A DNA stretch of 64,000 bases from contig JAUHYW010000052.1 of NCBI GenBank assembly GCA_030426085.1, positions 1 through 64,000 on the forward strand, written 5' to 3'. The position numbers and the translations under genes were made by a program. The stretch comes from a bacterium. GTDB lineage: Bacteria; Myxococcota_A; Bradymonadia; UBA7976; UBA1532. The notes beneath the pieces were generated by a model, which searched no databases, had not been told where the DNA came from, and saw only the letters and a program-made list of their open reading frames with translations. Shown here piece after piece: positions 1 to 64,000 of this stretch. The first letter of the stretch is position 1. Every line of letters starts with the position of its first letter.

Positions 1-844
1 CCGAGGCCCGCTTCGAGAGGTTGTTGTAGATCTTGGTCTTGATGATCTCGTCGGCCGTCTTCAGCGCCAGGATGAGCGTCTGGTTGTCGACCTCCTTGAG
101 CAGCGTCTGGATGCCGCGGTCGTCGAGGTTCACCAGGTCGTCGAAGACGAACATGTTGTTGCGGATCTCTTCGGCCAGCTCGGGGTCGATCTCCATGAGC
201 TGCTCGAAGATGCGCTCCTCGTGGCTCTTCTCGATGGTGTTGAGGATCTCGGCGACGAGCACCACCCCCGAGGTCTCCTGCTCGTCCATCTGCATCAGCC
301 CCTTCATCTCGCTCATCAGGGCGCTCTCGACGTCCTTGAGCGTCTGGGGGTTGACCTTGTCCAGGCTGGCCATGCGCAGGCAGACCTCGACCTGGGTCTC
401 GACCGGCATCAGCGCCAGCACCTCGGCGCTCTTGGCCGGCTCGGAGTAGGCCAGGATGAGGCTGATGGTCTGGGGGTGCTCCTTGCGGATGAGGTTGGCC
501 AGCACCCGGCTGTCGATGGCGTCGAGCGCCAGCTTGGTCTGCTTGTCGCTCTTCAGCGTGTCCTGGAGCTTCTTGTTCTCTTCGGCGTCGAGGAACTTCT
601 CCGCCAGCGAGTTGAGGAACGCGGCGCCGTTGGTGAGCAGCAGCGGGTCGCTCTTGACGCACATGTTGTAGAACTCCTCGAGCACGACGTCCCGCTCCTC
701 GTCGTTGACCTGGCCCATGTCGGCCATGCCCCGGCTCAGCAGGCGGATGTCGTCCATGTCGAGGCGCTTGAAGACCTCGCCGGCGGTCTCCTCGCCCAGC
801 ATGAGCAGCACCAGGGCCGCCTTGCTCTGCATCGACATCGCCAT
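1..844 (-). CDS. fliG: Flagellar motor switch protein FliG (C-terminus cut by window edge)
   Basis: FliG is the rotor protein that joins the FliF MS ring to the C ring and takes torque from the stators on the cytoplasmic face. Reading from the ATG at 844, 281 residues are visible of about 335 usual for the family. The N-terminal FliF-binding domain starts MAMSMQSKAALVLLMLGEE. The middle-domain EHPQT motif is present (KEHPQTISLILAY). The FliG signature DPELAEEIRNNMFVFDDL follows. The missing end is most of the charged ridge of the C-terminal domain. A GGGGGTG stretch about 6 bases before the ATG can serve as ribosome binding site. It is the last visible gene of flgB-flgC-fliE-fliF-fliG and follows fliF after 58 bases. 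Confidence 0.96.
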   Translation of the reverse strand, partial: MAMSMQSKAALVLLMLGEETAGEVFKRLDMDDIRLLSRGMADMGQVNDEERDVVLEEFYNMCVKSDPLLLTNGAAFLNSLAEKFLDAEENKKLQDTLKSDKQTKLALDAIDSRVLANLIRKEHPQTISLILAYSEPAKSAEVLALMPVETQVEVCLRMASLDKVNPQTLKDVESALMSEMKGLMQMDEQETSGVVLVAEILNTIEKSHEERIFEQLMEIDPELAEEIRNNMFVFDDLVNLDDRGIQTLLKEVDNQTLILALKTADEIIKTKIYNNLSKRAS

Positions 845-902
845 CGGATTCACCCCCGCTCGGTCACGTCCGCCGGATGAGGCGGCGTCCGATCAGAGCG
901 GA

Positions 903-2543
903 TCAGGCCTCCTGCTTCAACCAGTAGGACATCACGTCGGCGGCGGTCTGGGGGTTCGACTTGCAGAACGCCACCAGCTTCTCCGAGACGGGCACCTCGT
1001 CGTAGTCCGAGTCGTCGAACAGCTCCTCCCCGGGCAGCGCCCCGCCCTCCTCGCCGGGCAGGCCCCCGTCGAGCACCTCGGCGATGTCCGGCTGCTCGGT
1101 CAGGCTGCGCACCATCGGGCGGAAGACGAGGAAGACGAGCAGCAGGCCCATCGCGAGCACGAGCCCCATCCGGGTCCAGAAGCGGACGGCGGCCTTGCGC
1201 TCCGAGGCGGCCAGCGCGGCCTCGGCCTTGGTCAGGTCCTCTTCCTGGAACTGCACGTTGGCCACTTCGATCTGGTCCCCCCGCTGCAGGTCGAACTCGA
1301 CCGCGTTGGCCACCAGCTTGCGGATGGTCACCATCTCTTCGGGCGTGCGGGCGAGGTACTCCTGCGGCGGCGACTGGCCCTCTTCGAGCTCGACGCCCTC
1401 GGCAAGCGCGCCGTCTTTGTAGTTGCCGTCGACGATGACCGCGACCGACAGCCGCTTGATGGTCGCCGCCTGCCCCCGCACCCGCTTGGTCACCTTGTTG
1501 ATCTCGTAGTTGGTGATGACCTTCTCCCGGTTGGCGCTGCTGGCGTCGCCGACCCGGACCACCCCCTGGGCGATGTTGGGGTCGTTCTGGTCGGCCCCCG
1601 CCCCGCCGCCGACCCGGTCGCCGCCGTTCTCCCGCACCTCGTTGAGGCTCTCTTCGCTGCGGATGACCTGTCGCTCGGGGTCGTAGATCTCTTCGGTGCG
1701 CTCCTCGCGGCTGAAGTCCATCAGCGCCCGCACCCGGACCACCGCCTTGCCGTCGCCGATGAAGCGCTCGAGCACCTCGGTGGCCTTCTTCTCGAGCTCC
1801 CGCTCGACGGTCCGCTGGTATTCGAGGCTGCTGGTGCCGTCCACCGAGTCGCCGTGCGGCTGGTTGAGCACCTTGCCCCGCTGGTCGACGATGGTCACCT
1901 GCTCGGTCGACAGCCCGCTGACCGCGCCGGCCACCAGGTTGACGATGCCCTGCACCTGGAACTTGTTGAGCTCGGCCCCGCCGACGAGCTTGAGCACCAC
2001 CGAGGCGGTCGCCGGGCGGGTCTCTTCGACGAAGAGGCTCTCCTCGGGCAGCGCGAGGTGCACCCGGGCGGTCTTGACCTCTTCCATGCTGGCGATCGAG
2101 CGCGACAGCTCGCCCTCGAGGATGCGCCGCTTGTTCACCTCGATGACGTCTTCGGGCATGCCGAACATCTCGTTCTGGTCGATCAGCTCGTAGCCGATGG
2201 TCGACCCCCCGCCGATGCCCGCCGAGGCCAGCGTCATGCGCATCTCGTAGATCTGGTCCGAGGGCACCCGGATGACCGTGCCCCCCGCGGCGACCTCGTA
2301 GGGCACGCCCCGGCTCTTGAGCTCTTCGACCAGCCGCCCGCTCTGCTGCTCGTCGAGGCCCGAGTAGAGGGTCGCCATCTCGACCGTATTGGCGAACCAC
2401 GCGATGAGCACGATGGCGATGATGAGCGCGCCGACGAGGCCGGCGATCGCCATCTTCTGCACGTTGGAGAGCCGGTCGTTGATCTGGCGCAGCCGGTCGG
2501 TGACCAGCCCCAGCGTGCTCTTTCTCTGCTCCTCTTCTTCCAT
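903..2543 (-). CDS. fliF: Flagellar MS-ring protein FliF
   Basis: FliF forms the inner-membrane MS ring, the base on which the rod and export gate are built. The 546-aa product has a basic N-terminus, a first membrane segment at about residues 31-50, the periplasmic ring-building motifs (for example EVNKRRILEGELSRSI and ARVHLALPEESLF) and a second membrane segment at about 457-475. The acidic C-terminal tail ends in the FliG-binding peptide, with NPQTAADVMSYWL near the end. Length and layout are normal for the family. It lies 17 bases after fliE and 58 before fliG in the standard order. The ATG start is the first plausible one; its ribosome binding site is weak. Confidence 0.97.
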   Translation of the reverse strand: MEEEEQRKSTLGLVTDRLRQINDRLSNVQKMAIAGLVGALIIAIVLIAWFANTVEMATLYSGLDEQQSGRLVEELKSRGVPYEVAAGGTVIRVPSDQIYEMRMTLASAGIGGGSTIGYELIDQNEMFGMPEDVIEVNKRRILEGELSRSIASMEEVKTARVHLALPEESLFVEETRPATASVVLKLVGGAELNKFQVQGIVNLVAGAVSGLSTEQVTIVDQRGKVLNQPHGDSVDGTSSLEYQRTVERELEKKATEVLERFIGDGKAVVRVRALMDFSREERTEEIYDPERQVIRSEESLNEVRENGGDRVGGGAGADQNDPNIAQGVVRVGDASSANREKVITNYEINKVTKRVRGQAATIKRLSVAVIVDGNYKDGALAEGVELEEGQSPPQEYLARTPEEMVTIRKLVANAVEFDLQRGDQIEVANVQFQEEDLTKAEAALAASERKAAVRFWTRMGLVLAMGLLLVFLVFRPMVRSLTEQPDIAEVLDGGLPGEEGGALPGEELFDDSDYDEVPVSEKLVAFCKSNPQTAADVMSYWLKQEA

Positions 2544-2560
2544 GACCCGTCAGTCCGCCT

Positions 2561-2926
2561 TCAGATGGGCATCCGCATGATTTCCTGATACGCCTCGACC
2601 GCCTTGTTGCGCACCTTGGTGGTCAGGCGCAGCGAGACGTCGGCCCGGTCGAGCGCGATCATCATCTCGTGCAGGTTGTGGCTGCGCCCGGTCGCCATGG
2701 CGGCCACCGCGGCGTCGGCCTCTTTGTGCAGGGTGTTCACGTCCCGGAGCTGGGCCTCGAGGAAGGTCGAGAACGACTGGCTGACCCCGCTCGGGGCCCG
2801 GTCGACGCCGCGCATGGCGCCGCCGTAGGTGGCGGTGCCGATGCGGGCCCCGGGGCGCTCTTCGAGGGCCGCCGAGGCCGGCGCCTTCATCGGGGGCAGG
2901 CCGGTGATGTTGATCGGGCCGGGCAT
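2561..2926 (-). CDS. fliE: Flagellar hook-basal body protein FliE
   Basis: FliE is the small adaptor that connects the FliF ring and export gate to the proximal rod. The 121-aa product shows the family's C-terminal helical half: a VNTLHKEAD segment, the HNLHEMMIALDRADVSLRL core and an ending at QEIMRMPI. The first 45 residues are a Pro/Ala/Gly-rich extension typical of variable FliE N-termini. GGAG lies 6 bases before the ATG. The gene starts 3 bases after flgC stops, so translation is probably coupled. Confidence 0.95.
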   Translation of the reverse strand: MPGPINITGLPPMKAPASAALEERPGARIGTATYGGAMRGVDRAPSGVSQSFSTFLEAQLRDVNTLHKEADAAVAAMATGRSHNLHEMMIALDRADVSLRLTTKVRNKAVEAYQEIMRMPI

Positions 2927-2929
2927 GGC

Positions 2930-3367
2930 TTACTCCGCGATGTCGAGCGCGTTCTGGGCCATCGACTTGATGGCCTTGACCGCGGTGACGTTGGCCTCGT
3001 ACGCCCGCGAGGCGGTCAGCATGTCGACCATCTCGTTGATCGGGTTGACGTTGGGCATCTCGACGTAGCCGTCCCCGTTGGCGTCGGGGTGCGAGGGGTC
3101 GTAGACCAGCCGCCCCTGGCCGACGTCGGCCGAGATCGAGATCACCTCGGCCCCGTGGGTCTTGTCGTGCAGCGCGTCGCCGAAGACTTCTTCGAAGGTC
3201 TCGCTGAGCGGCACCGCGCCGACCACCGCCGTGCGCCGCTTGTAGGGCCCGCCCTCGGCGGTGCGGGTGGTCTCGACGTTGGCCAGGTTGCTGCTGGTGA
3301 GGTTCATCCGGGTGCGCTGGACCGACAGCCCGGTGGTGGCGATGCGCAGGGCGCTGAAGAAGTCCAT
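2930..3367 (-). CDS. flgC: Flagellar basal-body rod protein FlgC
   Basis: FlgC is one of the proximal rod subunits exported through the flagellar type III apparatus into the periplasm. The 145-aa protein starts with the rod/hook N-terminal motif (MDFFSALRIATTGLSVQRTR, then NLTSSNLANVETTRT). It ends with the matching C-terminal helix (NEMVDMLTASRAYEANVTAV...). The internal VEMPNVNPINEMVDM is diagnostic for FlgC. Its start is 1 base after the flgB stop codon. Confidence 0.97.
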   Translation of the reverse strand: MDFFSALRIATTGLSVQRTRMNLTSSNLANVETTRTAEGGPYKRRTAVVGAVPLSETFEEVFGDALHDKTHGAEVISISADVGQGRLVYDPSHPDANGDGYVEMPNVNPINEMVDMLTASRAYEANVTAVKAIKSMAQNALDIAE

Positions 3368-3368
3368 C

Positions 3369-3770
3369 TCACTGCCCCTCGCCGATGGCGTACTTCAAGA
3401 GCGCCATCCGCTTGCTGTAGACCTTGGTGGTGGCCCGGTACAGGAGCTGGTTCGAGGCCAGCTTCGACATCTCGTGGTCGAGGTCGACCGAGTTGCCGTC
3501 GGCGTCGGGCAGCGCGAAGAAGTCGTACTCGGCCTCGCCCCGGGGCGCGATCTGCGAGGCGCCGGCGTGGGTCGCGTCGGTCACCCGCATCTGCGGCGGG
3601 TTGCGCCCGGCGAGGAAGTCGGCGAGCTGCTCGTCGAACTTCAGCTCGACCGGGGTGTAGCCCGGGGTGTCGACGTTGGCCAGGTTCGCGGTGAGCATGT
3701 TGCCCCGCTCGAGCCGGAAGTCGAGGGCGTGCTCGAGGGTCATCGAGAGGCGGTCGAACAGCAGCTTCAT
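3369..3770 (-). CDS. flgB: Flagellar basal-body rod protein FlgB
   Basis: FlgB is a proximal rod subunit and the first gene of the rod/MS-ring operon here. The 133-aa product contains the family's NLANVDTPGYTPVELKFDEQ motif at about residues 29-48 and the C-terminal VDLDHEMSKLASNQLLYRATTK helix region. The start is an ATG at 3770. A -24/-12 sigma-54 promoter match sits 50 bp upstream, so the operon is probably under sigma-54 control by the enhancer-binding protein encoded at 6407-7387. Confidence 0.96.
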   Translation of the reverse strand: MKLLFDRLSMTLEHALDFRLERGNMLTANLANVDTPGYTPVELKFDEQLADFLAGRNPPQMRVTDATHAGASQIAPRGEAEYDFFALPDADGNSVDLDHEMSKLASNQLLYRATTKVYSKRMALLKYAIGEGQ

Positions 3771-3820
3771 CGGATCTCCTGGGCGCCGCCGGGTGAGCCG
3801 ACGGGTCCGCGGACCGGATG

Positions 3821-3836
3821 AGCGAGATGCGTGCCA
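3821..3836 (-). promoter_or_regulatory. Sigma-54 (-24/-12) promoter of the flgB operon
   Basis: On the minus strand the sequence is TGGCACGCATCTCGCT. It matches the TGGCACG-N4-TTGC(A/T) consensus with one mismatch (TCGC for TTGC). The invariant GG and GC dinucleotides are exactly 12 bases apart. The predicted transcript would begin near 3810, about 40 bases before the flgB ATG. This is the only feature recognised in the roughly 210 bp between flgB and the TPR gene. Confidence 0.8.
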
Positions 3837-3983
3837 GCCTTCGCCGGGCGGGTCGGTCGGGGGGTGATCGGGGCGCCGGGCGGGCCCCGGGCTGCGATCG
3901 GCGGCGGTCGTGCGTCGGGGGGTGCGGGCGACCGCCAGCGAACCGCCGGCCGATCGTCATGGTTCTGACGAGCCCCGCGGGCC

Positions 3984-6410
3984 CTACAGGCCGGCCCGCT
4001 CGGTGGCTTTGCCCAGGCTCTGCTGGCGCCAGCGCAGCAGCTCGAGCTCCATGCGGGCCAGCGCGCCGAAGGTGTCGTCGGCGCCCTCCTTGGCGGCCAG
4101 ATCCCACTGGCGGCGGGCCCCCTCCACGTCGCCCAGCCGCAGCAGGCAGCGGCCGACCATGAACCGGGCTTCGATGCGGTCGGGGTCGTCGGGGTACTCG
4201 TCGAGGAAGACGGTCAGCGCGGCCAGCGCCGGGCCCCAGTCCTCGGCGGCGAGGTGGATCTCGGCGATCCGCCAGCGGGCGTCGCGCCGGCCGCGGGCGT
4301 GCATCGGCCGCTTCTGCTCGTCGTGCAGCGCGATGCGGCTGGCGAGCACCGTCAGCGCCCGGTCGGGCTCGCCCCGGTCGGCGTACAGCTCGACGAGGGT
4401 GTCCATCACGGTGAGCCGCTCGGCGGTGGAGAGCGGGCCGTTGAGCGCGTAGACCAGCATGTCCCGGGCGGTCTCGGTGCGCTCGGACCACCACGCGTCG
4501 TGGGCCCGGGCCATCCAGTAGTCGTAGTCGTCGAACCGCTTGGGGTGCCGCGCTTCGAGGTACTCGACGATCTGGGCCAGCCGGAAGCGGTCTTCGCTCT
4601 CCCACAGGACCGCGGCCAGCTCTTTGTACAGCCGGGCGGCGGCGTCGGGCTCCTTCTCGGCGGTGGTGCCGCCCAGGCCGTTCTGCATCACCCGGATCGC
4701 CTCGGCGTACATCGCCAGCGCCCGCAGCGCCCGCCCGACGTGCAGGTGCACCTCGCCCCGCAGGGTGTGGCCTTCGAACCGCGCCCGCTCGGGGTAGTAC
4801 ATGCGCAGCACCTCGATCGGATCGGCCGCCCGGTCGCGCAGCGTCAGGTACAGCACCCGGTCGAAGAGCAGCGGCGCGTCGTCGAGCAGCCGAGGGGCCT
4901 CCCGCCGCCAGTAGCTGCGGGCCACGTCCCACGCCCGGGGGATGCGCCCGTCGTCCAGCGCCTGCTGGATGGTGCGCACGGTCAGCTCTTCGAGCACGTA
5001 GTCGGTGCGGCTGTCCCGGGCCAGGTCGCGGATCACCCGCCGCCGCGCCGCGGGCTCGTCGAGCAGCTCGGCGAGGCGCAGGAAGGCCAGGTCCTGCCCT
5101 TCGCTGATCTCGAGGCCGGCGGCCAGGTCGCGGAAGGCGCCCCGGGCCCCGATCGGGTCGGTGTAGGACCGGATCTCGACCTGCCGTACCCGGGCGACCC
5201 AGTGGGGCGGCGTGTCGGGGAACTGCTCGAGGAAGAGGTCGTAATACCGCCGGGCCTCGTCGACCCGGTTGTAGAGCAGGTAGACCTCGGCCGCTTGGAA
5301 GAGCGCCCCGGGCTGCGCCTCCAGCTCGGCGGCCCACCGGGAGCGGGCGAGGTCGAAGAGCCCGGTGGCGACGACGTAGGCTCCCTCTTCGTAGGCCAGC
5401 CCGGCCAGCGCCACGATGGCCCGGCCGATGGTGGGCGCATCACCGGGCAGCGCCCGCAGCTTCTCGAGCACGGCCCGGGCCTTCTCCTGGTCGCCGACTT
5501 TCATCAGCATCCGGGCCCGCGCGGCGAGCAGGTACGGCTCGGCGGGGGTGCCTTCGTAGGTCCGGCGCCGGTTGTCGAGGTGCAGTTCGGCCCGGTTGAG
5601 GTAGTTGAGCGACTCGAACGTCTGCGCCGCGAGCAGCGCGTAGCGCACCCTGGCCAGCGGGTCGCGCACGCCCTGCTCGGCCTTCTCGAGCGCCGCGGTC
5701 ACCGAGGGCAGGTCGTCGGTCGCCTCGACCGCCATCACCCGCAGCCACGCCTCGGCGATGATCTTCAGCGCCATGCGCCCGGGCACCGCGTCGGGGGCGT
5801 CGGTGTCGACCCGGGCGCAGACGTCGATGGCCTCCCGGTAGCGCTCGGCCCGCCACGCGGCGTAGCAGTCGCCGTATTGCTGGGCCGCCTCGGAGCGCGG
5901 GGGCACCGGCTGGATGTCGGCCGGGGGGATGACGAAGCCGAGGTCGTCGGTCCGCATCGGGTACGGCCGGAACGGGAGCTGCTCGGTGACCGGGCCCATC
6001 AGCACGTCGGGCAGGCCGACCTCGACGACCCACCGGCGGGGCTTCTCGAGGACCGCCTGCTGGAGCCGCAGCCGGGGGCGCTTGAGGTTGAAGGCGACCG
6101 TCGCCGCCTCGCCCCGCCCGGGGCGCACGGTCACCCCGGCCAGCGATCCGCCGCGCAGGCCGAACATGAGCTGGGGGAAGGCCTCGGGCACCCGGCTCAC
6201 CGCGCACTCCACCCGCCGCCCGCGGGTCCGGCAGTCGGCCGAGAAGTCGGCCGGGACCCGCATCTCGATGCGGCGGTAGTCGGCGAGCGGCGCGGTGTCG
6301 TCGGTCTGGGCCAGGGCGGGCGCGGTCAGCAGCAGGGCCCCCAACGCGCTCGAGCATCCCAGCGCGACGCGCAGCGCAGCGGGCCGGCGGGCGGGCGTCG
6401 TGGCCCTCAC
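3984..6410 (-). CDS. Exported TPR-repeat protein coupled to the sigma-54 activator
   Basis: The GTG at 6410 is chosen because it overlaps the stop of the upstream activator (GTGA), giving 808 aa. An arginine-rich start, a hydrophobic core and an ALAQ cleavage-like site (about residue 30) form a signal peptide, so the product is probably periplasmic. Residues of about 40-150 look beta-rich, with a segment like AMIN domains (KPRRWVVEVGLP); this is weak. From about 180 to the end the chain is alpha-helical TPR-like repeats (for example RAELHLDNRRRTYEG and RALRALAMYAEAIRVMQNGLG). The gene sits between the activator and the flagellar operon. A role in flagellar or envelope assembly is inference from position; I do not recognise a named family. 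Confidence 0.8.
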   Translation of the reverse strand: MRATTPARRPAALRVALGCSSALGALLLTAPALAQTDDTAPLADYRRIEMRVPADFSADCRTRGRRVECAVSRVPEAFPQLMFGLRGGSLAGVTVRPGRGEAATVAFNLKRPRLRLQQAVLEKPRRWVVEVGLPDVLMGPVTEQLPFRPYPMRTDDLGFVIPPADIQPVPPRSEAAQQYGDCYAAWRAERYREAIDVCARVDTDAPDAVPGRMALKIIAEAWLRVMAVEATDDLPSVTAALEKAEQGVRDPLARVRYALLAAQTFESLNYLNRAELHLDNRRRTYEGTPAEPYLLAARARMLMKVGDQEKARAVLEKLRALPGDAPTIGRAIVALAGLAYEEGAYVVATGLFDLARSRWAAELEAQPGALFQAAEVYLLYNRVDEARRYYDLFLEQFPDTPPHWVARVRQVEIRSYTDPIGARGAFRDLAAGLEISEGQDLAFLRLAELLDEPAARRRVIRDLARDSRTDYVLEELTVRTIQQALDDGRIPRAWDVARSYWRREAPRLLDDAPLLFDRVLYLTLRDRAADPIEVLRMYYPERARFEGHTLRGEVHLHVGRALRALAMYAEAIRVMQNGLGGTTAEKEPDAAARLYKELAAVLWESEDRFRLAQIVEYLEARHPKRFDDYDYWMARAHDAWWSERTETARDMLVYALNGPLSTAERLTVMDTLVELYADRGEPDRALTVLASRIALHDEQKRPMHARGRRDARWRIAEIHLAAEDWGPALAALTVFLDEYPDDPDRIEARFMVGRCLLRLGDVEGARRQWDLAAKEGADDTFGALARMELELLRWRQQSLGKATERAGL

Positions 6411-7387
6411 GGGGGGTTGAGCATGTCGCGCTTCTTGAGCTTCTCGACCAGCGTCGTGCGGTTCATCTGGAGGAGCGCGGCGGCCTGGTTCTTGTTCCAC
6501 CCGGTGCGCAGCAGGGCCTGGCGGATGAGCCGCTCTTCGATGTCGCTGAGGAGCTGCTTGAGGTCGAGCCCCTCGTCGGGCAGGTTCAGCGGCAGGTCGT
6601 CCCCCGCCCCCCGGTTGTCGAGGATCTTGCGGGGCAGGTCTTCGAGCTCGACGAGCTCGCCGTCGCAGAACACGGTCAGCCGCTCGACGATGTTCTCCAG
6701 CTCACGCACGTTGCCCGGCCAGCGGTAGGCGGTCAGCCGGGCCAGCGCGTCGTCGGTGAAGCCGGTGACCGAGCGGCCCCGGGTGTCGGCGAGGCGCGCG
6801 TTGAAGAAGTCGATGAGCCGGGGCACGTCGCTGCGCCGGTCGCGCAGGGCGGGCAGGTGCACCTCGACGACATTGAGCCGATAGTAGAGGTCCTCGCGAA
6901 AGCGCCCCTCGGCGACCTCCTGCTCCAGATCCTTGTTGGTCGCCGCGACCACCCGCACGTCGACGTCGAGCGTGCGGGTGCCGCCGACCGGCTCGAACGA
7001 GCGCTCTTGCAGCACCCGCAGCAGCTTCACCTGCAAGGGCAGGCTCAGCTCGCCGATCTCGTCGAGGAAGATCGTGCCCCCGTCGGCCATCTCGAAGCGG
7101 CCCGAGCGGTTGGTGGTGGCCCCGGTGAAGGCGCCCTTCACGTGGCCGAACAGCTCGCTCTCGAGCAGGTTGGCCGGGATCGCGCCGCAGTTGATGGGCA
7201 CCATCGGCTGGCCCCGCCGGGGGCTCATCTCGTGGATCGCCCGCGCGATCAGCTCTTTGCCGGTGCCGCTCTCCCCCAGCACCAGGACCGAGCTCTCGGA
7301 CGGGGCCACCTTGCCGACGATGCGCAGGATGCGCCGCATCGCGGGGTCCTCGCCCACCATGGGCCTCGACAGGGCCACTTCGCTCAC
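6407..7387 (-). CDS. Sigma-54-dependent activator with AAA+ and Fis-type HTH only
   Basis: This enhancer-binding protein would use ATP hydrolysis to open sigma-54 RNA polymerase complexes. From the GTG at 7387 (GGGGGGAG about 6 bases upstream) it has 326 aa. It shows Walker A GESGTGKE (38-45), the sigma-54 loop GAFTGA (85-90), Walker [11 protein letters not shown] (104-113), the arginine finger region [10 protein letters not shown] (162-171), a [15 protein letters not shown] stretch and a Fis-type helix-turn-helix (about 288-320). There is no receiver, PAS or GAF domain: only about 10 residues precede the AAA+ module, a size and layout like PspF. The longer open frame to 8014 runs antisense through dapF and is not used. 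The adjacent flgB sigma-54 promoter is its obvious target by inference. Confidence 0.93.
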
Positions 7388-7519
7388 GTCATGCTCCCCC
7401 CCGAATCGCCCCGGGGCGACCCGTCTCGGGGGATTGTCCGGGTGATGCGGGTGGCTGTCAATTCTCTGTCGGTCATCGGTCACCGGTCGTCGACTTCGAA
7501 ACGCTCGCCGCGAGGGATC

Positions 7520-8290
7520 ATGCGCTTCGCCAAGTACCAGGGCCTGGGCAACGACTTCGTGATCGTCACCGCCGAGGCCGCCAGCGCGCTCGATGGGGAC
7601 ACGGTGCGCCGGATCTGCGACCGCCGGTTCGGCGTCGGCGCCGACGGGGTCCTCGTCGTCGGGCCGGGTGACGCCGCGCCGTGGCGGATGACGGTGCACA
7701 ACGCCGACGGCAGCATACCCGAGATGTGCGGCAATGGCCTGCGTTGCGTCGTGCGCTACCTGCGCGATCACGATCCGACGCTGCCCTCCGCCTTCGCCGT
7801 CGAGACGGGCGCCGGCCCGCTGCCGGTGCGCGACGCCTCCAAGGGGGTGACGGTGCAGATGGGTTCGATCAGCGACCTGGGGGCGCGCACGATCCGGGTC
7901 GGCGAGCGGCTCTGTACGGGACGCGCGCTCGACCTGGGCAACCCGCACTTCGTGATGTTCGGCCGGTGGAGCGACGCCGATGTGCACCGGCTGGGGCCGG
8001 CGCTCTCGGTCCACCCCGACTTCGAGGCGGGGGCCAACGTCTCGTTCGCCGAGGTCGAGGGCGACGGCCGGATCGCCCTGCGGGTGTGGGAGCGGGGGGC
8101 CGGGCTCACGCTGGCCTGCGGCACCGGGGCCTGCGCGACCGCGGCCGCGGCGTGGATCGAAGGCCGGGCGGAGGTCGGCCCGGTGCGGGTGACGCTGCCC
8201 GGGGGCGCGCTGCGGATCGACGGTGAGCCATCGGCCATCGAGATGACCGGCGACGCGCAGGCGGTGTTCGAGGGGGTGTGGCGCCGCTGA
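7520..8290 (+). CDS. dapF: Diaminopimelate epimerase DapF
   Basis: DapF converts LL- to meso-diaminopimelate for lysine and peptidoglycan synthesis in the cytosol. The 256-aa chain begins MRFAKYQGLGNDFVIV, the family's opening. It carries both active-site cysteines in context: C70 in PEMCGNGLRC and C200 in LACGTGACAT. GAGGG lies 3-8 bases before the ATG. The length is slightly short of the usual 270-280. It is divergent from the sigma-54 activator (132 bp between starts) and convergent with rplC (48 bp between stops), so it is probably monocistronic. Confidence 0.97.
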   Translation: MRFAKYQGLGNDFVIVTAEAASALDGDTVRRICDRRFGVGADGVLVVGPGDAAPWRMTVHNADGSIPEMCGNGLRCVVRYLRDHDPTLPSAFAVETGAGPLPVRDASKGVTVQMGSISDLGARTIRVGERLCTGRALDLGNPHFVMFGRWSDADVHRLGPALSVHPDFEAGANVSFAEVEGDGRIALRVWERGAGLTLACGTGACATAAAAWIEGRAEVGPVRVTLPGGALRIDGEPSAIEMTGDAQAVFEGVWRR

Positions 8291-8338
8291 GTGGGCGGCA
8301 GCGGCGAGGTAGGCGCCGCCGAGCAGGCGGGGGGCCGG

Positions 8339-9004
8339 TCAGATGGAGCGCTTGACCGACTTCTTGATGATCACCAGGCCGCCGTTGGGCCCGGGCACGC
8401 CGCCCCGGATGAGGACCAGCCCGCCCTCTTCGAACCCGGCGAGCCGCACGTTCTGCACGGTGACCCGCTTGTTGCCGTGCTGACCGGGCATGCCCCGGTT
8501 CTTGAAGACGCGCGCCGGCGAGGTGTTCGAGCCGATCGAGCCACCGTGCCGGAAGTACTCGTGCACCCCGTGGCTGGCCTTGGTGCCCCGGAAGTTGTGG
8601 CGCTTCATGACGCCGGTGAAGCCCCGCCCCTTGCTGGTGCCTACCACGTCGACCTTCTCGCCGACGAAGAAGACGTCGCTGGCGTTGACGTCGGCCCCGA
8701 CGTCGAGGGCGTCGAGCTGCTCGGGGGTCACCCGGAACTCGCGCAGGTGCCGCTTGACGAACTGCTTGCCGTCGCGATCTTCGACCAGGTTCTGCTTGGC
8801 GAAGAAGCCCAGCTCGGGCTTGGTGACCCGCTTGACCCGCTTGTCGCCGAAGCCGAGCACCAGCGCGGTGTAGCCGTTGCGCTCTTCGGTGCGCTTGTCG
8901 ACGACCACGTTGCCCGCGGTCGAGATGACGGTGACCGGGGTCTGGGTCCCGTCTTCGTTGAAGATGGCGGTCATGCCGATCTTGCGGCCGAGAATGCCCT
9001 GCAT
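8339..9004 (-). CDS. rplC: 50S ribosomal protein L3
   Basis: L3 binds near the 3' end of 23S rRNA and helps to start 50S assembly. The 221-aa product has the bacterial L3 opening (MQGILGRKIGMTAIFNEDG), the KGRGFTGVMKRHNF core and the conserved HGVHEYFRHGGSIGSNTSPARVFK / GMPGQHGNKRVT loop, including the glutamine that PrmB methylates in other species. No residue looks damaged. It is not next to rpsJ, rplD, rplW or any other ribosomal gene: the neighbours are dapF (convergent) and an envelope gene. It has its own promoter (9103-9131) and an AGGGAGG ribosome binding site. Confidence 0.97.
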   Translation of the reverse strand: MQGILGRKIGMTAIFNEDGTQTPVTVISTAGNVVVDKRTEERNGYTALVLGFGDKRVKRVTKPELGFFAKQNLVEDRDGKQFVKRHLREFRVTPEQLDALDVGADVNASDVFFVGEKVDVVGTSKGRGFTGVMKRHNFRGTKASHGVHEYFRHGGSIGSNTSPARVFKNRGMPGQHGNKRVTVQNVRLAGFEEGGLVLIRGGVPGPNGGLVIIKKSVKRSI

Positions 9005-9102
9005 GGTGAACCTCCCTCGTCGGTGGGTTGCTGTTCGCCCCGGTGGATGTATGAGCGGCCCCGCGACACGCGTCGGCGAGGCATCATCCGGCGGCGGCGC
9101 GG

Positions 9103-9131
9103 ACTATGTCCGACAGCCCGGCCCGAGTCAA
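9103..9131 (-). promoter_or_regulatory. Sigma-70-type promoter of rplC
   Basis: On the minus strand there is a -35 TTGACT (9126-9131), a 17-base spacer and a -10 CATAGT (9103-9108). Transcription would start near 9096, leaving a leader of about 92 bases before the rplC ATG. The leader is long enough to hold a regulatory structure, but I could not define one. The rest of the 274-bp gap up to 9278 holds only the terminator at 9211-9245. Confidence 0.65.
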
Positions 9132-9210
9132 GCACGAGGCGGTGAAAAGCCGCGGCGCGCCCGCGGTCGGGCGCCGACGGGTGGCGTCCCCCGGGGTGTC
9201 GGCGGGCCTT

Positions 9211-9245
9211 CGAAATACGAGAGCCCGGGGCGGGCCCGGGCTCTC
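9211..9245 (-). terminator. Intrinsic terminator of the AgmX/GltJ-like gene
   Basis: A perfect 11-bp inverted repeat (GAGAGCCCGGG at 9219-9229 and CCCGGGCTCTC at 9235-9245) with a 5-base loop lies 33 bases after the stop at 9279. On the minus strand it is followed by GTATTTCG, a short T-rich run in otherwise GC-rich DNA. Confidence 0.75.
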
Positions 9246-9278
9246 TGGCGCCTCATAGAGGCGGCTCCTCGGCGAGGC

Positions 9279-11027
9279 TCAGAGCGCGAAGGGCATCACG
9301 ATCCGCATCGGATCCCCACTGAACTGGGGGAAACGGAACGACCGGACCTTGCGCTCGATGCACGAGCCGACCGGCGTGCCCCGCTGGGCGCCGCTCTTCA
9401 CCTTGGCCGAGGTCACCCGCCCGGCGCGGCCGATCACCATCTCGACCGGCACGGTGCCCGACGCGTCGGTGCCGTCCTTGCAGGTCGTGATCGAGCGCGC
9501 GTTGCGCTTGACCACGGTCAGGATCTGGCGCTTGGTCAGCTTCTCGGGCAGCAGCGGATCACCGGACGGCGCAGGCGTGGGCGACGCGGCCGGCGAGGCG
9601 GCGCGGCTCTTCGAGCCCCCACCCGAGCCGTCGAGCGCGCCGAGCAGATCGTCCACCTCGGAGGTCGACTCCTCCTTCTGGCGGGCCGGCTTGCGGGGGG
9701 CGGGCTGGCGGGCGGCCGGCTTGGGGGCCGCAGCCGGCTTGGGGGTCGCGCGGCGGTTGGCGCGCCGGCGGGTGGCCCGGCGGCTCGGCTTCGGCTTCGC
9801 GGCCGCGACCTCTTCCCCGTCGTCCCCGTCTTCGGCTTCGTCGCCGTCCTCGCCGTCTTCCGCCTCGGCCTTGGCCTCCGCTTCGGCGGCGGCCTTCTCG
9901 GCGGCGGCCTTCTCGGCAGCGGCCTTCTCGGCGGCGGCCTTCTCGGCTTCGCTCGGGCCGCCGACGCTCAGCTTGGTCGGCGTGTTGCTCGCGACGGCGG
10001 GCTCGTCCTTCTCGTCGTCGTCCTGCATCATGAACCAAGCCGCCGCGCCCCCGCCGCCGAGCAGCAGCAGGATGATGACCACCAGGGCCACGAGGAGGCC
10101 GGTGTTGCTGCTCGAACTCGGCGCGACCAGCGGCTGGACCGGGGCCGCCGCGGTCAGGGGCGCCGGGGCCATGCCCGCGCCGCCGCCGAACGGATCGTCA
10201 CCGCCGCCGCCGGGGCTCTCGAGGCTGCTCAGCGCCGAGATGTCGATGAGGCCCGACGCCTCGCTGCCCCCGGTGTTGCTGACCTTCTTCGACCGCTTGC
10301 TCGACTCGGCCTCGGCCGCGAGGCTGTCGAGGCTGAACAGCACCGAGTTCTCGTTGCGCTGGTTGCGGAGCTGGGCCGCGGTCGAGATCCGGGGGTCGAC
10401 CGGCTCGTCGGCGGGGAACATGCCCCCGCTGCTGGCGGGCGCCGCCGCGGCGGGCGGGTCGGCCACGTTGTTCGAGGCGATGACGTCGTCGTCCTCGTTG
10501 GGGAACATGCCCGCCGGCGCCTGATGGGTCGGGTCGGCGTCCACCGCCGCCGGGGCCGCCGCAGCCGCAGCCGCGGCCGCCGGGGCCGCTGCTGCCGCAG
10601 GCGCCGCCGGCTCGGGGGCCGCCGCCGGGGCGAGGTGGGCGAACTGAGGCACCGAGCCGAGCCGGGACCAGTCGGTCATGCCCTCGGCCCAGATGAAGCT
10701 CTCGGCGTCGATGTCGCCGTTGTGCAGGTAGCCCTCCACCTGCGCCGCGGTGAGCGGGCCGACGTTCTCCCGGTTGATGACGACGTGCCAGACGGCGTCG
10801 GGGTCACCGGCGGGGGCCGGCGCGGCCGCAGCAGCCGCCGCGTCGGAGGCCGCCGCCGCTGCGGGCGCCGCCTCCTGTGCCGGCGCTTGCGCCTCGGCGC
10901 TCTGCTGGCCGCCGCGCACGACGATCACATGCGAACATTTCTTGCAGCGGATCTTGAAGGTCTTGTTGCGGACCTTGTCGTCGCTGATCTGGTACTTGGC
11001 GCTGCAATTGTCGCAGACGATCTTCAT
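9279..11027 (-). CDS. Zinc-ribbon/GYF/TM/TonB-like protein, AgmX (GltJ)-type
   Basis: The 582-aa product has the domain order of Myxococcus AgmX/GltJ. An MJ0042-type zinc ribbon comes first (C5, C8, C28, C31). A GYF domain follows (about 79-131, VWHVVINRENVGPLT...). Next are long Ala/Pro linkers with an NSVLFSLDSLAAEA and an ASGLIDISALSSL motif. One membrane segment (about 309-333) leads to a periplasmic Glu/Ala/Lys-rich stalk and a C-terminal TonB-like domain (about 498-582, starting LTKRQILTVVKRN). In Myxococcus this protein spans the inner membrane and its cytoplasmic domains contact the MglA gliding switch. It follows, after its own promoter, the TPR/barrel cluster at 11480-20729. Family assignment is by domain order and motifs; a role in motility is inference. 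Confidence 0.85.
   Translation of the reverse strand: MKIVCDNCSAKYQISDDKVRNKTFKIRCKKCSHVIVVRGGQQSAEAQAPAQEAAPAAAAASDAAAAAAAPAPAGDPDAVWHVVINRENVGPLTAAQVEGYLHNGDIDAESFIWAEGMTDWSRLGSVPQFAHLAPAAAPEPAAPAAAAAPAAAAAAAAAPAAVDADPTHQAPAGMFPNEDDDVIASNNVADPPAAAAPASSGGMFPADEPVDPRISTAAQLRNQRNENSVLFSLDSLAAEAESSKRSKKVSNTGGSEASGLIDISALSSLESPGGGGDDPFGGGAGMAPAPLTAAAPVQPLVAPSSSSNTGLLVALVVIILLLLGGGGAAAWFMMQDDDEKDEPAVASNTPTKLSVGGPSEAEKAAAEKAAAEKAAAEKAAAEAEAKAEAEDGEDGDEAEDGDDGEEVAAAKPKPSRRATRRRANRRATPKPAAAPKPAARQPAPRKPARQKEESTSEVDDLLGALDGSGGGSKSRAASPAASPTPAPSGDPLLPEKLTKRQILTVVKRNARSITTCKDGTDASGTVPVEMVIGRAGRVTSAKVKSGAQRGTPVGSCIERKVRSFRFPQFSGDPMRIVMPFAL
9886..9945 (-). repeat. Four 15-bp tandem units encoding EKAAA repeats
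   Basis: Four adjacent 15-bp units (gcggcggccttctcg, one with a single base change) encode successive EKAAA pentapeptides in the periplasmic stalk of the AgmX/GltJ-like protein. Copy number could vary between strains and change stalk length. Confidence 0.85.
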
Positions 11028-11081
11028 CGGAAGCGCTCTCCCAGCAGGCAGAAGGCCCCGCGGATGGCGGTTGCCCGAGCG

Positions 11082-11111
11082 ATTATAGGGTCAGGCTCTG
11101 CGGACCCGCAA
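11082..11111 (-). promoter_or_regulatory. Sigma-70-type promoter of the AgmX/GltJ-like gene
   Basis: On the minus strand a perfect -10 TATAAT (11082-11087) is preceded by 18 bases and a weak -35 TTGCGG (11106-11111). The start of transcription would be near 11075, 48 bases before the ATG at 11027, with GGGAGAG in the leader as ribosome binding site. The gene is therefore separately transcribed from the upstream cluster. Confidence 0.65.
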
Positions 11112-11418
11112 GAACCGGGGCGGGCTCCCTCCCCCCAGCGATTCGAGCGGCAGACTGTGCGTGCGCGGGCCCCCGGAGCCCTTGTTCTGGGCGATCGGGA
11201 GCCGCAGCGCAAGTTCTACGACGATGTGCCCGGTGGATGTCCGGGCCGACGAGAAGAGCGGGGGCAGATCCACCGACGAGCAGGCGCCGCAGAACCCGGC
11301 CCGTCGCTCGGGCGCCCTGTCCCCGGGGAGACCCGGGGCGCACGGCAGGCAGCGGCTGCATGGGGCAGCCCCGGCGCGGCGCGCGGCGCGCATGATCGGG
11401 GTCGTGCGGCGGGGGAGC
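11112..11418. other. Intergenic stretch with no recognised gene
   Basis: Part of the 452-bp gap between two minus-strand genes. Open frames cross it on both strands, but their translations lack any recognisable domain and their starts lack ribosome binding sites. No tRNA-like, SRP-RNA-like or tmRNA-like motif was seen. It may hold regulatory sequence or a small RNA that cannot be identified by eye. Confidence 0.4.
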
Positions 11419-11449
11419 GAGCGCCCGCCGACGGGCGCTGCGGGCGCTC
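11419..11449 (-). terminator. Strong hairpin after the coupled cluster
   Basis: GAGCGCCCGC (11419-11428) and GCGGGCGCTC (11440-11449) form a perfect 10-bp stem. An alternative nested hairpin (GCGCCCG-CCGA-CGGGCGC) shares the same bases. It lies 31 bases after the stop codon of the small secreted protein. No T run follows, so it may be a terminator of reduced efficiency or an mRNA-end stabiliser. Confidence 0.45.
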
Positions 11450-11479
11450 GACGCTGCGGGGGCTCGGCGCTGCGTGTGC

Positions 11480-11749
11480 TCAGCGCAGCGTGGCGTCCTT
11501 GGCGGTCGCCTTGAGCTTGGGCAGGAAGTCCTTCTTCAGCTTGAGCAGCCGCTCGAACTTCACCTTCTGGCGGGCGTCGGTGTAGAGCACCTGGGGCTTC
11601 TTGTACTGGCCGTCGATGAGCAGGTCGTCGAAGTTGTAGAACTTCGTCTTCACGTCATCCCCCCCGCCGCCGCCCTCTGCCTGGGCGAAGCCCGTGGCGG
11701 GCAGGGCGAGCAACGACAGCACGATCGCGCAACGCATGAGGGTCTTCAT
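11480..11749 (-). CDS. Small secreted protein of the TPR/barrel cluster
   Basis: From the ATG at 11749 (GGAGG upstream) the product has 89 aa. A clear signal peptide (MKTLMRCAIVLSLLALPATG, cleavage after FAQ) is followed by a Gly-rich linker and a short charged region with FDDLLIDGQYKKPQVLY and KFERLLKLKKDFLPKL. It is the last gene of the coupled minus-strand cluster, 35 bases after the TPR lipoprotein. By size and place (large TPR, TPR lipoprotein, small protein, AgmX-like) it could correspond to GltF of Myxococcus; I do not recognise the family from its sequence. Confidence 0.75.
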   Translation of the reverse strand: MKTLMRCAIVLSLLALPATGFAQAEGGGGGDDVKTKFYNFDDLLIDGQYKKPQVLYTDARQKVKFERLLKLKKDFLPKLKATAKDATLR

Positions 11750-11784
11750 CGGGGGCCTCCTCGGGGCGGACACTCCGCCCGGGC

Positions 11785-13245
11785 TCAGGTCTCGTCGGTC
11801 TCGTCGTCGGAGCCGGCCGGGGCCGTCTCGTCATCGGCGCCCTCGGGGGCCGCGCGGCCAGCCCCGGCCTCGTCGGCCGCGCCGTCTTCCGCCGCAGGCG
11901 TCTCCGGCTCGCCCGCTTCGGGCGCGCCGTCCGCGGGCGCCTCGCCGCCCTCGGGCGCCGCCTCACTCTCTCCGGGGTCAGCGCCCTCGGGGGCCGCTTC
12001 GCCATCGGCGGGGGCCGCTTCGCCACCCTCGGGGGTCGCCGCGCCGCCCTCAGGGGTCGCCGCGCCGCCCTCGGGGGCCGCCTCGCCGTCCACCGGGTCG
12101 CCGACGGTCTTGGTCTCCATGGTGTCGGCCTGCTGGAGGAACTGGATCGTGGCGTTCAGCGGATGCTCGGGCGGCAGCTTGGCCACATCCCGATAGCGGA
12201 TGTAGTAGCCCAGGGCGGTCTTGGTGTCGCCGAGCTGCTCCTCGTAGATCTTGCCGACCCGCAGCAGCGCCTCGCCGTTGTCCGCCTTGATCTCCAGGCT
12301 GGCCTCGTAGAGCTTCGCCGCGTTCTCGTACTCCCCGATGCCGTAGAGCGCGTTGGCCTCGCCGATCATCGCGCGGTAGTTCTCGGGGAAGCGCTCGCGC
12401 ACCGCCTTGAACTGCTCGAGGGCCTCATCGTAGTCGAGGTAGTCGAGGTAGATCGACGCGAGGTTGAGCCGGGCTTCGTCGATGGTCGGGTCGAGTTCGA
12501 TCGCCTTCTGGAAGGCGAGGACCGCCGCCGGCACGAGGTCCATCTCGAAGAACGTCAGCCCGAGATTGTTGCGGGCCCGGGCGTTCTTGTCGTCGTAGCC
12601 CAGCGCCTTGTTGAACATCAGCAGCGCGAGCGGCAGCTTCTTCTGCTCGAGGTACAAGAGCCCCAGGTTGACGATCGCCGGCACGTTCTTCGGCTGGACG
12701 GCGAGCACCTCTTTGACGTAGCGCAGCGAGGTGTCCTTGTCGCCCTTGGCCAGATAGGCCGCGGCGAGGTTGTTGCGCGCCTGGAGGTCTTCGGGGTGCT
12801 TGCGCAGCACCGACTCGAACTCGACGATGGCCTGATCGGGCTGGCCGCTGAGCAGCAGCACCCGGCCCAGGGCCAGGGTCACCCCCCGGTCGGTCACGTT
12901 CTGCTCGATGAGCTGCCGATAGGCGGCGACCGCCTTCTCGTACCGCCCGAGCCGCTCGTTGCTGTAGGCCAGGTTCAGCCACGCCACGACATAGGTCGGG
13001 TGGGCCTCGGTGGCCTTCTCGAACGAGGCCACCGCCTCGGTGTAGGCCGGCGGTTCGGACTCGAGCGCCTTCACCCCGGCGACGAACGCCTCGTGGGCCG
13101 GCTTGGGGATGCCGTCGATCAGGACCGGCTTGGGCGGCTCCTTGACGACCGGCTTGGGCTTGGGCTTGGGCGTGCCGCCGCAGCCGACGACCAGCGCGGC
13201 GGCGGCCCCGAAGGCCGCCAGACGAGCGATGAGTGAGCGGGCCAT
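11785..13245 (-). CDS. TPR lipoprotein, GltE/AglT-like by context
   Basis: The ATG at 13245 overlaps the upstream stop by one base (TGATG), giving 486 aa. A lipobox (LVVGC) ends the signal sequence, so the protein is anchored to a membrane, probably outer. After a Pro/Lys-rich linker come about eight TPR units (for example VAWLNLAYSNERLGRYEKAV and ARNNLGLTFFEMDLVPAAVLA), from about residue 40 to 360. The last 110 residues are an Ala/Glu/Pro/Gly low-complexity tail with tandem EGGAATP units. In the Glt system of Myxococcus a TPR protein follows the large TPR protein GltD in the same way; equivalence is inferred from order and architecture. Confidence 0.82.
   Translation of the reverse strand: MARSLIARLAAFGAAAALVVGCGGTPKPKPKPVVKEPPKPVLIDGIPKPAHEAFVAGVKALESEPPAYTEAVASFEKATEAHPTYVVAWLNLAYSNERLGRYEKAVAAYRQLIEQNVTDRGVTLALGRVLLLSGQPDQAIVEFESVLRKHPEDLQARNNLAAAYLAKGDKDTSLRYVKEVLAVQPKNVPAIVNLGLLYLEQKKLPLALLMFNKALGYDDKNARARNNLGLTFFEMDLVPAAVLAFQKAIELDPTIDEARLNLASIYLDYLDYDEALEQFKAVRERFPENYRAMIGEANALYGIGEYENAAKLYEASLEIKADNGEALLRVGKIYEEQLGDTKTALGYYIRYRDVAKLPPEHPLNATIQFLQQADTMETKTVGDPVDGEAAPEGGAATPEGGAATPEGGEAAPADGEAAPEGADPGESEAAPEGGEAPADGAPEAGEPETPAAEDGAADEAGAGRAAPEGADDETAPAGSDDETDET
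12017..12079 (-). repeat. Three 21-bp tandem units in the lipoprotein tail
   Basis: Three consecutive 21-bp units, differing at a few positions, encode EGGAATP-type heptapeptides in the low-complexity C-terminus of the TPR lipoprotein. This is a likely site of length variation. Confidence 0.75.
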
Positions 13246-16200
13246 CACTTGTTCTCCTTGGCGGCGTCGGCCGGCTTCGCCTCGGCCGGCGCCGCCGGCT
13301 TCTCACCGGCGGCCGGGGCGGCGGGCGCCCCCTCGGCGGCCGGTGTGGCGCCCCCCGCGGCGGGCGCGGCGCCCTCGGCACCGGGCTGACCCGGCGCGGC
13401 GGGCGCGGCCGGAGCCGGCTTGGGCGGCACCATCTGCTCGAGCTTGCCGGTGGGATCGGCGATGAAGGTCGTCGAGAACGTCGCCGCCACCGGCTGGTCG
13501 GTGTCGTTGGTCGCGTCGTCGAGCACCGGGAACGACTCCGGGCTCAGCTTGACGAGCAGCGTCGCCGCCTTGCGCGACCACTCGTTGTAGACGTGGTGCT
13601 TGTGGGCCAGCTCCAGCGCCCGGCGGGTCGCCTCGATGGCCTTCTCCTGCAGCGGCGCGGCCTGATCGTCCAGCTCGGCGCGGTAGATGAACTCCTCGTC
13701 CTCGGTCAGCCCCTCGGGGATGGGCAGGTCGAAGAGGCTCTGGGCGTAGAGCTGGTAGCTCTCGCCGATGCGGTACAGCGCGCCGGCGCTGACGTTGTAC
13801 GACTTGAACTCGAGCACCTCGAAGAACAGCTTCTCCGACTTGCCGAGCAGCTCCGCCTTCTTCACCAGCCCCTTGCGCAGCTTCGAGATCGGGAACTCGA
13901 GCTTGATGGCCTCGAACTCGTCGTAGACGACCTCGGCCTGAAGGAAGCGCACCCGCGCCGCCGCCTGGCGGACCGCCGGCTTCTGCTGCGCCTCTTCGGG
14001 CAGCTTCTTGTAGACCTTGTTCGCCTTGTCCAGCTCGCTGCTGGCGTTGCGCGCCGAGCGCCGCTCACCGAGCTGCTGATGGAGCTCGGCCTTCTTGAGG
14101 TGCACGTCGACGAGGGTGTCGGCGTGGGTCTTGCCGTACTTCTTGATGTAGCGGTCGTAGGTCTTGAGCGCGTCCTTGAGGTCGCCCTGCTTCACGTGGA
14201 AGTCGGCGATCTGCAGCATCAGCCCGCGGCTGTCGTCGTTCTCGGGGAACTTCTTGATGAAGGTCTCGAAGATGTCGATGGCCTTGTCGTACTGCTCGAG
14301 CGCGGCGCGGATGGCCCCGGCGTTGTACAGCGAGTCGGCCACCTGGGGCACCTCGGGGAACGAGGCCATCTTCTCGAAGTAGGTCGCCGCGGTCTCGAAG
14401 TTGGTCTGGCTCTCGTAGAGCGCGCCGAGCACGAAGTGGGCCTCGGTGGCCTGCGACGACTTCGGATAGCGCTTGATGATGCTCTCGTAGAGGTCGATCG
14501 CGCCCTCGGTCTTCTCGAGCTCCTCGGTGGTCGCCGCGGCGTTGAACAGGGCGATGGCCGCCTTGTCCTGCTGCTTCTTCTCCCGACCGAACTCCTTGAC
14601 GAAGCGCAGCCACTGCTCGACGGCGGCCTGCTTCTTCTCCCGGGCGAGGGCCTCGTCGCCGTCCTTGGCCGCCTTGGTGCCGGCGTCCTTCAGCTCGGTG
14701 GCGTAGTTGTTGATCGAGACCGCGATGACGTCCTGGAGCTGCTTCTTCTTGAGCACCTTGTAGTTCCGGCGGTCGAGCATGTAGCGCGCCCAGCGCTCCA
14801 TCTGGTCCCACCGACGCAGGCGGTAGTTCGAGTCGAAGAGCGTCGCCGCCGCGAAGCCGGCGAACTCGTGCTTCGGGTGGTGCTCCATGATGACTTCGAG
14901 CCGCTTGACGCCCTCGGCGTAGTGCCCCTTCTTGATGAAGATCTCCGCCGAGCGGAACGAGACCGACGGCACGTCCTCGTGCTTGGGGTAGAGGTCGAGG
15001 AACGCGGTGCACGCCTCGAGGAACTCCTTCTCGACCGGGTGGATGTCTTCCTTGGGCTTGGGCTTGAACTCGTCGTCCTTGTCGCGCTTGGTGTACTCGA
15101 CCTTGGGCTTGGCGGCCTTGCCCTTCTTGCCCTTCTTGCCCCGGTCGGGCCGCTCGATCAGCCCCGCGTCGGCCATCTTCTCCTCCTTGGAGAGGATGAC
15201 CGCGTAGGCCGACTCCTGGCTGTACTTGCCCTTCGGGTCGAGCGCGACGACCGCCTTGTAGTGCTCGGCGGCCTTGTCCCACTCCTTCGTCTGGAAGAAG
15301 TAGATCTCGGCGAGATAGAACTCCTTCTCGTAGATGTCCTTCGCCTCGGGGAACCAGTCGATGTACCGCTCGTAGTAGGTCGCCGCCTTCTTGTAGTAGC
15401 GGTCGGCCCGCTCCTGGTCCTTGAGCTTCTCGACCTCCTGGGCCTTGGTGTGGAAGGTCCCGATCAGCCAGTCGGTCTGCTCCTCGCGGTACTGCGTGGC
15501 CCGGATGCGGGGCTCTTCCTTCTCTTTGTTGACCGTGAACCACGAGCCCTTGGGGTCGAGGTCGGTGAGGAACCGGTTGATGACCTGCTCGGTCTTCTCG
15601 ATGTCCTCCTGCTTCTTCCAGGCGGCGGTGATGTACTCGGCGTACTCCGGCACCTTGGGGCCCTGCTTGTTGGCGGTGATCAGGTACTCGTAGACCGCGA
15701 TCTCGTTGTCGGTCTTGTCCTGCTTGTTGTAGATGCGGGCCACCGACTCGAGCTGCCGGGTGGCCAGATCGTCACCGCCGACCTCGCGGAAGTAGTCCCG
15801 GGCCCGCTTCCAGCCGTCGTCCACCTCGGCGTAGGCCAGGGTGAGGGCCGAGAAGGCCTGATTGGTGAAGTAGACCTTGCGCTTGTCCTGGCCCTTCGAG
15901 AGCTCGACGACGCTCTTGAACGACTTGATGGAGTCCTCGTACTCGCGCAGGTTGTAGTACACGTAGCCCAGCTTGTAGAGCGCGTACGGGTACTGGGTGC
16001 TCTTCTTGTCTTCGAGCACCTTGAGGTAGTTGGTCTTCGCCGCGAAGAGCAGGTCGTTGTCGAAGTAGTACTCGGCCACGGCCAGATACGCCTGGGTGAC
16101 GAACTGGCTCTTGGGGTACTCCTTCGTCAGGCGCAGCATGTACGAAGCGCCTTCCTTCTTCTTGCCCGCCGTCGTCAGCCCCCGGCCGAGGTAGAACATC

Positions 16201-16697
16201 ACCTCGTCGATGCGCTTGTAGTTGGGGAACTCCTTGAGCAGCGCCTTGTACTCGACGAGCGCCTTGCTGTAATCGGCGGCCGGCTCCTCGGGCTTCTGCT
16301 TGAGCGTGCCCTCGAGGTAGCTCTCGTACTGCTTGTCGTACTTCTTGCGCTCGAGGAAGTAGCGGTACTTGGCCTCGTCCCACTCCTTCTCGGCGATGCG
16401 GAAGAGCAGGTCGGCCTTGTTCTTGTAGAGCGGGTTCTCGCGCAGGATCTTGCGCATCTGCTCGATCTGACGCTGCCGCACCTTGGAGAGCCGGGCCTCC
16501 TTCTCGGCGACGAGCTGGTCCAGCTCGCTGTCTTCGAGTGAAGGCTGGGCGTCCTCACCCGAGTCGGGCTTGACGACGTTCTCCGCGGCGGCCTCACCGG
16601 TCGCGAGGCCATCCTGCTTGGTGTCGCGCTTCTGGGCGATCGCGGGCGACGCGAAGAGCGCCACCGCGACGGTCAAGGCGGGCAGGGTCCGATTCAT
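13245..16697 (-). CDS. Large exported TPR protein, GltD/AgmU-like by context
   Basis: The ATG at 16697 overlaps the preceding stop (ATGA), giving 1150 aa. The first 22 residues are a signal peptide (MNRTLPALTVAVALFASPAI, AQ). The remainder is an almost continuous array of Tyr-rich TPR/tol-pal-like repeats (YPYALYKLGYVYYNLREYED, AAEHYKAVVALDPKG, ATYFEKMASFPEVPQVADSL), interrupted by Lys-rich segments near 530-560. It ends in an Ala/Pro/Glu low-complexity tail of about 70 residues. The size and repeat content match periplasmic AgmU/GltD-type proteins of Myxococcota. It would act as a scaffold between the membranes with its coupled neighbours. The name is inference; being an exported TPR protein is well supported. 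Confidence 0.85.
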   Translation of the reverse strand: MNRTLPALTVAVALFASPAIAQKRDTKQDGLATGEAAAENVVKPDSGEDAQPSLEDSELDQLVAEKEARLSKVRQRQIEQMRKILRENPLYKNKADLLFRIAEKEWDEAKYRYFLERKKYDKQYESYLEGTLKQKPEEPAADYSKALVEYKALLKEFPNYKRIDEVMFYLGRGLTTAGKKKEGASYMLRLTKEYPKSQFVTQAYLAVAEYYFDNDLLFAAKTNYLKVLEDKKSTQYPYALYKLGYVYYNLREYEDSIKSFKSVVELSKGQDKRKVYFTNQAFSALTLAYAEVDDGWKRARDYFREVGGDDLATRQLESVARIYNKQDKTDNEIAVYEYLITANKQGPKVPEYAEYITAAWKKQEDIEKTEQVINRFLTDLDPKGSWFTVNKEKEEPRIRATQYREEQTDWLIGTFHTKAQEVEKLKDQERADRYYKKAATYYERYIDWFPEAKDIYEKEFYLAEIYFFQTKEWDKAAEHYKAVVALDPKGKYSQESAYAVILSKEEKMADAGLIERPDRGKKGKKGKAAKPKVEYTKRDKDDEFKPKPKEDIHPVEKEFLEACTAFLDLYPKHEDVPSVSFRSAEIFIKKGHYAEGVKRLEVIMEHHPKHEFAGFAAATLFDSNYRLRRWDQMERWARYMLDRRNYKVLKKKQLQDVIAVSINNYATELKDAGTKAAKDGDEALAREKKQAAVEQWLRFVKEFGREKKQQDKAAIALFNAAATTEELEKTEGAIDLYESIIKRYPKSSQATEAHFVLGALYESQTNFETAATYFEKMASFPEVPQVADSLYNAGAIRAALEQYDKAIDIFETFIKKFPENDDSRGLMLQIADFHVKQGDLKDALKTYDRYIKKYGKTHADTLVDVHLKKAELHQQLGERRSARNASSELDKANKVYKKLPEEAQQKPAVRQAAARVRFLQAEVVYDEFEAIKLEFPISKLRKGLVKKAELLGKSEKLFFEVLEFKSYNVSAGALYRIGESYQLYAQSLFDLPIPEGLTEDEEFIYRAELDDQAAPLQEKAIEATRRALELAHKHHVYNEWSRKAATLLVKLSPESFPVLDDATNDTDQPVAATFSTTFIADPTGKLEQMVPPKPAPAAPAAPGQPGAEGAAPAAGGATPAAEGAPAAPAAGEKPAAPAEAKPADAAKENK

Positions 16698-18679
16698 CGC
16701 TTGCACACGTCCTTGAGGTCACTGCGATAGTTGTTGATCTCATCGGACCAGTACTCGCCCTCGAAGGGCCAGGTGACGTACTTGTCGCCGACGAGCACCG
16801 TCGCGGTGGCCTGCGCCTCCGCTTCGGCCTCTTCTTCGCTGGGGCCTCGGTAGGTCTCTTCGATCTGCTTCTCGATCTCGATCGCCTCGATCTCGTCGAT
16901 CTCGATGCGGACCTCGGTGACCTGGATCTCGAGTTCGTCCAGCTCGTCGCTGAGCTGCTGGAGGAGCTGGTTGATCTTGATGCCGAGGGCGATGATGCCC
17001 TCCTGCTTGCGGCTGGTCACCGTCTCGAGCAACTGCACGGCCAGCTCTTCGCCGAGCCCGTCCCGCTGGTCATTGATGCGGGCCACCTCGCGCCGGTACT
17101 GGGTGACGGTGGTGTAGAGGTCGTAGAACTCGGCGTTGGAGATGACCGCCATGCGCAGCAGGTGCGGCAGCTCGACGCCGGGCTGGGTCTGGTCGAGCAC
17201 GAACGCGTTGTACAGGGCCTCGGGCGAGGCGTGCTCGGTGATGAACCGGGTCAGCGGCTGCTTGAGCGCGAGGTAGCGGTCCTCGATGCGCTTGAGCGAG
17301 TCGTGGGCATACTCGAAGTGACAGTTGTTCATGAACACCGTCGCCTCGAGCAGGTAGATGTCCGGCAGGAAGTAGTTCTTCCAGTCGGGCCCGTCGAGGG
17401 TGTGGAAGATGCCGGTCCCCCGGGCGGTGTCGCCCTTGAGGAAGTACGACCAGCCCGACTCGTGCAGCGCGTTGACGTAGCTCGTCGAGTCGTAGGGCAC
17501 CTTGCGGTAGTAGAAGATCGCCACGTCGAACAGGCCGACGGTGTAGGCGATCCGGGCCAGCGCGAGGTAGCCGAGGTGGGCGATGCGCTGCTGGTCCTCC
17601 TGCAGCGCCGCGCCGACCGCCTGCTCGAAGTTCTGCGAGGCGCCGATGAGCCGCCGGGCCCACTCGTCGCTCTCCTCGTCCTCCCCCGCCTCCTGGACCC
17701 CGACGAGCCCCAGCAGGTACTGGGCGTCGGCGTAGTCCGGCCCGCCGGGCGAGACCTCGCCCAGGTAGGTCCGGGCCTCGTCGTAGCGGTTGTAGTCGAA
17801 GAAGAACTTGCCCAGGAAGTAGTTGTAGCTGTCCTGGAATTCGCGGCTCTTGTCGCCCACGAAGTAGTTGGTCATCGCCTCGAGGGTCACCGGGTTGTAG
17901 GCGATGACCCGCGCCGAGCGGCGCAGCCCGCGGAAGGCCGGTTCGAACACGTCGCTCTCGGGGCCGGCCGCGAGCAGCGCCTGATAGCGCTCGGCGGCGT
18001 TGGCGTAGAGCTTGAGGTTGTACAGCGCGTCGGCGAGCCCGAGCTGGGCCTCGTGGGTGCTGGCCTTGCCCTCCTCGGCCTGGGCGAGGAAGGTGCCGAA
18101 CTCCCTGGCGGCGGTGGCGTAGCGCCCGTCCTCCAGGGCGTTGCGGGCCTGATCGAGCGCCCGGGCGACCCGGCGACGCTCCTCGGCGGCCATGCGCTCC
18201 CGCTCCCGGGCGGCGGCCTTGCGCGCCGCCTCGCGGATCCGGGCGTCCTCCTCGATGCGGCGGCGCTCGGCCTCCTCCATCTCGCGCAGGCGCTCGAGCT
18301 CGTCGGGCCCACCCTCACCGACCGGCGGCGGCGCGGGCTCGGGGGCCGGCTCCGGTGCCGGCTCGGGGGCCGGGGCGGGCGCGCCGCTGGCGGTCATCGC
18401 GTCGATGACCTCCTTGGGCACGCCAGCGGCCTCGAGGGCTTTGACGTCGTCGACCGAGAGGTTGAAGGTCGAGCCGGTGCTCTGGATCGTCTGGATGATC
18501 ACCTGGGCCGGCAGGCCCGACTGGTGCATCTGGATGACGTTGTCCTTGGTGATCGCCCAGGCGGCGGTGGCCAGCGGCCCGCAGAGGAGCGCGCCGACCA
18601 GGGCTCCCCGGAGGAGCCACCGACCCGACCGGCGCGGTCGGCGCGGTCCGGGTCGGCTCTGTGTGCTGCGTCGCTTCAT
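16694..18679 (-). CDS. Exported TPR protein with N-terminal helical module
   Basis: The second ATG (18679) is preferred over 18688 because GAGG lies 9 bases before it; the product has 661 aa. A twin-basic, hydrophobic signal peptide ends at about residue 42 (AWA). It is followed by a short helical module (ITKDNVIQMHQSGLPAQVII... VDDVKALEAAGVPKEVIDAM), an EPAPEPAP linker and a charged coiled-coil. Widely spaced TPR-like repeats then begin (ARNALEDGRYATAAREFGTF; YNYFLGKFFFDYNRYDEARTYL). A C-terminal coiled coil (about 550-620) ends in a Trp/Tyr-rich segment (GEYWSDEINNYRSDL). It is coupled to the next gene by ATGA. The protein at 59199-61217 has a similar layout. Role: probable periplasmic scaffold. 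Confidence 0.82.
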   Translation of the reverse strand: MKRRSTQSRPGPRRPRRSGRWLLRGALVGALLCGPLATAAWAITKDNVIQMHQSGLPAQVIIQTIQSTGSTFNLSVDDVKALEAAGVPKEVIDAMTASGAPAPAPEPAPEPAPEPAPPPVGEGGPDELERLREMEEAERRRIEEDARIREAARKAAARERERMAAEERRRVARALDQARNALEDGRYATAAREFGTFLAQAEEGKASTHEAQLGLADALYNLKLYANAAERYQALLAAGPESDVFEPAFRGLRRSARVIAYNPVTLEAMTNYFVGDKSREFQDSYNYFLGKFFFDYNRYDEARTYLGEVSPGGPDYADAQYLLGLVGVQEAGEDEESDEWARRLIGASQNFEQAVGAALQEDQQRIAHLGYLALARIAYTVGLFDVAIFYYRKVPYDSTSYVNALHESGWSYFLKGDTARGTGIFHTLDGPDWKNYFLPDIYLLEATVFMNNCHFEYAHDSLKRIEDRYLALKQPLTRFITEHASPEALYNAFVLDQTQPGVELPHLLRMAVISNAEFYDLYTTVTQYRREVARINDQRDGLGEELAVQLLETVTSRKQEGIIALGIKINQLLQQLSDELDELEIQVTEVRIEIDEIEAIEIEKQIEETYRGPSEEEAEAEAQATATVLVGDKYVTWPFEGEYWSDEINNYRSDLKDVCKR

Positions 18680-18690
18680 CGTGGCCATCC

Positions 18691-19500
18691 TCAGAGGGTG
18701 ATGCCGAGACCGAGGGACAGTTCGGCCGGGATCGAGACCCCGCCCTGGAACTTCTGGAAGAAGTACTGCCGATACTCGGTGCGGATGTTCACCGTGTCGT
18801 TGATGAACCACCGGAAGCCCAGGATCGCATTCCCGCTGAGCTTGTTCTTGGCGTTGCCGTTGGGGTTCTCGGCGGGGAACTCGGTGGTGTTGAACAGCCC
18901 GAAGCCGAGCCCGATGTAGGTCTCGAAGTGGGTCAGCTTGTAGCCGAGCAGGCTGAGCTTGCCGTACAGCGGGGCCCAGAGGATGTTCGCGTTGTAGAAC
19001 ATCGAGATCTTCTCCTGGATGTCGGCCCGCTTGAGGCCGATGCCCTCGCCCTCCAGGAAGGTCGCGAGCTGCGTCTCCTGCTGGAGCGCGTAGGCGTAGG
19101 ACGCCTCGACGGCGAACGCCTCGGAGAAGTGGTAGGCGATGCGCATGCCGACCGGGTAGTAGACGATGAACTCGTCGTTGGGGATGATCGACGCGAAGGG
19201 CATCAGCTCGAAGCGGCCGTCCTTCTCGACGAGCCGCTTCTGCACGACCTTGATCTCGCGCCGGTTGCCCCAGAAGAGGGCCATGTCCTGCTCGAGCGCC
19301 CGCTCGGCCTTGGACGCGGTGGCGTCGCTGACCTCGGTGGGGGCGGCGGCCTCCTCGCCGGCCTCGGTGGGAGCCGCCTCCTCACCGGTCTCTTCCGGAG
19401 CATCCTGGGCCCAGGTCGGTCCGCTCACGACGACCATCGCGACGACCGCCGCGACCCGCAACAGCACCTTGTTCATCGGGTTCATGCTCCGCTTGCTCAT
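18691..19500 (-). CDS. Outer-membrane beta-barrel protein (OMP_myx_plus-like)
   Basis: The ATG at 19500 overlaps the VWA gene's stop (ATGA), giving 269 aa. After a signal peptide (about residues 1-32, ending TWAQ) comes an acidic Ala/Glu/Thr linker. The chain then shows alternating amphipathic strands with aromatic ends (YYPVGMRIAYHFSEAFAVEA, SLLGYKLTHFETYIGLGFGL, FRWFINDTVNIRTEYRQYFF) and a terminal strand PAELSLGLGITL. This matches the small outer-membrane barrels of Myxococcota that accompany Glt-type clusters. It may form the outer-membrane port of the complex made with the coupled TPR proteins. Confidence 0.82.
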   Translation of the reverse strand: MSKRSMNPMNKVLLRVAAVVAMVVVSGPTWAQDAPEETGEEAAPTEAGEEAAAPTEVSDATASKAERALEQDMALFWGNRREIKVVQKRLVEKDGRFELMPFASIIPNDEFIVYYPVGMRIAYHFSEAFAVEASYAYALQQETQLATFLEGEGIGLKRADIQEKISMFYNANILWAPLYGKLSLLGYKLTHFETYIGLGFGLFNTTEFPAENPNGNAKNKLSGNAILGFRWFINDTVNIRTEYRQYFFQKFQGGVSIPAELSLGLGITL

Positions 19501-20729
19501 TCTTTGGAGAACCAGACTCGAGTGTCGGTGAACTCGTCGCTCGACTCCCGCGCCCGCTGAAGGGGGGTCGCCAGCGAGCGCCCCGCGAGGGTGACCTCGA
19601 CCTGCGTGGAGAGCAGCCACCCGCCGGGTTCGAACTCGGCGTTGGACAGGGTGCTCTCGGCCGCCAGCCGCCAGACACCGACGATGCGGTTGCTCACCGC
19701 GGGCTGGAGGTTGTTGTTGGTGGTGAACTCGTCGGCGTTGGGCAGGAAGATGTACTCCCCGCCGGTGCGGCAGGCGAGCTCGGCCAGCTTGGCGTTGCGC
19801 CCGCGCTGCTCGGCGGGGATGTCGGGGTGGTCGGCCCGCTGGAGGTGGATCACGATGACCGGGATCGCCCCCGCCGCCCGGTCGGCGTAGCCGGCGACGG
19901 CCTCTTCGAACTGTCCGCCGGCGTCGCTCGGATCGCCGGCTTCGACGCCGTCGGTGAACAGGACCACCACCGGGTTCATGTTCCCGTTGGGCTCGATCAC
20001 CCGGTTGCGGGTGTCGTTGAGCGCCCGGGTCAGCGGGGTCGTGCCCCGCTGGTCGAACTGCAGTTCGTTGAGCCCCTCGAGGATGACCGACTTGTTGCGG
20101 ATGGGGGTCGAGAGGTCGGGGGTGATGTTGGCCAGCCCCTCTTTGAACGACACCAGCGACAGCAGGTAGTCGTCGGGCAGCGTGCTGACGAGCTGCTGGA
20201 AGAACGAGATGCGCTGCTCGTTGGGGTCGGAGGCCTTGCCCGGGTCGTAGTCCCCGGTGAAGGGGTCGATGCCGGCGAGGCTGCCCGAGTGGTCGAGCAT
20301 CATCACCACCAGCCGCGGGTCGCGGCGGCGGTCCTCACCCCCGGAGTAGGCGAACTCGAGCCCGATGGGGTTGAGGTCGACCCCCCGGGGCATGGCGTCG
20401 GGGCCGAGCGCGACCGCCGCCTGGGCGAAGCCCGAGCCGGCGTCGTTCGGCGCGAGGCTGAACCGGAAGTCGTCGAATTCGAGCAGCTCGCCCACCGGCG
20501 CGAACTCGCCGTTGAGGCGGGTGTCGGGCAGCAGGGCCCGGGTGCCGTCGAGCAGCATCACCGAGAAGTCGATCTGGCCGAGGTCGTCCTGTGCCTTGCA
20601 GGCCCCGGGCACGATCACCTTGGTGAACGAAGTGCGGGTGGGGTCGAGGCCGACGGTCGAGTCGCAGCCCGACGAGAACATCAGCGTCGCGACGCCGAGG
20701 CCGCTCAGCACCAGATTGCGTCTGCGCAT
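19497..20729 (-). CDS. VWA-domain lipoprotein, first gene of the envelope cluster
   Basis: The ATG at 20729 has AGAGG 7 bases upstream, giving 410 aa. A lipobox (FSSGC) follows a short signal sequence. The von Willebrand A domain occupies about residues 135-330: the MIDAS motif is DHSGS (after VVMML), with a conserved Thr in FDQRGTTPLTRAL and FTDGVEAGDPSD. The C-terminal 60 residues are probably beta-rich. VWA domains bind metal and mediate protein contacts at the cell surface. The gene begins the coupled operon and is divergent from the ASH-lipoprotein array; both sides have their own TTGACA promoter. Confidence 0.88.
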   Translation of the reverse strand: MRRRNLVLSGLGVATLMFSSGCDSTVGLDPTRTSFTKVIVPGACKAQDDLGQIDFSVMLLDGTRALLPDTRLNGEFAPVGELLEFDDFRFSLAPNDAGSGFAQAAVALGPDAMPRGVDLNPIGLEFAYSGGEDRRRDPRLVVMMLDHSGSLAGIDPFTGDYDPGKASDPNEQRISFFQQLVSTLPDDYLLSLVSFKEGLANITPDLSTPIRNKSVILEGLNELQFDQRGTTPLTRALNDTRNRVIEPNGNMNPVVVLFTDGVEAGDPSDAGGQFEEAVAGYADRAAGAIPVIVIHLQRADHPDIPAEQRGRNAKLAELACRTGGEYIFLPNADEFTTNNNLQPAVSNRIVGVWRLAAESTLSNAEFEPGGWLLSTQVEVTLAGRSLATPLQRARESSDEFTDTRVWFSKE

Positions 20730-20792
20730 GCAGGATCCTCTCATCCGTGTGGATCAGCCCGCCGACGGGGCGAGCCGACGCGCGAACGCGCC

Positions 20793-20821
20793 TTGCTAGC
20801 ACGCCCCCCCAGGAGTGTCAA
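20793..20821 (-). promoter_or_regulatory. Promoter of the VWA/TPR/barrel operon
   Basis: On the minus strand a perfect -35 TTGACA (20816-20821) is followed by 17 bases and a -10 TAGCAA (20793-20798). Transcription would start near 20786, leaving about 57 bases before the ATG at 20729. It is back to back with the plus-strand promoter at 20872-20901, so a regulator bound between them could control both operons. Confidence 0.6.
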
Positions 20822-20871
20822 CGTGGCCCGGCGGGCCTCGAAAGGGGCGATTTTGCGCCCGTTCGCAGCAT

Positions 20872-20901
20872 TTGACACTGCCGATGGGGCACGCCTAATG
20901 T
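20872..20901 (+). promoter_or_regulatory. Promoter of the ASH-lipoprotein array
   Basis: A perfect -35 TTGACA (20872-20877), an 18-base spacer and a -10 TAATGT (20896-20901) predict a start near 20908 and a leader of about 164 bases to the ATG at 21072. The leader is less GC-rich than its surroundings and contains AAAAAAATTG near 20956; no riboswitch fold was recognised. This region also accounts for the otherwise gene-free stretch 20730-21071. Confidence 0.6.
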
Positions 20902-21071
20902 TTCCGCAGCGCGTAGAGCGGGATTAAAGCGACTGGCCCCCTGTGCGCCCGAGTGAAAAAAATTGCACTGTGTCGATCAGGGGGGCTTTCGATTCCCTGA
21001 TACAGACACCGCAGCCCCGCAATCGGGGTATCTACCACGTCCGCAGGCGCGATCCGCACCGGGGGATATCG

Positions 21072-23159
21072 ATGAGGCAGAGTGCTGTCATGAAAACCCG
21101 TACGCTCGGGGTGAACCTGGTGCTCGCCCTCGCCGCGTGCACCATGGGTCTGGGCTGCGACGACGGCCCGGGCACCATCTCCACCGGGCAGCTCCAGCTC
21201 ACCCCCGACAGCTTCCGCTTCGGCAAGCTGGCCATCGGCGCCGACGCCGATCGGGTGGTGCAGCTCGAGAACGTGGGCTCGGGCGTGATCATCATCGCCA
21301 ACATCCGCTTCGAGGTCGACAACGGCGACCAGGAGTTCGAGCTCTACTACAAGACGACGCCCGAGGAGTCGGAGACCGTCGGCATCAACCGCCAGGGGGT
21401 GGACGACTTCCGCTACCCCATCCGCATCAACGCCGGCGACTCGTTCTATCTGGTCCTCAACTACCGCGCCGCGCGCGAGGTCCCGGTGGGCGGCACGGTC
21501 ATCCTCGAGACCAACCTGCCCGACACCCCCGAGGTCGAGATCCCGGTGGTGCTGTCCGAGGGCGCGCCCGAGATCAACGTCGCGCCTCTGATCCACGACT
21601 TCGAGCGGGTGCCGGCCGGCGAGGTGGGCGAGACCACGATCCGGGTCAGCAACGTGGGCCAGCTCGACCTCGAGGTCAGCCGGGTGCTGCTCAACGGCTC
21701 GCAGGACTTCAAGCCGCTCATCGACGTGGACGGCGACATGCGCGACCCCCGTCAGGTCTCCCAGCCGCTGCGGGTGCTCGGCCCGAGCGAGACGCTCGAG
21801 ATCGACGTGCGCTACACCCCCCAGGTCGAGGGGCCGGACACCGCCGAGCTGACCATCTTCAGCAACGATCCCAACCAGGGCGAGGTCTCGGTGAGCCTGC
21901 GGGCCAACGGGGCCACGCCGTGCCTCCAGGTCAACCCGCCGGCCCTCGAGTTCCAGACCAGCCTCGTCAACCGCACCGACTCCCGCCCGATGTCGCTCGA
22001 GAGCTGCGGCGGGGCGCCGATCGAGATCAGCCGGATCTATCTGGCCGAGGGGTCCGACCCGGCCTACGAGCTCGTCGGCGACAGCCTGCCGATGCTGCCG
22101 GCGCTGATGCCGGAGTACAGCGAGGGCGACCGGCTCGCCGGCCTGCCCCCGCCCAGCCGCTCGATCGAGGTGGCCTTCACCCCCCGCGAGGAGCGCATCC
22201 ACAACGGCACCCTGATCATCGAGAGCAGCGATCCGGTGCACCCGGTGCTCGAGGTGCCCCTGCTCGGCCGGGGCGTGACCAACGCCTGCCCCCAGGCCCG
22301 GGCGGTGGAGGACGAGTTCTACGTGGTGCCGCTCGACGTGGTGGTGCTCGACGGCACCCCGTCCATCGACCAGGACGCCGAGGACAACCGGCCGGTGAGC
22401 TACGAGTGGGTCATCACCAGCCGCCCCGACGGGTCGGTCTCCCAGCCGCACGAGTCGTTCTACGATCCCGGTCAGCCGGCCAACGGCGGCCTCGACGACG
22501 ATCTGATGACCCCCACGTCGGTCTTCTTCGTCGACCTCGCCGGCACCTACACCGCCGAGCTGCGGGTGCGCGACAACCTGGGGCTGGACTCGATCGCCTG
22601 CGAGAACCCGGCGGTGGTGACCATCGTCGCCAAGCCCGAGGAGGCCATCCACGTGCAGCTCGTCTGGCGCACCCCGGGTGATCCCGACGAGACCGAGGGC
22701 GGCGGCACCGACCTCGACCTGCACCTGCTGCACCCCAACGCCGAGAACTGGTTCTCCCGGCCGTACGACTGTCACTACGCCGAGCCGGTGCCCGACTGGG
22801 GGCAGATCGAGAACAGCGTCGATGATCCGAGCCTGGACATCGACGACATCAATGGGGCGGGTCCGGAGAACATCAACCTGGACAACCCGGAGAACACCGA
22901 CAACCTGGGGGCGCCCTATCTGGTCGGCGTGCACTACTACAACAGCCGCGACCGGGTGACCGGCCAGGACTACGGCCCGAGCTGGGCCACGGTCCGCATC
23001 TTCATCGAGGGTGAGCTGGCCTGGGATTACACCGATGGCGAGAACCCCGGCGAGCGTGAGATGGAGGCCGAGGATCACTTCTGGGACGTGGCCCAGATCT
23101 CGTGGGGCGTGACCGGCGAGGTCGTGACCCGCGACCGGTACTACAGCCAGCGGCCCTGA
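21072..23159 (+). CDS. Lipoprotein with ASH repeats, PKD and YfaP-like domains (array gene 1)
   Basis: The ATG at 21072 (GGGGGA upstream) gives 695 aa; the ATG at 21090 is an alternative. The signal sequence has a lipobox at LAAC (C23). About residues 36-415 are three ASH/choice-of-anchor-D beta-sandwich repeats (LDFG-like starts such as LTPDSFRFGKLAIG, ISNVG-type strands, IFSNDPNQGEVSVSLRANG ends). Residues 418-520 look like a PKD domain (VVLDGTPSIDQDAED...YEWVITSRPDG). Residues 525-690 resemble the YfaP/DUF2135 module (TDLDLHLLHPN, PDWG, DPSLDIDDINGAGPENI). Probably exposed on the outer membrane. Function is unknown; these domains usually mediate protein or glycan contacts. Confidence 0.85.
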   Translation: MRQSAVMKTRTLGVNLVLALAACTMGLGCDDGPGTISTGQLQLTPDSFRFGKLAIGADADRVVQLENVGSGVIIIANIRFEVDNGDQEFELYYKTTPEESETVGINRQGVDDFRYPIRINAGDSFYLVLNYRAAREVPVGGTVILETNLPDTPEVEIPVVLSEGAPEINVAPLIHDFERVPAGEVGETTIRVSNVGQLDLEVSRVLLNGSQDFKPLIDVDGDMRDPRQVSQPLRVLGPSETLEIDVRYTPQVEGPDTAELTIFSNDPNQGEVSVSLRANGATPCLQVNPPALEFQTSLVNRTDSRPMSLESCGGAPIEISRIYLAEGSDPAYELVGDSLPMLPALMPEYSEGDRLAGLPPPSRSIEVAFTPREERIHNGTLIIESSDPVHPVLEVPLLGRGVTNACPQARAVEDEFYVVPLDVVVLDGTPSIDQDAEDNRPVSYEWVITSRPDGSVSQPHESFYDPGQPANGGLDDDLMTPTSVFFVDLAGTYTAELRVRDNLGLDSIACENPAVVTIVAKPEEAIHVQLVWRTPGDPDETEGGGTDLDLHLLHPNAENWFSRPYDCHYAEPVPDWGQIENSVDDPSLDIDDINGAGPENINLDNPENTDNLGAPYLVGVHYYNSRDRVTGQDYGPSWATVRIFIEGELAWDYTDGENPGEREMEAEDHFWDVAQISWGVTGEVVTRDRYYSQRP

Positions 23160-23183
23160 GCCGCCGGCCGGCCACGCGCGCAG

Positions 23184-23220
23184 CGACCCCGACCGCCCGG
23201 CGGTGCGGGGTCGTTTTGTT
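23184..23220 (+). terminator. Intrinsic terminator after array gene 1
   Basis: CGACCCCG (23184-23191) pairs with CGGGGTCG (23206-23213), and inner ACCG pairs with CGGT around a 5-base loop. The stem is followed at once by TTTTGTTTG. This is a textbook rho-independent terminator, 24 bases after the stop codon, so gene 1 is at least partly separated from gene 2. Confidence 0.88.
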
Positions 23221-23299
23221 TGTGGGCGGTGAATCCGCACCCTGCGCGACGGCTCGGCCGTACCGCGAATCGACGGACGAGATGCGAACGGAGGCATCG

Positions 23300-25348
23300 A
23301 TGCAGAGCAGGCTTCTACCCCGTCGGCGCGCGGCGCTGGCCCTCGGACTGGCCGTAGCGGCCCTGGCCCTCGGCTGCGACGAGCCGTCGGGCATCGAGAC
23401 CCCCGAGCTGGTGCTCGAACCGCCGGAGTTCGTCTTCCCCCGCTCACCGGTGGGCGCCGAGGAGGTCCGCCGGGTCACCGTGAACAACCAGGGCGCGGCC
23501 GAGCTGATCATCGTCGACGTCGAGCTCGACGATCGCTCCTCGGGCGGCGAGTTCACCCTGGCCCTCGACGAAGGGGCCGGCCCCGGTCCGGTGCCCGCGG
23601 GCCGGCTGGTGGTCCCGCCCGGCGGCCGGATCGAGTTCGAGGTCACCTATCGGGTGGTGGACGAGACCAACGACACCGGCACGCTCCGCTTCTCGACCAA
23701 TGACCCCGACGCCCTGGAGGTCCCGATCCCGATCCGGGCGGGTGACGTGGGCGCCGAGATCGTCGTCAACCCCCGCAGCCTGGACTTCGGGGACGTCGAG
23801 GTGGGCCAGACCCGCACCCGCATGCTGACCATCCAGAACCTGGGGCTGGCCGATCTGGAGATCGGCGAGCTGGTGATCAGCGGCCGGGAAGGCTTCGACG
23901 TGCGCCAGGACGGGGCCTCGGTCGCCGGCCCCCGCACCCCGCCGCTGCGGGTGCCGGGGCAGGGATCGACGCTGCTCGAGGTGGTTTACACCCCGGTCGG
24001 CCTGGGCACCGCCAACGGGCAGCTCGACATCCGCAGCAACGCGATCAACGGCGGCTCGACGACGGTCGACCTGTACGCCAACGGCGCGGTGCCGTGCATG
24101 AACGTGGTGCCGGACACCCTGAACTTCGGCCCCAGCCTGCTGGTGGACGACCGCGAGGGGCCGACCCCCAACCGGCGGGCCCTGATCATCGAGAACTGCG
24201 GCAGCACCCCGCTCCAGATCGACCGCATCGAGCTGGACGATCCGGCCGGCGTCTTCGACCTCGTCGATCCGCCGGAGCCGGTCGAGGGCGGTCTGCTCGA
24301 GCTGCCGGGCGCGGTGGGTGACGAGGAGCCGCCCAGCGCCAACCTGGAGGTCGGCTTCTGGCCGCTGGCGATCGAGGCCTACGGGGGCTACCTCCGGATC
24401 TACAGCAACGTGCCGCCCATCGACGAGCCGACGGTGGTCGATCTCTTCGGGCGGGGGGTGGACAACGAGTGCCCCGAGCCGCGGGTGACCCAGGACCTCT
24501 TCGAGGTGCAGCCCCTGGAGATCATCACCCTCGACGGCACCCCGTCGAGCGACCCCGACGGCGAGGTCCGCAAGTGGCGCTGGACGGTGGTCGAGCGGCC
24601 CGAAGGCAGCGTCAGCCAGCCGCTGGAGAGCTTCGCCGACCCCCGGCGGCCGGCGGACGGAGGCGAGGCGGACGACACCGCGACCCCCCGGGCGCAGTTC
24701 TTCGTCGACCTCACCGGGGAGTACGTGCTCGAGTTGCAGGTGGTCGACGCGCTGAATCAGGTGAGCTGCGACCCCCGGGCGGTGGCCCGGGTGACCATCC
24801 GGGCGGTGCCCCAGAAGGAGCTTCACATCCAGCTCGTGTGGAGCACGCCCGACGACCCCGACGAGACCGACACCACCGGCACCGACGTGGATCTGCACCT
24901 GGCCCATCAGCGGGCCGATGGTCGGTGGAGCGGGGCGGCGGACGGCTGGGACTGCTACTTCCGCAACGCGCAGCCGGACTGGGGCGTGGTCGGGGAGGTG
25001 GCCGACAACCCCAGCCTCGACATCGACGACACCAACGGCGCCGGGCCGGAGAACATCAACCTCGCCGAGCCCGAGATCGGGGTGAGCTACGAGGTCGGCG
25101 CGATCTACTTCCGCTCGACGAGCACGTTCGGCGATCCCGAGGTCGATCGGCTGGCGCAGCACCCGTCCTACGTCACCATGCGCATCTTCAACCGGGGCAC
25201 CCCGCTCGCCGAGCTGGTGGGCAAGGAGCTCACCGAGGGCATGCAGCTCTGGCACATGGCGACGGTGACCTGGTGCGAGGGCGAGGGCTGCCCCCAGATC
25301 GACATCGTCGACGAGCTGTACGCCGAGGGCGAATACAACCTGCCCTGA
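23300..25348 (+). CDS. Lipoprotein with ASH repeats, PKD and YfaP-like domains (array gene 2)
   Basis: The ATG at 23300 with GGAGG 5 bases upstream gives 682 aa. The lipobox is LALGC (C26). The layout repeats gene 1: ASH units (VVNPRSLDFGDVEVGQTRTR, NVVPDTLNFGPSLLVDD), a PKD-like segment (ITLDGTPSSDPDGEV...RWTVVERPEG) and a YfaP-like end (TDVDLHLAHQ, PDWGVVGE, NPSLDIDDTNGAGPENI). Genes 1 and 2 are thus tandem paralogues that have diverged considerably but kept the whole architecture. Export to the outer membrane or surface is expected. No enzyme motif is seen. Confidence 0.85.
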   Translation: MQSRLLPRRRAALALGLAVAALALGCDEPSGIETPELVLEPPEFVFPRSPVGAEEVRRVTVNNQGAAELIIVDVELDDRSSGGEFTLALDEGAGPGPVPAGRLVVPPGGRIEFEVTYRVVDETNDTGTLRFSTNDPDALEVPIPIRAGDVGAEIVVNPRSLDFGDVEVGQTRTRMLTIQNLGLADLEIGELVISGREGFDVRQDGASVAGPRTPPLRVPGQGSTLLEVVYTPVGLGTANGQLDIRSNAINGGSTTVDLYANGAVPCMNVVPDTLNFGPSLLVDDREGPTPNRRALIIENCGSTPLQIDRIELDDPAGVFDLVDPPEPVEGGLLELPGAVGDEEPPSANLEVGFWPLAIEAYGGYLRIYSNVPPIDEPTVVDLFGRGVDNECPEPRVTQDLFEVQPLEIITLDGTPSSDPDGEVRKWRWTVVERPEGSVSQPLESFADPRRPADGGEADDTATPRAQFFVDLTGEYVLELQVVDALNQVSCDPRAVARVTIRAVPQKELHIQLVWSTPDDPDETDTTGTDVDLHLAHQRADGRWSGAADGWDCYFRNAQPDWGVVGEVADNPSLDIDDTNGAGPENINLAEPEIGVSYEVGAIYFRSTSTFGDPEVDRLAQHPSYVTMRIFNRGTPLAELVGKELTEGMQLWHMATVTWCEGEGCPQIDIVDELYAEGEYNLP

Positions 25349-25512
25349 CAGCCGGCTCCCCCGCCTGCCCGCTCGCCGGATCCGGGGGTCGGGATCCGCC
25401 GCGAGCGACCGCCCGCACCCGCCGACGGATACATCCGGCGGCGGGGATCCTGACACGGGATCGACGACCCGATGGTCATGCCCTGCGGCTCAGGGGCGGC
25501 TTCCTGCCGATC

Positions 25513-25542
25513 TTGTCGCACACCCGGAGCCGCTGCTATCGT
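25513..25542 (+). promoter_or_regulatory. Promoter of array gene 3
   Basis: TTGTCG (25513-25518), an 18-base spacer and TATCGT (25537-25542) predict a start near 25549, 20 bases before the ATG at 25569. Both boxes match four of six consensus bases. The 220-bp gap before gene 3 supports separate transcription. Confidence 0.5.
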
Positions 25543-25568
25543 GCGCCGTCACAATGCCGGAGACCGCG

Positions 25569-28500
25569 ATGTCAGCCACCGCCCGACCGTGTCGTCTGCT
25601 CGTCCTCAGCCTCCTCGCCGGGCTCTTCGGCGCCGCCTGCGACGAGCAGGTGCGAGAAGCCTTCCCGCTGCTGGAAGTGACCCCCGATCCGGTCGTGCTC
25701 AGCGCGCCGCCGGTGGGTGAGGAGACGCGGCGGGACGTCATCCTGCGCAACGCGGGGGGCAGCACGCTGGTCGTCACCGAGCTGGCGTTGTCCAACACCC
25801 TCGACGCCAACGAGTTCCGCATCGAGCACGACGCCCTGCCCCTGCGGCTGGGCGCCGAAGAGGAGTCGATCGTCGTCCTGATCTACAGCCCGACCGACGT
25901 CGGTCGGGACGAGGGCGAGCTGATCGTCACCAGCAACGACGCCGAGCGGCTCGAGACCCGGGTGCCGATCACGACCAACGTCTCGCTGTCGGAGCTGGTG
26001 GTCAGCCCCCCGAGCCTGGAGTTCCTCAGCGACGACGGCACCCCCCAGGAGCGCACGGTCAGCATCACCAACCTGGGCACGGTGCCGGCGCAGTTCACCG
26101 ACATCGCGCTGACCGAGGCCACCGACCCCGAGTTCGAGTTGGTGACCCCCAACGAGAACCTGCCGGCCATCGGGCGGGGCGAGAGCTTCGAGGTCACGGT
26201 GCGCTACACCCCGACCGGGGGCGACACCGACGTCGGCGACCTCATCGTGCTGACCGCGGCCGAGGGCTTCGAGCGCATCCGGGTGCCGCTCATCGCCACC
26301 CAGCCCAGCCCCGAGATCGACGTCAGCCCCCGCTCGGTGGTCTTCGGCGCGATCGACCTGAACACCGAGAGCGACGTGGTCCAGATCGTGGTGCGCAACG
26401 AGGGCAGCGCCGATCTGGTGCTCGACGCCATCGGGCTCGCCCCGGCGACGCCGCCGCCCAACAACGCGCAGTTCCGGCTGCACGAGCTGCCCGACTTCGC
26501 CGAGCCGCTGGTGGTCCCGGCCGAGGACAGCATCACCTTCGGGGTGAGCTATCTGCCCGAGGTCGAGGGCAGCCACGCCACGGCGATCGTCATCGAGAGC
26601 AACGACGAGAACGAGGGCATCCTCACCATCCCGCTCAGCGGGCGGGTGCGCCAGCCGTGCATCCAGGTGCTGCCGGGCAGCCTCGACTTCGGCATCGTGG
26701 CGCTCAACATCGAGAGCGCCCGGGCCGACCTCCAGATCGCCAACTGCGGCGACCTCGAGCTGACCGTCGACGAGATCCTGGTCGACGACCCCGACTTCGA
26801 GTGGGCCCCGGTCGATCCGACGATGGATCGGGCCGACGTGGTGCTGCCCCCGCTGGGCTCGATGCCGATCCAGGTGTGGTACACCAACAACGGGCTGGGC
26901 CAGGGCGAGCGCAAGACCGCGGCGCTGACGGTGCACAACAGCACCCTCGAGACCCCCGAGATCACCGTGCCCCTGGTCGTCGTCGGCGGCGGCGCGCCCA
27001 CCTGCGAGCTGCGGCTGCTGCCCCGGCGCATGGACTTCGGGCTGGTGGCCCGGGGGCGCAACGTCAGCCGCGACCTGACCCTGCTCAACACCGGCACCGG
27101 GCACTGCGAGCTGACCGAGCAGGAGATCGTGCCGGTCATCGAGATCCCCATCCCCGGGTTCAACGAGGTGCGGTTCGTGCTGACCGGCCCCGCCCCGCTC
27201 GGCCGCATCGGCCCGGGGGCCGAGGTCCCGGTCGAGGTCACCTACCGGCCCCAGATCTTCAACGCCGACTCGGCGCTGCTGCGCATGCGCTACGACAACC
27301 CGTTCTCGGGTGACGTCGGTGTCGAGATCACCGCCGAGCTGACCGGGGTGTCGGGCGAGAGCAACATCGAGGTCATCCCGGGCAGCCTGGACTTCGGCCG
27401 GGTGACGGCCGGGGAGTGCGCCTCGATCGAGGAGCGGGTGGCGGTCTACAACACCGGCATCGTCAACCTGTGCATCACCGACCTGTACCTCGACGGGCCC
27501 GACTGCGACGAGTTCCTGATCGTCGACCGCCCCCGGGCCGACCAGGACGGCTGCATCATCGTGACCCGCAACAACCCGGCCGAGGTGCTGCTGGTCTACG
27601 AGCCGACCAACCTGGGCCCCGACACCTGCGAGCTGGTCTTCGAGTCGGACGCCAACGACAACCCCGAGCTGCGGGTGCCGCTCTCCGGCGAGGGCACCCG
27701 CGACCGGCGGCAGACCGACGTCTTCGAGCAGACGAGCGGGCGCACGGTGGACGTGCTCTTCGTGGTCGACAACTCGGGCTCGATGGGCGAGGAGCAGGAC
27801 AGCCTGCAGGACAACTTCCGCGACTTCATCGCGGGCGCGGCGCAGTTCGCCAACGACTACCAGCTCGGCATCGTCACCACCGACATGGACCAGGAGCGGC
27901 ACCAGGGGCGCTTGCAGGGCAACCCCCGCATCATGCGCCGGGGGCCGAACGTGGAGCGCGACTTCCAGGACACCGTCGAGGTGGGCACCAACGGGGCCGG
28001 CGAGGAGAAGGGGCTGGCGGCGGCCCAGTCGGCGCTGTCCGACCCGCTGGCGTTCGACACCGGGGTCGCCTGTCTGGTCGACGCCGAGTGCGTCGCGCCC
28101 GACGCCTGCATCGAGGGCTTCTGCGGGGGCTACAACCGCGGGTTCCTGCGGGAGGAGGCGGCGCTGGAGATCATCTTCGTGAGCGACGAGGACGACTTCT
28201 CTACGGCGTCGCTGAACTTCTATGTGGATTTCTTCAAGAACATCAAGGGCTTCCGCAACGAGGGCCAGTTCCACGCCCACGCGATCGTCGGGGTGGAGAA
28301 CGGCCGGGCCCGGGCCTGTGAGGGCTCGGGCGGCGCGGCCGACGCCGGCTCGCGCTACGTCGAGGTCGCCAACCGCACCAACGGCGAGCTGTTCAGCATC
28401 TGCGACGACAACTTCGGCCCCCCGCTGCGCGAGCTGGGCAACCAGGCGTTCGGCCTGCCGGTGCAGTTCTTCCTGTCGCGGCCGGCGATCCGCAACACGG

Positions 28501-28655
28501 TGCAGGTCTCGGTCGAGGGCATGCGCCGGGCCGCCGGCTGGCAGTTCGACGATGCCAGCAACTCGGTGGTCTTCGACGAGGCGACCGTGCCCCAGCCGGG
28601 CGAGACCATCCAGGTGGACTACGAGGCCCAGTGCTTCGAGCGCCGGGGCGGCTGA
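25569..28655 (+). CDS. Giant ASH-repeat lipoprotein with a VWA domain (array gene 3)
   Basis: The ATG at 25569 is chosen for GGAG 6 bases upstream, giving 1028 aa. The signal sequence ends at C24 in GAACDEQ. About six ASH repeats follow to residue 720 (VSPPSLEFLSDDGTPQERTV, VSPRSVVFGAIDLNTESDVV, VLPGSLDFGIVALNIESARA, VIPGSLDFGRVTAGECASIE). A VWA domain starts near 727 with the MIDAS DNSGSMG (D734) and contains a Cys-rich insertion (ACLVDAECVAPDACIEGFCG). The last 90 residues are beta-rich. Metal-dependent binding at the surface is expected of the VWA domain. It is the longest member of the array and the only one with VWA. Confidence 0.86.
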   Translation: MSATARPCRLLVLSLLAGLFGAACDEQVREAFPLLEVTPDPVVLSAPPVGEETRRDVILRNAGGSTLVVTELALSNTLDANEFRIEHDALPLRLGAEEESIVVLIYSPTDVGRDEGELIVTSNDAERLETRVPITTNVSLSELVVSPPSLEFLSDDGTPQERTVSITNLGTVPAQFTDIALTEATDPEFELVTPNENLPAIGRGESFEVTVRYTPTGGDTDVGDLIVLTAAEGFERIRVPLIATQPSPEIDVSPRSVVFGAIDLNTESDVVQIVVRNEGSADLVLDAIGLAPATPPPNNAQFRLHELPDFAEPLVVPAEDSITFGVSYLPEVEGSHATAIVIESNDENEGILTIPLSGRVRQPCIQVLPGSLDFGIVALNIESARADLQIANCGDLELTVDEILVDDPDFEWAPVDPTMDRADVVLPPLGSMPIQVWYTNNGLGQGERKTAALTVHNSTLETPEITVPLVVVGGGAPTCELRLLPRRMDFGLVARGRNVSRDLTLLNTGTGHCELTEQEIVPVIEIPIPGFNEVRFVLTGPAPLGRIGPGAEVPVEVTYRPQIFNADSALLRMRYDNPFSGDVGVEITAELTGVSGESNIEVIPGSLDFGRVTAGECASIEERVAVYNTGIVNLCITDLYLDGPDCDEFLIVDRPRADQDGCIIVTRNNPAEVLLVYEPTNLGPDTCELVFESDANDNPELRVPLSGEGTRDRRQTDVFEQTSGRTVDVLFVVDNSGSMGEEQDSLQDNFRDFIAGAAQFANDYQLGIVTTDMDQERHQGRLQGNPRIMRRGPNVERDFQDTVEVGTNGAGEEKGLAAAQSALSDPLAFDTGVACLVDAECVAPDACIEGFCGGYNRGFLREEAALEIIFVSDEDDFSTASLNFYVDFFKNIKGFRNEGQFHAHAIVGVENGRARACEGSGGAADAGSRYVEVANRTNGELFSICDDNFGPPLRELGNQAFGLPVQFFLSRPAIRNTVQVSVEGMRRAAGWQFDDASNSVVFDEATVPQPGETIQVDYEAQCFERRGG

Positions 28656-28708
28656 GCCCGCCCGTCCGCCGACCACGACCCTGCCCCATCCGAACCGAGG
28701 ACCGATCG

Positions 28709-30244
28709 ATGAAGCACAGCCTCCCCTTCGCCGTGGCCCTGGCGGTGGTCGCAGCCGTCGGCTGCGACGACGGCATCCAGCGCACCAGCTCGTCCGACAT
28801 CTACACCGAGCCCCCGATCCAGCCCGATCCAGCCGGGATCTGGAGCACGTCGATCTTCTTCGACCGGGTGGCGCAGGGGCGCACCGACCGCAAGTCGCTG
28901 CGCATCGGCCACTCGGGCCAGGATCCGCTGGAGGTGACCCGGATCTACATGCGGGAGGCCGAGGGCTGCGACCGCGAGGCGGCCGGCATTCAGCCGGGTG
29001 AGCCGCTCCCCGGCGAGTTGGACCAGACGTGCATCTGGGCGATCGACGAGCGCCCGCCGCTGCCCCTGACCCTGGCCAACAACGCCTTCGTCGACATCCA
29101 GCTCGCCTACAAGTCCGACGGCACCCCCAACCCCCGGCCGGGTATCCTGGTCATCGAGAGCAACGCGCTCGAGAAGGAGACGGTGCAGGTCGAGCTGAAC
29201 GTGGTGGCCGCCTCGCCCCGCATCACCGCCTCGCCGACGACGATCTCGTTCCCCGGCGGGGTGAACGGGCGCGACTTCCTGACGGTGCGCAACTCGGGCA
29301 CCGGGCCGCTGACGGTCGACGACTACCGCCTGCGCCGGCTCAACGACCCCCCGGTCGACCCCCAGACGATGGAGCCGCTGACCGAGTTCGTCATCGACCC
29401 CGATCAAGAGCTGCCGTGGGTGCTCGAGGAGATGCAGGCGGTGCAGGTGGTCATCAGCTACGAGCCGCAGGACGAGGGCGCCGACAACGCCGAGCTGGTG
29501 CTGTTCAGCAATGATCCGCAGTCGCCGCAGCTCGAGGTCTTCCTGACCTCGAACCCGGTGACGAGCACCCTGGTGGTGCAGCCCAACCCGGTGATCTTCG
29601 GCGCGCCGATGGGCCCCAACCCCATCGTGCGCCAGATGAGCTTCACCAACACCGGGCTCAAGACCCTGTTCGTCAACGACCTTAGCATCGAGCAGGACGT
29701 CGACGCCTTCAGCTTCGACGGGCAGGCCAGCTTCCAGATCGTGCCCGGCCAGTCGCGGCAGCTCACGGTGAGCTTCCGCCCGCAGTCGGCCGACGGGTCG
29801 GACGCCACGCTGGTGGTCACCACCGACGCCGACAACCTCGCCGGGGCCGGCGGGCGGCTGGTGGTGCCGCTGCTGCGCAGCAACGCCGAGGTCGCCGCGC
29901 TCGAGATCTCGCCGCTGACGGTCGAGATGGATCGGGTCGCGGCCGGCGCCTCGGAGGACGCCACGATCACCCTGTCGAACCCCGGCGGGCTGCCGCTCGA
30001 GATCAGCCGCATCGGGATGACCACCGGCGACGACGCGCCGCTGCTGGCGAGCGATCCCGAGTTCACGGTGACCGGCGGCGGCGGCTCGACGACGCTCGAT
30101 CCGGGCGGGGAGCACACGGTGACCGTGCGCTTCGCCCGGGGGGCCGACGACAACAACCTGCACATCGGCACGCTGATCGTCGAGAGCGACTCGCCCACCA
30201 GCCCCGACGTGGTGCGGTTCACGTCGCGGCCGGTCACGGACTGA
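28709..30244 (+). CDS. ASH-repeat lipoprotein (array gene 4)
   Basis: The ATG at 28709 with GAGG 8 bases upstream gives 511 aa. Lipobox AVGC (C19). It consists of about four ASH repeats (SIFFDRVAQGRTDRKSLRIG, ITASPTTISFPGGVNGRDFL, VQPNPVIFGAPMGPNPIVRQ, ISPLTVEMDRVAAGASEDAT) and lacks the PKD, YfaP or VWA extensions of its neighbours. It begins 53 bases after gene 3, so the two are probably co-transcribed. Likely a surface or periplasmic partner of the others; function unknown. Confidence 0.84.
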   Translation: MKHSLPFAVALAVVAAVGCDDGIQRTSSSDIYTEPPIQPDPAGIWSTSIFFDRVAQGRTDRKSLRIGHSGQDPLEVTRIYMREAEGCDREAAGIQPGEPLPGELDQTCIWAIDERPPLPLTLANNAFVDIQLAYKSDGTPNPRPGILVIESNALEKETVQVELNVVAASPRITASPTTISFPGGVNGRDFLTVRNSGTGPLTVDDYRLRRLNDPPVDPQTMEPLTEFVIDPDQELPWVLEEMQAVQVVISYEPQDEGADNAELVLFSNDPQSPQLEVFLTSNPVTSTLVVQPNPVIFGAPMGPNPIVRQMSFTNTGLKTLFVNDLSIEQDVDAFSFDGQASFQIVPGQSRQLTVSFRPQSADGSDATLVVTTDADNLAGAGGRLVVPLLRSNAEVAALEISPLTVEMDRVAAGASEDATITLSNPGGLPLEISRIGMTTGDDAPLLASDPEFTVTGGGGSTTLDPGGEHTVTVRFARGADDNNLHIGTLIVESDSPTSPDVVRFTSRPVTD

Positions 30245-30309
30245 AGCGCAGCGGGCGCCGGCAGGGGACGGCCGGCGTCAACCAGAGCGCGCAGGCGTGG
30301 GGAGGCGCA

Positions 30310-30861
30310 GTGCCCGGTCGAGCCGAGTATCAGGCCTTGTTGAGCAAGGTGGACGCGTTCGCCGCCCGGGCCGAGGCGGGGCAGGCGCCGTGGCTGAGCT
30401 GCGCCGCCGGCTGCGACGGCTGCTGCCGCACCCGACGCTCGGCGTGGGCGGTCGAGGTCGATCACCTGCGCCGCTTCGTGCAGCGCCTGCCGCCCGCCCG
30501 CCGGGCCGAGCTGGCCGCCCGCCGCCGCGATCCGGCCGTCGTCGCCGGCGACCGCTGCGTGATGCTCGACCCCGACGGCCGCTGCGCGGTCTACCCCGCC
30601 CGGCCCCTCATCTGCCGGACCCACGGCCCGGCGGTGCGCCTGCCCGATGGGGCGCTGAGCTGGTGCGGGCTCAACTTCGAGGGGCTCGACCCCGAGGCGG
30701 TGGCGGCGACGGTGCCCGGCGACGCGGTGCTCGACCTCGAGCTGCTCAACCGGCTGCTGGCGTTGATCAACCAGCGCTTCGTGGACGGCTGCGCCGCGCG
30801 GGGTGAGGCGCCGCCGGCGCGGGCCGATCTGGACGCCGCGCTCGCGCCCCCGGCCGGCTGA
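30310..30861 (+). CDS. YkgJ-family cysteine-cluster protein
   Basis: The GTG at 30310 (GGAGG just upstream) gives 183 aa. The Cys pattern of the family is present: CAAGCDGCC (about 31-39), C at DRCVMLD, GRCAVYPARPLICRTHG and WCGLNF. These residues are thought to bind zinc or an iron-sulfur cluster; the reaction is unknown. Cytoplasmic, with no signal peptide. Its stop overlaps the next start (TGATG), so it is coupled to the 598-aa protein. Confidence 0.87.
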   Translation: MPGRAEYQALLSKVDAFAARAEAGQAPWLSCAAGCDGCCRTRRSAWAVEVDHLRRFVQRLPPARRAELAARRRDPAVVAGDRCVMLDPDGRCAVYPARPLICRTHGPAVRLPDGALSWCGLNFEGLDPEAVAATVPGDAVLDLELLNRLLALINQRFVDGCAARGEAPPARADLDAALAPPAG

Positions 30862-32657
30862 TGCCGCTGGTCTACCAGGGCCGGCTGCTCAAGCGCCGCC
30901 CCCGGGGCCCGGCCGCCGCGCTGAAGGCGGTCGAGGGCATCTTGTCCCGCACCACCCACGATCGGCGCCTCGACGTGCGGCTGGCGTGGGACGGGCCCGA
31001 CCCCTTCGAGCGGTGCGCCGCCGAGCTGCCCGACGACTTCGCCGGCTATTGGATCGACATCGCGGTCGAGCCCGACCCGTCGCGGCTCGAGGAGGCGGTG
31101 GCCTGGGCCCGCGCGCTGCGCGGGGGGCGGCTGGCGGTGGCCTGCGTATTGCCCGGCCGGGAGAACGAAGTCGGGCTGCGGCTGGCCGGGGACGCGCCGC
31201 TGCGGCTCGACGCCGAGCGCCTCGACCCCCACCGGGGCCCGCTGTATCGGCCCCAGATGACCGTGCGCTACGTCGAGGGCGGGGAGCGCACCGCGCCGTC
31301 GTCCGACCGCCGGGCGCTGGCCGCCGCCCGGGTCCGGGCCGCCGCCGAGATGATCGGGTTGGACGCTGCGGCCCGGCAGGCGGTGTTCGTGGACGACGCC
31401 CGGATCCCGCCCGCGGCGAGCGCCTGGATGGCGGTCGAGCCGGCCCGCCCCGGCCCCGGCCTGGGCGCCGACGACAGCCCGATCGGGACCCCGGGCGGGC
31501 TCAAGGGCGCGGTGGTCGACGGCACCCCCTACGGCCTGCAATGCGAGCTGGAGGATCTCGGCCCGCGCGTCGCCGTCTGGCGCCGGTGGGCCGGGCTGCT
31601 CGACCGGGTCGACGTGCTGCTGCTGCGCTGCATGGGCACCCGGGCGGCCATCGCCGAGGTGCTCGATCGCTTCGATCTGCACCACCGGCACGTCGCCCGC
31701 CCGCACCAGACCTTCGGCCTGTACACCGCCCACCACCCCGAGGCGCTGCCCGTCGAGCGGCTGGCGGCCATCATCCGGGCGCCGCAGGTGCGCCACGATC
31801 TCATCGAGTGGGGCCTGCGCTGGTCGGGGCTGCGGCTGGCGCTAGACGGGCCGCTCGATCAAGCCGAGGGGCCGGCGCGCAGCTTCCTGGTGGTGCGCAC
31901 CGAGCGCCGCCGGATCTACGACAGCCTGCACCTGACCCTCGAGACCGAGGACCCCGGCGCCCGGGCCCTGCGCAACGCCCGGCGACAGCTCGCGGCGGAC
32001 TTCGGGGCCCTGGTGGAGCAGCCCTCGGCGTGGCAATACGTCGGCCCGGGGCTCGACACCGCCCGCGGGCGGCGCTACGAGGCCCTGCGTGGCGCTTTGC
32101 GGGCCCTGGTCGATCGCGATCCGCCCGGCGCGCCCGTGTCCGGCGGGACCCCCGGAGCGCCGGGCTGGCTGGGGCGGGTCGGCGAGCGGCTGCGAGCGAT
32201 GGCCACCGACGACGGCGGCGCCTTCGATCTGGTGCCGACATTCGAGCGGGCGCTGAGCGAGGCGCTGCCTGGCTTCCGCCACGACAAGCGGGCGCACCTG
32301 ACCGACCGCTACTTCGTGGCCTTCGCCCGGCGGGCGCCCCACGGGGTGCACCTGATCCTGCTGCGCCGGCTGCACGCGCCGGCCGGCTTCCGCGTCAGCG
32401 TGGGGGTCAGCACGGTGCCCTTGCAACTCGCCGATCTGGACCCGGGCACCGGCCGCAGCGCGCCGGGGCTGGCGGTGCCGCTGGCGACGCTCGTACCCGA
32501 GCGGGGTGAGCTGGACTGGCGCTACGCCGGGCGGCCCTCGGGCGAGCGGGCGGTGGCCGACGCGATGGCGGTGCTCGCCGCCCGGGCGGGGCCGTTCTTC
32601 GCCGACGCCGACCGGGCGCTCGCCGCGTGGACCGCGGCCGACGAGGAGGACCCATGA
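30861..32657 (+). CDS. Unrecognised 598-aa cytoplasmic protein
   Basis: I do not recognise the family. The ATG at 30861 overlaps the YkgJ stop and its own stop overlaps the next start (ATGA), so it is a genuine coupled gene. There is no signal peptide or membrane segment. The sequence is Arg/Ala/Leu-rich and mixed alpha/beta. A central region (about 220-330, VDVLLLRCMGTRAAIAEVLD, HHRHVARPHQTFGLYTAHH) and a later region (about 440-530, FRHDKRAHLTDRYFVAF) contain His and Arg residues that might be functional. Tight coupling to a Cys-cluster protein hints at a joint metal-related role, which is inference only. Confidence 0.75.
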   Translation: MPLVYQGRLLKRRPRGPAAALKAVEGILSRTTHDRRLDVRLAWDGPDPFERCAAELPDDFAGYWIDIAVEPDPSRLEEAVAWARALRGGRLAVACVLPGRENEVGLRLAGDAPLRLDAERLDPHRGPLYRPQMTVRYVEGGERTAPSSDRRALAAARVRAAAEMIGLDAAARQAVFVDDARIPPAASAWMAVEPARPGPGLGADDSPIGTPGGLKGAVVDGTPYGLQCELEDLGPRVAVWRRWAGLLDRVDVLLLRCMGTRAAIAEVLDRFDLHHRHVARPHQTFGLYTAHHPEALPVERLAAIIRAPQVRHDLIEWGLRWSGLRLALDGPLDQAEGPARSFLVVRTERRRIYDSLHLTLETEDPGARALRNARRQLAADFGALVEQPSAWQYVGPGLDTARGRRYEALRGALRALVDRDPPGAPVSGGTPGAPGWLGRVGERLRAMATDDGGAFDLVPTFERALSEALPGFRHDKRAHLTDRYFVAFARRAPHGVHLILLRRLHAPAGFRVSVGVSTVPLQLADLDPGTGRSAPGLAVPLATLVPERGELDWRYAGRPSGERAVADAMAVLAARAGPFFADADRALAAWTAADEEDP

Positions 32658-33901
32658 TCGATCTGCGCATCACCCGGTGGCTGCTGACGCTGGGCCTCGC
32701 GCTCGGGGCGGCCGCCTGCGACGACAGCGGCGGCGACGCGGGGGACGCCGATCCGACCCCCGGGGCCGACGGGGGCGCCCCCGACGACGGGCCCGACGCC
32801 GACATGGAGCCTGCGCCCGATCTGGGCCCCCTGCCCGCGCTCGAGGCGGTGCCGGGCGACCTGACCTACGTGGCCTACGAGGGCGGCGGCGGGCGCCTGT
32901 ACAGCGTGCAGGCCGACGGCGACCTGCGGCGCCCGATCACCCGCGAGGCGGCGCCGTGGGGCGAGCACGCGGTGGGCCCCGAGCCGCAGTTCATCGCCGC
33001 CCTGCGCTACAGCGAAGCCACCGCCGACGGCCTGCCGGCGCCCGGCGCGACGGCCGAGGTCTGGATCATCGACGTGCGCGAGCAGCGCAGCTACCCCATC
33101 TCACCCCCCGGCTGCGACGCGGCCGGCGGCGGCATCGGCTGGCAGAGCGACACCCTGGTGATGTTCGGCGCGTCGTGCGACGGGGCCCCGGCCCAGGCGT
33201 GGCTGTACCCGTTCGACGACGAGAGCCGCGACCCGGGCCTGCTGCTGCAAGGCACCTTCGGCGAGGGCCCGGTGGCCGACGTCTTCCCGGTGGTCAACTC
33301 GTCGTTCTTCGCCTTCACCCGCGCCGAGCGGATCTGCGACGGCGGGGCCTGCGTCGACAAGCCGGCGATCTTCATCGGGGACTACGAGCTGGGGCACGCC
33401 TGCCGCCTGACCGACGGCGACCCGGGGCTGGTGGAGGGCGGCGACGGGGCCCCGCTCGGCGACCACGGTCCGGCCTTCGCCCGCGACCTGAGCGCGGTGG
33501 TCTTCAGCCGCAACGTCGCCGGCAAACCCGCCGGGCCGGGGGGCCACTTCGACCTCTTCCGGGTCACCGTCGCGCCGGCGGCCTACGGCGACCGCCCGGT
33601 CGAGCAGTGCCACCTCAACGCGCCGATCGCGCTCTCGGGCGACGCCGTGGACGAGCGCTACCTGACCGCCGACGGGGGCGAGGCGCTGGGCCACGAGCGC
33701 CACCCCCGCCCCGCGGCCGGCAGCCGGGCCCCGACCGGCGCGCTGCTGTGGACCGGGCAGACCTTCGGCCCGGCCGGCCCCACCAGCGCCATCTGGATGC
33801 TCGGCCTCGACGGCACCCGGCGGGCGGTCACCTCGCCCAGCGGGCAGGCGGCCCACGGGCGGTGGATCATCGACGACTACATGCTCACCGGGGAGCGCTG
33901 A
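32654..33901 (+). CDS. Lipoprotein with TolB-like beta-propeller features
   Basis: The ATG at 32654 overlaps the upstream stop (ATGA) and has GAGGA before it; the product has 415 aa. A signal sequence ends at GAAACDD, followed by an Asp/Gly/Pro linker of about 50 residues typical of lipoproteins in this window. The body has repeated blade-like segments (LTYVAYEGGGGRLYSVQADG, VWIIDVREQRSYPIS, GGHFDLFRVTVAPAAYG, SAIWMLGLDGTRRAVT) as in TolB/PD40 propellers. Its last 17 bases overlap the end of the convergent lipoprotein gene. Binding role likely; ligand unknown. Confidence 0.75.
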   Translation: MIDLRITRWLLTLGLALGAAACDDSGGDAGDADPTPGADGGAPDDGPDADMEPAPDLGPLPALEAVPGDLTYVAYEGGGGRLYSVQADGDLRRPITREAAPWGEHAVGPEPQFIAALRYSEATADGLPAPGATAEVWIIDVREQRSYPISPPGCDAAGGGIGWQSDTLVMFGASCDGAPAQAWLYPFDDESRDPGLLLQGTFGEGPVADVFPVVNSSFFAFTRAERICDGGACVDKPAIFIGDYELGHACRLTDGDPGLVEGGDGAPLGDHGPAFARDLSAVVFSRNVAGKPAGPGGHFDLFRVTVAPAAYGDRPVEQCHLNAPIALSGDAVDERYLTADGGEALGHERHPRPAAGSRAPTGALLWTGQTFGPAGPTSAIWMLGLDGTRRAVTSPSGQAAHGRWIIDDYMLTGER

Positions 33902-34646
33902 CCGCCCGGTTGCCCGGCGCCTCGGCCGGCTGCCCCTCGAGCTTCAGCGTGCGGTAGAAGAACTGGATGCTGCCCAGCCGGTAGGGCGCGGTGCTGCCGG
34001 CGGCGTCGTTGTTGTAGACGAACAGCGTCAGCGGCCGGGTGCGCGCCTCGGGGTCGAGGGCGTTGATCTGAGGCGTGAGGTTCCACGTCTCGACCGTCAG
34101 CCGGCCGTCCTTGCCCCGGGGCGGGGCGTAACGCCCGGCGAGCGTCGCGTCGCCGAGGGTGATCGTCACGAAGCAGTTGGTGCCGTCGCCGACCGGGGCG
34201 TGGGCCAGCGCGATCTCGGCCTCGCGGATGTCTTCGGGCAGGGTGAAGGTCACCGCGATCCGGCCCCCGGGCGCGAGCTGGTGGGCGGCGTCGACGACCT
34301 CGATCGGACCACCGAGGGTCACCTTCAGCTCGGGCGAGTGCTGCGGCCGCTGGCCGACGAGGTCGACGAGCAGCGCCTTGTCTTCGCTGATGCGGGCCGG
34401 CGCGGCGCCGACCAGCGGGGCGGTGTCGCCCTGGGCCCGCATGCACAGCCGGGCGTCGAGCAGGCAGCTCGCCAGGCAGTCCCGCTGGTCGCCGAGCCGG
34501 GCGCAGCGGGCCTCACAGGTGTCGCGCTGCTCGGCGCAGGCTCCAGTCGTGCGCACGTACTGCCCCGCCGCCGAGCAGCCGGCCGCCCCGGCCACCGCCA
34601 GGATCCAGACCGCCGGCCCCGCGCTTCGCGCTCCACCCCATCGCAT
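33885..34646 (-). CDS. Cys-rich lipoprotein of unknown function
   Basis: From the ATG at 34646 (GGAGGGGGG upstream) the product has 253 aa. A signal sequence ends at GAAGC. It is followed by a compact Cys block (CAEQRDTCEARCARLGDQRDC, then CLLDARLCM, about residues 36-68) that could form several disulfides. A beta-rich C-terminal domain follows (about 80-250, with ITVTF-like strands, GTNCFVTITLGDATLAGRY, LTLFVYNNDAAGSTAPYRLG). I do not recognise the family. It is convergent with, and overlaps, the propeller lipoprotein gene by 17 bases. Confidence 0.75.
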   Translation of the reverse strand: MRWGGARSAGPAVWILAVAGAAGCSAAGQYVRTTGACAEQRDTCEARCARLGDQRDCLASCLLDARLCMRAQGDTAPLVGAAPARISEDKALLVDLVGQRPQHSPELKVTLGGPIEVVDAAHQLAPGGRIAVTFTLPEDIREAEIALAHAPVGDGTNCFVTITLGDATLAGRYAPPRGKDGRLTVETWNLTPQINALDPEARTRPLTLFVYNNDAAGSTAPYRLGSIQFFYRTLKLEGQPAEAPGNRAVSAPR

Positions 34647-34703
34647 CGGCACCCCCCTCCACCGCGGTTGACCGTGAGCCCCATTCTGGCCTACCCGACA
34701 CCC

Positions 34704-36014
34704 ATGGAAAAGACGCTCATCGCACTCGCCGCCGCGCTGATCGCGCTCACCCCGCTCGCGCCCGCCCGGGGGCACCTCGGCGAGCCGACGATCAAGGGGC
34801 TGCGCTTCCCCGAGAGCCGGCCCGAGGCCCCGTGGTTCGTCGTCGACAACGTCGGCCTGCTCGCCCTCGACGGCGACTGGCGCTGGCTGTGCGACGAGGC
34901 GATCAGCCCGGTGCCCGGCCTCGAAGACCTCGCCCCGCTCGACGCCGAGGGTCGGATCTGGCTCGCCGCCACCCGGGGCGGCCTGCGGCGCACCGTCGAC
35001 GGCGGGTGCAGCTTCGCCGCCGTGCCCGGCTTCGAAGAGCATCAGGTGGGGCACCTGTCGCCGGACCCCAGCCGCCCGGGGCACGCGGTCATCGGCACCA
35101 CCACCATCGGCGGGCCGCCCAACGACGTCTGGCGCACCACCGACGGGGGTGAGAGCTGGCAGGCGGCCGGCCTCGATCTGACCGGCCGGGTCCGGGACAT
35201 GCTGCGGGCCGAGGCCGACCCCGACGTGATCTACGTCGTGCACACCGGCGGCGCGCTGCGCAGCGACGACGGCGGGCGCAGCTTCGCCCCGATCACCCTC
35301 GCTCCCCCGCCGGCCGAGGGCGAGCCCCCGCCGGCCGGCACCGACATCGGCCTGCTCGCGACCGACCCCCGCGACCCGCTGGTCGTGTGGAGCGCCTTCG
35401 TGCGCTTCCCCGACAGCGACCTCCAGCGCAGCCGGGACGGGGGGCAGACCTGGGAGGCCGTCGCCGCCTTTCCCGACGACCCCCGCAGCCTCGTCATCGA
35501 CCCCGCCACCGGCCATCTGCTGCTGGCCATGGCGCTCGAAGGGCTGCGCCGCTCGACCGACGACGGGGCGAGCTGGGACGTGCTCTTCCTGCCCGAGCCC
35601 AACGCCTGGCTCGACTGCCTGACCCGGGGCCCCGACGGGCGGCTGTGGGCCTGCGTGCGGCGCAACGCGCCCTACAGCGTCGCCATCAGCGACGACTTCG
35701 GCGAGACGTGGTCCGGCCGCTTCGCCCGGGACTTCACCGACATCGCCGGGGGCTGGGCCTGCCCCGCCGACAGCCCGGCCATCGCCGCCTGCGCCGAGGC
35801 CTGTGACCGGGCCACCGAGGACTGCTCGGGCGAGGCGGTCGACGGCGGCGTCGAGCCCGACGGCGGCCCGGACCCCGACGGCGGCGCCCCCGACGCCGGT
35901 GAGGCGCCCCCGCCGCCGCGCGACGACTGCGCGGCCCTGCCCGGCGCCCCGGCCCCGGCCCCGCTGCTGCCCGCCCTGCTCGCCCTGCTGGCGCTGATCC
36001 GCCGCCGGGGCTGA
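34704..36014 (+). CDS. Exported BNR/sortilin-type beta-propeller with MYXO-CTERM-like tail
   Basis: The ATG at 34704 gives 436 aa; an in-frame GTG at 34674 is an alternative, and neither has a good ribosome binding site. A signal peptide (MEKTLIALAAALIALTPLAP) leads to BNR/Asp-box repeats: RRTVDGGCSF, WRTTDGGESW, RSDDGGRSF, QRSRDGGQTW, RRSTDDGASW, ISDDFGETW. After a Cys-rich segment and an Asp/Gly/Pro linker the protein ends with a Cys, a hydrophobic stretch (LLPALLALLALI) and RRRG. This resembles the MYXO-CTERM sorting signal, which is removed and lipid-linked by a myxosortase. Surface-exposed binding protein by inference. Confidence 0.82.
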   Translation: MEKTLIALAAALIALTPLAPARGHLGEPTIKGLRFPESRPEAPWFVVDNVGLLALDGDWRWLCDEAISPVPGLEDLAPLDAEGRIWLAATRGGLRRTVDGGCSFAAVPGFEEHQVGHLSPDPSRPGHAVIGTTTIGGPPNDVWRTTDGGESWQAAGLDLTGRVRDMLRAEADPDVIYVVHTGGALRSDDGGRSFAPITLAPPPAEGEPPPAGTDIGLLATDPRDPLVVWSAFVRFPDSDLQRSRDGGQTWEAVAAFPDDPRSLVIDPATGHLLLAMALEGLRRSTDDGASWDVLFLPEPNAWLDCLTRGPDGRLWACVRRNAPYSVAISDDFGETWSGRFARDFTDIAGGWACPADSPAIAACAEACDRATEDCSGEAVDGGVEPDGGPDPDGGAPDAGEAPPPPRDDCAALPGAPAPAPLLPALLALLALIRRRG

Positions 36015-36065
36015 CTCGGCGATACGTATATCCCCGGGGCTGCCCGGGTGGTGTACAGTCGTATC

Positions 36066-39000
36066 GTGAGCGCGCCCACCCCCATCTTCGCCGCCGGCCC
36101 CTTCGACGTGCTGCGCCCCGTCGCCCGGGGCGGCATGGCCGAGGTCTGGCTCGGCCGCCACCGGATCCACGGCACCGAGGCCGCCATCAAGGTGGTCCGC
36201 CCCACGACCGACGACCAGCGGCTGCATCGGCGCCTGCAAGCCGAGGTGCGGGCGATGGCCGGGCTGGACCACCCCCGGGTCGCCGCGGTGCTCGACACCG
36301 GCCTGCTCGACGCCCGGGCCGAGGCCGCCGCCGACGGCCGCGTCCGGGCGGGCAGCCCGTGGCTGGCGATGGCCTGGATCCCCCATGGCGACCTGCGGCG
36401 GGTCGCCCGCCCCCAGCCGTGGAGCGCGACCCGGGCGGTGTTGCTCGACGTGCTCGAGGCCCTGGCCCACGCCCACGCCCGGGGGGTCGTGCACCGCGAT
36501 CTCAAGCCGAGCAACGTGCTGCTGCGGGTCGAAGGCCGGGGGGCGCGGGCGGTGCTCACCGACTTCGGCATCGCCCAGGTGCTCGACGCCTTCGGGGGCG
36601 ATCCGACCCTCGAGCAGCGGGTCGTCGGCACCCCGGAGTACATGGCCCCCGAGCAGATCCGGGCGCAGTGGCGGGACATCGGCCCGTGGACCGACCTCTA
36701 CGCGCTCGGCTGCCTCGCCTGGGGGCTGGCCACCGGCGCGCCGCCGTTCATCGGCGAGCAGCCGTTCCGCATCACCATGCGTCACCTCTTCGAACCGCTG
36801 CCCCCGCTGGTGCTGGGGGCCGACCACCCCCCACCCTTCGGCGCGTGGCTGCGGCGGCTGCTGGCCAAGGACCCCTACGCCCGCTTCGAGCGGGCCGCCG
36901 ACGCCGCCGCCGCGCTCATCGCCTGCGGACCGGCCGAGGGATCGGGGGCCGAGGCCCTGCTCGACGCCCTCGACCGGGCGCCGGCCGCCCCCGGGCCGCT
37001 CACCCACGAGGGGCCCACCCGCTCGGTGCCCGGCGAGGGCAGCTCCGACGACCCGGCGATCGCGTTCGACGCCACCGTCGACGGCGCGCAGTTCGAAGGC
37101 CCCGGGTGGCAGGTGCCGCCGTCCTACGCGAAGTCCCGCAGCCGCAGCCGCAGCCGGGGGCCGAGGCCCCGGCCCCCGCCCCAGACCGGCCCCATCGCGC
37201 TGCCCGACGACTGGCGGGGCCCACACAGCCGACGGGGCGTCGTCGGCCGGGCCGGCCCGGGGCTCTTCGGGCTGCGCACCCTGCCCATGGTCGGCCGGGT
37301 CGAGGCCCGCGACCGGCTGTGGCGGGCCCTGCGGGCCGCCTGGCGCTCACGGTCGCCGCGGCTGTGCCTCGTGGAGTCGGGGGCCGGCGTCGGCCGGGCG
37401 GAGCTCGCCGACTGGCTCACCCGCCGGGCCGACGAGCTGGGCGCCGCCTCGGTGCTGCGGGCCACCCACGGCCCGATCCCCGCCCGACGGGACGGCCTCG
37501 GCGCGGCGGTGCGGGCCTGGTTCCGGGCCGCAGGCGACGACGCGATCCTCGCCGCCCGGGTCGACGCCGAGCTGGAGCGAAGGGCGCCCGACGCCGAGCC
37601 CGAAGAACGCCGGGCGACCCGCGAGGCGTTGGTCACCCTCGCCTGCCGGGGCGTCGTCGAGCGCCACGGCCAATACGAAGAGCAGGTGCGGGCGATGGCC
37701 CGCTGGCTGTGGTGGACCGGCGCCCGACGCCCGGTGATCCTGCGGCTGGACGACGTGCACCACAGCGCCCCGTCGATGGCGATGGCCACCCGGCTGCTCG
37801 AGCAGACCGACCTGCCGCTGGTGGTGCTGGTGACCCTGCCGGTGGCCGCCGAGCGGGCCCACGTCGGCGCCGAGCGGCTGGCCGCCCTCGAAGCGCTGCA
37901 CGCCGCCGAGCGCCTCGATCGGATCACGCTCGGGCCGCTGGACGAGGCCGGCATGGCGACCCTGCTGGTGGGCGGGGTGGGCCTCGACCCGGCGCTGGCC
38001 GCCCGCCTCGCCGGATCGGCCCGGGGCAACCCCCTCTTCGCGGTGCAGGTCATCGCCGAGTGGCTGGCCGACGGGGCCCTGCGCCCGGGGCCCCGGGGCA
38101 TGACACCGAGCGACGGCCGGGCGCCGCCCATCCCGGCCGGGGCGCAGGCGCTGGGGCGGGCCCGCCTCGCGCGGGCGATCGCGAGCGCCGACCTCGACCC
38201 CGACGTCTGCTGGCCCGCGCTGGAGGCGGCGGCGGCGCTCGGCGAGGCGGTGGGCGCCGACGACTGGGCCTCGGTCACCGGCGCCCCCCGGACGACCCTG
38301 ACCGCGCTGGCCGGGGCCCTGCTCGACGCCGGCCTCGCCCGGCCCGCCGACGGCGGGTGGAGCTTCGCCCACGCCTTCACCCGGCGCGCGCTGCTCGCGC
38401 AGGCCCGGGACGGCGAGCGGCTGGGTCGCCTCGCGCTGTATTGCGCCCTGGCGGTGCTCGACCCCGACCCCGCCGACCCCGGCCCCGCCGAGCGCCGGGC
38501 CCGCTACCTGCTCGACGGGGGGCACCCCGACCCGGCCATCGCCGCCTGCACCGAGGCGGCCCGGCGCGCGGCCGCCCGGGGCGGGTACCGGGCCGCCTCG
38601 ACCCTGCTCGGCATGGCCGACGCCGCCTGCGCCGCCGCCGAGCTGGCCCCCGACGACCTCCGGCGGGGCCGGCTGCTCGCCATCCGAGCCGAGGTCGCCC
38701 GCTTCACCGGCCGGGCCGCGCAGGCCGAGGCCGCCATCGCCGCGCTGCGCGCCCTGCCCCGGCCGCCGGACCACCCCTGGGCCCGGGCCGAGGTGCGCCG
38801 CCTCGACGCTCAGCAGGCGTTCTTCGCCGGCGATACGCAGGCCGCGCTCACCGCCTGGACCGAGGCCGAGACCCTCTTCGAAGCCGCCCGCGACGACGAG
38901 GGCGTCGCCCGCTGCCTGCACGGGCAGGGCTGGGCGCTCGCCAGCCAGGGCCACCTCGACCCGGCCGAAGACCGCTTCGCCCGGGCCCGGCGCATCGCCG

Positions 39001-39668
39001 AAGCCGCCGGGCTCGAAGTCCAAGCCGCGTGGTGCCTGCAAGGGCTCGCCGTGACCCGCATCTGGGGCCACCACCCCGACGGCCTGGCCCTGATCAGCGA
39101 GGCCGCCGATCGCTTCGCCCGCCTGGGGCAGCCCGCCGGCCAGGGCATGTGCGCGGTGCATCTGGCCGACGCGCTGTGGGCCGAGGGGCAGCCGGCGCGG
39201 GCCCGGGAGGCGCTCGACCGGGCGGCGCACGCCCTGGGCGCCATCCGCTCGAGCCTGATCTGCGACGTGCTCACCCGGCGGGCCATCCTGGCGCTCGAGA
39301 CCGGCCGCTTCGACGCCGCCCGGGCCGACGCCGACGCGGTCGAGCGGCAGTGGTTGCAGGCGTTCCCCGTCGGCCACCGCTGCGCCCCGCTGATGATCCT
39401 GGCCGAGGTCGCGCTGCGCGCCGGGGACCTCGACGCCGGCCGGGCGGCCTTCGACCGGGCCATGGCGCGGGCCGAGCGCTCCCTCTTCGCCGGGCCGGCG
39501 ACCGGGCGGCTCTTCGAGCGGCTCGCCGACCTCCTCGAAGCCACCGACCGCCCCCGCGCGCGCCGGGCGCTGACCCTCGCCCACGGCATGTGGGCCCCGC
39601 TCGACCCGGACCACGCCGCGACCCTGCGCCGCCGGTTGGACCACCTGCCGGGCGACCGCGACACCTGA
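36066..39668 (+). CDS. Ser/Thr kinase fused to AAA-type ATPase and TPR domain
   Basis: The GTG at 36066 gives 1200 aa; in-frame GTGs at 36048 and 36051 are possible. Residues 10-275 are a Hanks kinase: glycine loop ARGGMAEVW, VAIK-type lysine in AAIKVV, catalytic HRDLKPSN, DFG, and GTPEYMAPEQ. A low-complexity Arg/Ser/Pro linker follows. From about 410 there is a STAND/AAA-like module with a degenerate P-loop (GAGVGRAE, 439-446, lacking the Lys-Ser/Thr) and an intact Walker B-like LRLDDVHHS. The last 450 residues are TPR repeats. Entirely cytoplasmic. Such fusions are signalling hubs in Myxococcota; the input is unknown. Confidence 0.9.
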   Translation: MSAPTPIFAAGPFDVLRPVARGGMAEVWLGRHRIHGTEAAIKVVRPTTDDQRLHRRLQAEVRAMAGLDHPRVAAVLDTGLLDARAEAAADGRVRAGSPWLAMAWIPHGDLRRVARPQPWSATRAVLLDVLEALAHAHARGVVHRDLKPSNVLLRVEGRGARAVLTDFGIAQVLDAFGGDPTLEQRVVGTPEYMAPEQIRAQWRDIGPWTDLYALGCLAWGLATGAPPFIGEQPFRITMRHLFEPLPPLVLGADHPPPFGAWLRRLLAKDPYARFERAADAAAALIACGPAEGSGAEALLDALDRAPAAPGPLTHEGPTRSVPGEGSSDDPAIAFDATVDGAQFEGPGWQVPPSYAKSRSRSRSRGPRPRPPPQTGPIALPDDWRGPHSRRGVVGRAGPGLFGLRTLPMVGRVEARDRLWRALRAAWRSRSPRLCLVESGAGVGRAELADWLTRRADELGAASVLRATHGPIPARRDGLGAAVRAWFRAAGDDAILAARVDAELERRAPDAEPEERRATREALVTLACRGVVERHGQYEEQVRAMARWLWWTGARRPVILRLDDVHHSAPSMAMATRLLEQTDLPLVVLVTLPVAAERAHVGAERLAALEALHAAERLDRITLGPLDEAGMATLLVGGVGLDPALAARLAGSARGNPLFAVQVIAEWLADGALRPGPRGMTPSDGRAPPIPAGAQALGRARLARAIASADLDPDVCWPALEAAAALGEAVGADDWASVTGAPRTTLTALAGALLDAGLARPADGGWSFAHAFTRRALLAQARDGERLGRLALYCALAVLDPDPADPGPAERRARYLLDGGHPDPAIAACTEAARRAAARGGYRAASTLLGMADAACAAAELAPDDLRRGRLLAIRAEVARFTGRAAQAEAAIAALRALPRPPDHPWARAEVRRLDAQQAFFAGDTQAALTAWTEAETLFEAARDDEGVARCLHGQGWALASQGHLDPAEDRFARARRIAEAAGLEVQAAWCLQGLAVTRIWGHHPDGLALISEAADRFARLGQPAGQGMCAVHLADALWAEGQPARAREALDRAAHALGAIRSSLICDVLTRRAILALETGRFDAARADADAVERQWLQAFPVGHRCAPLMILAEVALRAGDLDAGRAAFDRAMARAERSLFAGPATGRLFERLADLLEATDRPRARRALTLAHGMWAPLDPDHAATLRRRLDHLPGDRDT

Positions 39669-39729
39669 GCCGGCCACCGTCGCCATCCGCCGCTTGAGAC
39701 CCCCCCGGGGTGGCGGTCATCATCCCATC

Positions 39730-42700
39730 ATGCCGACCGCCCGATCCCTCGCCCCCGCCGCCGCGCTGCTGCCGCTCAGCGCCCTGATCGCCTGCGCCAC
39801 CCCGCCCCCGCCCCGGCTCGACACCCTGCCCGACACCGTCGACGCCCGCGCCGCGCGCTGCGCCGACGCCGCCGACCGCCGCCCCGACGACCTGCGGGCC
39901 CTGCGCTGCGAGCGGCAGGCCATGCTACGCCTCGGCCGCCGGGCCGCGCTGGTCGAGCGCCTGCGCGCCCGGCGGATCACCGCCCCGAAGGACGGCCTGC
40001 GGTGGTACGCCGAGGGCGCCGCGCACGTCGCCGCCGCCCCCGAGCAGGCCGCCGCCCTCTTCGAAGAGTGCCGCGCCACCGACGAGGCGTGGTGCCTCGC
40101 CGGCCTCACCCGGGTCGCGCTGGCCCGGGGCGACGCGCCGGCCGCGCTGGCCACCGCCCGGATCGGGGCCAGCCTGCGCCCCGACGCGCCGGGCATCGCG
40201 GCGCTCGAAGCCATCGCCCTGGCCCGGGCCGGCGACCTCGACCGGGCCCGGGAGCGGGTCGACCCGCTGCTGATCGGCTGGCCCGACGACCCCGACGTGC
40301 AGCTCGCCCGGGGCACCGTGGCCCTGCTCGCCGACGCGCCGGGCGAAGCCCGGGACGCCATCGAGCGCATCCTGACGCAGAGCCCCGACGCCGCCGCGCC
40401 GCACCTGCTGCGGGCCGAGCTGCACCGATCGCTGGGCGATCACGAGGCCGCCGCCGCCGCGCTGCGCCGGGCGGTCGCCGCCGATCGGGAGGCCATCGGC
40501 GCCCGGGCCGCCCTCGGGGCTCAGCTCGTCGCCCTCGACCGGCCCGCGGCCGCGGTCGACGTGCTCGCCGCCCTCGCCGAGCAGCGCCCCGACGACCCGG
40601 CCCACGCCATCGCGCTGGGCGAGGCCCTGCTGGCCACCGGCGCCGCCGATCGGGCCCGGGCCTGGGCCGAGGCCGCCCGCGCGCTCGACCCCGAAGACGG
40701 CGCCGCCCTCCAGCTCGCCGCCCGGGCCGCCATCGCCGCGGGGGACGTCGCCGCCGGCCTCGCCCTGCGCCCCGCCCTCTACGCCGCCCCCGACGCGGTC
40801 GCCCACCGGCTGGCCATCGCCCGGGCCCTGGCCCTCGCCGACCACTTCACCCGGGCCGAGTCCGAGTTCGCCGCGGCGGTCATCCACCACCCCGACGACC
40901 CCGCGGCGTGGCTCGCCTTCGCCCGGTGGTTCGCCGCCCGGGACAAGCTCGACCGGGCCGAGGGGCTCTTGCGCCAGGCCATCGACCGCCGCCCGCAGGC
41001 CGCCGAGCTGCACGTCGCGCTGGCCGACGTCTTCGAGCGCCAGGGCAACCGGGCCGGAGCCCGGCTCGCGCTCTCGGTCGCCGCCCGATTGCAGCCCGAG
41101 GTCGCCGCCCACGAGGACGAGCTGGCCCGGGTCGAGTTCCTCGACGGCGAGCTGATCGAGGCGCTGGCCCGGTGGGAGAAGCTCATCGTCGCCCACCCCG
41201 GCGCCGACCGCCCGCTGCGCCGGCTCTCGGCCGCCTACCGGGCGCTGGACGAGCCGGAGAAGGCCCTCGACCTGCTCGAGCGGCTCGTCGAGCGCCACCC
41301 GGACGACGCCGAGCTGAAGGGCCGGCTGGGCGAGACGCTGCTCGAAGCGGGGCGCAAGGATCGGGCGGTGGGCGTGCTCGAGGCGGCGCTGGCCGGGGGG
41401 GCCGACGCCGACCGCCTGCGCCCGCTGCTGGCCACCGCGCTGGCCGACACCGGGCGCACCGACGCCGCGGCCGATCTCTTCGAGCGGGCCCTGGCCGAAG
41501 ACCCCGGCAACCGCCCGCTGCGGCTGACCTTCGCCGCCTTCCGGGCCGCCACCGGCGACCGGGCCGGCGCGGTGGAGCTGTACCGCTCACAGCTCGCCCG
41601 CGACCCGGCCGACCTCGACGCCCGCTCGGGGCTGGCCGCGCTGCTGGGGCCCGAGGTGGTCGCCGCCGCGGTCGACCCCGGCAGCCACCCCCGGGCGCTG
41701 GTCGACGCCGAGCTGGCCGCGCTCGCCGCCGCTGCGCCCCCCGCCGACGATCGGATCGGAGGCGCCGTGCTGCGCGACGAGCGGCGGGTCGTCGTCGACG
41801 CCCGGGGGGTGGCCGAGATCCACCACCGGCGGGCGATCCTGGTGCAGCGGCCGGCGGGCGTCGAGCGCTACGCGACGGCCGGGGTGCCGTTCCACGTCGA
41901 CCAGCCGCCGACCGTCGTGCGGGCCCGCACCGTCAGCCCCGACGGCGAGGTGCTGCCGGTGAAGCCCGGCGACCGCAGCGTGCAGAACCCGGGCGCCGGC
42001 ACCCTGCTCTACGGCGACGGCCGGCGGCTCGAGCTGCGGTTCTCGGGGCTCGAGCCGGGGGCCATCGTCGACTACGAGGTGATCACCCGCCGCCCGCACC
42101 CCGACATCGACGGCCCGTGGTGGGACGGCTACGTGCTGGCCAACGCCGACCCCACCGTGCAGGCCCGCTACACGCTCGACCTGCCCGCCGACAGCGCCTG
42201 GATGGCCCGGGCCGACGGCATGGGCGAGCCGGCCGAGACCGTCGCCGACGGCCGGCGCACGCTGATCTGGAGCCGGCGCGACCTGCCCGCGTGGCGGGAG
42301 GGCGTCGAGGGCCCCCTGCCCTCGGTCCGGGTCTCGAACCTCGCCTCGTGGGCCGAGGTCGACCGCTGGTACCACGCGCTCTTCGGCCCCCGCAGCGCCG
42401 CGACGCCCAGCATCGCCCACACCGCGCAGACCCTCACCGCCGGGGCGAAGACCCGCCGGCAGAAGGTCGCCGCGATCTACCGCCACGTCGAGCGCAACAT
42501 CCGCTATCTGGGGGTCGAGTTCGGCATCGGGGCCTACCAGCCGCGCCCGCCGGAGAGCACGCTGGCCCAGGGGCGGGGCGACTGCAAGGACATGACCGCG
42601 CTGATGGTGGCCCTGCTCGCCGCGCTCGACATCGAGGCCCACCCGGCGCTGACCAAGCCCCGGGGCCAGGGCGTCTTCGACCCGGGGCACCCCTCGCCGG

Positions 42701-44346
42701 GGCAGTTCAGCCACGTCCTGCTCTACGTGCCCGACCCGGACGGCGACCTGTGGCTCGACGCCACCGCCGGCCTGGGCACGCTCGACGCGGTGCCCGCCGC
42801 GCTGCGCGGGCGCCACGCGCTGATCATCGACGGCGAGGGCGGCGATCTGGTGCGCATCCCGGCGGCCGACGTGCGCCGCAACCGGCTGGTCGAGAGCCGG
42901 ACCTACCGCCTGACCCCCACCGGCGGCGGCACCCAGACCAGCGTGCTCGAGCTGACCGGCGACCTCGCCGGCCACGCCCGGCGGCGGCTGCTCACCGTCG
43001 ACGGCGCCGCCCGCGACGCGCTGCTCTCGGCCCCGGGGCACCTGCTCGATCAGGGGCGCATCCCCGACCGCGTGGGCGTGCAGGGCCTCGACGACCCCGC
43101 CGCGCCGGTGGTGCTGACCGCCTCGGTCGAGCACCGCGATCTGGTCGCGGTGCGGCTCGACGGCGCGCTGGTGCAGCCGTTCGACATCTCGGTCTTCACC
43201 GGCGGCTCGCTGGCCCGCTACGGGTCGGACGACCAGAGCCCGGCCCCGCGCCACTTCACCCGGGCTCTGCGCCTCGAGCCGCCCCCGGGCTACCGCTTCG
43301 ACTGGCCCCCGCTCGCCGCCGAGAGCGAGGGCCCCATCGCGCTGGACGTCTCCGAGGAGCGGGGCGAGGGCGTGACGACCATCACCGCTCGCATGCGCAT
43401 CGAAGGCGGCGGCCTCGACCGCGAGGACCGCGACGCGCTCGTCGAGACGGCCCGCCGGCTGCAAGCGGTGCTCGAGGTCGACCTGGCGATGGTGCCCGGC
43501 GAGGGCTTCGACCGGGTGGCGTTCATCCGGGCGATCATCGCCGAGCGCCCGGGCCAGGAGGGCCTGCGGACCTATCTGGGGCAGGCGCTGCTCGAAGCCG
43601 AGCGCCCGTTCGAGGCGACGATGGCCCTGCTCGACGCGCTGGAGCAGGACCCGGAGGACGAGCAGGCCCGGCTGCTCTTGAAGCTGGCCCGGATGCAGCT
43701 CGGCACGCCGGCCGAGGTCGAGCAGCGCCTGCGCGCGCGGGCCACCCGCCCCGGCGCGCCCCCGGCGACGCTGATGGCGCTGGCCGCGCTGCTCGCCGAG
43801 AGCGGCCGGGCGGCCGAGGCCGCGGCGCTGCTCGCCGAGCACGTCACCCCGGAGAGCCCCGTCGAGCTGTGGGCCGCCCGGGTCGACCTGCTCGTCGGGC
43901 TCGAGCGCTACGACGAGGCGGCGCAAGCCGCCGAGACGATCGGCGAGGCCCGCCCGGCGCATGGCCCGGCGCTGTCCCTGCGGGCCCGGGTCGCCGAGGC
44001 CCGCGGGCAGCAGGCCGAGGCCATCGTCGCCTGGCGCCGCGCGCTGCGGGCGTCGCCCGAGAACCCGATGCTGCTCAACAACCTCGCCTGGAGCCTGCGC
44101 GACCTGCCCACCCACCGCATGGAGGCCCTGACCCTGGCCGAGAAGGCGGCCGGCATCGACCCCGAGGCGGCCCCGATCTGGGACACGCTGGCCGAGCTGC
44201 GCTTCCGATCGGGCATGCTCGACGGCGCCCTCGAGGCCAGCCAGCGGGCGATCGATCGGGCCCGGGACCGCTTCGAGCGGGCCGAGTTCGAAGAGCGCCG
44301 GGCGAAGTACGAGGCGGCGCAGGCCGCGGAGGCCGCCCCCCGCTGA
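39730..44346 (+). CDS. Giant TPR/DUF3857/transglutaminase-like lipoprotein
   Basis: The ATG at 39730 gives 1538 aa. Lipobox LIAC near residue 22. About residues 35-640 are TPR units. Residues of about 670-860 match DUF3857 (RRVVVDARGVAEIHHRRAIL, FSGLEPGAIVDYEVITRRPH). Next is a transglutaminase-like core with its catalytic Cys in QGRGDCKDMTALMVALL, then the expected FSHVLLYVPDPDGDLWLDAT. A beta-rich region follows, and a second TPR block makes up the last 300 residues (PENPMLLNNLAWSLRDLPTH). DUF3857-transglutaminase proteins are widespread in envelopes and their substrates are not established. It stands alone on the plus strand after the kinase. Confidence 0.88.
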   Translation: MPTARSLAPAAALLPLSALIACATPPPPRLDTLPDTVDARAARCADAADRRPDDLRALRCERQAMLRLGRRAALVERLRARRITAPKDGLRWYAEGAAHVAAAPEQAAALFEECRATDEAWCLAGLTRVALARGDAPAALATARIGASLRPDAPGIAALEAIALARAGDLDRARERVDPLLIGWPDDPDVQLARGTVALLADAPGEARDAIERILTQSPDAAAPHLLRAELHRSLGDHEAAAAALRRAVAADREAIGARAALGAQLVALDRPAAAVDVLAALAEQRPDDPAHAIALGEALLATGAADRARAWAEAARALDPEDGAALQLAARAAIAAGDVAAGLALRPALYAAPDAVAHRLAIARALALADHFTRAESEFAAAVIHHPDDPAAWLAFARWFAARDKLDRAEGLLRQAIDRRPQAAELHVALADVFERQGNRAGARLALSVAARLQPEVAAHEDELARVEFLDGELIEALARWEKLIVAHPGADRPLRRLSAAYRALDEPEKALDLLERLVERHPDDAELKGRLGETLLEAGRKDRAVGVLEAALAGGADADRLRPLLATALADTGRTDAAADLFERALAEDPGNRPLRLTFAAFRAATGDRAGAVELYRSQLARDPADLDARSGLAALLGPEVVAAAVDPGSHPRALVDAELAALAAAAPPADDRIGGAVLRDERRVVVDARGVAEIHHRRAILVQRPAGVERYATAGVPFHVDQPPTVVRARTVSPDGEVLPVKPGDRSVQNPGAGTLLYGDGRRLELRFSGLEPGAIVDYEVITRRPHPDIDGPWWDGYVLANADPTVQARYTLDLPADSAWMARADGMGEPAETVADGRRTLIWSRRDLPAWREGVEGPLPSVRVSNLASWAEVDRWYHALFGPRSAATPSIAHTAQTLTAGAKTRRQKVAAIYRHVERNIRYLGVEFGIGAYQPRPPESTLAQGRGDCKDMTALMVALLAALDIEAHPALTKPRGQGVFDPGHPSPGQFSHVLLYVPDPDGDLWLDATAGLGTLDAVPAALRGRHALIIDGEGGDLVRIPAADVRRNRLVESRTYRLTPTGGGTQTSVLELTGDLAGHARRRLLTVDGAARDALLSAPGHLLDQGRIPDRVGVQGLDDPAAPVVLTASVEHRDLVAVRLDGALVQPFDISVFTGGSLARYGSDDQSPAPRHFTRALRLEPPPGYRFDWPPLAAESEGPIALDVSEERGEGVTTITARMRIEGGGLDREDRDALVETARRLQAVLEVDLAMVPGEGFDRVAFIRAIIAERPGQEGLRTYLGQALLEAERPFEATMALLDALEQDPEDEQARLLLKLARMQLGTPAEVEQRLRARATRPGAPPATLMALAALLAESGRAAEAAALLAEHVTPESPVELWAARVDLLVGLERYDEAAQAAETIGEARPAHGPALSLRARVAEARGQQAEAIVAWRRALRASPENPMLLNNLAWSLRDLPTHRMEALTLAEKAAGIDPEAAPIWDTLAELRFRSGMLDGALEASQRAIDRARDRFERAEFEERRAKYEAAQAAEAAPR

Positions 44347-44477
44347 GCCGGCGCCGCCCGCGCCCCCAGCGTCATCCTCAAGACCGCGCGCCCCCACCCC
44401 GCTGCGCCAGCCCGCCCGCGCGATCGGTCGGGGCCCGGCCTGCGCCGGCGAGCGGCGCCCGAACCACGCGGCGGACG

Positions 44478-45503
44478 TCAGCGCAGCGGGCGGGCGAGGG
44501 ACGGGTCGCGGTGCACGCGCCAGGCGAGGGCCAGCGCCAGCAGGGCGGCGGGGGCCCAGGCGGCGAGGACGGGAGACATGAAGCCGGCGCGGGCGGCCAG
44601 CTCGCCGGTGCGCAGCAGCCAGTAGGCCACCGCGACCGCGCCCGCGCCGCCGGCGACCGCGATCGGGCCGCCGAGGCGGGCGCCGAGCAGGGCGCCGAGC
44701 AGGGCCCACAGAGGCGCCATGGCCGGCAGGGCCCAGCGGCGGTGGGCGGTGAAGCGGTGGTGCACATCGGCCGGGTCGAGGGCCGCGGTGGTCAGGGCGT
44801 TGGGCGGGCCGAGCATGCCCAGGCGGCGGGCGAGCGCGCCGGACGGGGCGGTGAGGCGGGCCTCGGCGACGCGGATGCGGGCCCCCGGGCTCCACAGGTG
44901 GGCGTCGCGCAGGCGCAGGGTGATGCGATCGGGGGCCATGTCGAGCGCCGCGTCCTCGGCCCGGACCAGCGTCGGGCCGTCCGATCCGCCGGGCAGCGCG
45001 GCCCAGACCCCGTCGTCGGCGGTGCGCAGGGCGAGGCCGCCGCCGGGCAGGTCGAGGGGGCGGTCGACGATCCGCAAGGTGGCGGCGGCGGCGTCGAGCA
45101 GATCGGCCCGGAGGTCGGTCACCGCCACCGGCACCGGGCCGTGGGCCAGCGCGGTGGCCAGCCCGCCCAGCCCCAGGCCGAGCAGGGCCGCCGGCAAGAG
45201 CGCCGGCCCGGGGTGCAGGCCGAGCGCGGCCCGGGCGATCCAGCCGTCCTCCCCCCGCAGCCGGCCGTAGACCAGCCCCGCCGCGAGCAGGCCGGCCAGG
45301 GGCAGCGCCGCTTCGAGCAGGATGAGCGCGCCCCGGCCCAGCGCGCCGGCCCACGGGGCGTGGGGGCCGGCGGCCCGCAGCAGGTCGCCGATCTGGAGGA
45401 GCTGCCCGGCGATCAGGATCGCGAGCACGGCCAGCAGCACGAGGGCCGCGGCGGCGATCAGCTCGCGGGTCAGCCGGCGGACGAGCGGGTCGGGGGGGCC
45501 CAC
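44478..45503 (-). CDS. LptF/LptG-family permease
   Basis: LptF and LptG are the membrane partners of LptB that extract lipopolysaccharide from the inner membrane. From the GTG at 45503 (GAGGCGG upstream, 5 bases after the preceding gene) the product has 341 aa. It has three membrane helices at the N-terminus (about 12-35, 52-75, 92-115), a beta-rich periplasmic domain (about 120-245) and three helices at the C-terminus, the family layout. The initial RRLTREL and the ARAALGL loop fit the family's coupling region. It is Ala/Leu-rich and rather divergent, so LptF versus LptG cannot be decided. Confidence 0.72.
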   Translation of the reverse strand: MGPPDPLVRRLTRELIAAAALVLLAVLAILIAGQLLQIGDLLRAAGPHAPWAGALGRGALILLEAALPLAGLLAAGLVYGRLRGEDGWIARAALGLHPGPALLPAALLGLGLGGLATALAHGPVPVAVTDLRADLLDAAAATLRIVDRPLDLPGGGLALRTADDGVWAALPGGSDGPTLVRAEDAALDMAPDRITLRLRDAHLWSPGARIRVAEARLTAPSGALARRLGMLGPPNALTTAALDPADVHHRFTAHRRWALPAMAPLWALLGALLGARLGGPIAVAGGAGAVAVAYWLLRTGELAARAGFMSPVLAAWAPAALLALALAWRVHRDPSLARPLR

Positions 45504-45508
45504 CCGCC

Positions 45509-46975
45509 TCAGAGGCTGAGGTGGCGCACGCCGGTCAGCACCAACGCCACGCCGACCCGGTCGGCCCGGCCGATGACCCCGCCGTCGTGGCTGCCGCCGC
45601 CGGGCTGGGCCACCGCGGCGATGCCGGCCTCGGCCAGCGCGTCGATGGTCTCGCCGAACTCGATGACCCCGTCGCAGGCGGCCACCGCGCCCTCCAGCGC
45701 GTGGCCCGCCCGCCGGGCGCGCTGCACGGCGAGGCGGGCGGCGTCGGCGATACTCGGCTGGCCGGCCCCGATCCCGATGAGCGCGCCGGGGCGGGCGAGC
45801 ACGACCGCCAGCGAGCGGGCCCGGTGCGCGGTGCGCCAGGCCAGCTCGAGCGCCGGCCACTGCTCGGGTTCGGGCGCGCGGCGGGTGGGCACCCGCCCCG
45901 AGCGGGCGGGGTCGAGGGCGTCGTCGGCCTCCTGCACCAGCAGGCCCCCCGCGATGGGCCGCAGCTCGAGCCCGCCGCCGGGTTCGGGCCACGGCTCGAG
46001 GATCAGCGCCCGGAGCCGGCTGCGCCGCTTCAGGGCCTTGCGGGCGGCGGCGTCGAAAGCCGGGGCGAGCACGCCGCCCAGGCTGCGCTTCGCGATCTGC
46101 GCCGCGGTGGCGCCGTCGACCGGGCGGTTGAGCGCGACGACCGCGCCGTAGACGTTGTCCGGGTCGACCTTGCGGGCCCGGGTGAAGACGTCGAGCAGCG
46201 GCTCGGCGTCGTCGAGGGCCATGGCGGCCCCGATCGGGTGGCCCCGGCGGACGAGGACCGCGCCGGCGGCGGGCAGCTCGACCGCCAGGCGCAGGGCGGC
46301 GTCGAGGTCCACGAGCCCGGCGTAGTCCGGCGGCGGGCCCTGGATCTGCTCGGTGTCGGCCAGCGAGGGCTGGCCGATGGGGGTCGACGTGGCGTAGAGC
46401 GCGGCCCGCTGGTGGGGGTTCTCCCCGTGGCTCAGGGTCTGGATGCGCTCGGCGTCGAGGACCAGCGGGTCGGGGAAGTCGGCGACGAAGGAGGAGATGG
46501 CGGGCAGCTCGGCGGTCTCGTAGATCGCGAGGCGGTCGGCGACCTGCTCGTCGTGCTCGACCACCCGCCGGGCGGCCTTGACCGCCCAGCTCTGCCGCTG
46601 GCCGGTGTCGGGGCCGCCCCGATCGAGGGCGTCGAGCAGCGCCCGGTGGTCGGCCCGGTCGACGATCACCGCGATCCGGTCGTGGGCCCGGGCGGCGGCC
46701 CGCACCAGCGAGGGCACGACGACGTCGAGCCCGTCGTCGCCGGCGTCTTCGGGCAGCTCGGCGACGAGGAGCTGCACGGTGCGCTGGGGGTCGCCGAGGG
46801 CCAGCAGGTGGGGGGGCAGGTCGTCTTCGGCGCGCACCGGCAGGCCGGCGGCCGTCAACGCGGTGGCGGTCTCGCCGGTGGAGACGAGCCGGACGGCGCG
46901 GGCGTGCAGAGCGGTGGCGAGGTCGAGCAGGCCCGCCGAGCAGCGGGCGATGAGCAGGGCGCTGCGGATGTGCAC
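45509..46975 (-). CDS. PurH homologue lacking expected catalytic motifs
   Basis: PurH normally joins AICAR transformylase and IMP cyclohydrolase, the last two steps of purine synthesis. The 488-aa product (GTG at 46975) aligns by motif: [40 protein letters not shown] (182-194), [18 protein letters not shown] and [12 protein letters not shown]. Yet the cyclohydrolase motif GRVKTLHP is absent: the region around 50-70 reads [14 protein letters not shown]. The catalytic Lys-His of the transformylase is replaced by Arg-Arg (243-244, LVRRGHPIG). The frame is intact and follows the sigma-region-4 gene by 10 bases. It may be a pseudoenzyme, a regulatory paralogue or a fast-evolving enzyme. Confidence 0.78.
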
Positions 46976-46985
46976 CCGGGGCCCG

Positions 46986-47510
46986 TCAGTCGGTGCCGAG
47001 GTTGTTCTCGAGGAAGCTCAAGAAGTCCTGCAAGCCCAGGTCGGCGGCGGTCAGCCGCAGCTTCTGCAGGCCCTTGACCTCGACCTGCCGGATGCGCTCC
47101 CGGGTCAGGTTGAGGATCTCGCCGACCTCTTCGAGCGTGATGCCGCCCCGATCGGCGACATCGAGGGCGCAGGTCTCGGCCATCTCCCAGATCTGGAGGT
47201 CGGGGAAGTTGAGCTTGATCGACCCGGTCTCGGGGTTCACGTCGAGGTACAGGTGATGCTTGCACGAAGCGTAGGGGCAGGGGCGCAGCCCGCTGGCGCA
47301 CTGCGAGCGGTGGTTGGGCCGATCGATCTCGACGTCTTTGAGCTCTTCGGCGAGCGCCAGCTCTTCTTTGCTCAGCCGCTTGGTCGCGATCGTGCGCGAG
47401 CGGCGACGCCCCTTCTTGCCGGGCCGCCGACGCTCGTTGCGTCGCTCCTTGCGCTCTGAATCCGGAGGCCGCTCGGGCGATTCCGCCAGTTTCGGACTCG
47501 CAGAACCCAT
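46986..47510 (-). CDS. Stand-alone sigma-region-4 HTH protein with Cys cluster
   Basis: From the ATG at 47510 (AGGGGA 6 bases upstream) the product has 174 aa; a TTG at 47540 is an alternative. The first 45 residues are Arg/Lys/Ser-rich. A Cys/His segment follows (C71, C78, C83 in [15 protein letters not shown], and C114) that may bind metal. Residues 124-152 ([20 protein letters not shown], then VKGLQKLR) closely match region 4.2 of primary sigma factors, which reads the -35 box. Regions 2 and 3 are absent, so it cannot be a complete sigma factor. It is probably a DNA-binding or polymerase-binding regulator. Its own promoter lies at 47645-47674. Confidence 0.85.
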
Positions 47511-47644
47511 CGGCGTCCCCTGCGTCGATCCCTCAGACAACTTTCACCTTCTGCGGCGTGCGGGACGGCACTCAAACCGATGCGAACGACCGGAACGGCC
47601 CGAAGCATCCCTCTCCGCCGAGGAGTAGAACTCCACCGACAGCA

Positions 47645-47674
47645 GAACTAGCACACCGGCTTTTCGACGGTCAA
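47645..47674 (-). promoter_or_regulatory. Promoter of the sigma-region-4/PurH-like/Lpt operon
   Basis: On the minus strand TTGACC (47669-47674), an 18-base spacer and TAGTTC (47645-47650) predict a start near 47638, about 128 bases before the ATG at 47510. The -10 element is preceded by GTGC, as in the promoter at 20793-20821. The 256-bp gap here holds no other feature. Confidence 0.45.
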
Positions 47675-47766
47675 CGCAATAGTGGGCCGCTGCGCGGGCG
47701 GCGCGGGGGGGCATGCGGGGGGCGCCCGGGCGGGCGACGGGCGGGTTCGCGGGCGGCGGATCGGGC

Positions 47767-48201
47767 TCAGCCGTGCCGCCGCTCGGCCTCTTTCTTGAAC
47801 GCTTCGAGGGTGGCGGGCAACGTACGCTCGATGAGGATCTGGGTCACCGATCGGGGCACGAAGCCCTCCAGCTCGACCTCGAGCCGGTAGGTCGCCCGGG
47901 TCCGGGCGCCGTCGTCGATCGGCTCGAGGGTCCACCCGCCGTCGTTCTGCTTCATCATGTCGCCCTCGACGAGGGTCCACGTCAGCCGGGTGGGCGCCTC
48001 ACCCTCGAGGTCGAGCACGTAGTCCAGCTTGCGGGCCACCGAGAGCTGGAAGTCGACCCGCCATCGGCCGTCGGCGGCGTCGAGCACCCGGGCCCGGGTC
48101 TGGTTGGGCACGAAGCCGGGGTAGCTCGCGAAGTCGACGAGCAGGGCGTAGACCCGGTCGATGGGCACGTCGATGTCGATTGAACGGACCGCGGATTTCA
48201 T
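47767..48201 (-). CDS. SRPBCC (START-like) polyketide-cyclase/Coq10-type protein
   Basis: The ATG at 48201 is favoured (GGAGG 11 bases upstream) over the GTG at 48213, giving 144 aa. The fold signature is visible: SIDIDVPIDRVYALLVDFAS, YPGFVPNQTRARVLD, and the C-terminal helix VTQILIERTLPATLEAFKK. Members bind hydrophobic ligands such as lipids or quinones, or act as RatA-like factors. No signal peptide. It begins 36 bases after the KdtA-like gene and is probably in the same transcript. Confidence 0.85.
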   Translation of the reverse strand: MKSAVRSIDIDVPIDRVYALLVDFASYPGFVPNQTRARVLDAADGRWRVDFQLSVARKLDYVLDLEGEAPTRLTWTLVEGDMMKQNDGGWTLEPIDDGARTRATYRLEVELEGFVPRSVTQILIERTLPATLEAFKKEAERRHG

Positions 48202-48237
48202 CGCTGCTCGCACCTCCGCCCTCTGCGTGTGGGGCCG

Positions 48238-49320
48238 TCATCCAGGGTCGAGCATGGGCCGCAGCGCGTCAAGATTGCGACGGGTGGCCCCGAAGAGCGC
48301 GGTCAGCGCGGGGCGTGGATCGGGTCCGGGGTCGGCGATCAGGGGCCGCACCCGGGCGAAGGCGGCGGGCCAGTCGGGCGCCGGGTGGGCCCCCCGATCG
48401 GCGAGGGCCCGCGCCTCGGCCCAGATGTTGGCGGTCCGGGGGCCGTGGATGACCGGTCGGCCGTGGCAGGCGGGCTCGAGCAGGGTCTGGCCCTCGCGGC
48501 GGCAGAAGGTGCCCCCGACGAGGGCCACCGGGGCCAGGGCGTAGGCCGCGGCCAGCTCGCCGACGGTGTCGAGCACGACCCACCGGGCGCCGGGGTCGGG
48601 CGGGTCGGTGCGGCGGCGGGCGGGCACCCCGTGGCGCCGGGCGGCGCGCAGGATGGCGGCAGCCCGGCGGGGGTAGCGGGGGGCGATGATGGCCCGCAGG
48701 CCGGCGGCGGCCAGCGCGGCGAGGGCCGGGCGCTCTTCGGCGGGGGCCAGGCTGCCGACCACGACGTGGGCCTCGCCGAGCGCGGCCCGCAGGTCGGGCG
48801 AGGGGCGGGGCGGGTCGCGGGGCACGCCGTCGTACTTGCCGTTGCCGGTGATCCGGATGCGGTCGGGGGGCACGCCGAGCGCGGCGGCGTTCCCGGCGTC
48901 CTCGGGGGTCCGAGCGCAGAAGAGCGCGAGGCGGCCGGCGGCCCGGCGCAGCAGCGGGCGGACGCGCAGGGAGCGGGGGCCGACCCGGCCGTCGACGACG
49001 GCGACCGGGACGCCGCGGCGGTGGGCGGCGGCGATCCAGGCGGGCCACAGCTCGAGGTACTCCAGGATGATCAGCCGGGGGTTCACCCGGTCGAGCGCCC
49101 GGCCGGGCAGCGGCGGCAGGTCGAGCGGGGGGCGGCCGATCGGGTGGTCGGGGTACAGGCGGCGGGCGAGGCGTCGGCCGTCGGCGGTCATGGCGCTGAT
49201 GTGCAGCGGCAGGTCGGGGCGGGTCTCGCCCAGGGCCCGCACCAGCGGCGCGAGGGCCCGCATGTCGCCCACCGAGGCCCCGTGCAGCCAGACAGGGCGC
49301 GGGGGTTCGCGCGCGGCCAT
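48238..49320 (-). CDS. KdtA/WaaA-like glycosyltransferase lacking the N-terminal anchor
   Basis: WaaA transfers Kdo to lipid A. The 360-aa product (ATG at 49320, GGGCGG upstream) matches WaaA from its first domain motif (VWLHGASVGDMRALAPLVRA) through LIILEYLELWPAWIAAAH, DRIRITGNGKYD and VALVGGTFCRREGQTLLEPA. It lacks the usual 50-60 N-terminal residues containing the membrane anchor and the catalytic Glu. The conserved HNxLEPA loop is changed to GQTLLEPA. No missing part is encoded upstream, as the kinase gene ends 5 bases before. It may be a divergent or altered-specificity enzyme; linkage with an LptF/G-type gene suggests lipopolysaccharide. Confidence 0.8.
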   Translation of the reverse strand: MAAREPPRPVWLHGASVGDMRALAPLVRALGETRPDLPLHISAMTADGRRLARRLYPDHPIGRPPLDLPPLPGRALDRVNPRLIILEYLELWPAWIAAAHRRGVPVAVVDGRVGPRSLRVRPLLRRAAGRLALFCARTPEDAGNAAALGVPPDRIRITGNGKYDGVPRDPPRPSPDLRAALGEAHVVVGSLAPAEERPALAALAAAGLRAIIAPRYPRRAAAILRAARRHGVPARRRTDPPDPGARWVVLDTVGELAAAYALAPVALVGGTFCRREGQTLLEPACHGRPVIHGPRTANIWAEARALADRGAHPAPDWPAAFARVRPLIADPGPDPRPALTALFGATRRNLDALRPMLDPG

Positions 49321-49325
49321 CCGCC

Positions 49326-51316
<1,991 letters not shown>

Positions 51317-51320
<4 letters not shown>

Positions 51321-53605
51321 GGCGCGATCAGCGCGCCCTCGACGCGGGGGGCGGTGACGAACCGGTCGGCGGTGCGCCACGTCTCAGCGCCGGCCAGGGT
51401 GCCGCTGACCGACACCCGCTGCCCGGGGTCGACCAGGATCGGGGCGGTGGTCGTGATCCACACCGGGCAGTGGTCGCCCCGGTCGCAGGCGGCGATCACC
51501 GCCCGGTCGGCCGCGCCCGGCCCCTCCCCGCCCCGCTCGACGGCGATCAGGCGGCCCTCGAACGCCACCGCCCGGCCCCGCAGCCCCTCGGCGTCGGCCA
51601 GCCAGCGGGCGTAGGGCGGGGTGCGGCCGGTGGGCCCGAGGCGCTCGGCCTGCTCGGCCCGCAGCGCGGCGGCCTGGGTCCGGCCGGCCTCGGGGGTCAG
51701 CCGCTCGACGGTGATCCGCTGCACGGTGGCCCGGGCGCCGGGCGCGTCGGCGACGACCTCGAGGGCCTGCTCCCGGGCGCCGCTGAGCGGGACCACCAGC
51801 GAGAAGCGCCCGTCGGCGTCGGCCTGCGCGGCGTGCTCGCCCACCCGGACCTCGGCCTCGGGCACGGTGCGGCCGGCGACGGTGACCGCCTCGGCGTCCC
51901 GGCGCCACGCCCGGGGCGGCGCGGTGACCACCAGCGGGGTGCGGGGCAGCGGCACCTGCACGGTCAGCGCGAACTCGGCCTCGGCCCCGCCGTCGCCCCG
52001 CAGGCGCACGGTCTCGGTCAGCGGCGCGGTCAGCCCGCCGGGGGCGTCGACCTCGGCCAGCGCCCGCCGGCCGTCGATGAGCAGGCGGTGGCGCCCGATG
52101 TCGCCGGCGACGGGCTCGACGGCGTCGCCCACCGGCTGCCAGCCGGGGCGCACGGTCAGCTCGACCGGGACGGGCGCGCCGACGGCCTCGACCGGCTCGA
52201 CCCGGGCCCGGTACCAGACCGTCAGCTCCAGCGGCAGCTCGACCGGCGGGTCGCCGTCGCCCAGCCGCAGCGCGATCTGGCCCACGCCGGGGCGCAGCGC
52301 GGCCCCGTCGAGGTCGAACTCGACCCGCCCCGGGCCGTCGACCGCGTGCTGCCCCCCGGGGTGACCCACGAGCAGCGGGCGGGCGGTCTCGAGGTCGACG
52401 GCGAACGCCAGCCGCTCGCCGGCGGGCTCGACCTCGACCGCGCCGACCCGAGCCTCGACGGCCTGGGCCTCGCGGGTGAGCCACAAGGCGAGCGCGATGC
52501 CGGCGATGACGAGCACCAGGAAGACCAGCCAGCCGTAGCTCCGGGGCTGCACCGCGACGACCATCGCGGTGTGCTCGTCGGTGTCGATCACCGCGGCGAG
52601 GCGGGCGGCGGCGGCCCGCTCGTCGCCGTCGGAGGCGACCTCGGTGGCGCCGGGGGGCCGGGCGATGCGGGCGGCGGCGCCGGCCTCGCGGGTCGACGAT
52701 CGGGCGGTGACCGGCTCGTCGACGATCACCGACGGCGCGCTGTCGGCCTCCTTCCGCTCGAGCGAGGGGTCGTCGACGATCACCGAGGGCTTGCTCGAGC
52801 GGGCCGACGCGGCGGCCTCGGCCTCGGCCCGGCGGCGGGCGTCGCGGGCCCGGGCGGCCTCGGCGATGGGCACCGGCGGCCCGACCAGCGTGCGGTAGCT
52901 CTCCTGGGGCGCCTCGGCGATCGCGTCGCGGGCGGCGTCCCGGGCCCGGGCGGCCTCGGCGACGGGCAGCGGGGGGCCCACCAGCGTGCGGTAGTTCTCC
53001 TGGGGCGCCTCGGGGGCCGGGGGGTCGGCCGCCGGCGGCTCGGAGGCGCCGCCGTGCACGTCGACCGACGGCATGCCCATGCGGGTGCTCTCGATGCCGG
53101 CGCCCTCCGGCTCGGGCGCGGGCTCGGCGGCCGCGTGTCGGCCGGCCTTGAACGGCGAGGGCGCCCCGAACTGCGTCGAGAGGATGGGGTCGGCCGCCGG
53201 CGCGGGGTCGGAGGCCGCCCCCGGCGGGGCCAGCGGCTCGTCGGCCGCGAGCGGCGGGAGCTGGCCCTTCTTGAAGGGCGAGGGCGCCCCGAACTGCGTC
53301 GAGCGGATGTCGCTGCCGTCGAGTGAGCCGGCGTTCATGCTGCCGATGCTGCCGTCGAGCTCGACGGCGTCGAGCGCCCGGAAGCCGCGCTTCGTCGCCG
53401 GCCCCTGGGACCGGTCCGGCTCGGGGGCCGGCGCGGCGGGGGCCGGCTTCTCGGCGACCTCGGCTTGATCGATCTTGAGCGCGGGCATGCCGAAGAGGGT
53501 GCGGGGCGCGCCGCTCTCGGCCACCTGCGACAGGCTGGCGCCGCAGATGGAACACGACGGCAGGTCGGAGGCATTGTTGGCACCGCACGCGGGGCACTGC
53601 TTCAA
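51317..53605 (-). CDS. Zinc-ribbon membrane protein with repeated Thr motifs, probable kinase substrate
   Basis: The TTG at 53605 is chosen: GGGAG lies 6 bases before it and the zinc ribbon then starts at once (MKQCPACGANNASDLPSCSI, then CG), giving 762 aa. The next 340 residues are low complexity and carry six copies of a [R/S]-T-x-[F/M/V]-G-x-P motif: RTLFGMP (35-41), STQFGAP (102-108, 143-149), STRMGMP (173-179), RTLVGPP (206-212, 238-244). PSVIVDDP and PSVIVDEP also occur. A membrane helix (about 357-376) precedes an exported beta-rich region of Ig-like and carbohydrate-binding-like appearance. It overlaps the kinase gene by GTGA. Phosphorylation of the repeats is inference. Confidence 0.82.
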
Positions 53606-53641
53606 TTCGAACTCCCGGACCTCGCGGATGACGCTGGACCG

Positions 53642-53670
53642 AGTGTCGACCACGCGCCCCCGGGAGTCAA
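53642..53670 (-). promoter_or_regulatory. Promoter of the substrate/kinase operon
   Basis: On the minus strand TTGACT (53665-53670), a 17-base spacer and GACACT (53642-53647) predict a start near 53635. This lies downstream of the first possible GTG (53653) and so supports the TTG at 53605 as the real start. The -10 is weak. Confidence 0.4.
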
Positions 53671-53746
53671 TGTGCCGCCCGGGTCTGCCCCGAAGTCGAC
53701 CCCGTTGCTACACTGCCCGACCGATTCGCTGCCCGGAGGATCCCGA

Positions 53747-55291
53747 ATGCCGAGCGGACCGCGCCCCGCCCTCCGCCCGAAGCCCCTGGCCGCGGCCCTG
53801 TGCCTCGGCGCCCTGCTGACAGCGTGCGGCCAGCGCCCGGCCGAGGAGGCCGCCCCGGCCCCCGCCGTGGGCGACGGCCCGCCCCGGCTGCTGGTCCTGT
53901 CGTCGACCATCGGCTACGTCGAGCCCTGCGGCTGCACCATCGACCTGACGCTGGGCGGCATCGACCGGGTCGCCACCCTGGTCGCCGCCGAGCGCGAGGC
54001 GGGCCCCACCGCGGTCGTGGTCGTCGGCCCCCACCTCTTCGAGCACGCCCCCCCGCCGCACAAGGTGGCCCAGGAGGAGGCCAAGGCCCGCCTGATCGCC
54101 CGCAGCCTGGCCCGCATCGGGGTCGACGCGGTGGTGCCCACCGCCACCGAGCTGGTCCGGGGCGAGGCGCTGTACGCCGAGGTGCGGCGGACGTTCGCCG
54201 CGCCCGACGTCACCGCCAACGTGCCCGGGGGGCGAGGGCGGATCGTGACGGTCGGCGACCTGAAGCTGGGGGTCTTCGGGCTGGCCACGCCCGAGGCGGC
54301 GGTGCCCGGCGGGCAGCCGGTCGACCCGAAGCCGGCGGCGATCGCCGAGGCCGCGCGGCTGCGGCAGGCGGGGGCCCATGTCGTCGTGGCCCTCGCGGCC
54401 ATGCCCCGGCGGCAGATCCGGCGCATGGCCCGCAAGACCCCGGGCGTCGACCTGTGGGTCCTGGGCGACCACCCCGAGGAGACCGCGCTGGCCTCGCCGC
54501 TGAAGCACGGCTACCTGATCGAGGCCGGCGACCGGGGGCGCAACCTGGGGCGGGTCGTCTTGCACGAGGCGGCGCAGCCGGGGCCGCTGGTCGATCCGGT
54601 GGGCGACGCCGAGCGGGCCCGCAAGGCGCTCGACCTCCAGATCGAGATGCGCAGCGACCTCTTCCAGCGCACCGGCGACGCGGCGCTCGAGCCGCAGATC
54701 GCCGAGTTGAAGGCGCAGCGGGCGGCGCTCGCGACCCCCGAGGCGCAGGGCAAGCGCTTCGTCTACACGCTGGTGCCGGTGGCCAAGGCGGTGACCCCCG
54801 ACCCCGAGGTGGCCGGCTGGCTGGCGGCGTACAACGCCTCGCTGAAGACGATCAACCTGGCGCAGGCCGGCGAGATCCCGAAGGTGCCGCCGGGCATGAG
54901 CGGCTACGCGGGCGACGATCAATGCGCCGACTGCCACTACGAGGCCCACACGCTGTGGACCACGACCCGCCACGGCGAGGCGTGGCAGACGCTGGTCGAG
55001 GCCGACAAGACGTTCGACGCCGAGTGCGTGGGGTGCCACGTCACCGGCTGGCAGAAGCCGGGGGGGTCGGTGCTCGGCCAGACCGAGGGGCGGGTGAACG
55101 TGCAGTGCGAGGTGTGCCACGGGCCGGGCGCGCAGCACGTCGACTCGGGCGGTGATCCGGCGAAGATCGAGCGCGCGGTGCCCGAGGCGGTGTGCGTCGA
55201 GTGCCACAACAAGCACCACTCGCCGCAGTTCGACTACGCCGGCTACCTGCCGAAGATCCTGGGGCCGGGGCACCAGAAGCGGGCGCGGTAG
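53747..55291 (+). CDS. Tetraheme cytochrome c lipoprotein with UshA-like N-terminal domain
   Basis: The ATG at 53747 with GGAGGA 6 bases upstream gives 514 aa. Lipobox LLTAC (C27). Residues of about 47-330 resemble a 5'-nucleotidase/metallophosphatase fold (LLVLSSTIGYVEPCGCTIDL, GGIDRVATLV). The metal-binding GD and GNHE motifs are replaced (VVVGPHL, VPTATEL), so phosphatase activity is doubtful. The C-terminal part has four CXXCH heme sites: CADCH (393), CVGCH (427), CEVCH (454), CVECH (483), arranged as in cytochrome c554-type proteins. Probably a periplasm-facing electron carrier. It is divergent from the kinase-substrate gene. Confidence 0.88.
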   Translation: MPSGPRPALRPKPLAAALCLGALLTACGQRPAEEAAPAPAVGDGPPRLLVLSSTIGYVEPCGCTIDLTLGGIDRVATLVAAEREAGPTAVVVVGPHLFEHAPPPHKVAQEEAKARLIARSLARIGVDAVVPTATELVRGEALYAEVRRTFAAPDVTANVPGGRGRIVTVGDLKLGVFGLATPEAAVPGGQPVDPKPAAIAEAARLRQAGAHVVVALAAMPRRQIRRMARKTPGVDLWVLGDHPEETALASPLKHGYLIEAGDRGRNLGRVVLHEAAQPGPLVDPVGDAERARKALDLQIEMRSDLFQRTGDAALEPQIAELKAQRAALATPEAQGKRFVYTLVPVAKAVTPDPEVAGWLAAYNASLKTINLAQAGEIPKVPPGMSGYAGDDQCADCHYEAHTLWTTTRHGEAWQTLVEADKTFDAECVGCHVTGWQKPGGSVLGQTEGRVNVQCEVCHGPGAQHVDSGGDPAKIERAVPEAVCVECHNKHHSPQFDYAGYLPKILGPGHQKRAR

Positions 55292-55320
55292 CCGCGTCGC
55301 GGGCGCCTCGGGCGGCTCGC

Positions 55321-57663
55321 TCAGGGCGCCCGGCGGAAGATCCCCTGCCCGGTCAGCACCCACGCGCTGCCGTCGCTGCCGAAGGCCACGTCGCGCACGT
55401 CGCGGGCGGTCTCGCCCCGGCGGACCGGCTCGGCGCGCCAGCCGGCGGGATCGGCCGGGTTCGGGTTGTGGTACAGCCCGGCGTCGGTGCCGGCCCACAA
55501 GCGGCCGTCGGCGTCGAAGATCAGCCGGGTGATGCGCCCCGAGAGGCCTTGGGCCTTCACCGAGGTCCAGGTGTCGCCCTCGAGCCGCCCCAGCCCCTCC
55601 AGCGTGCCGACCCAGGCCCGCCCCTGCCCGTCGACCGCCAGCGCGGTGATCACCTCGCTGTCGATGAAGTCGTTCTCGTCGAACACCCGCATCTGCCCGT
55701 CGCGCACCCGGACCAGCCCGGCGTTGGTGCCCAGCACGACCGCCGAGGGGCCGCTCTTGCCCGGCACCCGGGCGACGGCGCTGATCCAGCCGTCGGGCAG
55801 CAGCGGGGTGCCGTCGACGCTCTCCTCGTCCGGCGCGCGGCGGGCCTGCCACCGCTGGAGCGCGTCGTGGGACACCGGCACCCGCCCCAGGCCGGCGCCG
55901 CGCAGGCTGCCCCGCTCGCTCTCGTAGAACAGCGCGAAGTGGATCTCACCCAGCGGGCCGACCTCGAACGCGCCCACCCGCAGCGGGCGGTCGATGCCCA
56001 GCACCGGCAGACGCCCCTTGCGCTCGATGCGGCCCTGGTCGATGCGCACCACCGCGATCTCGGGCGAGGGGGCCAGCGGCACGGCGGCGGGCGGCGGCTC
56101 GGCCCCGGCGATGGCGTCCACCGGGTCGACCTCGCCCGCCGGCGCCGCGGGCGGCGGGGGCAGCCCCACCTCGGCCGCGGCGTAGCCGATGAGCAGCCAC
56201 GCCCCGCCCTGGGGGTCGGCGGCGACCGCCAGCGCCTCGGCCGGGCTGCCGTCGGGGGCCACCGGGCGGCGCTCCCAGCCCTGGCCGTCCCACCGGGTCA
56301 CATACGGCCCCAGCGAGGGGATGAGCGCCCGGCCCTTCGTATCGACCGTCAGCCGGGTCGTCGGGAAGCGGGGCACGAGGCTCTGCGAGGTGTAGCGCTG
56401 GGTCGCCTGCCCCTTCTGGGCCAGCAGCCCCCGCCAGGCGAGGCCGTACCACGCGAAGCCGTCGGCCCCGACGTGCCACACCGTCACCTCGCCCTCCTCG
56501 GGCAGCCGGGGGCGCTCGGCGAGCAGCTTGAAGGCCGGGGCGCCGCTGGCGTTGCCGACCCGCTCGGTGGCCCGCACGCACTCCAACAGGACCTCCTCGA
56601 CCGGCGACGGGGGGGGCGGGGCGACCGGGGCCGCCGGCGGGGGCGCGCCCTCGACCGCCGGCACGTCCAGCTTGCGCTCGGGCTCGGGGGCCGGCGCGGC
56701 CTTCGCCGCCGCGGTGAACCGGGCGTGCTGCATCAGCGCCGGGGGCGGCGGCACGCGGCCGGGATCCATCGGCTCGAGGGCCGGGGTCGCCCCGCTGGGA
56801 GCGGGCGGCGTGCCCGCCGGCAGCTCGACCACCCGCCACCAGCCGCTCGTGCTGCGCACGACCCAGTTGCCGGTGTGCCACTGCATCGCCTGGATGGCCG
56901 CGCCGCCCCGGGCGAGGTCGTAGGGGTACCAGGTGTTGCGCACCCGCAGCGCCAGGGTCGGCCGGGGCGAGTTGCACACCACCGCCACCTGATTGCCGCC
57001 GGTGGCCACCGCCCGCACGTCGTTGGCGCACAGGCCGTTGACCGTGGTGTGCTCGACGATGCGGTCGCCCTCCAGCGTGATCAGCCCCTTGCGGGCCGTC
57101 GCGGCCCACAGGCGCCCGGCGTCGTCCACCGCGATGTCGCGCACGGTGTGCAGCCGGGAGTGCAGCCGCAGCCGCCCCCCGTGCATCCAGCCCAGCCCCC
57201 GCTGCATGCCGACCCACACCCCGCCCGCCTTGCGCGGGGCGAGCGCGGTCACCCCCGCCGGCAGCGGATCGGCGCTCAGCCGCTGCCACTTCGCCGTCGG
57301 CTCGGGCCGCTTCCAGGCGATGGCGTCCTTCAGCCCCACGTAGACCGTGCCGTCGCTGGCCACTGCGATCGCCGTCGCGCCGGCCCCCGGCGCGCTCGCC
57401 CCGGTCACGAAGCCCACCTGACCCCCGGGGCGGGTCCAGCGCAGCACGCCGTTCTGGCTGATGGCCCACACCGCGTCGGCGGTGGGCGCGATGTCGACGA
57501 TGCGCTCGGCGTCCGAGAAGAAGCGCCACGGGCTGGCCGGCGGCGGCGGCGGGGTCGGCGACTCCAGCTCGATCCGGCGCGGGGTGCCGCTGCACCCGGG
57601 GGACAGGCACGCGGCGGCGGCCAGGGCGGCCAGCGCGACGAAGCTCAGCGGCGTGCGGGGCAT
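55321..57663 (-). CDS. Beta-propeller lipoprotein (two-component-regulator-propeller type)
   Basis: The ATG at 57663 with GGAGGAG 6 bases upstream gives 780 aa. The signal sequence contains two candidate lipobox cysteines (AAAC and SPGC). Many propeller blades with W-x-G/A-x-G-L patterns are visible: VWAISQNGVLRWT, GGVWVGMQRGLGWM, LWAATARKGLITLEG, AWVGTLEGLGRLEG, LWAGTDAGLYHN, AWVLTGQGIF. Pro-rich linkers interrupt the array (about 275-345). There is no kinase or receiver domain, so it is only the sensor-like part. Probably periplasmic; ligand unknown. Convergent with the cytochrome gene (29 bases between stops). Confidence 0.82.
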   Translation of the reverse strand: MPRTPLSFVALAALAAAACLSPGCSGTPRRIELESPTPPPPPASPWRFFSDAERIVDIAPTADAVWAISQNGVLRWTRPGGQVGFVTGASAPGAGATAIAVASDGTVYVGLKDAIAWKRPEPTAKWQRLSADPLPAGVTALAPRKAGGVWVGMQRGLGWMHGGRLRLHSRLHTVRDIAVDDAGRLWAATARKGLITLEGDRIVEHTTVNGLCANDVRAVATGGNQVAVVCNSPRPTLALRVRNTWYPYDLARGGAAIQAMQWHTGNWVVRSTSGWWRVVELPAGTPPAPSGATPALEPMDPGRVPPPPALMQHARFTAAAKAAPAPEPERKLDVPAVEGAPPPAAPVAPPPPSPVEEVLLECVRATERVGNASGAPAFKLLAERPRLPEEGEVTVWHVGADGFAWYGLAWRGLLAQKGQATQRYTSQSLVPRFPTTRLTVDTKGRALIPSLGPYVTRWDGQGWERRPVAPDGSPAEALAVAADPQGGAWLLIGYAAAEVGLPPPPAAPAGEVDPVDAIAGAEPPPAAVPLAPSPEIAVVRIDQGRIERKGRLPVLGIDRPLRVGAFEVGPLGEIHFALFYESERGSLRGAGLGRVPVSHDALQRWQARRAPDEESVDGTPLLPDGWISAVARVPGKSGPSAVVLGTNAGLVRVRDGQMRVFDENDFIDSEVITALAVDGQGRAWVGTLEGLGRLEGDTWTSVKAQGLSGRITRLIFDADGRLWAGTDAGLYHNPNPADPAGWRAEPVRRGETARDVRDVAFGSDGSAWVLTGQGIFRRAP

Positions 57664-57740
57664 GAAGACTCCTCCTGACAATCGAGAGCGGTTGAGAGAG
57701 CACCCACCCCGGGCGTCGGTCGCGATCTGAGATGCGGCCC

Positions 57741-59087
57741 TCAATGCTCGCCCTGGAACACGGTCAGCTCGACCCGGACCGCCGGGCCGCGCACCGGGCG
57801 AAGCGCGAGCTCCTGGAGCCACAGCTTCACCCCGTCCCGGACCCACCGTCGGCGGCGGGCGCTGGACAGCCGGCCGACCTCGGGCGCGCTGCCCGGCCCC
57901 AGGCAGCGGGTCAGGGCAGCGGCGGCCGCGTCCGCCTTCCGGCGGGCCCGGGCCGGCGGGCCGACGAAGACCTCCCCGTGCCACATGCGCCCCAGATCGG
58001 TCCAGCCCCGCGCCCCGAGCTCTGGCAGCTCGAAGTCCACCGGCGCCCGCACCCCGGGGCGGGTCACGTCGGCGAGGTGCCCCAGGCCGTCGCGCACATG
58101 GACCACGAGGAAGTCGAGCGCGTCGCACAGATCCGTCTCGGGCTTCGGCTCACCCACCGCCTGCACAACCCGGCCCTCGAAGGTGAACGGGCCCCGGCTG
58201 CCCTTCAGCGGGGTGATGCGCACCTGATAGCGCCCGCTGCGGGCGGCGCGGAGCCGGGCGGCATAGCCCGGCCGCAGCGCCCCGGTGGACCCATCGAGGA
58301 CCCAGGCGCTGCGGGCCAGCCGGCCGTCGGGGCCGAGCACGTCGACCTTCTGGCGCATGCCCTCGCCGCCCTCCACGAAGGCGGTGAGCCACGCCCCGGC
58401 GGGGATGGTGATACCCAGCGTCCGCGATCGGCCGTCGTGGGTCCCCTTCTGCACCGACATCTGGAGGCGGTAGGGGCGGTCCTGCCCCGGCTGGGGCTTC
58501 GGCTGCGGGCGAGGCTTCGGATCAGGCTGCGGCTGCGGCTTCGGCTGCGGGCGAGGCTTCGGGTCGGGCTGCGGCTGCGCGCCGCTCTTCTCCAGCGCCC
58601 GCCGCCGGATCTCGCCCAGCAGGTGGACCGCCCGCTCGGCGTCGGCCCGGCTCCGGGCGTCGATCGCGGTGTAGGGCACCGCCCGCAGCGGGGGCCGGGC
58701 GCTGGCCGAGAACCGGATCTTGCGCCCCTCGATCGAGAGGCGGACCCGGAACGCGCCCGCCTGACGGGGGATCGGCTCGATCGTGAGCTGCCACGGCGGC
58801 GCGATGGGGATCCGGGTGTCGACGCCGTGGCCGCTCTCGAGCTGGAGCCAGGCGCCCGACGGATCGAGCGCGGCGCGCCGGTTGCGGTGCACGGCCCGGA
58901 TCTTGACGCCCGGCGGGGGGTCGCTCAGGTAGCGGGCCATGAGGCGGTTGAGCTCGGCGATCCCCGCGGCCAGCGGATCGGCGGGGGTCGCCCGGGCCGG
59001 GCCCGCCGCGAGCGCGAGCGTCAGGGCCAGCAGCGCCCCGAGCCATCCCCCGCATCCCGCCATCCGACCGCCGCGTCGACCGTGCAT
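57741..59087 (-). CDS. Exported protein with Pro-Gln-rich hinge
   Basis: From the ATG at 59087 (GAGAGG 4-5 bases upstream) the product has 448 aa. A signal peptide ends near ARATPADP (about residue 34). An N-terminal helical/beta domain (about 35-185) is joined by a Pro/Gln/Lys/Arg hinge (PQPDPKPRPQPKPQ repeated) to a beta-rich domain (about 220-320, LGITIPAGAWLTAFVEGGEG, RYQVRITPLKG). A C-terminal domain with two Cys follows. I do not recognise a named family. It starts 77 bases before the propeller lipoprotein gene, on the same strand. Confidence 0.72.
   Translation of the reverse strand: MHGRRGGRMAGCGGWLGALLALTLALAAGPARATPADPLAAGIAELNRLMARYLSDPPPGVKIRAVHRNRRAALDPSGAWLQLESGHGVDTRIPIAPPWQLTIEPIPRQAGAFRVRLSIEGRKIRFSASARPPLRAVPYTAIDARSRADAERAVHLLGEIRRRALEKSGAQPQPDPKPRPQPKPQPQPDPKPRPQPKPQPGQDRPYRLQMSVQKGTHDGRSRTLGITIPAGAWLTAFVEGGEGMRQKVDVLGPDGRLARSAWVLDGSTGALRPGYAARLRAARSGRYQVRITPLKGSRGPFTFEGRVVQAVGEPKPETDLCDALDFLVVHVRDGLGHLADVTRPGVRAPVDFELPELGARGWTDLGRMWHGEVFVGPPARARRKADAAAAALTRCLGPGSAPEVGRLSSARRRRWVRDGVKLWLQELALRPVRGPAVRVELTVFQGEH
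58497..58580 (-). repeat. Two 42-bp tandem units encoding a Pro-rich hinge
   Basis: Two adjacent 42-bp units, differing at only a few bases, encode a 14-residue Pro/Gln/Lys/Arg repeat within the exported protein. The near identity at DNA level suggests recent duplication or ongoing slippage. Confidence 0.85.
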
Positions 59088-59198
59088 CGCGCCTCTCCGT
59101 CCCGCCGCCCCGGAGAGTGTCAGCCCGGGGGGCCCCTGTCGAGATCGCCCGGGCCCGCCGCGCGCGGATCTTTCGATCCGCGGCCCGTTTCCTGGTAA

Positions 59199-61217
59199 GT
59201 GGCTGGGGTGCCTCGGACGCCCCGAACCCCCTGCGCCCCGCTGCTGGCCGCGGCCCTGATCGCGCTCGCCGGCCCCGCGCCGGTCGCCGGCCACGCCCTC
59301 GACGGCCCGCCGGCCATCGCCGACGAGCTGCACGGCATCAACCAGCAGCTCCGCTTCGCCCGTTCGCGGCTCGAAGAGGCGACCGCGGCCACCGGCGACG
59401 CCCCGCTCGAGGTGCTCAGCCGGGCCCAGGTGGCGTACTTCGAAGGCGACCACCCCGCCGCCGCCGCCCGGCTGCTCGACCTCGTCGCCCGCCCCGGCTT
59501 CCGCGAGCACCCGGCCTACGCCGACGCGCTGGCGTGGCTCGGCGAGAGCCTGTGGGCCCTGGGCCTCGAAGCGGCCGCCGTCGACGCCCTGCGGGACTCG
59601 CTCGAAGCCCCCCGCCAGAGCCCGGTCACCTGGCGCCGCAACTTCGCCCGCTACCTGAGCCGGGCCCGGGACCGGGAGCCGCTCGACCGGCTGCGGGCCT
59701 ACTGGCAGCGGTTCCAGGGGCTGCCGCCGAGCGAGAGCGACGAGGCCGACTTCGCCGAGCTGACGTATCACTACGGCCGGGCGCTCTTCCGGGGCGGCGC
59801 GCTCGACGAGGCCGCCGCCGCGTTCCGGGCGGTGCCGGCCGACGCCCGGGACGCCTTGCGGGCGCAGTACTTCGTCGGGGTGGTGGCGCTCAAGCAGGGC
59901 GAGCTGGTGCTGGCCGGCGAGGCGTTCGAGCAGGCCCGCCAGGCGTGGCTGACCCGCAGCGCCGAGGTCGTGCCCCGGGTGCCGACGCCGCTGGACGCCA
60001 TCCCGTCCGCCGGGCCCCGCCGGGCCTACGCCCGGGTGAACGCCGACGGCGAGCTGGTGCCCTCCGACCGCCAGGACGAGGCGGCCGCGGCGGCCGAGGC
60101 GCTCGACCCCGACGACGAGATCCGCCACGTCCGGCGCATGGGCGCGGTGATCCACCTCGCGCTGGCCCGCCTCGCCGCCGCCCGGGAGGACGACGCCGCC
60201 GCGTGGCAGTGGTACCGCATGATCCCACCCGGCGACCCGGACCACGCCCAGGCGCTGAGCGAGGCGACGTTCGTGCTGTTCCGCCTGGGCGAGTTCGACT
60301 GGTGCGTGCGGCTCGTCGATCAGCTCCTCGCGACCCGGGGGGACGACCTCTCGGCGGCCCAGCTCGGGCTGTGGCGGGCGCAGCTCCTGGCTCGGGCGGC
60401 GCGCTACGAGGACGCCCGGGAGAGCTACCGCGACCTCGAGGCGGCCATGAAGCGCCGGCTGACCGAGCTCGACGGCGCGCTGCAAACCGACCAGCGGCTC
60501 TTCCCCGCCGCCGCGCTGGCCTGGACCGCCCCCGAGGACGCCCGCCGCGCCCGCCGGCTGGAGGCCGAGCTGGTCTTGCAGGAGGAGGCGCTGCTCGAGG
60601 CCCGGGAGCTGGCCGCGTCCCTGGCCGAGCTGGCCCGGGCCGCCGACGCGCTGCCGGTGGTGCGCGACGGCCGGGCCCTGCACGCCCGCCTCGTCGAGCG
60701 GCTGGCCCACACCCGGACCCACGTCGACAGCCCGCCGGCCCCCGACGCCCGGGGGCCCGATCGGGCGACGCTCACCACGAGCGCCGAGCGCCTCGCCGGC
60801 CGGCTGGCCGACTTCGCCCGCTTCCTCGAGACCTACGCCGCCGCCTGCCGGGCCCGGCTTCAGCGGGTGATCGACGCCGAGCAGCCCGAGCTGGAGCGCC
60901 TCACCGCCGCGCTGGCCGCCGAGCAGGCCGCCGCCCGCGATCTGGCCGCCGAGCTGCGGGTCGCCGCCCGGTCCAACCTCGACCGCTTCGCCGCCGAGTC
61001 GATGTTCGGCGAGGTCGATCTGGCGTGGTGGCGCAAGGAGGAGGTCTCCCGGCTCATCCGCGAAGAGACCGCCCGCCGGGACGCGGCGAAGGCGGCGATG
61101 GAGGCCGAGCCGGCGCCCGCCGGACCCGAGAGCCCGGCCCCCGAGAGCCCGACCCCCGAGAGCGCCGCCGAGCCCGCCGACGAGCTGCTGCCGGTGCAGG
61201 GCGCGCCGACGCCCTGA
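59199..61217 (+). CDS. Exported TPR/coiled-coil protein related in layout to 16694-18679
   Basis: The GTG at 59199 gives 672 aa; a GTG at 59208 is equally possible. A signal peptide (LLAAALIALAGPAPVAG) precedes TPR-like repeats (AQVAYFEGDHPAAAARLLDL, FAELTYHYGRALFRGGALDE, MGAVIHLALARLAAAREDDA). A long helical region (about 490-625) and an acidic Pro-rich tail end the chain. The order of elements, including an aromatic segment near the end (FGEVDLAWWRKEEVSRLIRE), recalls the TPR protein in the envelope cluster. Probably periplasmic. It is convergent with the SpoIID-like gene (9 bases between stops). Confidence 0.8.
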   Translation: MAGVPRTPRTPCAPLLAAALIALAGPAPVAGHALDGPPAIADELHGINQQLRFARSRLEEATAATGDAPLEVLSRAQVAYFEGDHPAAAARLLDLVARPGFREHPAYADALAWLGESLWALGLEAAAVDALRDSLEAPRQSPVTWRRNFARYLSRARDREPLDRLRAYWQRFQGLPPSESDEADFAELTYHYGRALFRGGALDEAAAAFRAVPADARDALRAQYFVGVVALKQGELVLAGEAFEQARQAWLTRSAEVVPRVPTPLDAIPSAGPRRAYARVNADGELVPSDRQDEAAAAAEALDPDDEIRHVRRMGAVIHLALARLAAAREDDAAAWQWYRMIPPGDPDHAQALSEATFVLFRLGEFDWCVRLVDQLLATRGDDLSAAQLGLWRAQLLARAARYEDARESYRDLEAAMKRRLTELDGALQTDQRLFPAAALAWTAPEDARRARRLEAELVLQEEALLEARELAASLAELARAADALPVVRDGRALHARLVERLAHTRTHVDSPPAPDARGPDRATLTTSAERLAGRLADFARFLETYAAACRARLQRVIDAEQPELERLTAALAAEQAAARDLAAELRVAARSNLDRFAAESMFGEVDLAWWRKEEVSRLIREETARRDAAKAAMEAEPAPAGPESPAPESPTPESAAEPADELLPVQGAPTP

Positions 61218-61226
61218 TCCGGGCGC

Positions 61227-62909
61227 CTACCACGCCGTCTCGAGCCGGCTGCCCGGGTAGTAATGCTTCAGGATGAGGTCGTGCCCCCGCCCGGCCCGGG
61301 CCTGCCCGATCGCGCCGTGCTGGCACATGCCCACCCCGTGCCCGAAGCCGCCCCCCCGGAAGCGCCACTTCGCCGGTGCCTCCCCCGGCGGCCGCGCCCC
61401 GACCCGCTCGACCACCCACATCCCGCTGCGCAGATGCCCCAGCAGCTTGCGGTTCTCGTAGCTGCCCTCGACCACGTAGCGCCCGCCGCCGCCGACGTAC
61501 TCGACCGCCAGCGCCCGGCCGCTCACCCCCCGACGCACCGGCCGGATCGCGTGGATCGGCGACACCGTCCGCCCGGCGTGGGCGTCGACCGCCGCGTCCA
61601 CCTGGGCCGCCGTCCGGGTCTTCGTCCAGCGGTAGACCTTCGACCTCCCGCCGCTCGCCGCGCACCAGCTCTGCCCCGGGCGCTCGACGAACGCGGCGAC
61701 GATGCGGGCCGCCTCCGGCTCGGGCGTGCCGGGCGGCACCAGCGGATCGAGCGACCCGTCGGCGACGTCGTACCGCCCCGGGCTCGACGGCTTCGGCGGC
61801 CCGCCCCACATCATGTGGAACGCCTCGCTGTGGCCCCCGCAGGCCGAGCTGTAGGTCGTGTCGACCAGCCCCCGCGCGTCGAACAGGAGCTGCCCCCGCG
61901 TCGCCCGCACCGCGGCGTCGGTGCGCGGCCGGGCGCGGGTCTGGCCCTTGTAGACCTGACAGTGGGTCTCGGCGCACAGCAGGTAGGGGTCGGCCCGGTG
62001 GCGGGTGCCGACCTTGGCCAACAGCTGCCCCCGGGCGGCCACCGCCTGGGCCTGCAACGCCGCCTCGGGCGCGCTGGGGAAGATCTCGGACGGCACGACG
62101 CCTTCGAGCAGCGCCTCGGCCGACAGCAGGTTGACCGCCACCAGCTTGCCGTCCCGCCCCACCGCCAGATAGACGTCGCCGTGGTAGCTGCGGTCGGCCC
62201 GGCCCCGCTTGGGCGTGCCGTGGCCCCACTCCATGTCGGGCAGATCGACCGTCGGCGGCGGCCCCTTCTCCGGGGCCTCGGGGGTGATCCACAGCAGATC
62301 CTTCGCCCGTATCTCGAAGCCCGAGCGCGCGTCCCGGGCCACGATCCAGCCCCCCGGGCGCCGCACCAGCTCGCCGAGGACCGCCGTCGACACCCCCAGC
62401 TCGCCGGCCAGCTCGGCGGCGCGGGCCTCGGCGGCGTCCCGATCGGCCTGGGGGTCGATGCCCACGTGCCGCCGCCGGGTGTCGAGCGTCGTGCCCCCCA
62501 GCCCGATCACCGCCCCCGCCTCGATCAGCTCGACCTCGGGGTGCCCCCGCCGGCGCCACTGCTCGCGGGCCCGGGCCGCGCCGGCCAGATCGCGGGCGCC
62601 GATCTGATCGACGATCACCCACCACCGCACCTCGGCCGGGCGGCCCTCCTCGACGGTCACCGTCCACCGGGCGCCGGCCTTCGCGCTGACCCGGGCCCCG
62701 TCGTCGCCCCCCGGCATCAGGGTGAGCCGCCCGGCGCTGGTCACGTCGACGGCCGCCTGGGACTCGGTGACCCGCACCGACACCAGCGGCTCGCCCTGGC
62801 GATCGAAGACCACCTGGTTCGAGTACAGCGCCGCGAGGCGATCCTGACGCCGCATCTCGAACGCGGCCGCCGGCGACGCGAGCAGGTTGCCGAGCGCGAG
62901 GGCCGCCAC
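61227..62909 (-). CDS. SpoIID/LytB-domain protein (probable peptidoglycan lytic enzyme)
   Basis: SpoIID-type proteins cleave glycan strands of peptidoglycan. The GTG at 62909 gives 560 aa with a short signal peptide (AALALGNLLASPAAA). An ATG at 62996, with GGAG 5 bases before it, would add a basic n-region but overlap the divergent gene by 75 bases. The SpoIID core lies in the second half: LLEGVVPSEIFPSAPEAALQ with the catalytic Glu, AVAARGQLLAKVG, the CQVYKG segment, TTYSSACGGHSE, and GFGHGVGMCQHGAIGQA near the end. The first 250 residues are a beta-rich region without a recognised domain. A vegetative wall-remodelling role is likely. Confidence 0.9.
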   Translation of the reverse strand: MAALALGNLLASPAAAFEMRRQDRLAALYSNQVVFDRQGEPLVSVRVTESQAAVDVTSAGRLTLMPGGDDGARVSAKAGARWTVTVEEGRPAEVRWWVIVDQIGARDLAGAARAREQWRRRGHPEVELIEAGAVIGLGGTTLDTRRRHVGIDPQADRDAAEARAAELAGELGVSTAVLGELVRRPGGWIVARDARSGFEIRAKDLLWITPEAPEKGPPPTVDLPDMEWGHGTPKRGRADRSYHGDVYLAVGRDGKLVAVNLLSAEALLEGVVPSEIFPSAPEAALQAQAVAARGQLLAKVGTRHRADPYLLCAETHCQVYKGQTRARPRTDAAVRATRGQLLFDARGLVDTTYSSACGGHSEAFHMMWGGPPKPSSPGRYDVADGSLDPLVPPGTPEPEAARIVAAFVERPGQSWCAASGGRSKVYRWTKTRTAAQVDAAVDAHAGRTVSPIHAIRPVRRGVSGRALAVEYVGGGGRYVVEGSYENRKLLGHLRSGMWVVERVGARPPGEAPAKWRFRGGGFGHGVGMCQHGAIGQARAGRGHDLILKHYYPGSRLETAW

Positions 62910-62921
62910 TACCCTGCCGCC

Positions 62922-63626
62922 ATGTCGCGACGCCGATCGAAGAAGCCGCCCCTGCGCATCCAGCCGACGACCCTGTGGGACTACCCCTCTCAGCATTACG
63001 GCTCCACAACCCAGGGCAGCCCCGACTACCGGGGGGCCACCCCCTCGTACGTGATCTGGAATCTGCTCGAACGATATACCCGACCGGGCGACGTGGTTGT
63101 CGACCCCTTCTGCGGCTCGGGCACGACGCTGGACGTCTGCCGGGACCTCGGCCGGCAGGGCGTCGGCTTCGACCTCGCGCCCTTCCGGGGCGACATCCGC
63201 CAGGCCGACGCCCGCGCGCTGCCGCTCGACGACGCCTCGGTCGACTTCGTCTTCGCCGACCCGCCCTACAGCGACAACCTGAGCTACAGCGACGACCCCC
63301 GGTGCATCGGCAAGATCAACGCCACCGAAGAAGACTACTTCGAAGCGTTGGACGCTGCCTTCCGCGAGATGCACCGTGTCATGCGCGATCGACGCTACGT
63401 CGCGATCTACATCTGCGACTACTTCTCGAAGAAGCGAGGCTTCGTCCCCATCGGCACCCGGTGCATGGCGCTGATGCTGCAATACTTCCGACCCATCGAC
63501 CACGTCTGCGTCGTGCGCCACAACCGCAACCTGGGCATGGGCAACCGGCGCAAGGCGGCGGTCGACGGCAACTTCTTCCTGCGGGGGTTCAACCACCTGC
63601 TCGTCGGCAAGAAGGAGCTGGACTGA
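62922..63626 (+). CDS. Orphan DNA methyltransferase (N4/N6 type)
   Basis: The ATG at 62922 gives 234 aa. The AdoMet-binding motif I is DPFCGSGTT (61-69) and the catalytic motif IV is DPPY (113-116), in the order FxGxG then DPPY. The N-terminus (TTLWDYPSQHYGSTTQ..., TPSYVIWNLLERYT) and CIGKI after DPPY match a group of small stand-alone DNA methylases. The protein is shorter than typical restriction-modification enzymes. No restriction endonuclease or specificity subunit is nearby, so it is probably a solitary modification enzyme. Its start is only 12 bases from the divergent SpoIID-like gene. Confidence 0.88.
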   Translation: MSRRRSKKPPLRIQPTTLWDYPSQHYGSTTQGSPDYRGATPSYVIWNLLERYTRPGDVVVDPFCGSGTTLDVCRDLGRQGVGFDLAPFRGDIRQADARALPLDDASVDFVFADPPYSDNLSYSDDPRCIGKINATEEDYFEALDAAFREMHRVMRDRRYVAIYICDYFSKKRGFVPIGTRCMALMLQYFRPIDHVCVVRHNRNLGMGNRRKAAVDGNFFLRGFNHLLVGKKELD

Positions 63627-63629
63627 ATC

Positions 63630-63657
63630 GGAGCATCCGGAGTGTTCGGATCACTCC
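63630..63657. terminator. Possible bidirectional hairpin between convergent genes
   Basis: GGAG (63630-63633) and ATCCG (63635-63639) pair with CGGAT (63647-63651) and CTCC (63654-63657) around a 7-base loop. It lies between the convergent methyltransferase and pilin-like genes and overlaps the latter's stop codon. There is no T run, so confidence is low. Confidence 0.3.
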
Positions 63658-64000
63658 AGCTCCTGGTTCACGTACAGCCCCGCGCCGCCGGTCACGTCGC
63701 CGTTCTCGTCGATGACCCCCACCCGTTCGAAGGTCGACAAGACCCCGTCGCAGTTCAGATCACCGACGGCCCGGGCGGTGAACATGGCCCGGGGGCCCTC
63801 CCCTTCGCTGATGAACGCGTAGCGATAGCGATGGGGGCCGCCGGGGGCGAAGCCCAGCGCCTGCCATCCGGGGTGGCTCCAGTCATCCGCCCGATACACG
63901 AAGCCATCGTCGCCGTCCTCGCAGAAGGGGCGGTCGGGGGTCGGCGGCGTCGAGCGGGGGAAGCGGCGGGCGATGGGGTTGCGCCCGGGCCCGAGGTGGT
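63651..64000 (-). CDS. Type IV pilin-like protein, C-terminal part only (runs off the window)
   Basis: An open frame enters from the right edge and stops at 63651; 115 codons are visible and the N-terminal pilin helix is outside the window. The visible end (FCEDGDDGFVYRADDW, WQALGFAPGGPHRYRYAF, FTARAVGDLNCDGVLSTFER, then GLYVNQELE) resembles the C-terminal beta domain of myxobacterial PilA-type pilins, which have the AxGDLDGDGxxSTFE calcium-loop-like motif. Assignment rests on that motif alone. Confidence 0.6.
   Translation of the reverse strand, partial: HLGPGRNPIARRFPRSTPPTPDRPFCEDGDDGFVYRADDWSHPGWQALGFAPGGPHRYRYAFISEGEGPRAMFTARAVGDLNCDGVLSTFERVGVIDENGDVTGGAGLYVNQELE

Follow-up and report, generated by a model that had tools for sequence, protein, structure and literature searches.

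The DNA analysed here, a window of 64,000 nucleotides, carries a real and conserved machine of the Glt/Nfs family whose gene arrangement is new and includes a candidate adhesin. Our preferred reading, which we consider probable, is that the locus encodes a trans-envelope force transducer with its own adhesin, from a lineage placed by the best tree before the duplication of Glt and Nfs. The novelty lies in the VWA family, which differs in sequence from CglB and whose gene opens the operon. The source genome is an uncultured MAG of 10.1 Mb in 178 contigs, 95% complete, and the contig that contains the window is 73 kb long.

Organization of the locus

An initial annotation had described a Glt/Nfs-like set of seven genes. 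Reading of the open reading frames in the window showed that all seven are present on the minus strand, running from 20729 to 9279, and two promoters were found with them:

19497..20729, minus strand: VWA/MIDAS lipoprotein (Pfam VWA, MIDAS alignment, AlphaFold model; an in-frame ATG lies also at 20744)
18691..19500, minus strand: 8-strand outer-membrane barrel of NfsA/NfsB/GltA/B type (TIGR04565, lineage HMM, model)
16694..18688, minus strand: GltC/NfsC-like exported TPR protein (NF033756, lineage HMM)
13245..16697, minus strand: GltD/NfsD-like exported TPR protein, 1150 aa (TPR families, tree, AU tests)
11785..13245, minus strand: GltE-like TPR lipoprotein (NF033758)
11480..11749, minus strand: CglF/GltF-like secreted protein, 89 aa (NF033764, lineage HMM)
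9279..11027, minus strand: GltJ/AgmX-like protein (NF033761, NF033768, Pfam Zn_ribbon_4 and GYF_2)
20793..20821, minus strand: operon promoter, TTGACA-N17-TAGCAA, TG-extended (conserved in relatives)
11082..11111, minus strand: promoter of the GltJ-like gene, TTGCGG-N18-TATAAT (conserved in relatives)

A GltD profile search found 78 loci, about a dozen of them in Myxococcota MAGs of the window's kind. The order VWA-barrel-GltC-GltD-GltE is common to the nine loci examined (L063, L064, L066-L069 and L071-L073), always with the VWA gene first (9/9), and GltF-GltJ-rplC was reached within the fetched DNA in five of the nine. Since it is kept in nine further Myxococcota MAG loci, the gene order is far beyond chance.

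The genes had been called largely coupled by overlaps, which is a fair description. The VWA/barrel junction is a 4-nt ATGA overlap, the GltC/GltD junction is again ATGA and the GltD/GltE junction is TGATG (1 nt), but the barrel gene is separated from the GltC-like gene by a 2-nt gap. GltE and GltF are 35 nt apart, and GltF and GltJ 452 nt. The promoter site of the GltJ-like gene lies within this last gap. L063 and L064 have it upstream of gltJ too, and the more distant relatives L066, L068 and L071 have an altered form there, which supports the separate promoter proposed for this gene. The operon promoter occurs as the same site in L063, L064, L067, L068 and L071 and as a variant in L073; it is kept even though L071 is AT-rich. 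The region upstream of the operon showed no sigma-54 site.

The machine had also been called complete, and this does not hold: there is no gltG, gltH, gltI, gltK or motor gene within the operon, and the motor and GltG-like genes sit elsewhere in the genome. Compared with the Glt system of Myxococcus xanthus, the operon shares GltC, GltD, GltE, GltF/CglF, GltJ and an outer-membrane barrel, the locus has a VWA lipoprotein as adhesin candidate, and the genome has an AglRQS-like motor and MglA. It differs in being one operon with the VWA gene inside, as compared to two clusters (G1 and G2), in lacking gltG, gltH, gltI and gltK, and in matches that stay below the equivalog cut-offs.

Components of the transducer

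Profile searches against the Glt/Nfs families matched the barrel, GltC, GltE, GltF and GltJ, the named equivalogs all below their cut-offs. The GltC-like protein matched NF033756 (7e-51, 174 bits, cut-off 450), the GltE-like protein NF033758 (8e-26, 91 bits, cut-off 225), the 89-aa protein NF033764 CglF, another name of GltF (PMC4488436) (8e-11, 42 bits, cut-off 90), and the GltJ-like protein NF033761 (3e-48, 165 bits, cut-off 450) and NF033768 (2e-13). GltC, GltE, GltF and GltJ homologues are thus found together in one locus by NCBIfam. The barrel matched TIGR04565 (OMP_myx_plus, the myxobacterial barrel domain) at 5e-29, and its model, of moderate confidence (pLDDT 68.5), has eight long strands and resembles OmpW, OmpX and OmpA. 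The large GltD-like protein matched TPR families in Pfam. The GltE assignment is the weakest of these identities because other TPR models of NCBIfam score as high on the protein; its position and lipobox favour GltE. The NCBIfam profiles, the lineage HMMs and the GltD tree all agree on the kinship with Glt/Nfs that had been proposed.

The GltJ-like protein is built of a zinc ribbon, a GYF_2 domain, one transmembrane segment and an AgmX/PglI periplasmic C-terminal domain (Pfam, NCBIfam), and the four ribbon cysteines and the GYF core are invariant in 6 homologues. This protein is probably the inner-membrane arm of the machine: the zinc ribbon and GYF domain would form a switch on the cytoplasmic side, and the C-terminal domain, TonB-like, would lie in the periplasm. 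Through this arm, an AglRQS-type proton motor whose genes lie elsewhere in the genome would be coupled to the TPR chain of GltD, GltE and GltF in the periplasm, and also to an outer-membrane module made of the barrel and GltC. This module would in turn present the VWA lipoprotein at the cell surface as a metal-dependent adhesin, which may grip the substratum or another cell. We infer that the machine assembles and that its output is gliding. Being compact and having its own MIDAS lipoprotein next to barrel, TPR chain and GltJ, the locus could serve as a simple natural version for reconstitution.

The VWA lipoprotein

The first protein of the operon has a lipobox (SSGC), an intact DxSxS..T..D MIDAS (D146-x-S-x-S, T231, D260) and a VWA fold (Pfam VWA, 7e-7). 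The MIDAS residues do not vary among 11 homologues. In the AlphaFold model (pLDDT 85) the VWA domain is joined by a beta-rich part built from both chain ends. A structure search with the model placed the VWA domain close to integrin I domains (Z about 20); the matches were generic VWA matches only and do not point to any one adhesin structure.

The established adhesin of the Glt complex is CglB, a VWA outer-membrane lipoprotein that is recruited (PMC13104615, PMC4488436) and also retained (PMC13104615) by the complex, and that has been described as restricted to Myxococcales (PMC3169522). The protein in the window resembles it in being a lipoprotein of about 410 aa that has its lipobox at the N-terminus and contains a MIDAS VWA domain, and differs in having few cysteines, as compared to 17 in the CglB orthologue studied, and in being operon-encoded. 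As CglB reference we used the gene of a Myxococcaceae-type genome (G177), located by position and confirmed with NF033757 at 590 bits. A 404-aa VWA lipoprotein (L190) had been taken for CglB and was dropped when the true CglB was found elsewhere by position and confirmed with the same model.

The CglB model NF033757 matched neither the VWA protein nor anything else in the genome (E 0.01), and the VWA protein is therefore placed in a separate family. In a profile-to-profile comparison with CglB the VWA domain alone aligned (probability 73, E 3e-5). In 39 genomes of the Archangium family, nothing matched the lineage VWA profile over its full length; the best weak matches were BatA-like VWA proteins. 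Together, the CglB model and the lack of a full-length match in these 39 genomes rule out that the gene is a CglB orthologue. Of 151 genomes sampled from the phylum, 7 had homologues, almost all of these in the same family or order.

The leading gene had been suggested to be a new subunit. Its role has a counterpart in CglB, judged by size, lipobox and MIDAS, but the family is new in that it is not CglB by sequence. We therefore regard the protein as a candidate surface adhesin, apparently CglB-like in build and role, and we infer that it is exposed at the surface. The locus suggests that machines of this kind generally come with a VWA adhesin and that one adhesin family can be exchanged for another. 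A second VWA paralogue, 48% identical, is encoded on another contig, away from any glt gene (C50:44848-45957; L051:8891-9985).

Divergent genes

Four genes run head to head with the operon (21090-30244), and a palindrome lies between the two transcription units:

21090..23159, plus strand: U1, choice-of-anchor-D/ASH lipoprotein (conserved neighbour)
23282..25348, plus strand: U2, choice-of-anchor-D/ASH lipoprotein (conserved neighbour)
25554..28655, plus strand: U3, Ig-like lipoprotein with a Cys-rich C-terminal MIDAS VWA, CglD/MIDAS-adhesin type (NF052240, CglD)
28709..30244, plus strand: U4, choice-of-anchor-D lipoprotein (profile match)
20952..20970, no strand: AT-rich palindrome CAGTGCAATTTTTTTCACT, between the divergent units (pattern count)

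The palindrome CAGTGCAATTTTTTTCACT occurs once in the window, as compared to 0 expected, and recurs in related MAGs; it is likely to be an operator. U1-U3 are kept in four relatives, as is the DNSGSM motif of U3. U3 matched NF052240, the model of the Bdellovibrio MIDAS adhesins, at 3e-9 and CglD at 2e-7, both far below the cut-offs. By their predicted products, the operon and the divergent genes together look like a transducer plus adhesins.

The presence of a VWA lipoprotein in the operon and a CglD/MIDAS-type protein opposite could also mean that the complex displays VWA and Ig-like lipoproteins for adhesion to prey or surfaces in a predatory lifestyle, linked to a motor but without driving motility. 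In Bdellovibrio, the MIDAS lipoprotein Bd0875 functions at the junction between predator and prey (PMC11003981). The Bdellovibrio adhesins Bd0875 and Bd1483 also share with the VWA protein the lipobox and a VWA domain inserted in a small beta-rich domain from both ends (PMC11003981; for the protein in the window, by model), but NF052240 misses the operon protein and matches only U3, weakly. A passive adhesin would have no need of GltC/D/E/F and a GltJ arm, and we give this explanation a small probability.

Relation to the Glt, Nfs and core clusters

The Myxococcaceae-type genome G177 has three GltD-type clusters: a core type adjoining mglBA, an nfs type and a glt type, the last named via an Archangium locus (L081) where GltE, CglF, GltG and CglE pass their cut-offs. 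In the same type of genome, a core cluster of GltC/D/E/F/G lies directly beside mglBA (L206:3871-17908).

In the GltD tree the window clade is sister to Myxococcaceae GltD and NfsD (SH-aLRT 99), which group together with 89. A grouping of the window GltD with the core-type clade was rejected (AU test, p 0.0001), which rules out that the operon is the common core cluster. Neither a grouping with GltD alone (p 0.14) nor one with NfsD alone (p 0.08) was rejected. The lineage HMMs of the barrel, GltC and GltF rank the Glt/Nfs members of G177 above its core-type cluster. The barrel HMM found NfsA at 1e-20 and NfsB at 8e-13, the GltC HMM found NfsC at 2e-40 as compared to 3e-14 for the core-cluster GltC, and the GltF HMM ranked GltF above NfsF and NfsF above the core type. 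The group B core complex (GltC/D/E/G and AglRQS; PMC3169522) has the same gene families, and such a cluster is carried on contig C138 of this genome, but the window clade is phylogenetically apart from it.

According to published work, glt and nfs go back to a single system that was duplicated, and GltI, J and K are missing from Nfs (PMC3858216). The best supported position of the window clade is a branch outside the GltD/NfsD split, before the duplication; it is not proven, because the branches are long. The description of the operon as an ancestral or reduced Glt/Nfs complex is thus favoured by the best tree, but the AU tests (p 0.08-0.14) leave the position short of proof. The locus may show the machine before the gliding and spore-coat versions split, which would bear on the shared-core origin of Glt and Nfs.

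The similarity to Nfs needs to be weighed here. As in the spore-coat complex (nfsA-H), barrel-C-D-E-F lie in one run (PMC3858216) and rplC adjoins both loci, and by BLAST the window GltD is as close to NfsD (274 bits) as to GltD (273 bits). Nfs rotates a surface polymer (PMC3858216), and the transducer might in the same way move or secure a surface polysaccharide, of a capsule or a spore or cyst coat, instead of the cell. The locus differs from nfs by its GltJ and VWA genes, and there is no NfsG/NfsH-like gene and no second barrel in the window gene run. The locus encodes a GltJ that carries zinc ribbon and GYF, whereas Nfs has no GltJ (PMC3858216), and the presence of MIDAS VWA genes to either side suggests gripping rather than polymer handling. 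A polysaccharide-handling machine is for these reasons unlikely, and the force transducer with its own adhesin is preferred.

Motor and further genes elsewhere in the genome

Motor and MglA genes were found outside the window. Of 14 MotA/ExbB-type genes in the genome, a single one, on contig C138, is the first gene of an AglR-AglQ-AglS-like trio, which was recognized by its layout and membrane families. The trio lies with GltD2, GltE2, GltF2 and a GltG-like gene, which form a second, core-type cluster. An mglBA tandem, with MglB matching Robl_LC7, is located on C67. Searches for barrels and for GltG (a protein with FHA, TM and TonB-like parts) outside the operon gave two adjacent barrels of GltA/B type followed by a HEAT-repeat protein (C95:30911-32484; L049:8911-10484), and GltG-like genes below the cut-off of 650 bits (171 bits on C138, 189 bits on C160).

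It is plausible that the machine in the window shares the AglRQS motor of C138, since the Agl motor of M. xanthus serves Glt and Nfs alike (PMC3858216). Such sharing is assumed, because the operon has no GltG and the only AglRQS trio is beside another GltD/E/F set.

A pair of genes on the minus strand of contig C31 (1951-3863; L052:1951-3249 and 3246-3863), joined by an ATGA overlap, encodes a membrane protein and a partner that ends in a sigma-like helix-turn-helix. The membrane protein has an N-terminal HxxxCxxC (anti-sigma-like) motif, a transmembrane segment and a near-copy of the periplasmic arm of GltJ (91% over the last 92 aa, 81% over 176 aa). The pair is a possible regulator that reads the state of the Glt machine. 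Because the anti-sigma-like protein carries a near-copy of the GltJ arm, engagement of the machine could, if this is true, release a transcription factor. The whole combination, a pre-duplication gliding machine with an operon-borne non-CglB adhesin whose state is read by the cell through the C31 pair, is a speculation that we think more probably wrong than right by far.

Flagellar and ribosomal neighbours

The operon had been placed beside flagellar genes. Such genes are present in the window and kept near the operon in related MAGs, but they are 5.5 kb away and not directly adjacent, with rplC, dapF, a sigma-54 activator and a TPR gene in between. fliF and a fliG truncated at the edge of the window were confirmed with Pfam; fliE, flgC and flgB were identified by reading the sequence. 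The combination of flagella and gliding is unusual but not unknown, since both are reported for the Bradymonadales predator Persicimonas (PMC7188933).

The sigma-54 activator and the TPR gene are found near the operon in related MAGs as well, and the neighbourhood as a whole could suggest an envelope complex associated with the flagellum that reuses Glt parts. The parts belong to Glt/Nfs and not to known flagellar families, and in L071 the Glt operon is intact while the limited flank that was fetched has no flagellar match. A flagellum-associated complex is accordingly very improbable.

The lone rplC (8339-9004) adjoins the operon, and in a Myxococcaceae-type genome the nfs cluster likewise has an rplC immediately upstream (L207:2638-3312). 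The TPR protein at 3984-6344, between flgB and the sigma-54 activator, is kept with the flagellar genes in relatives.
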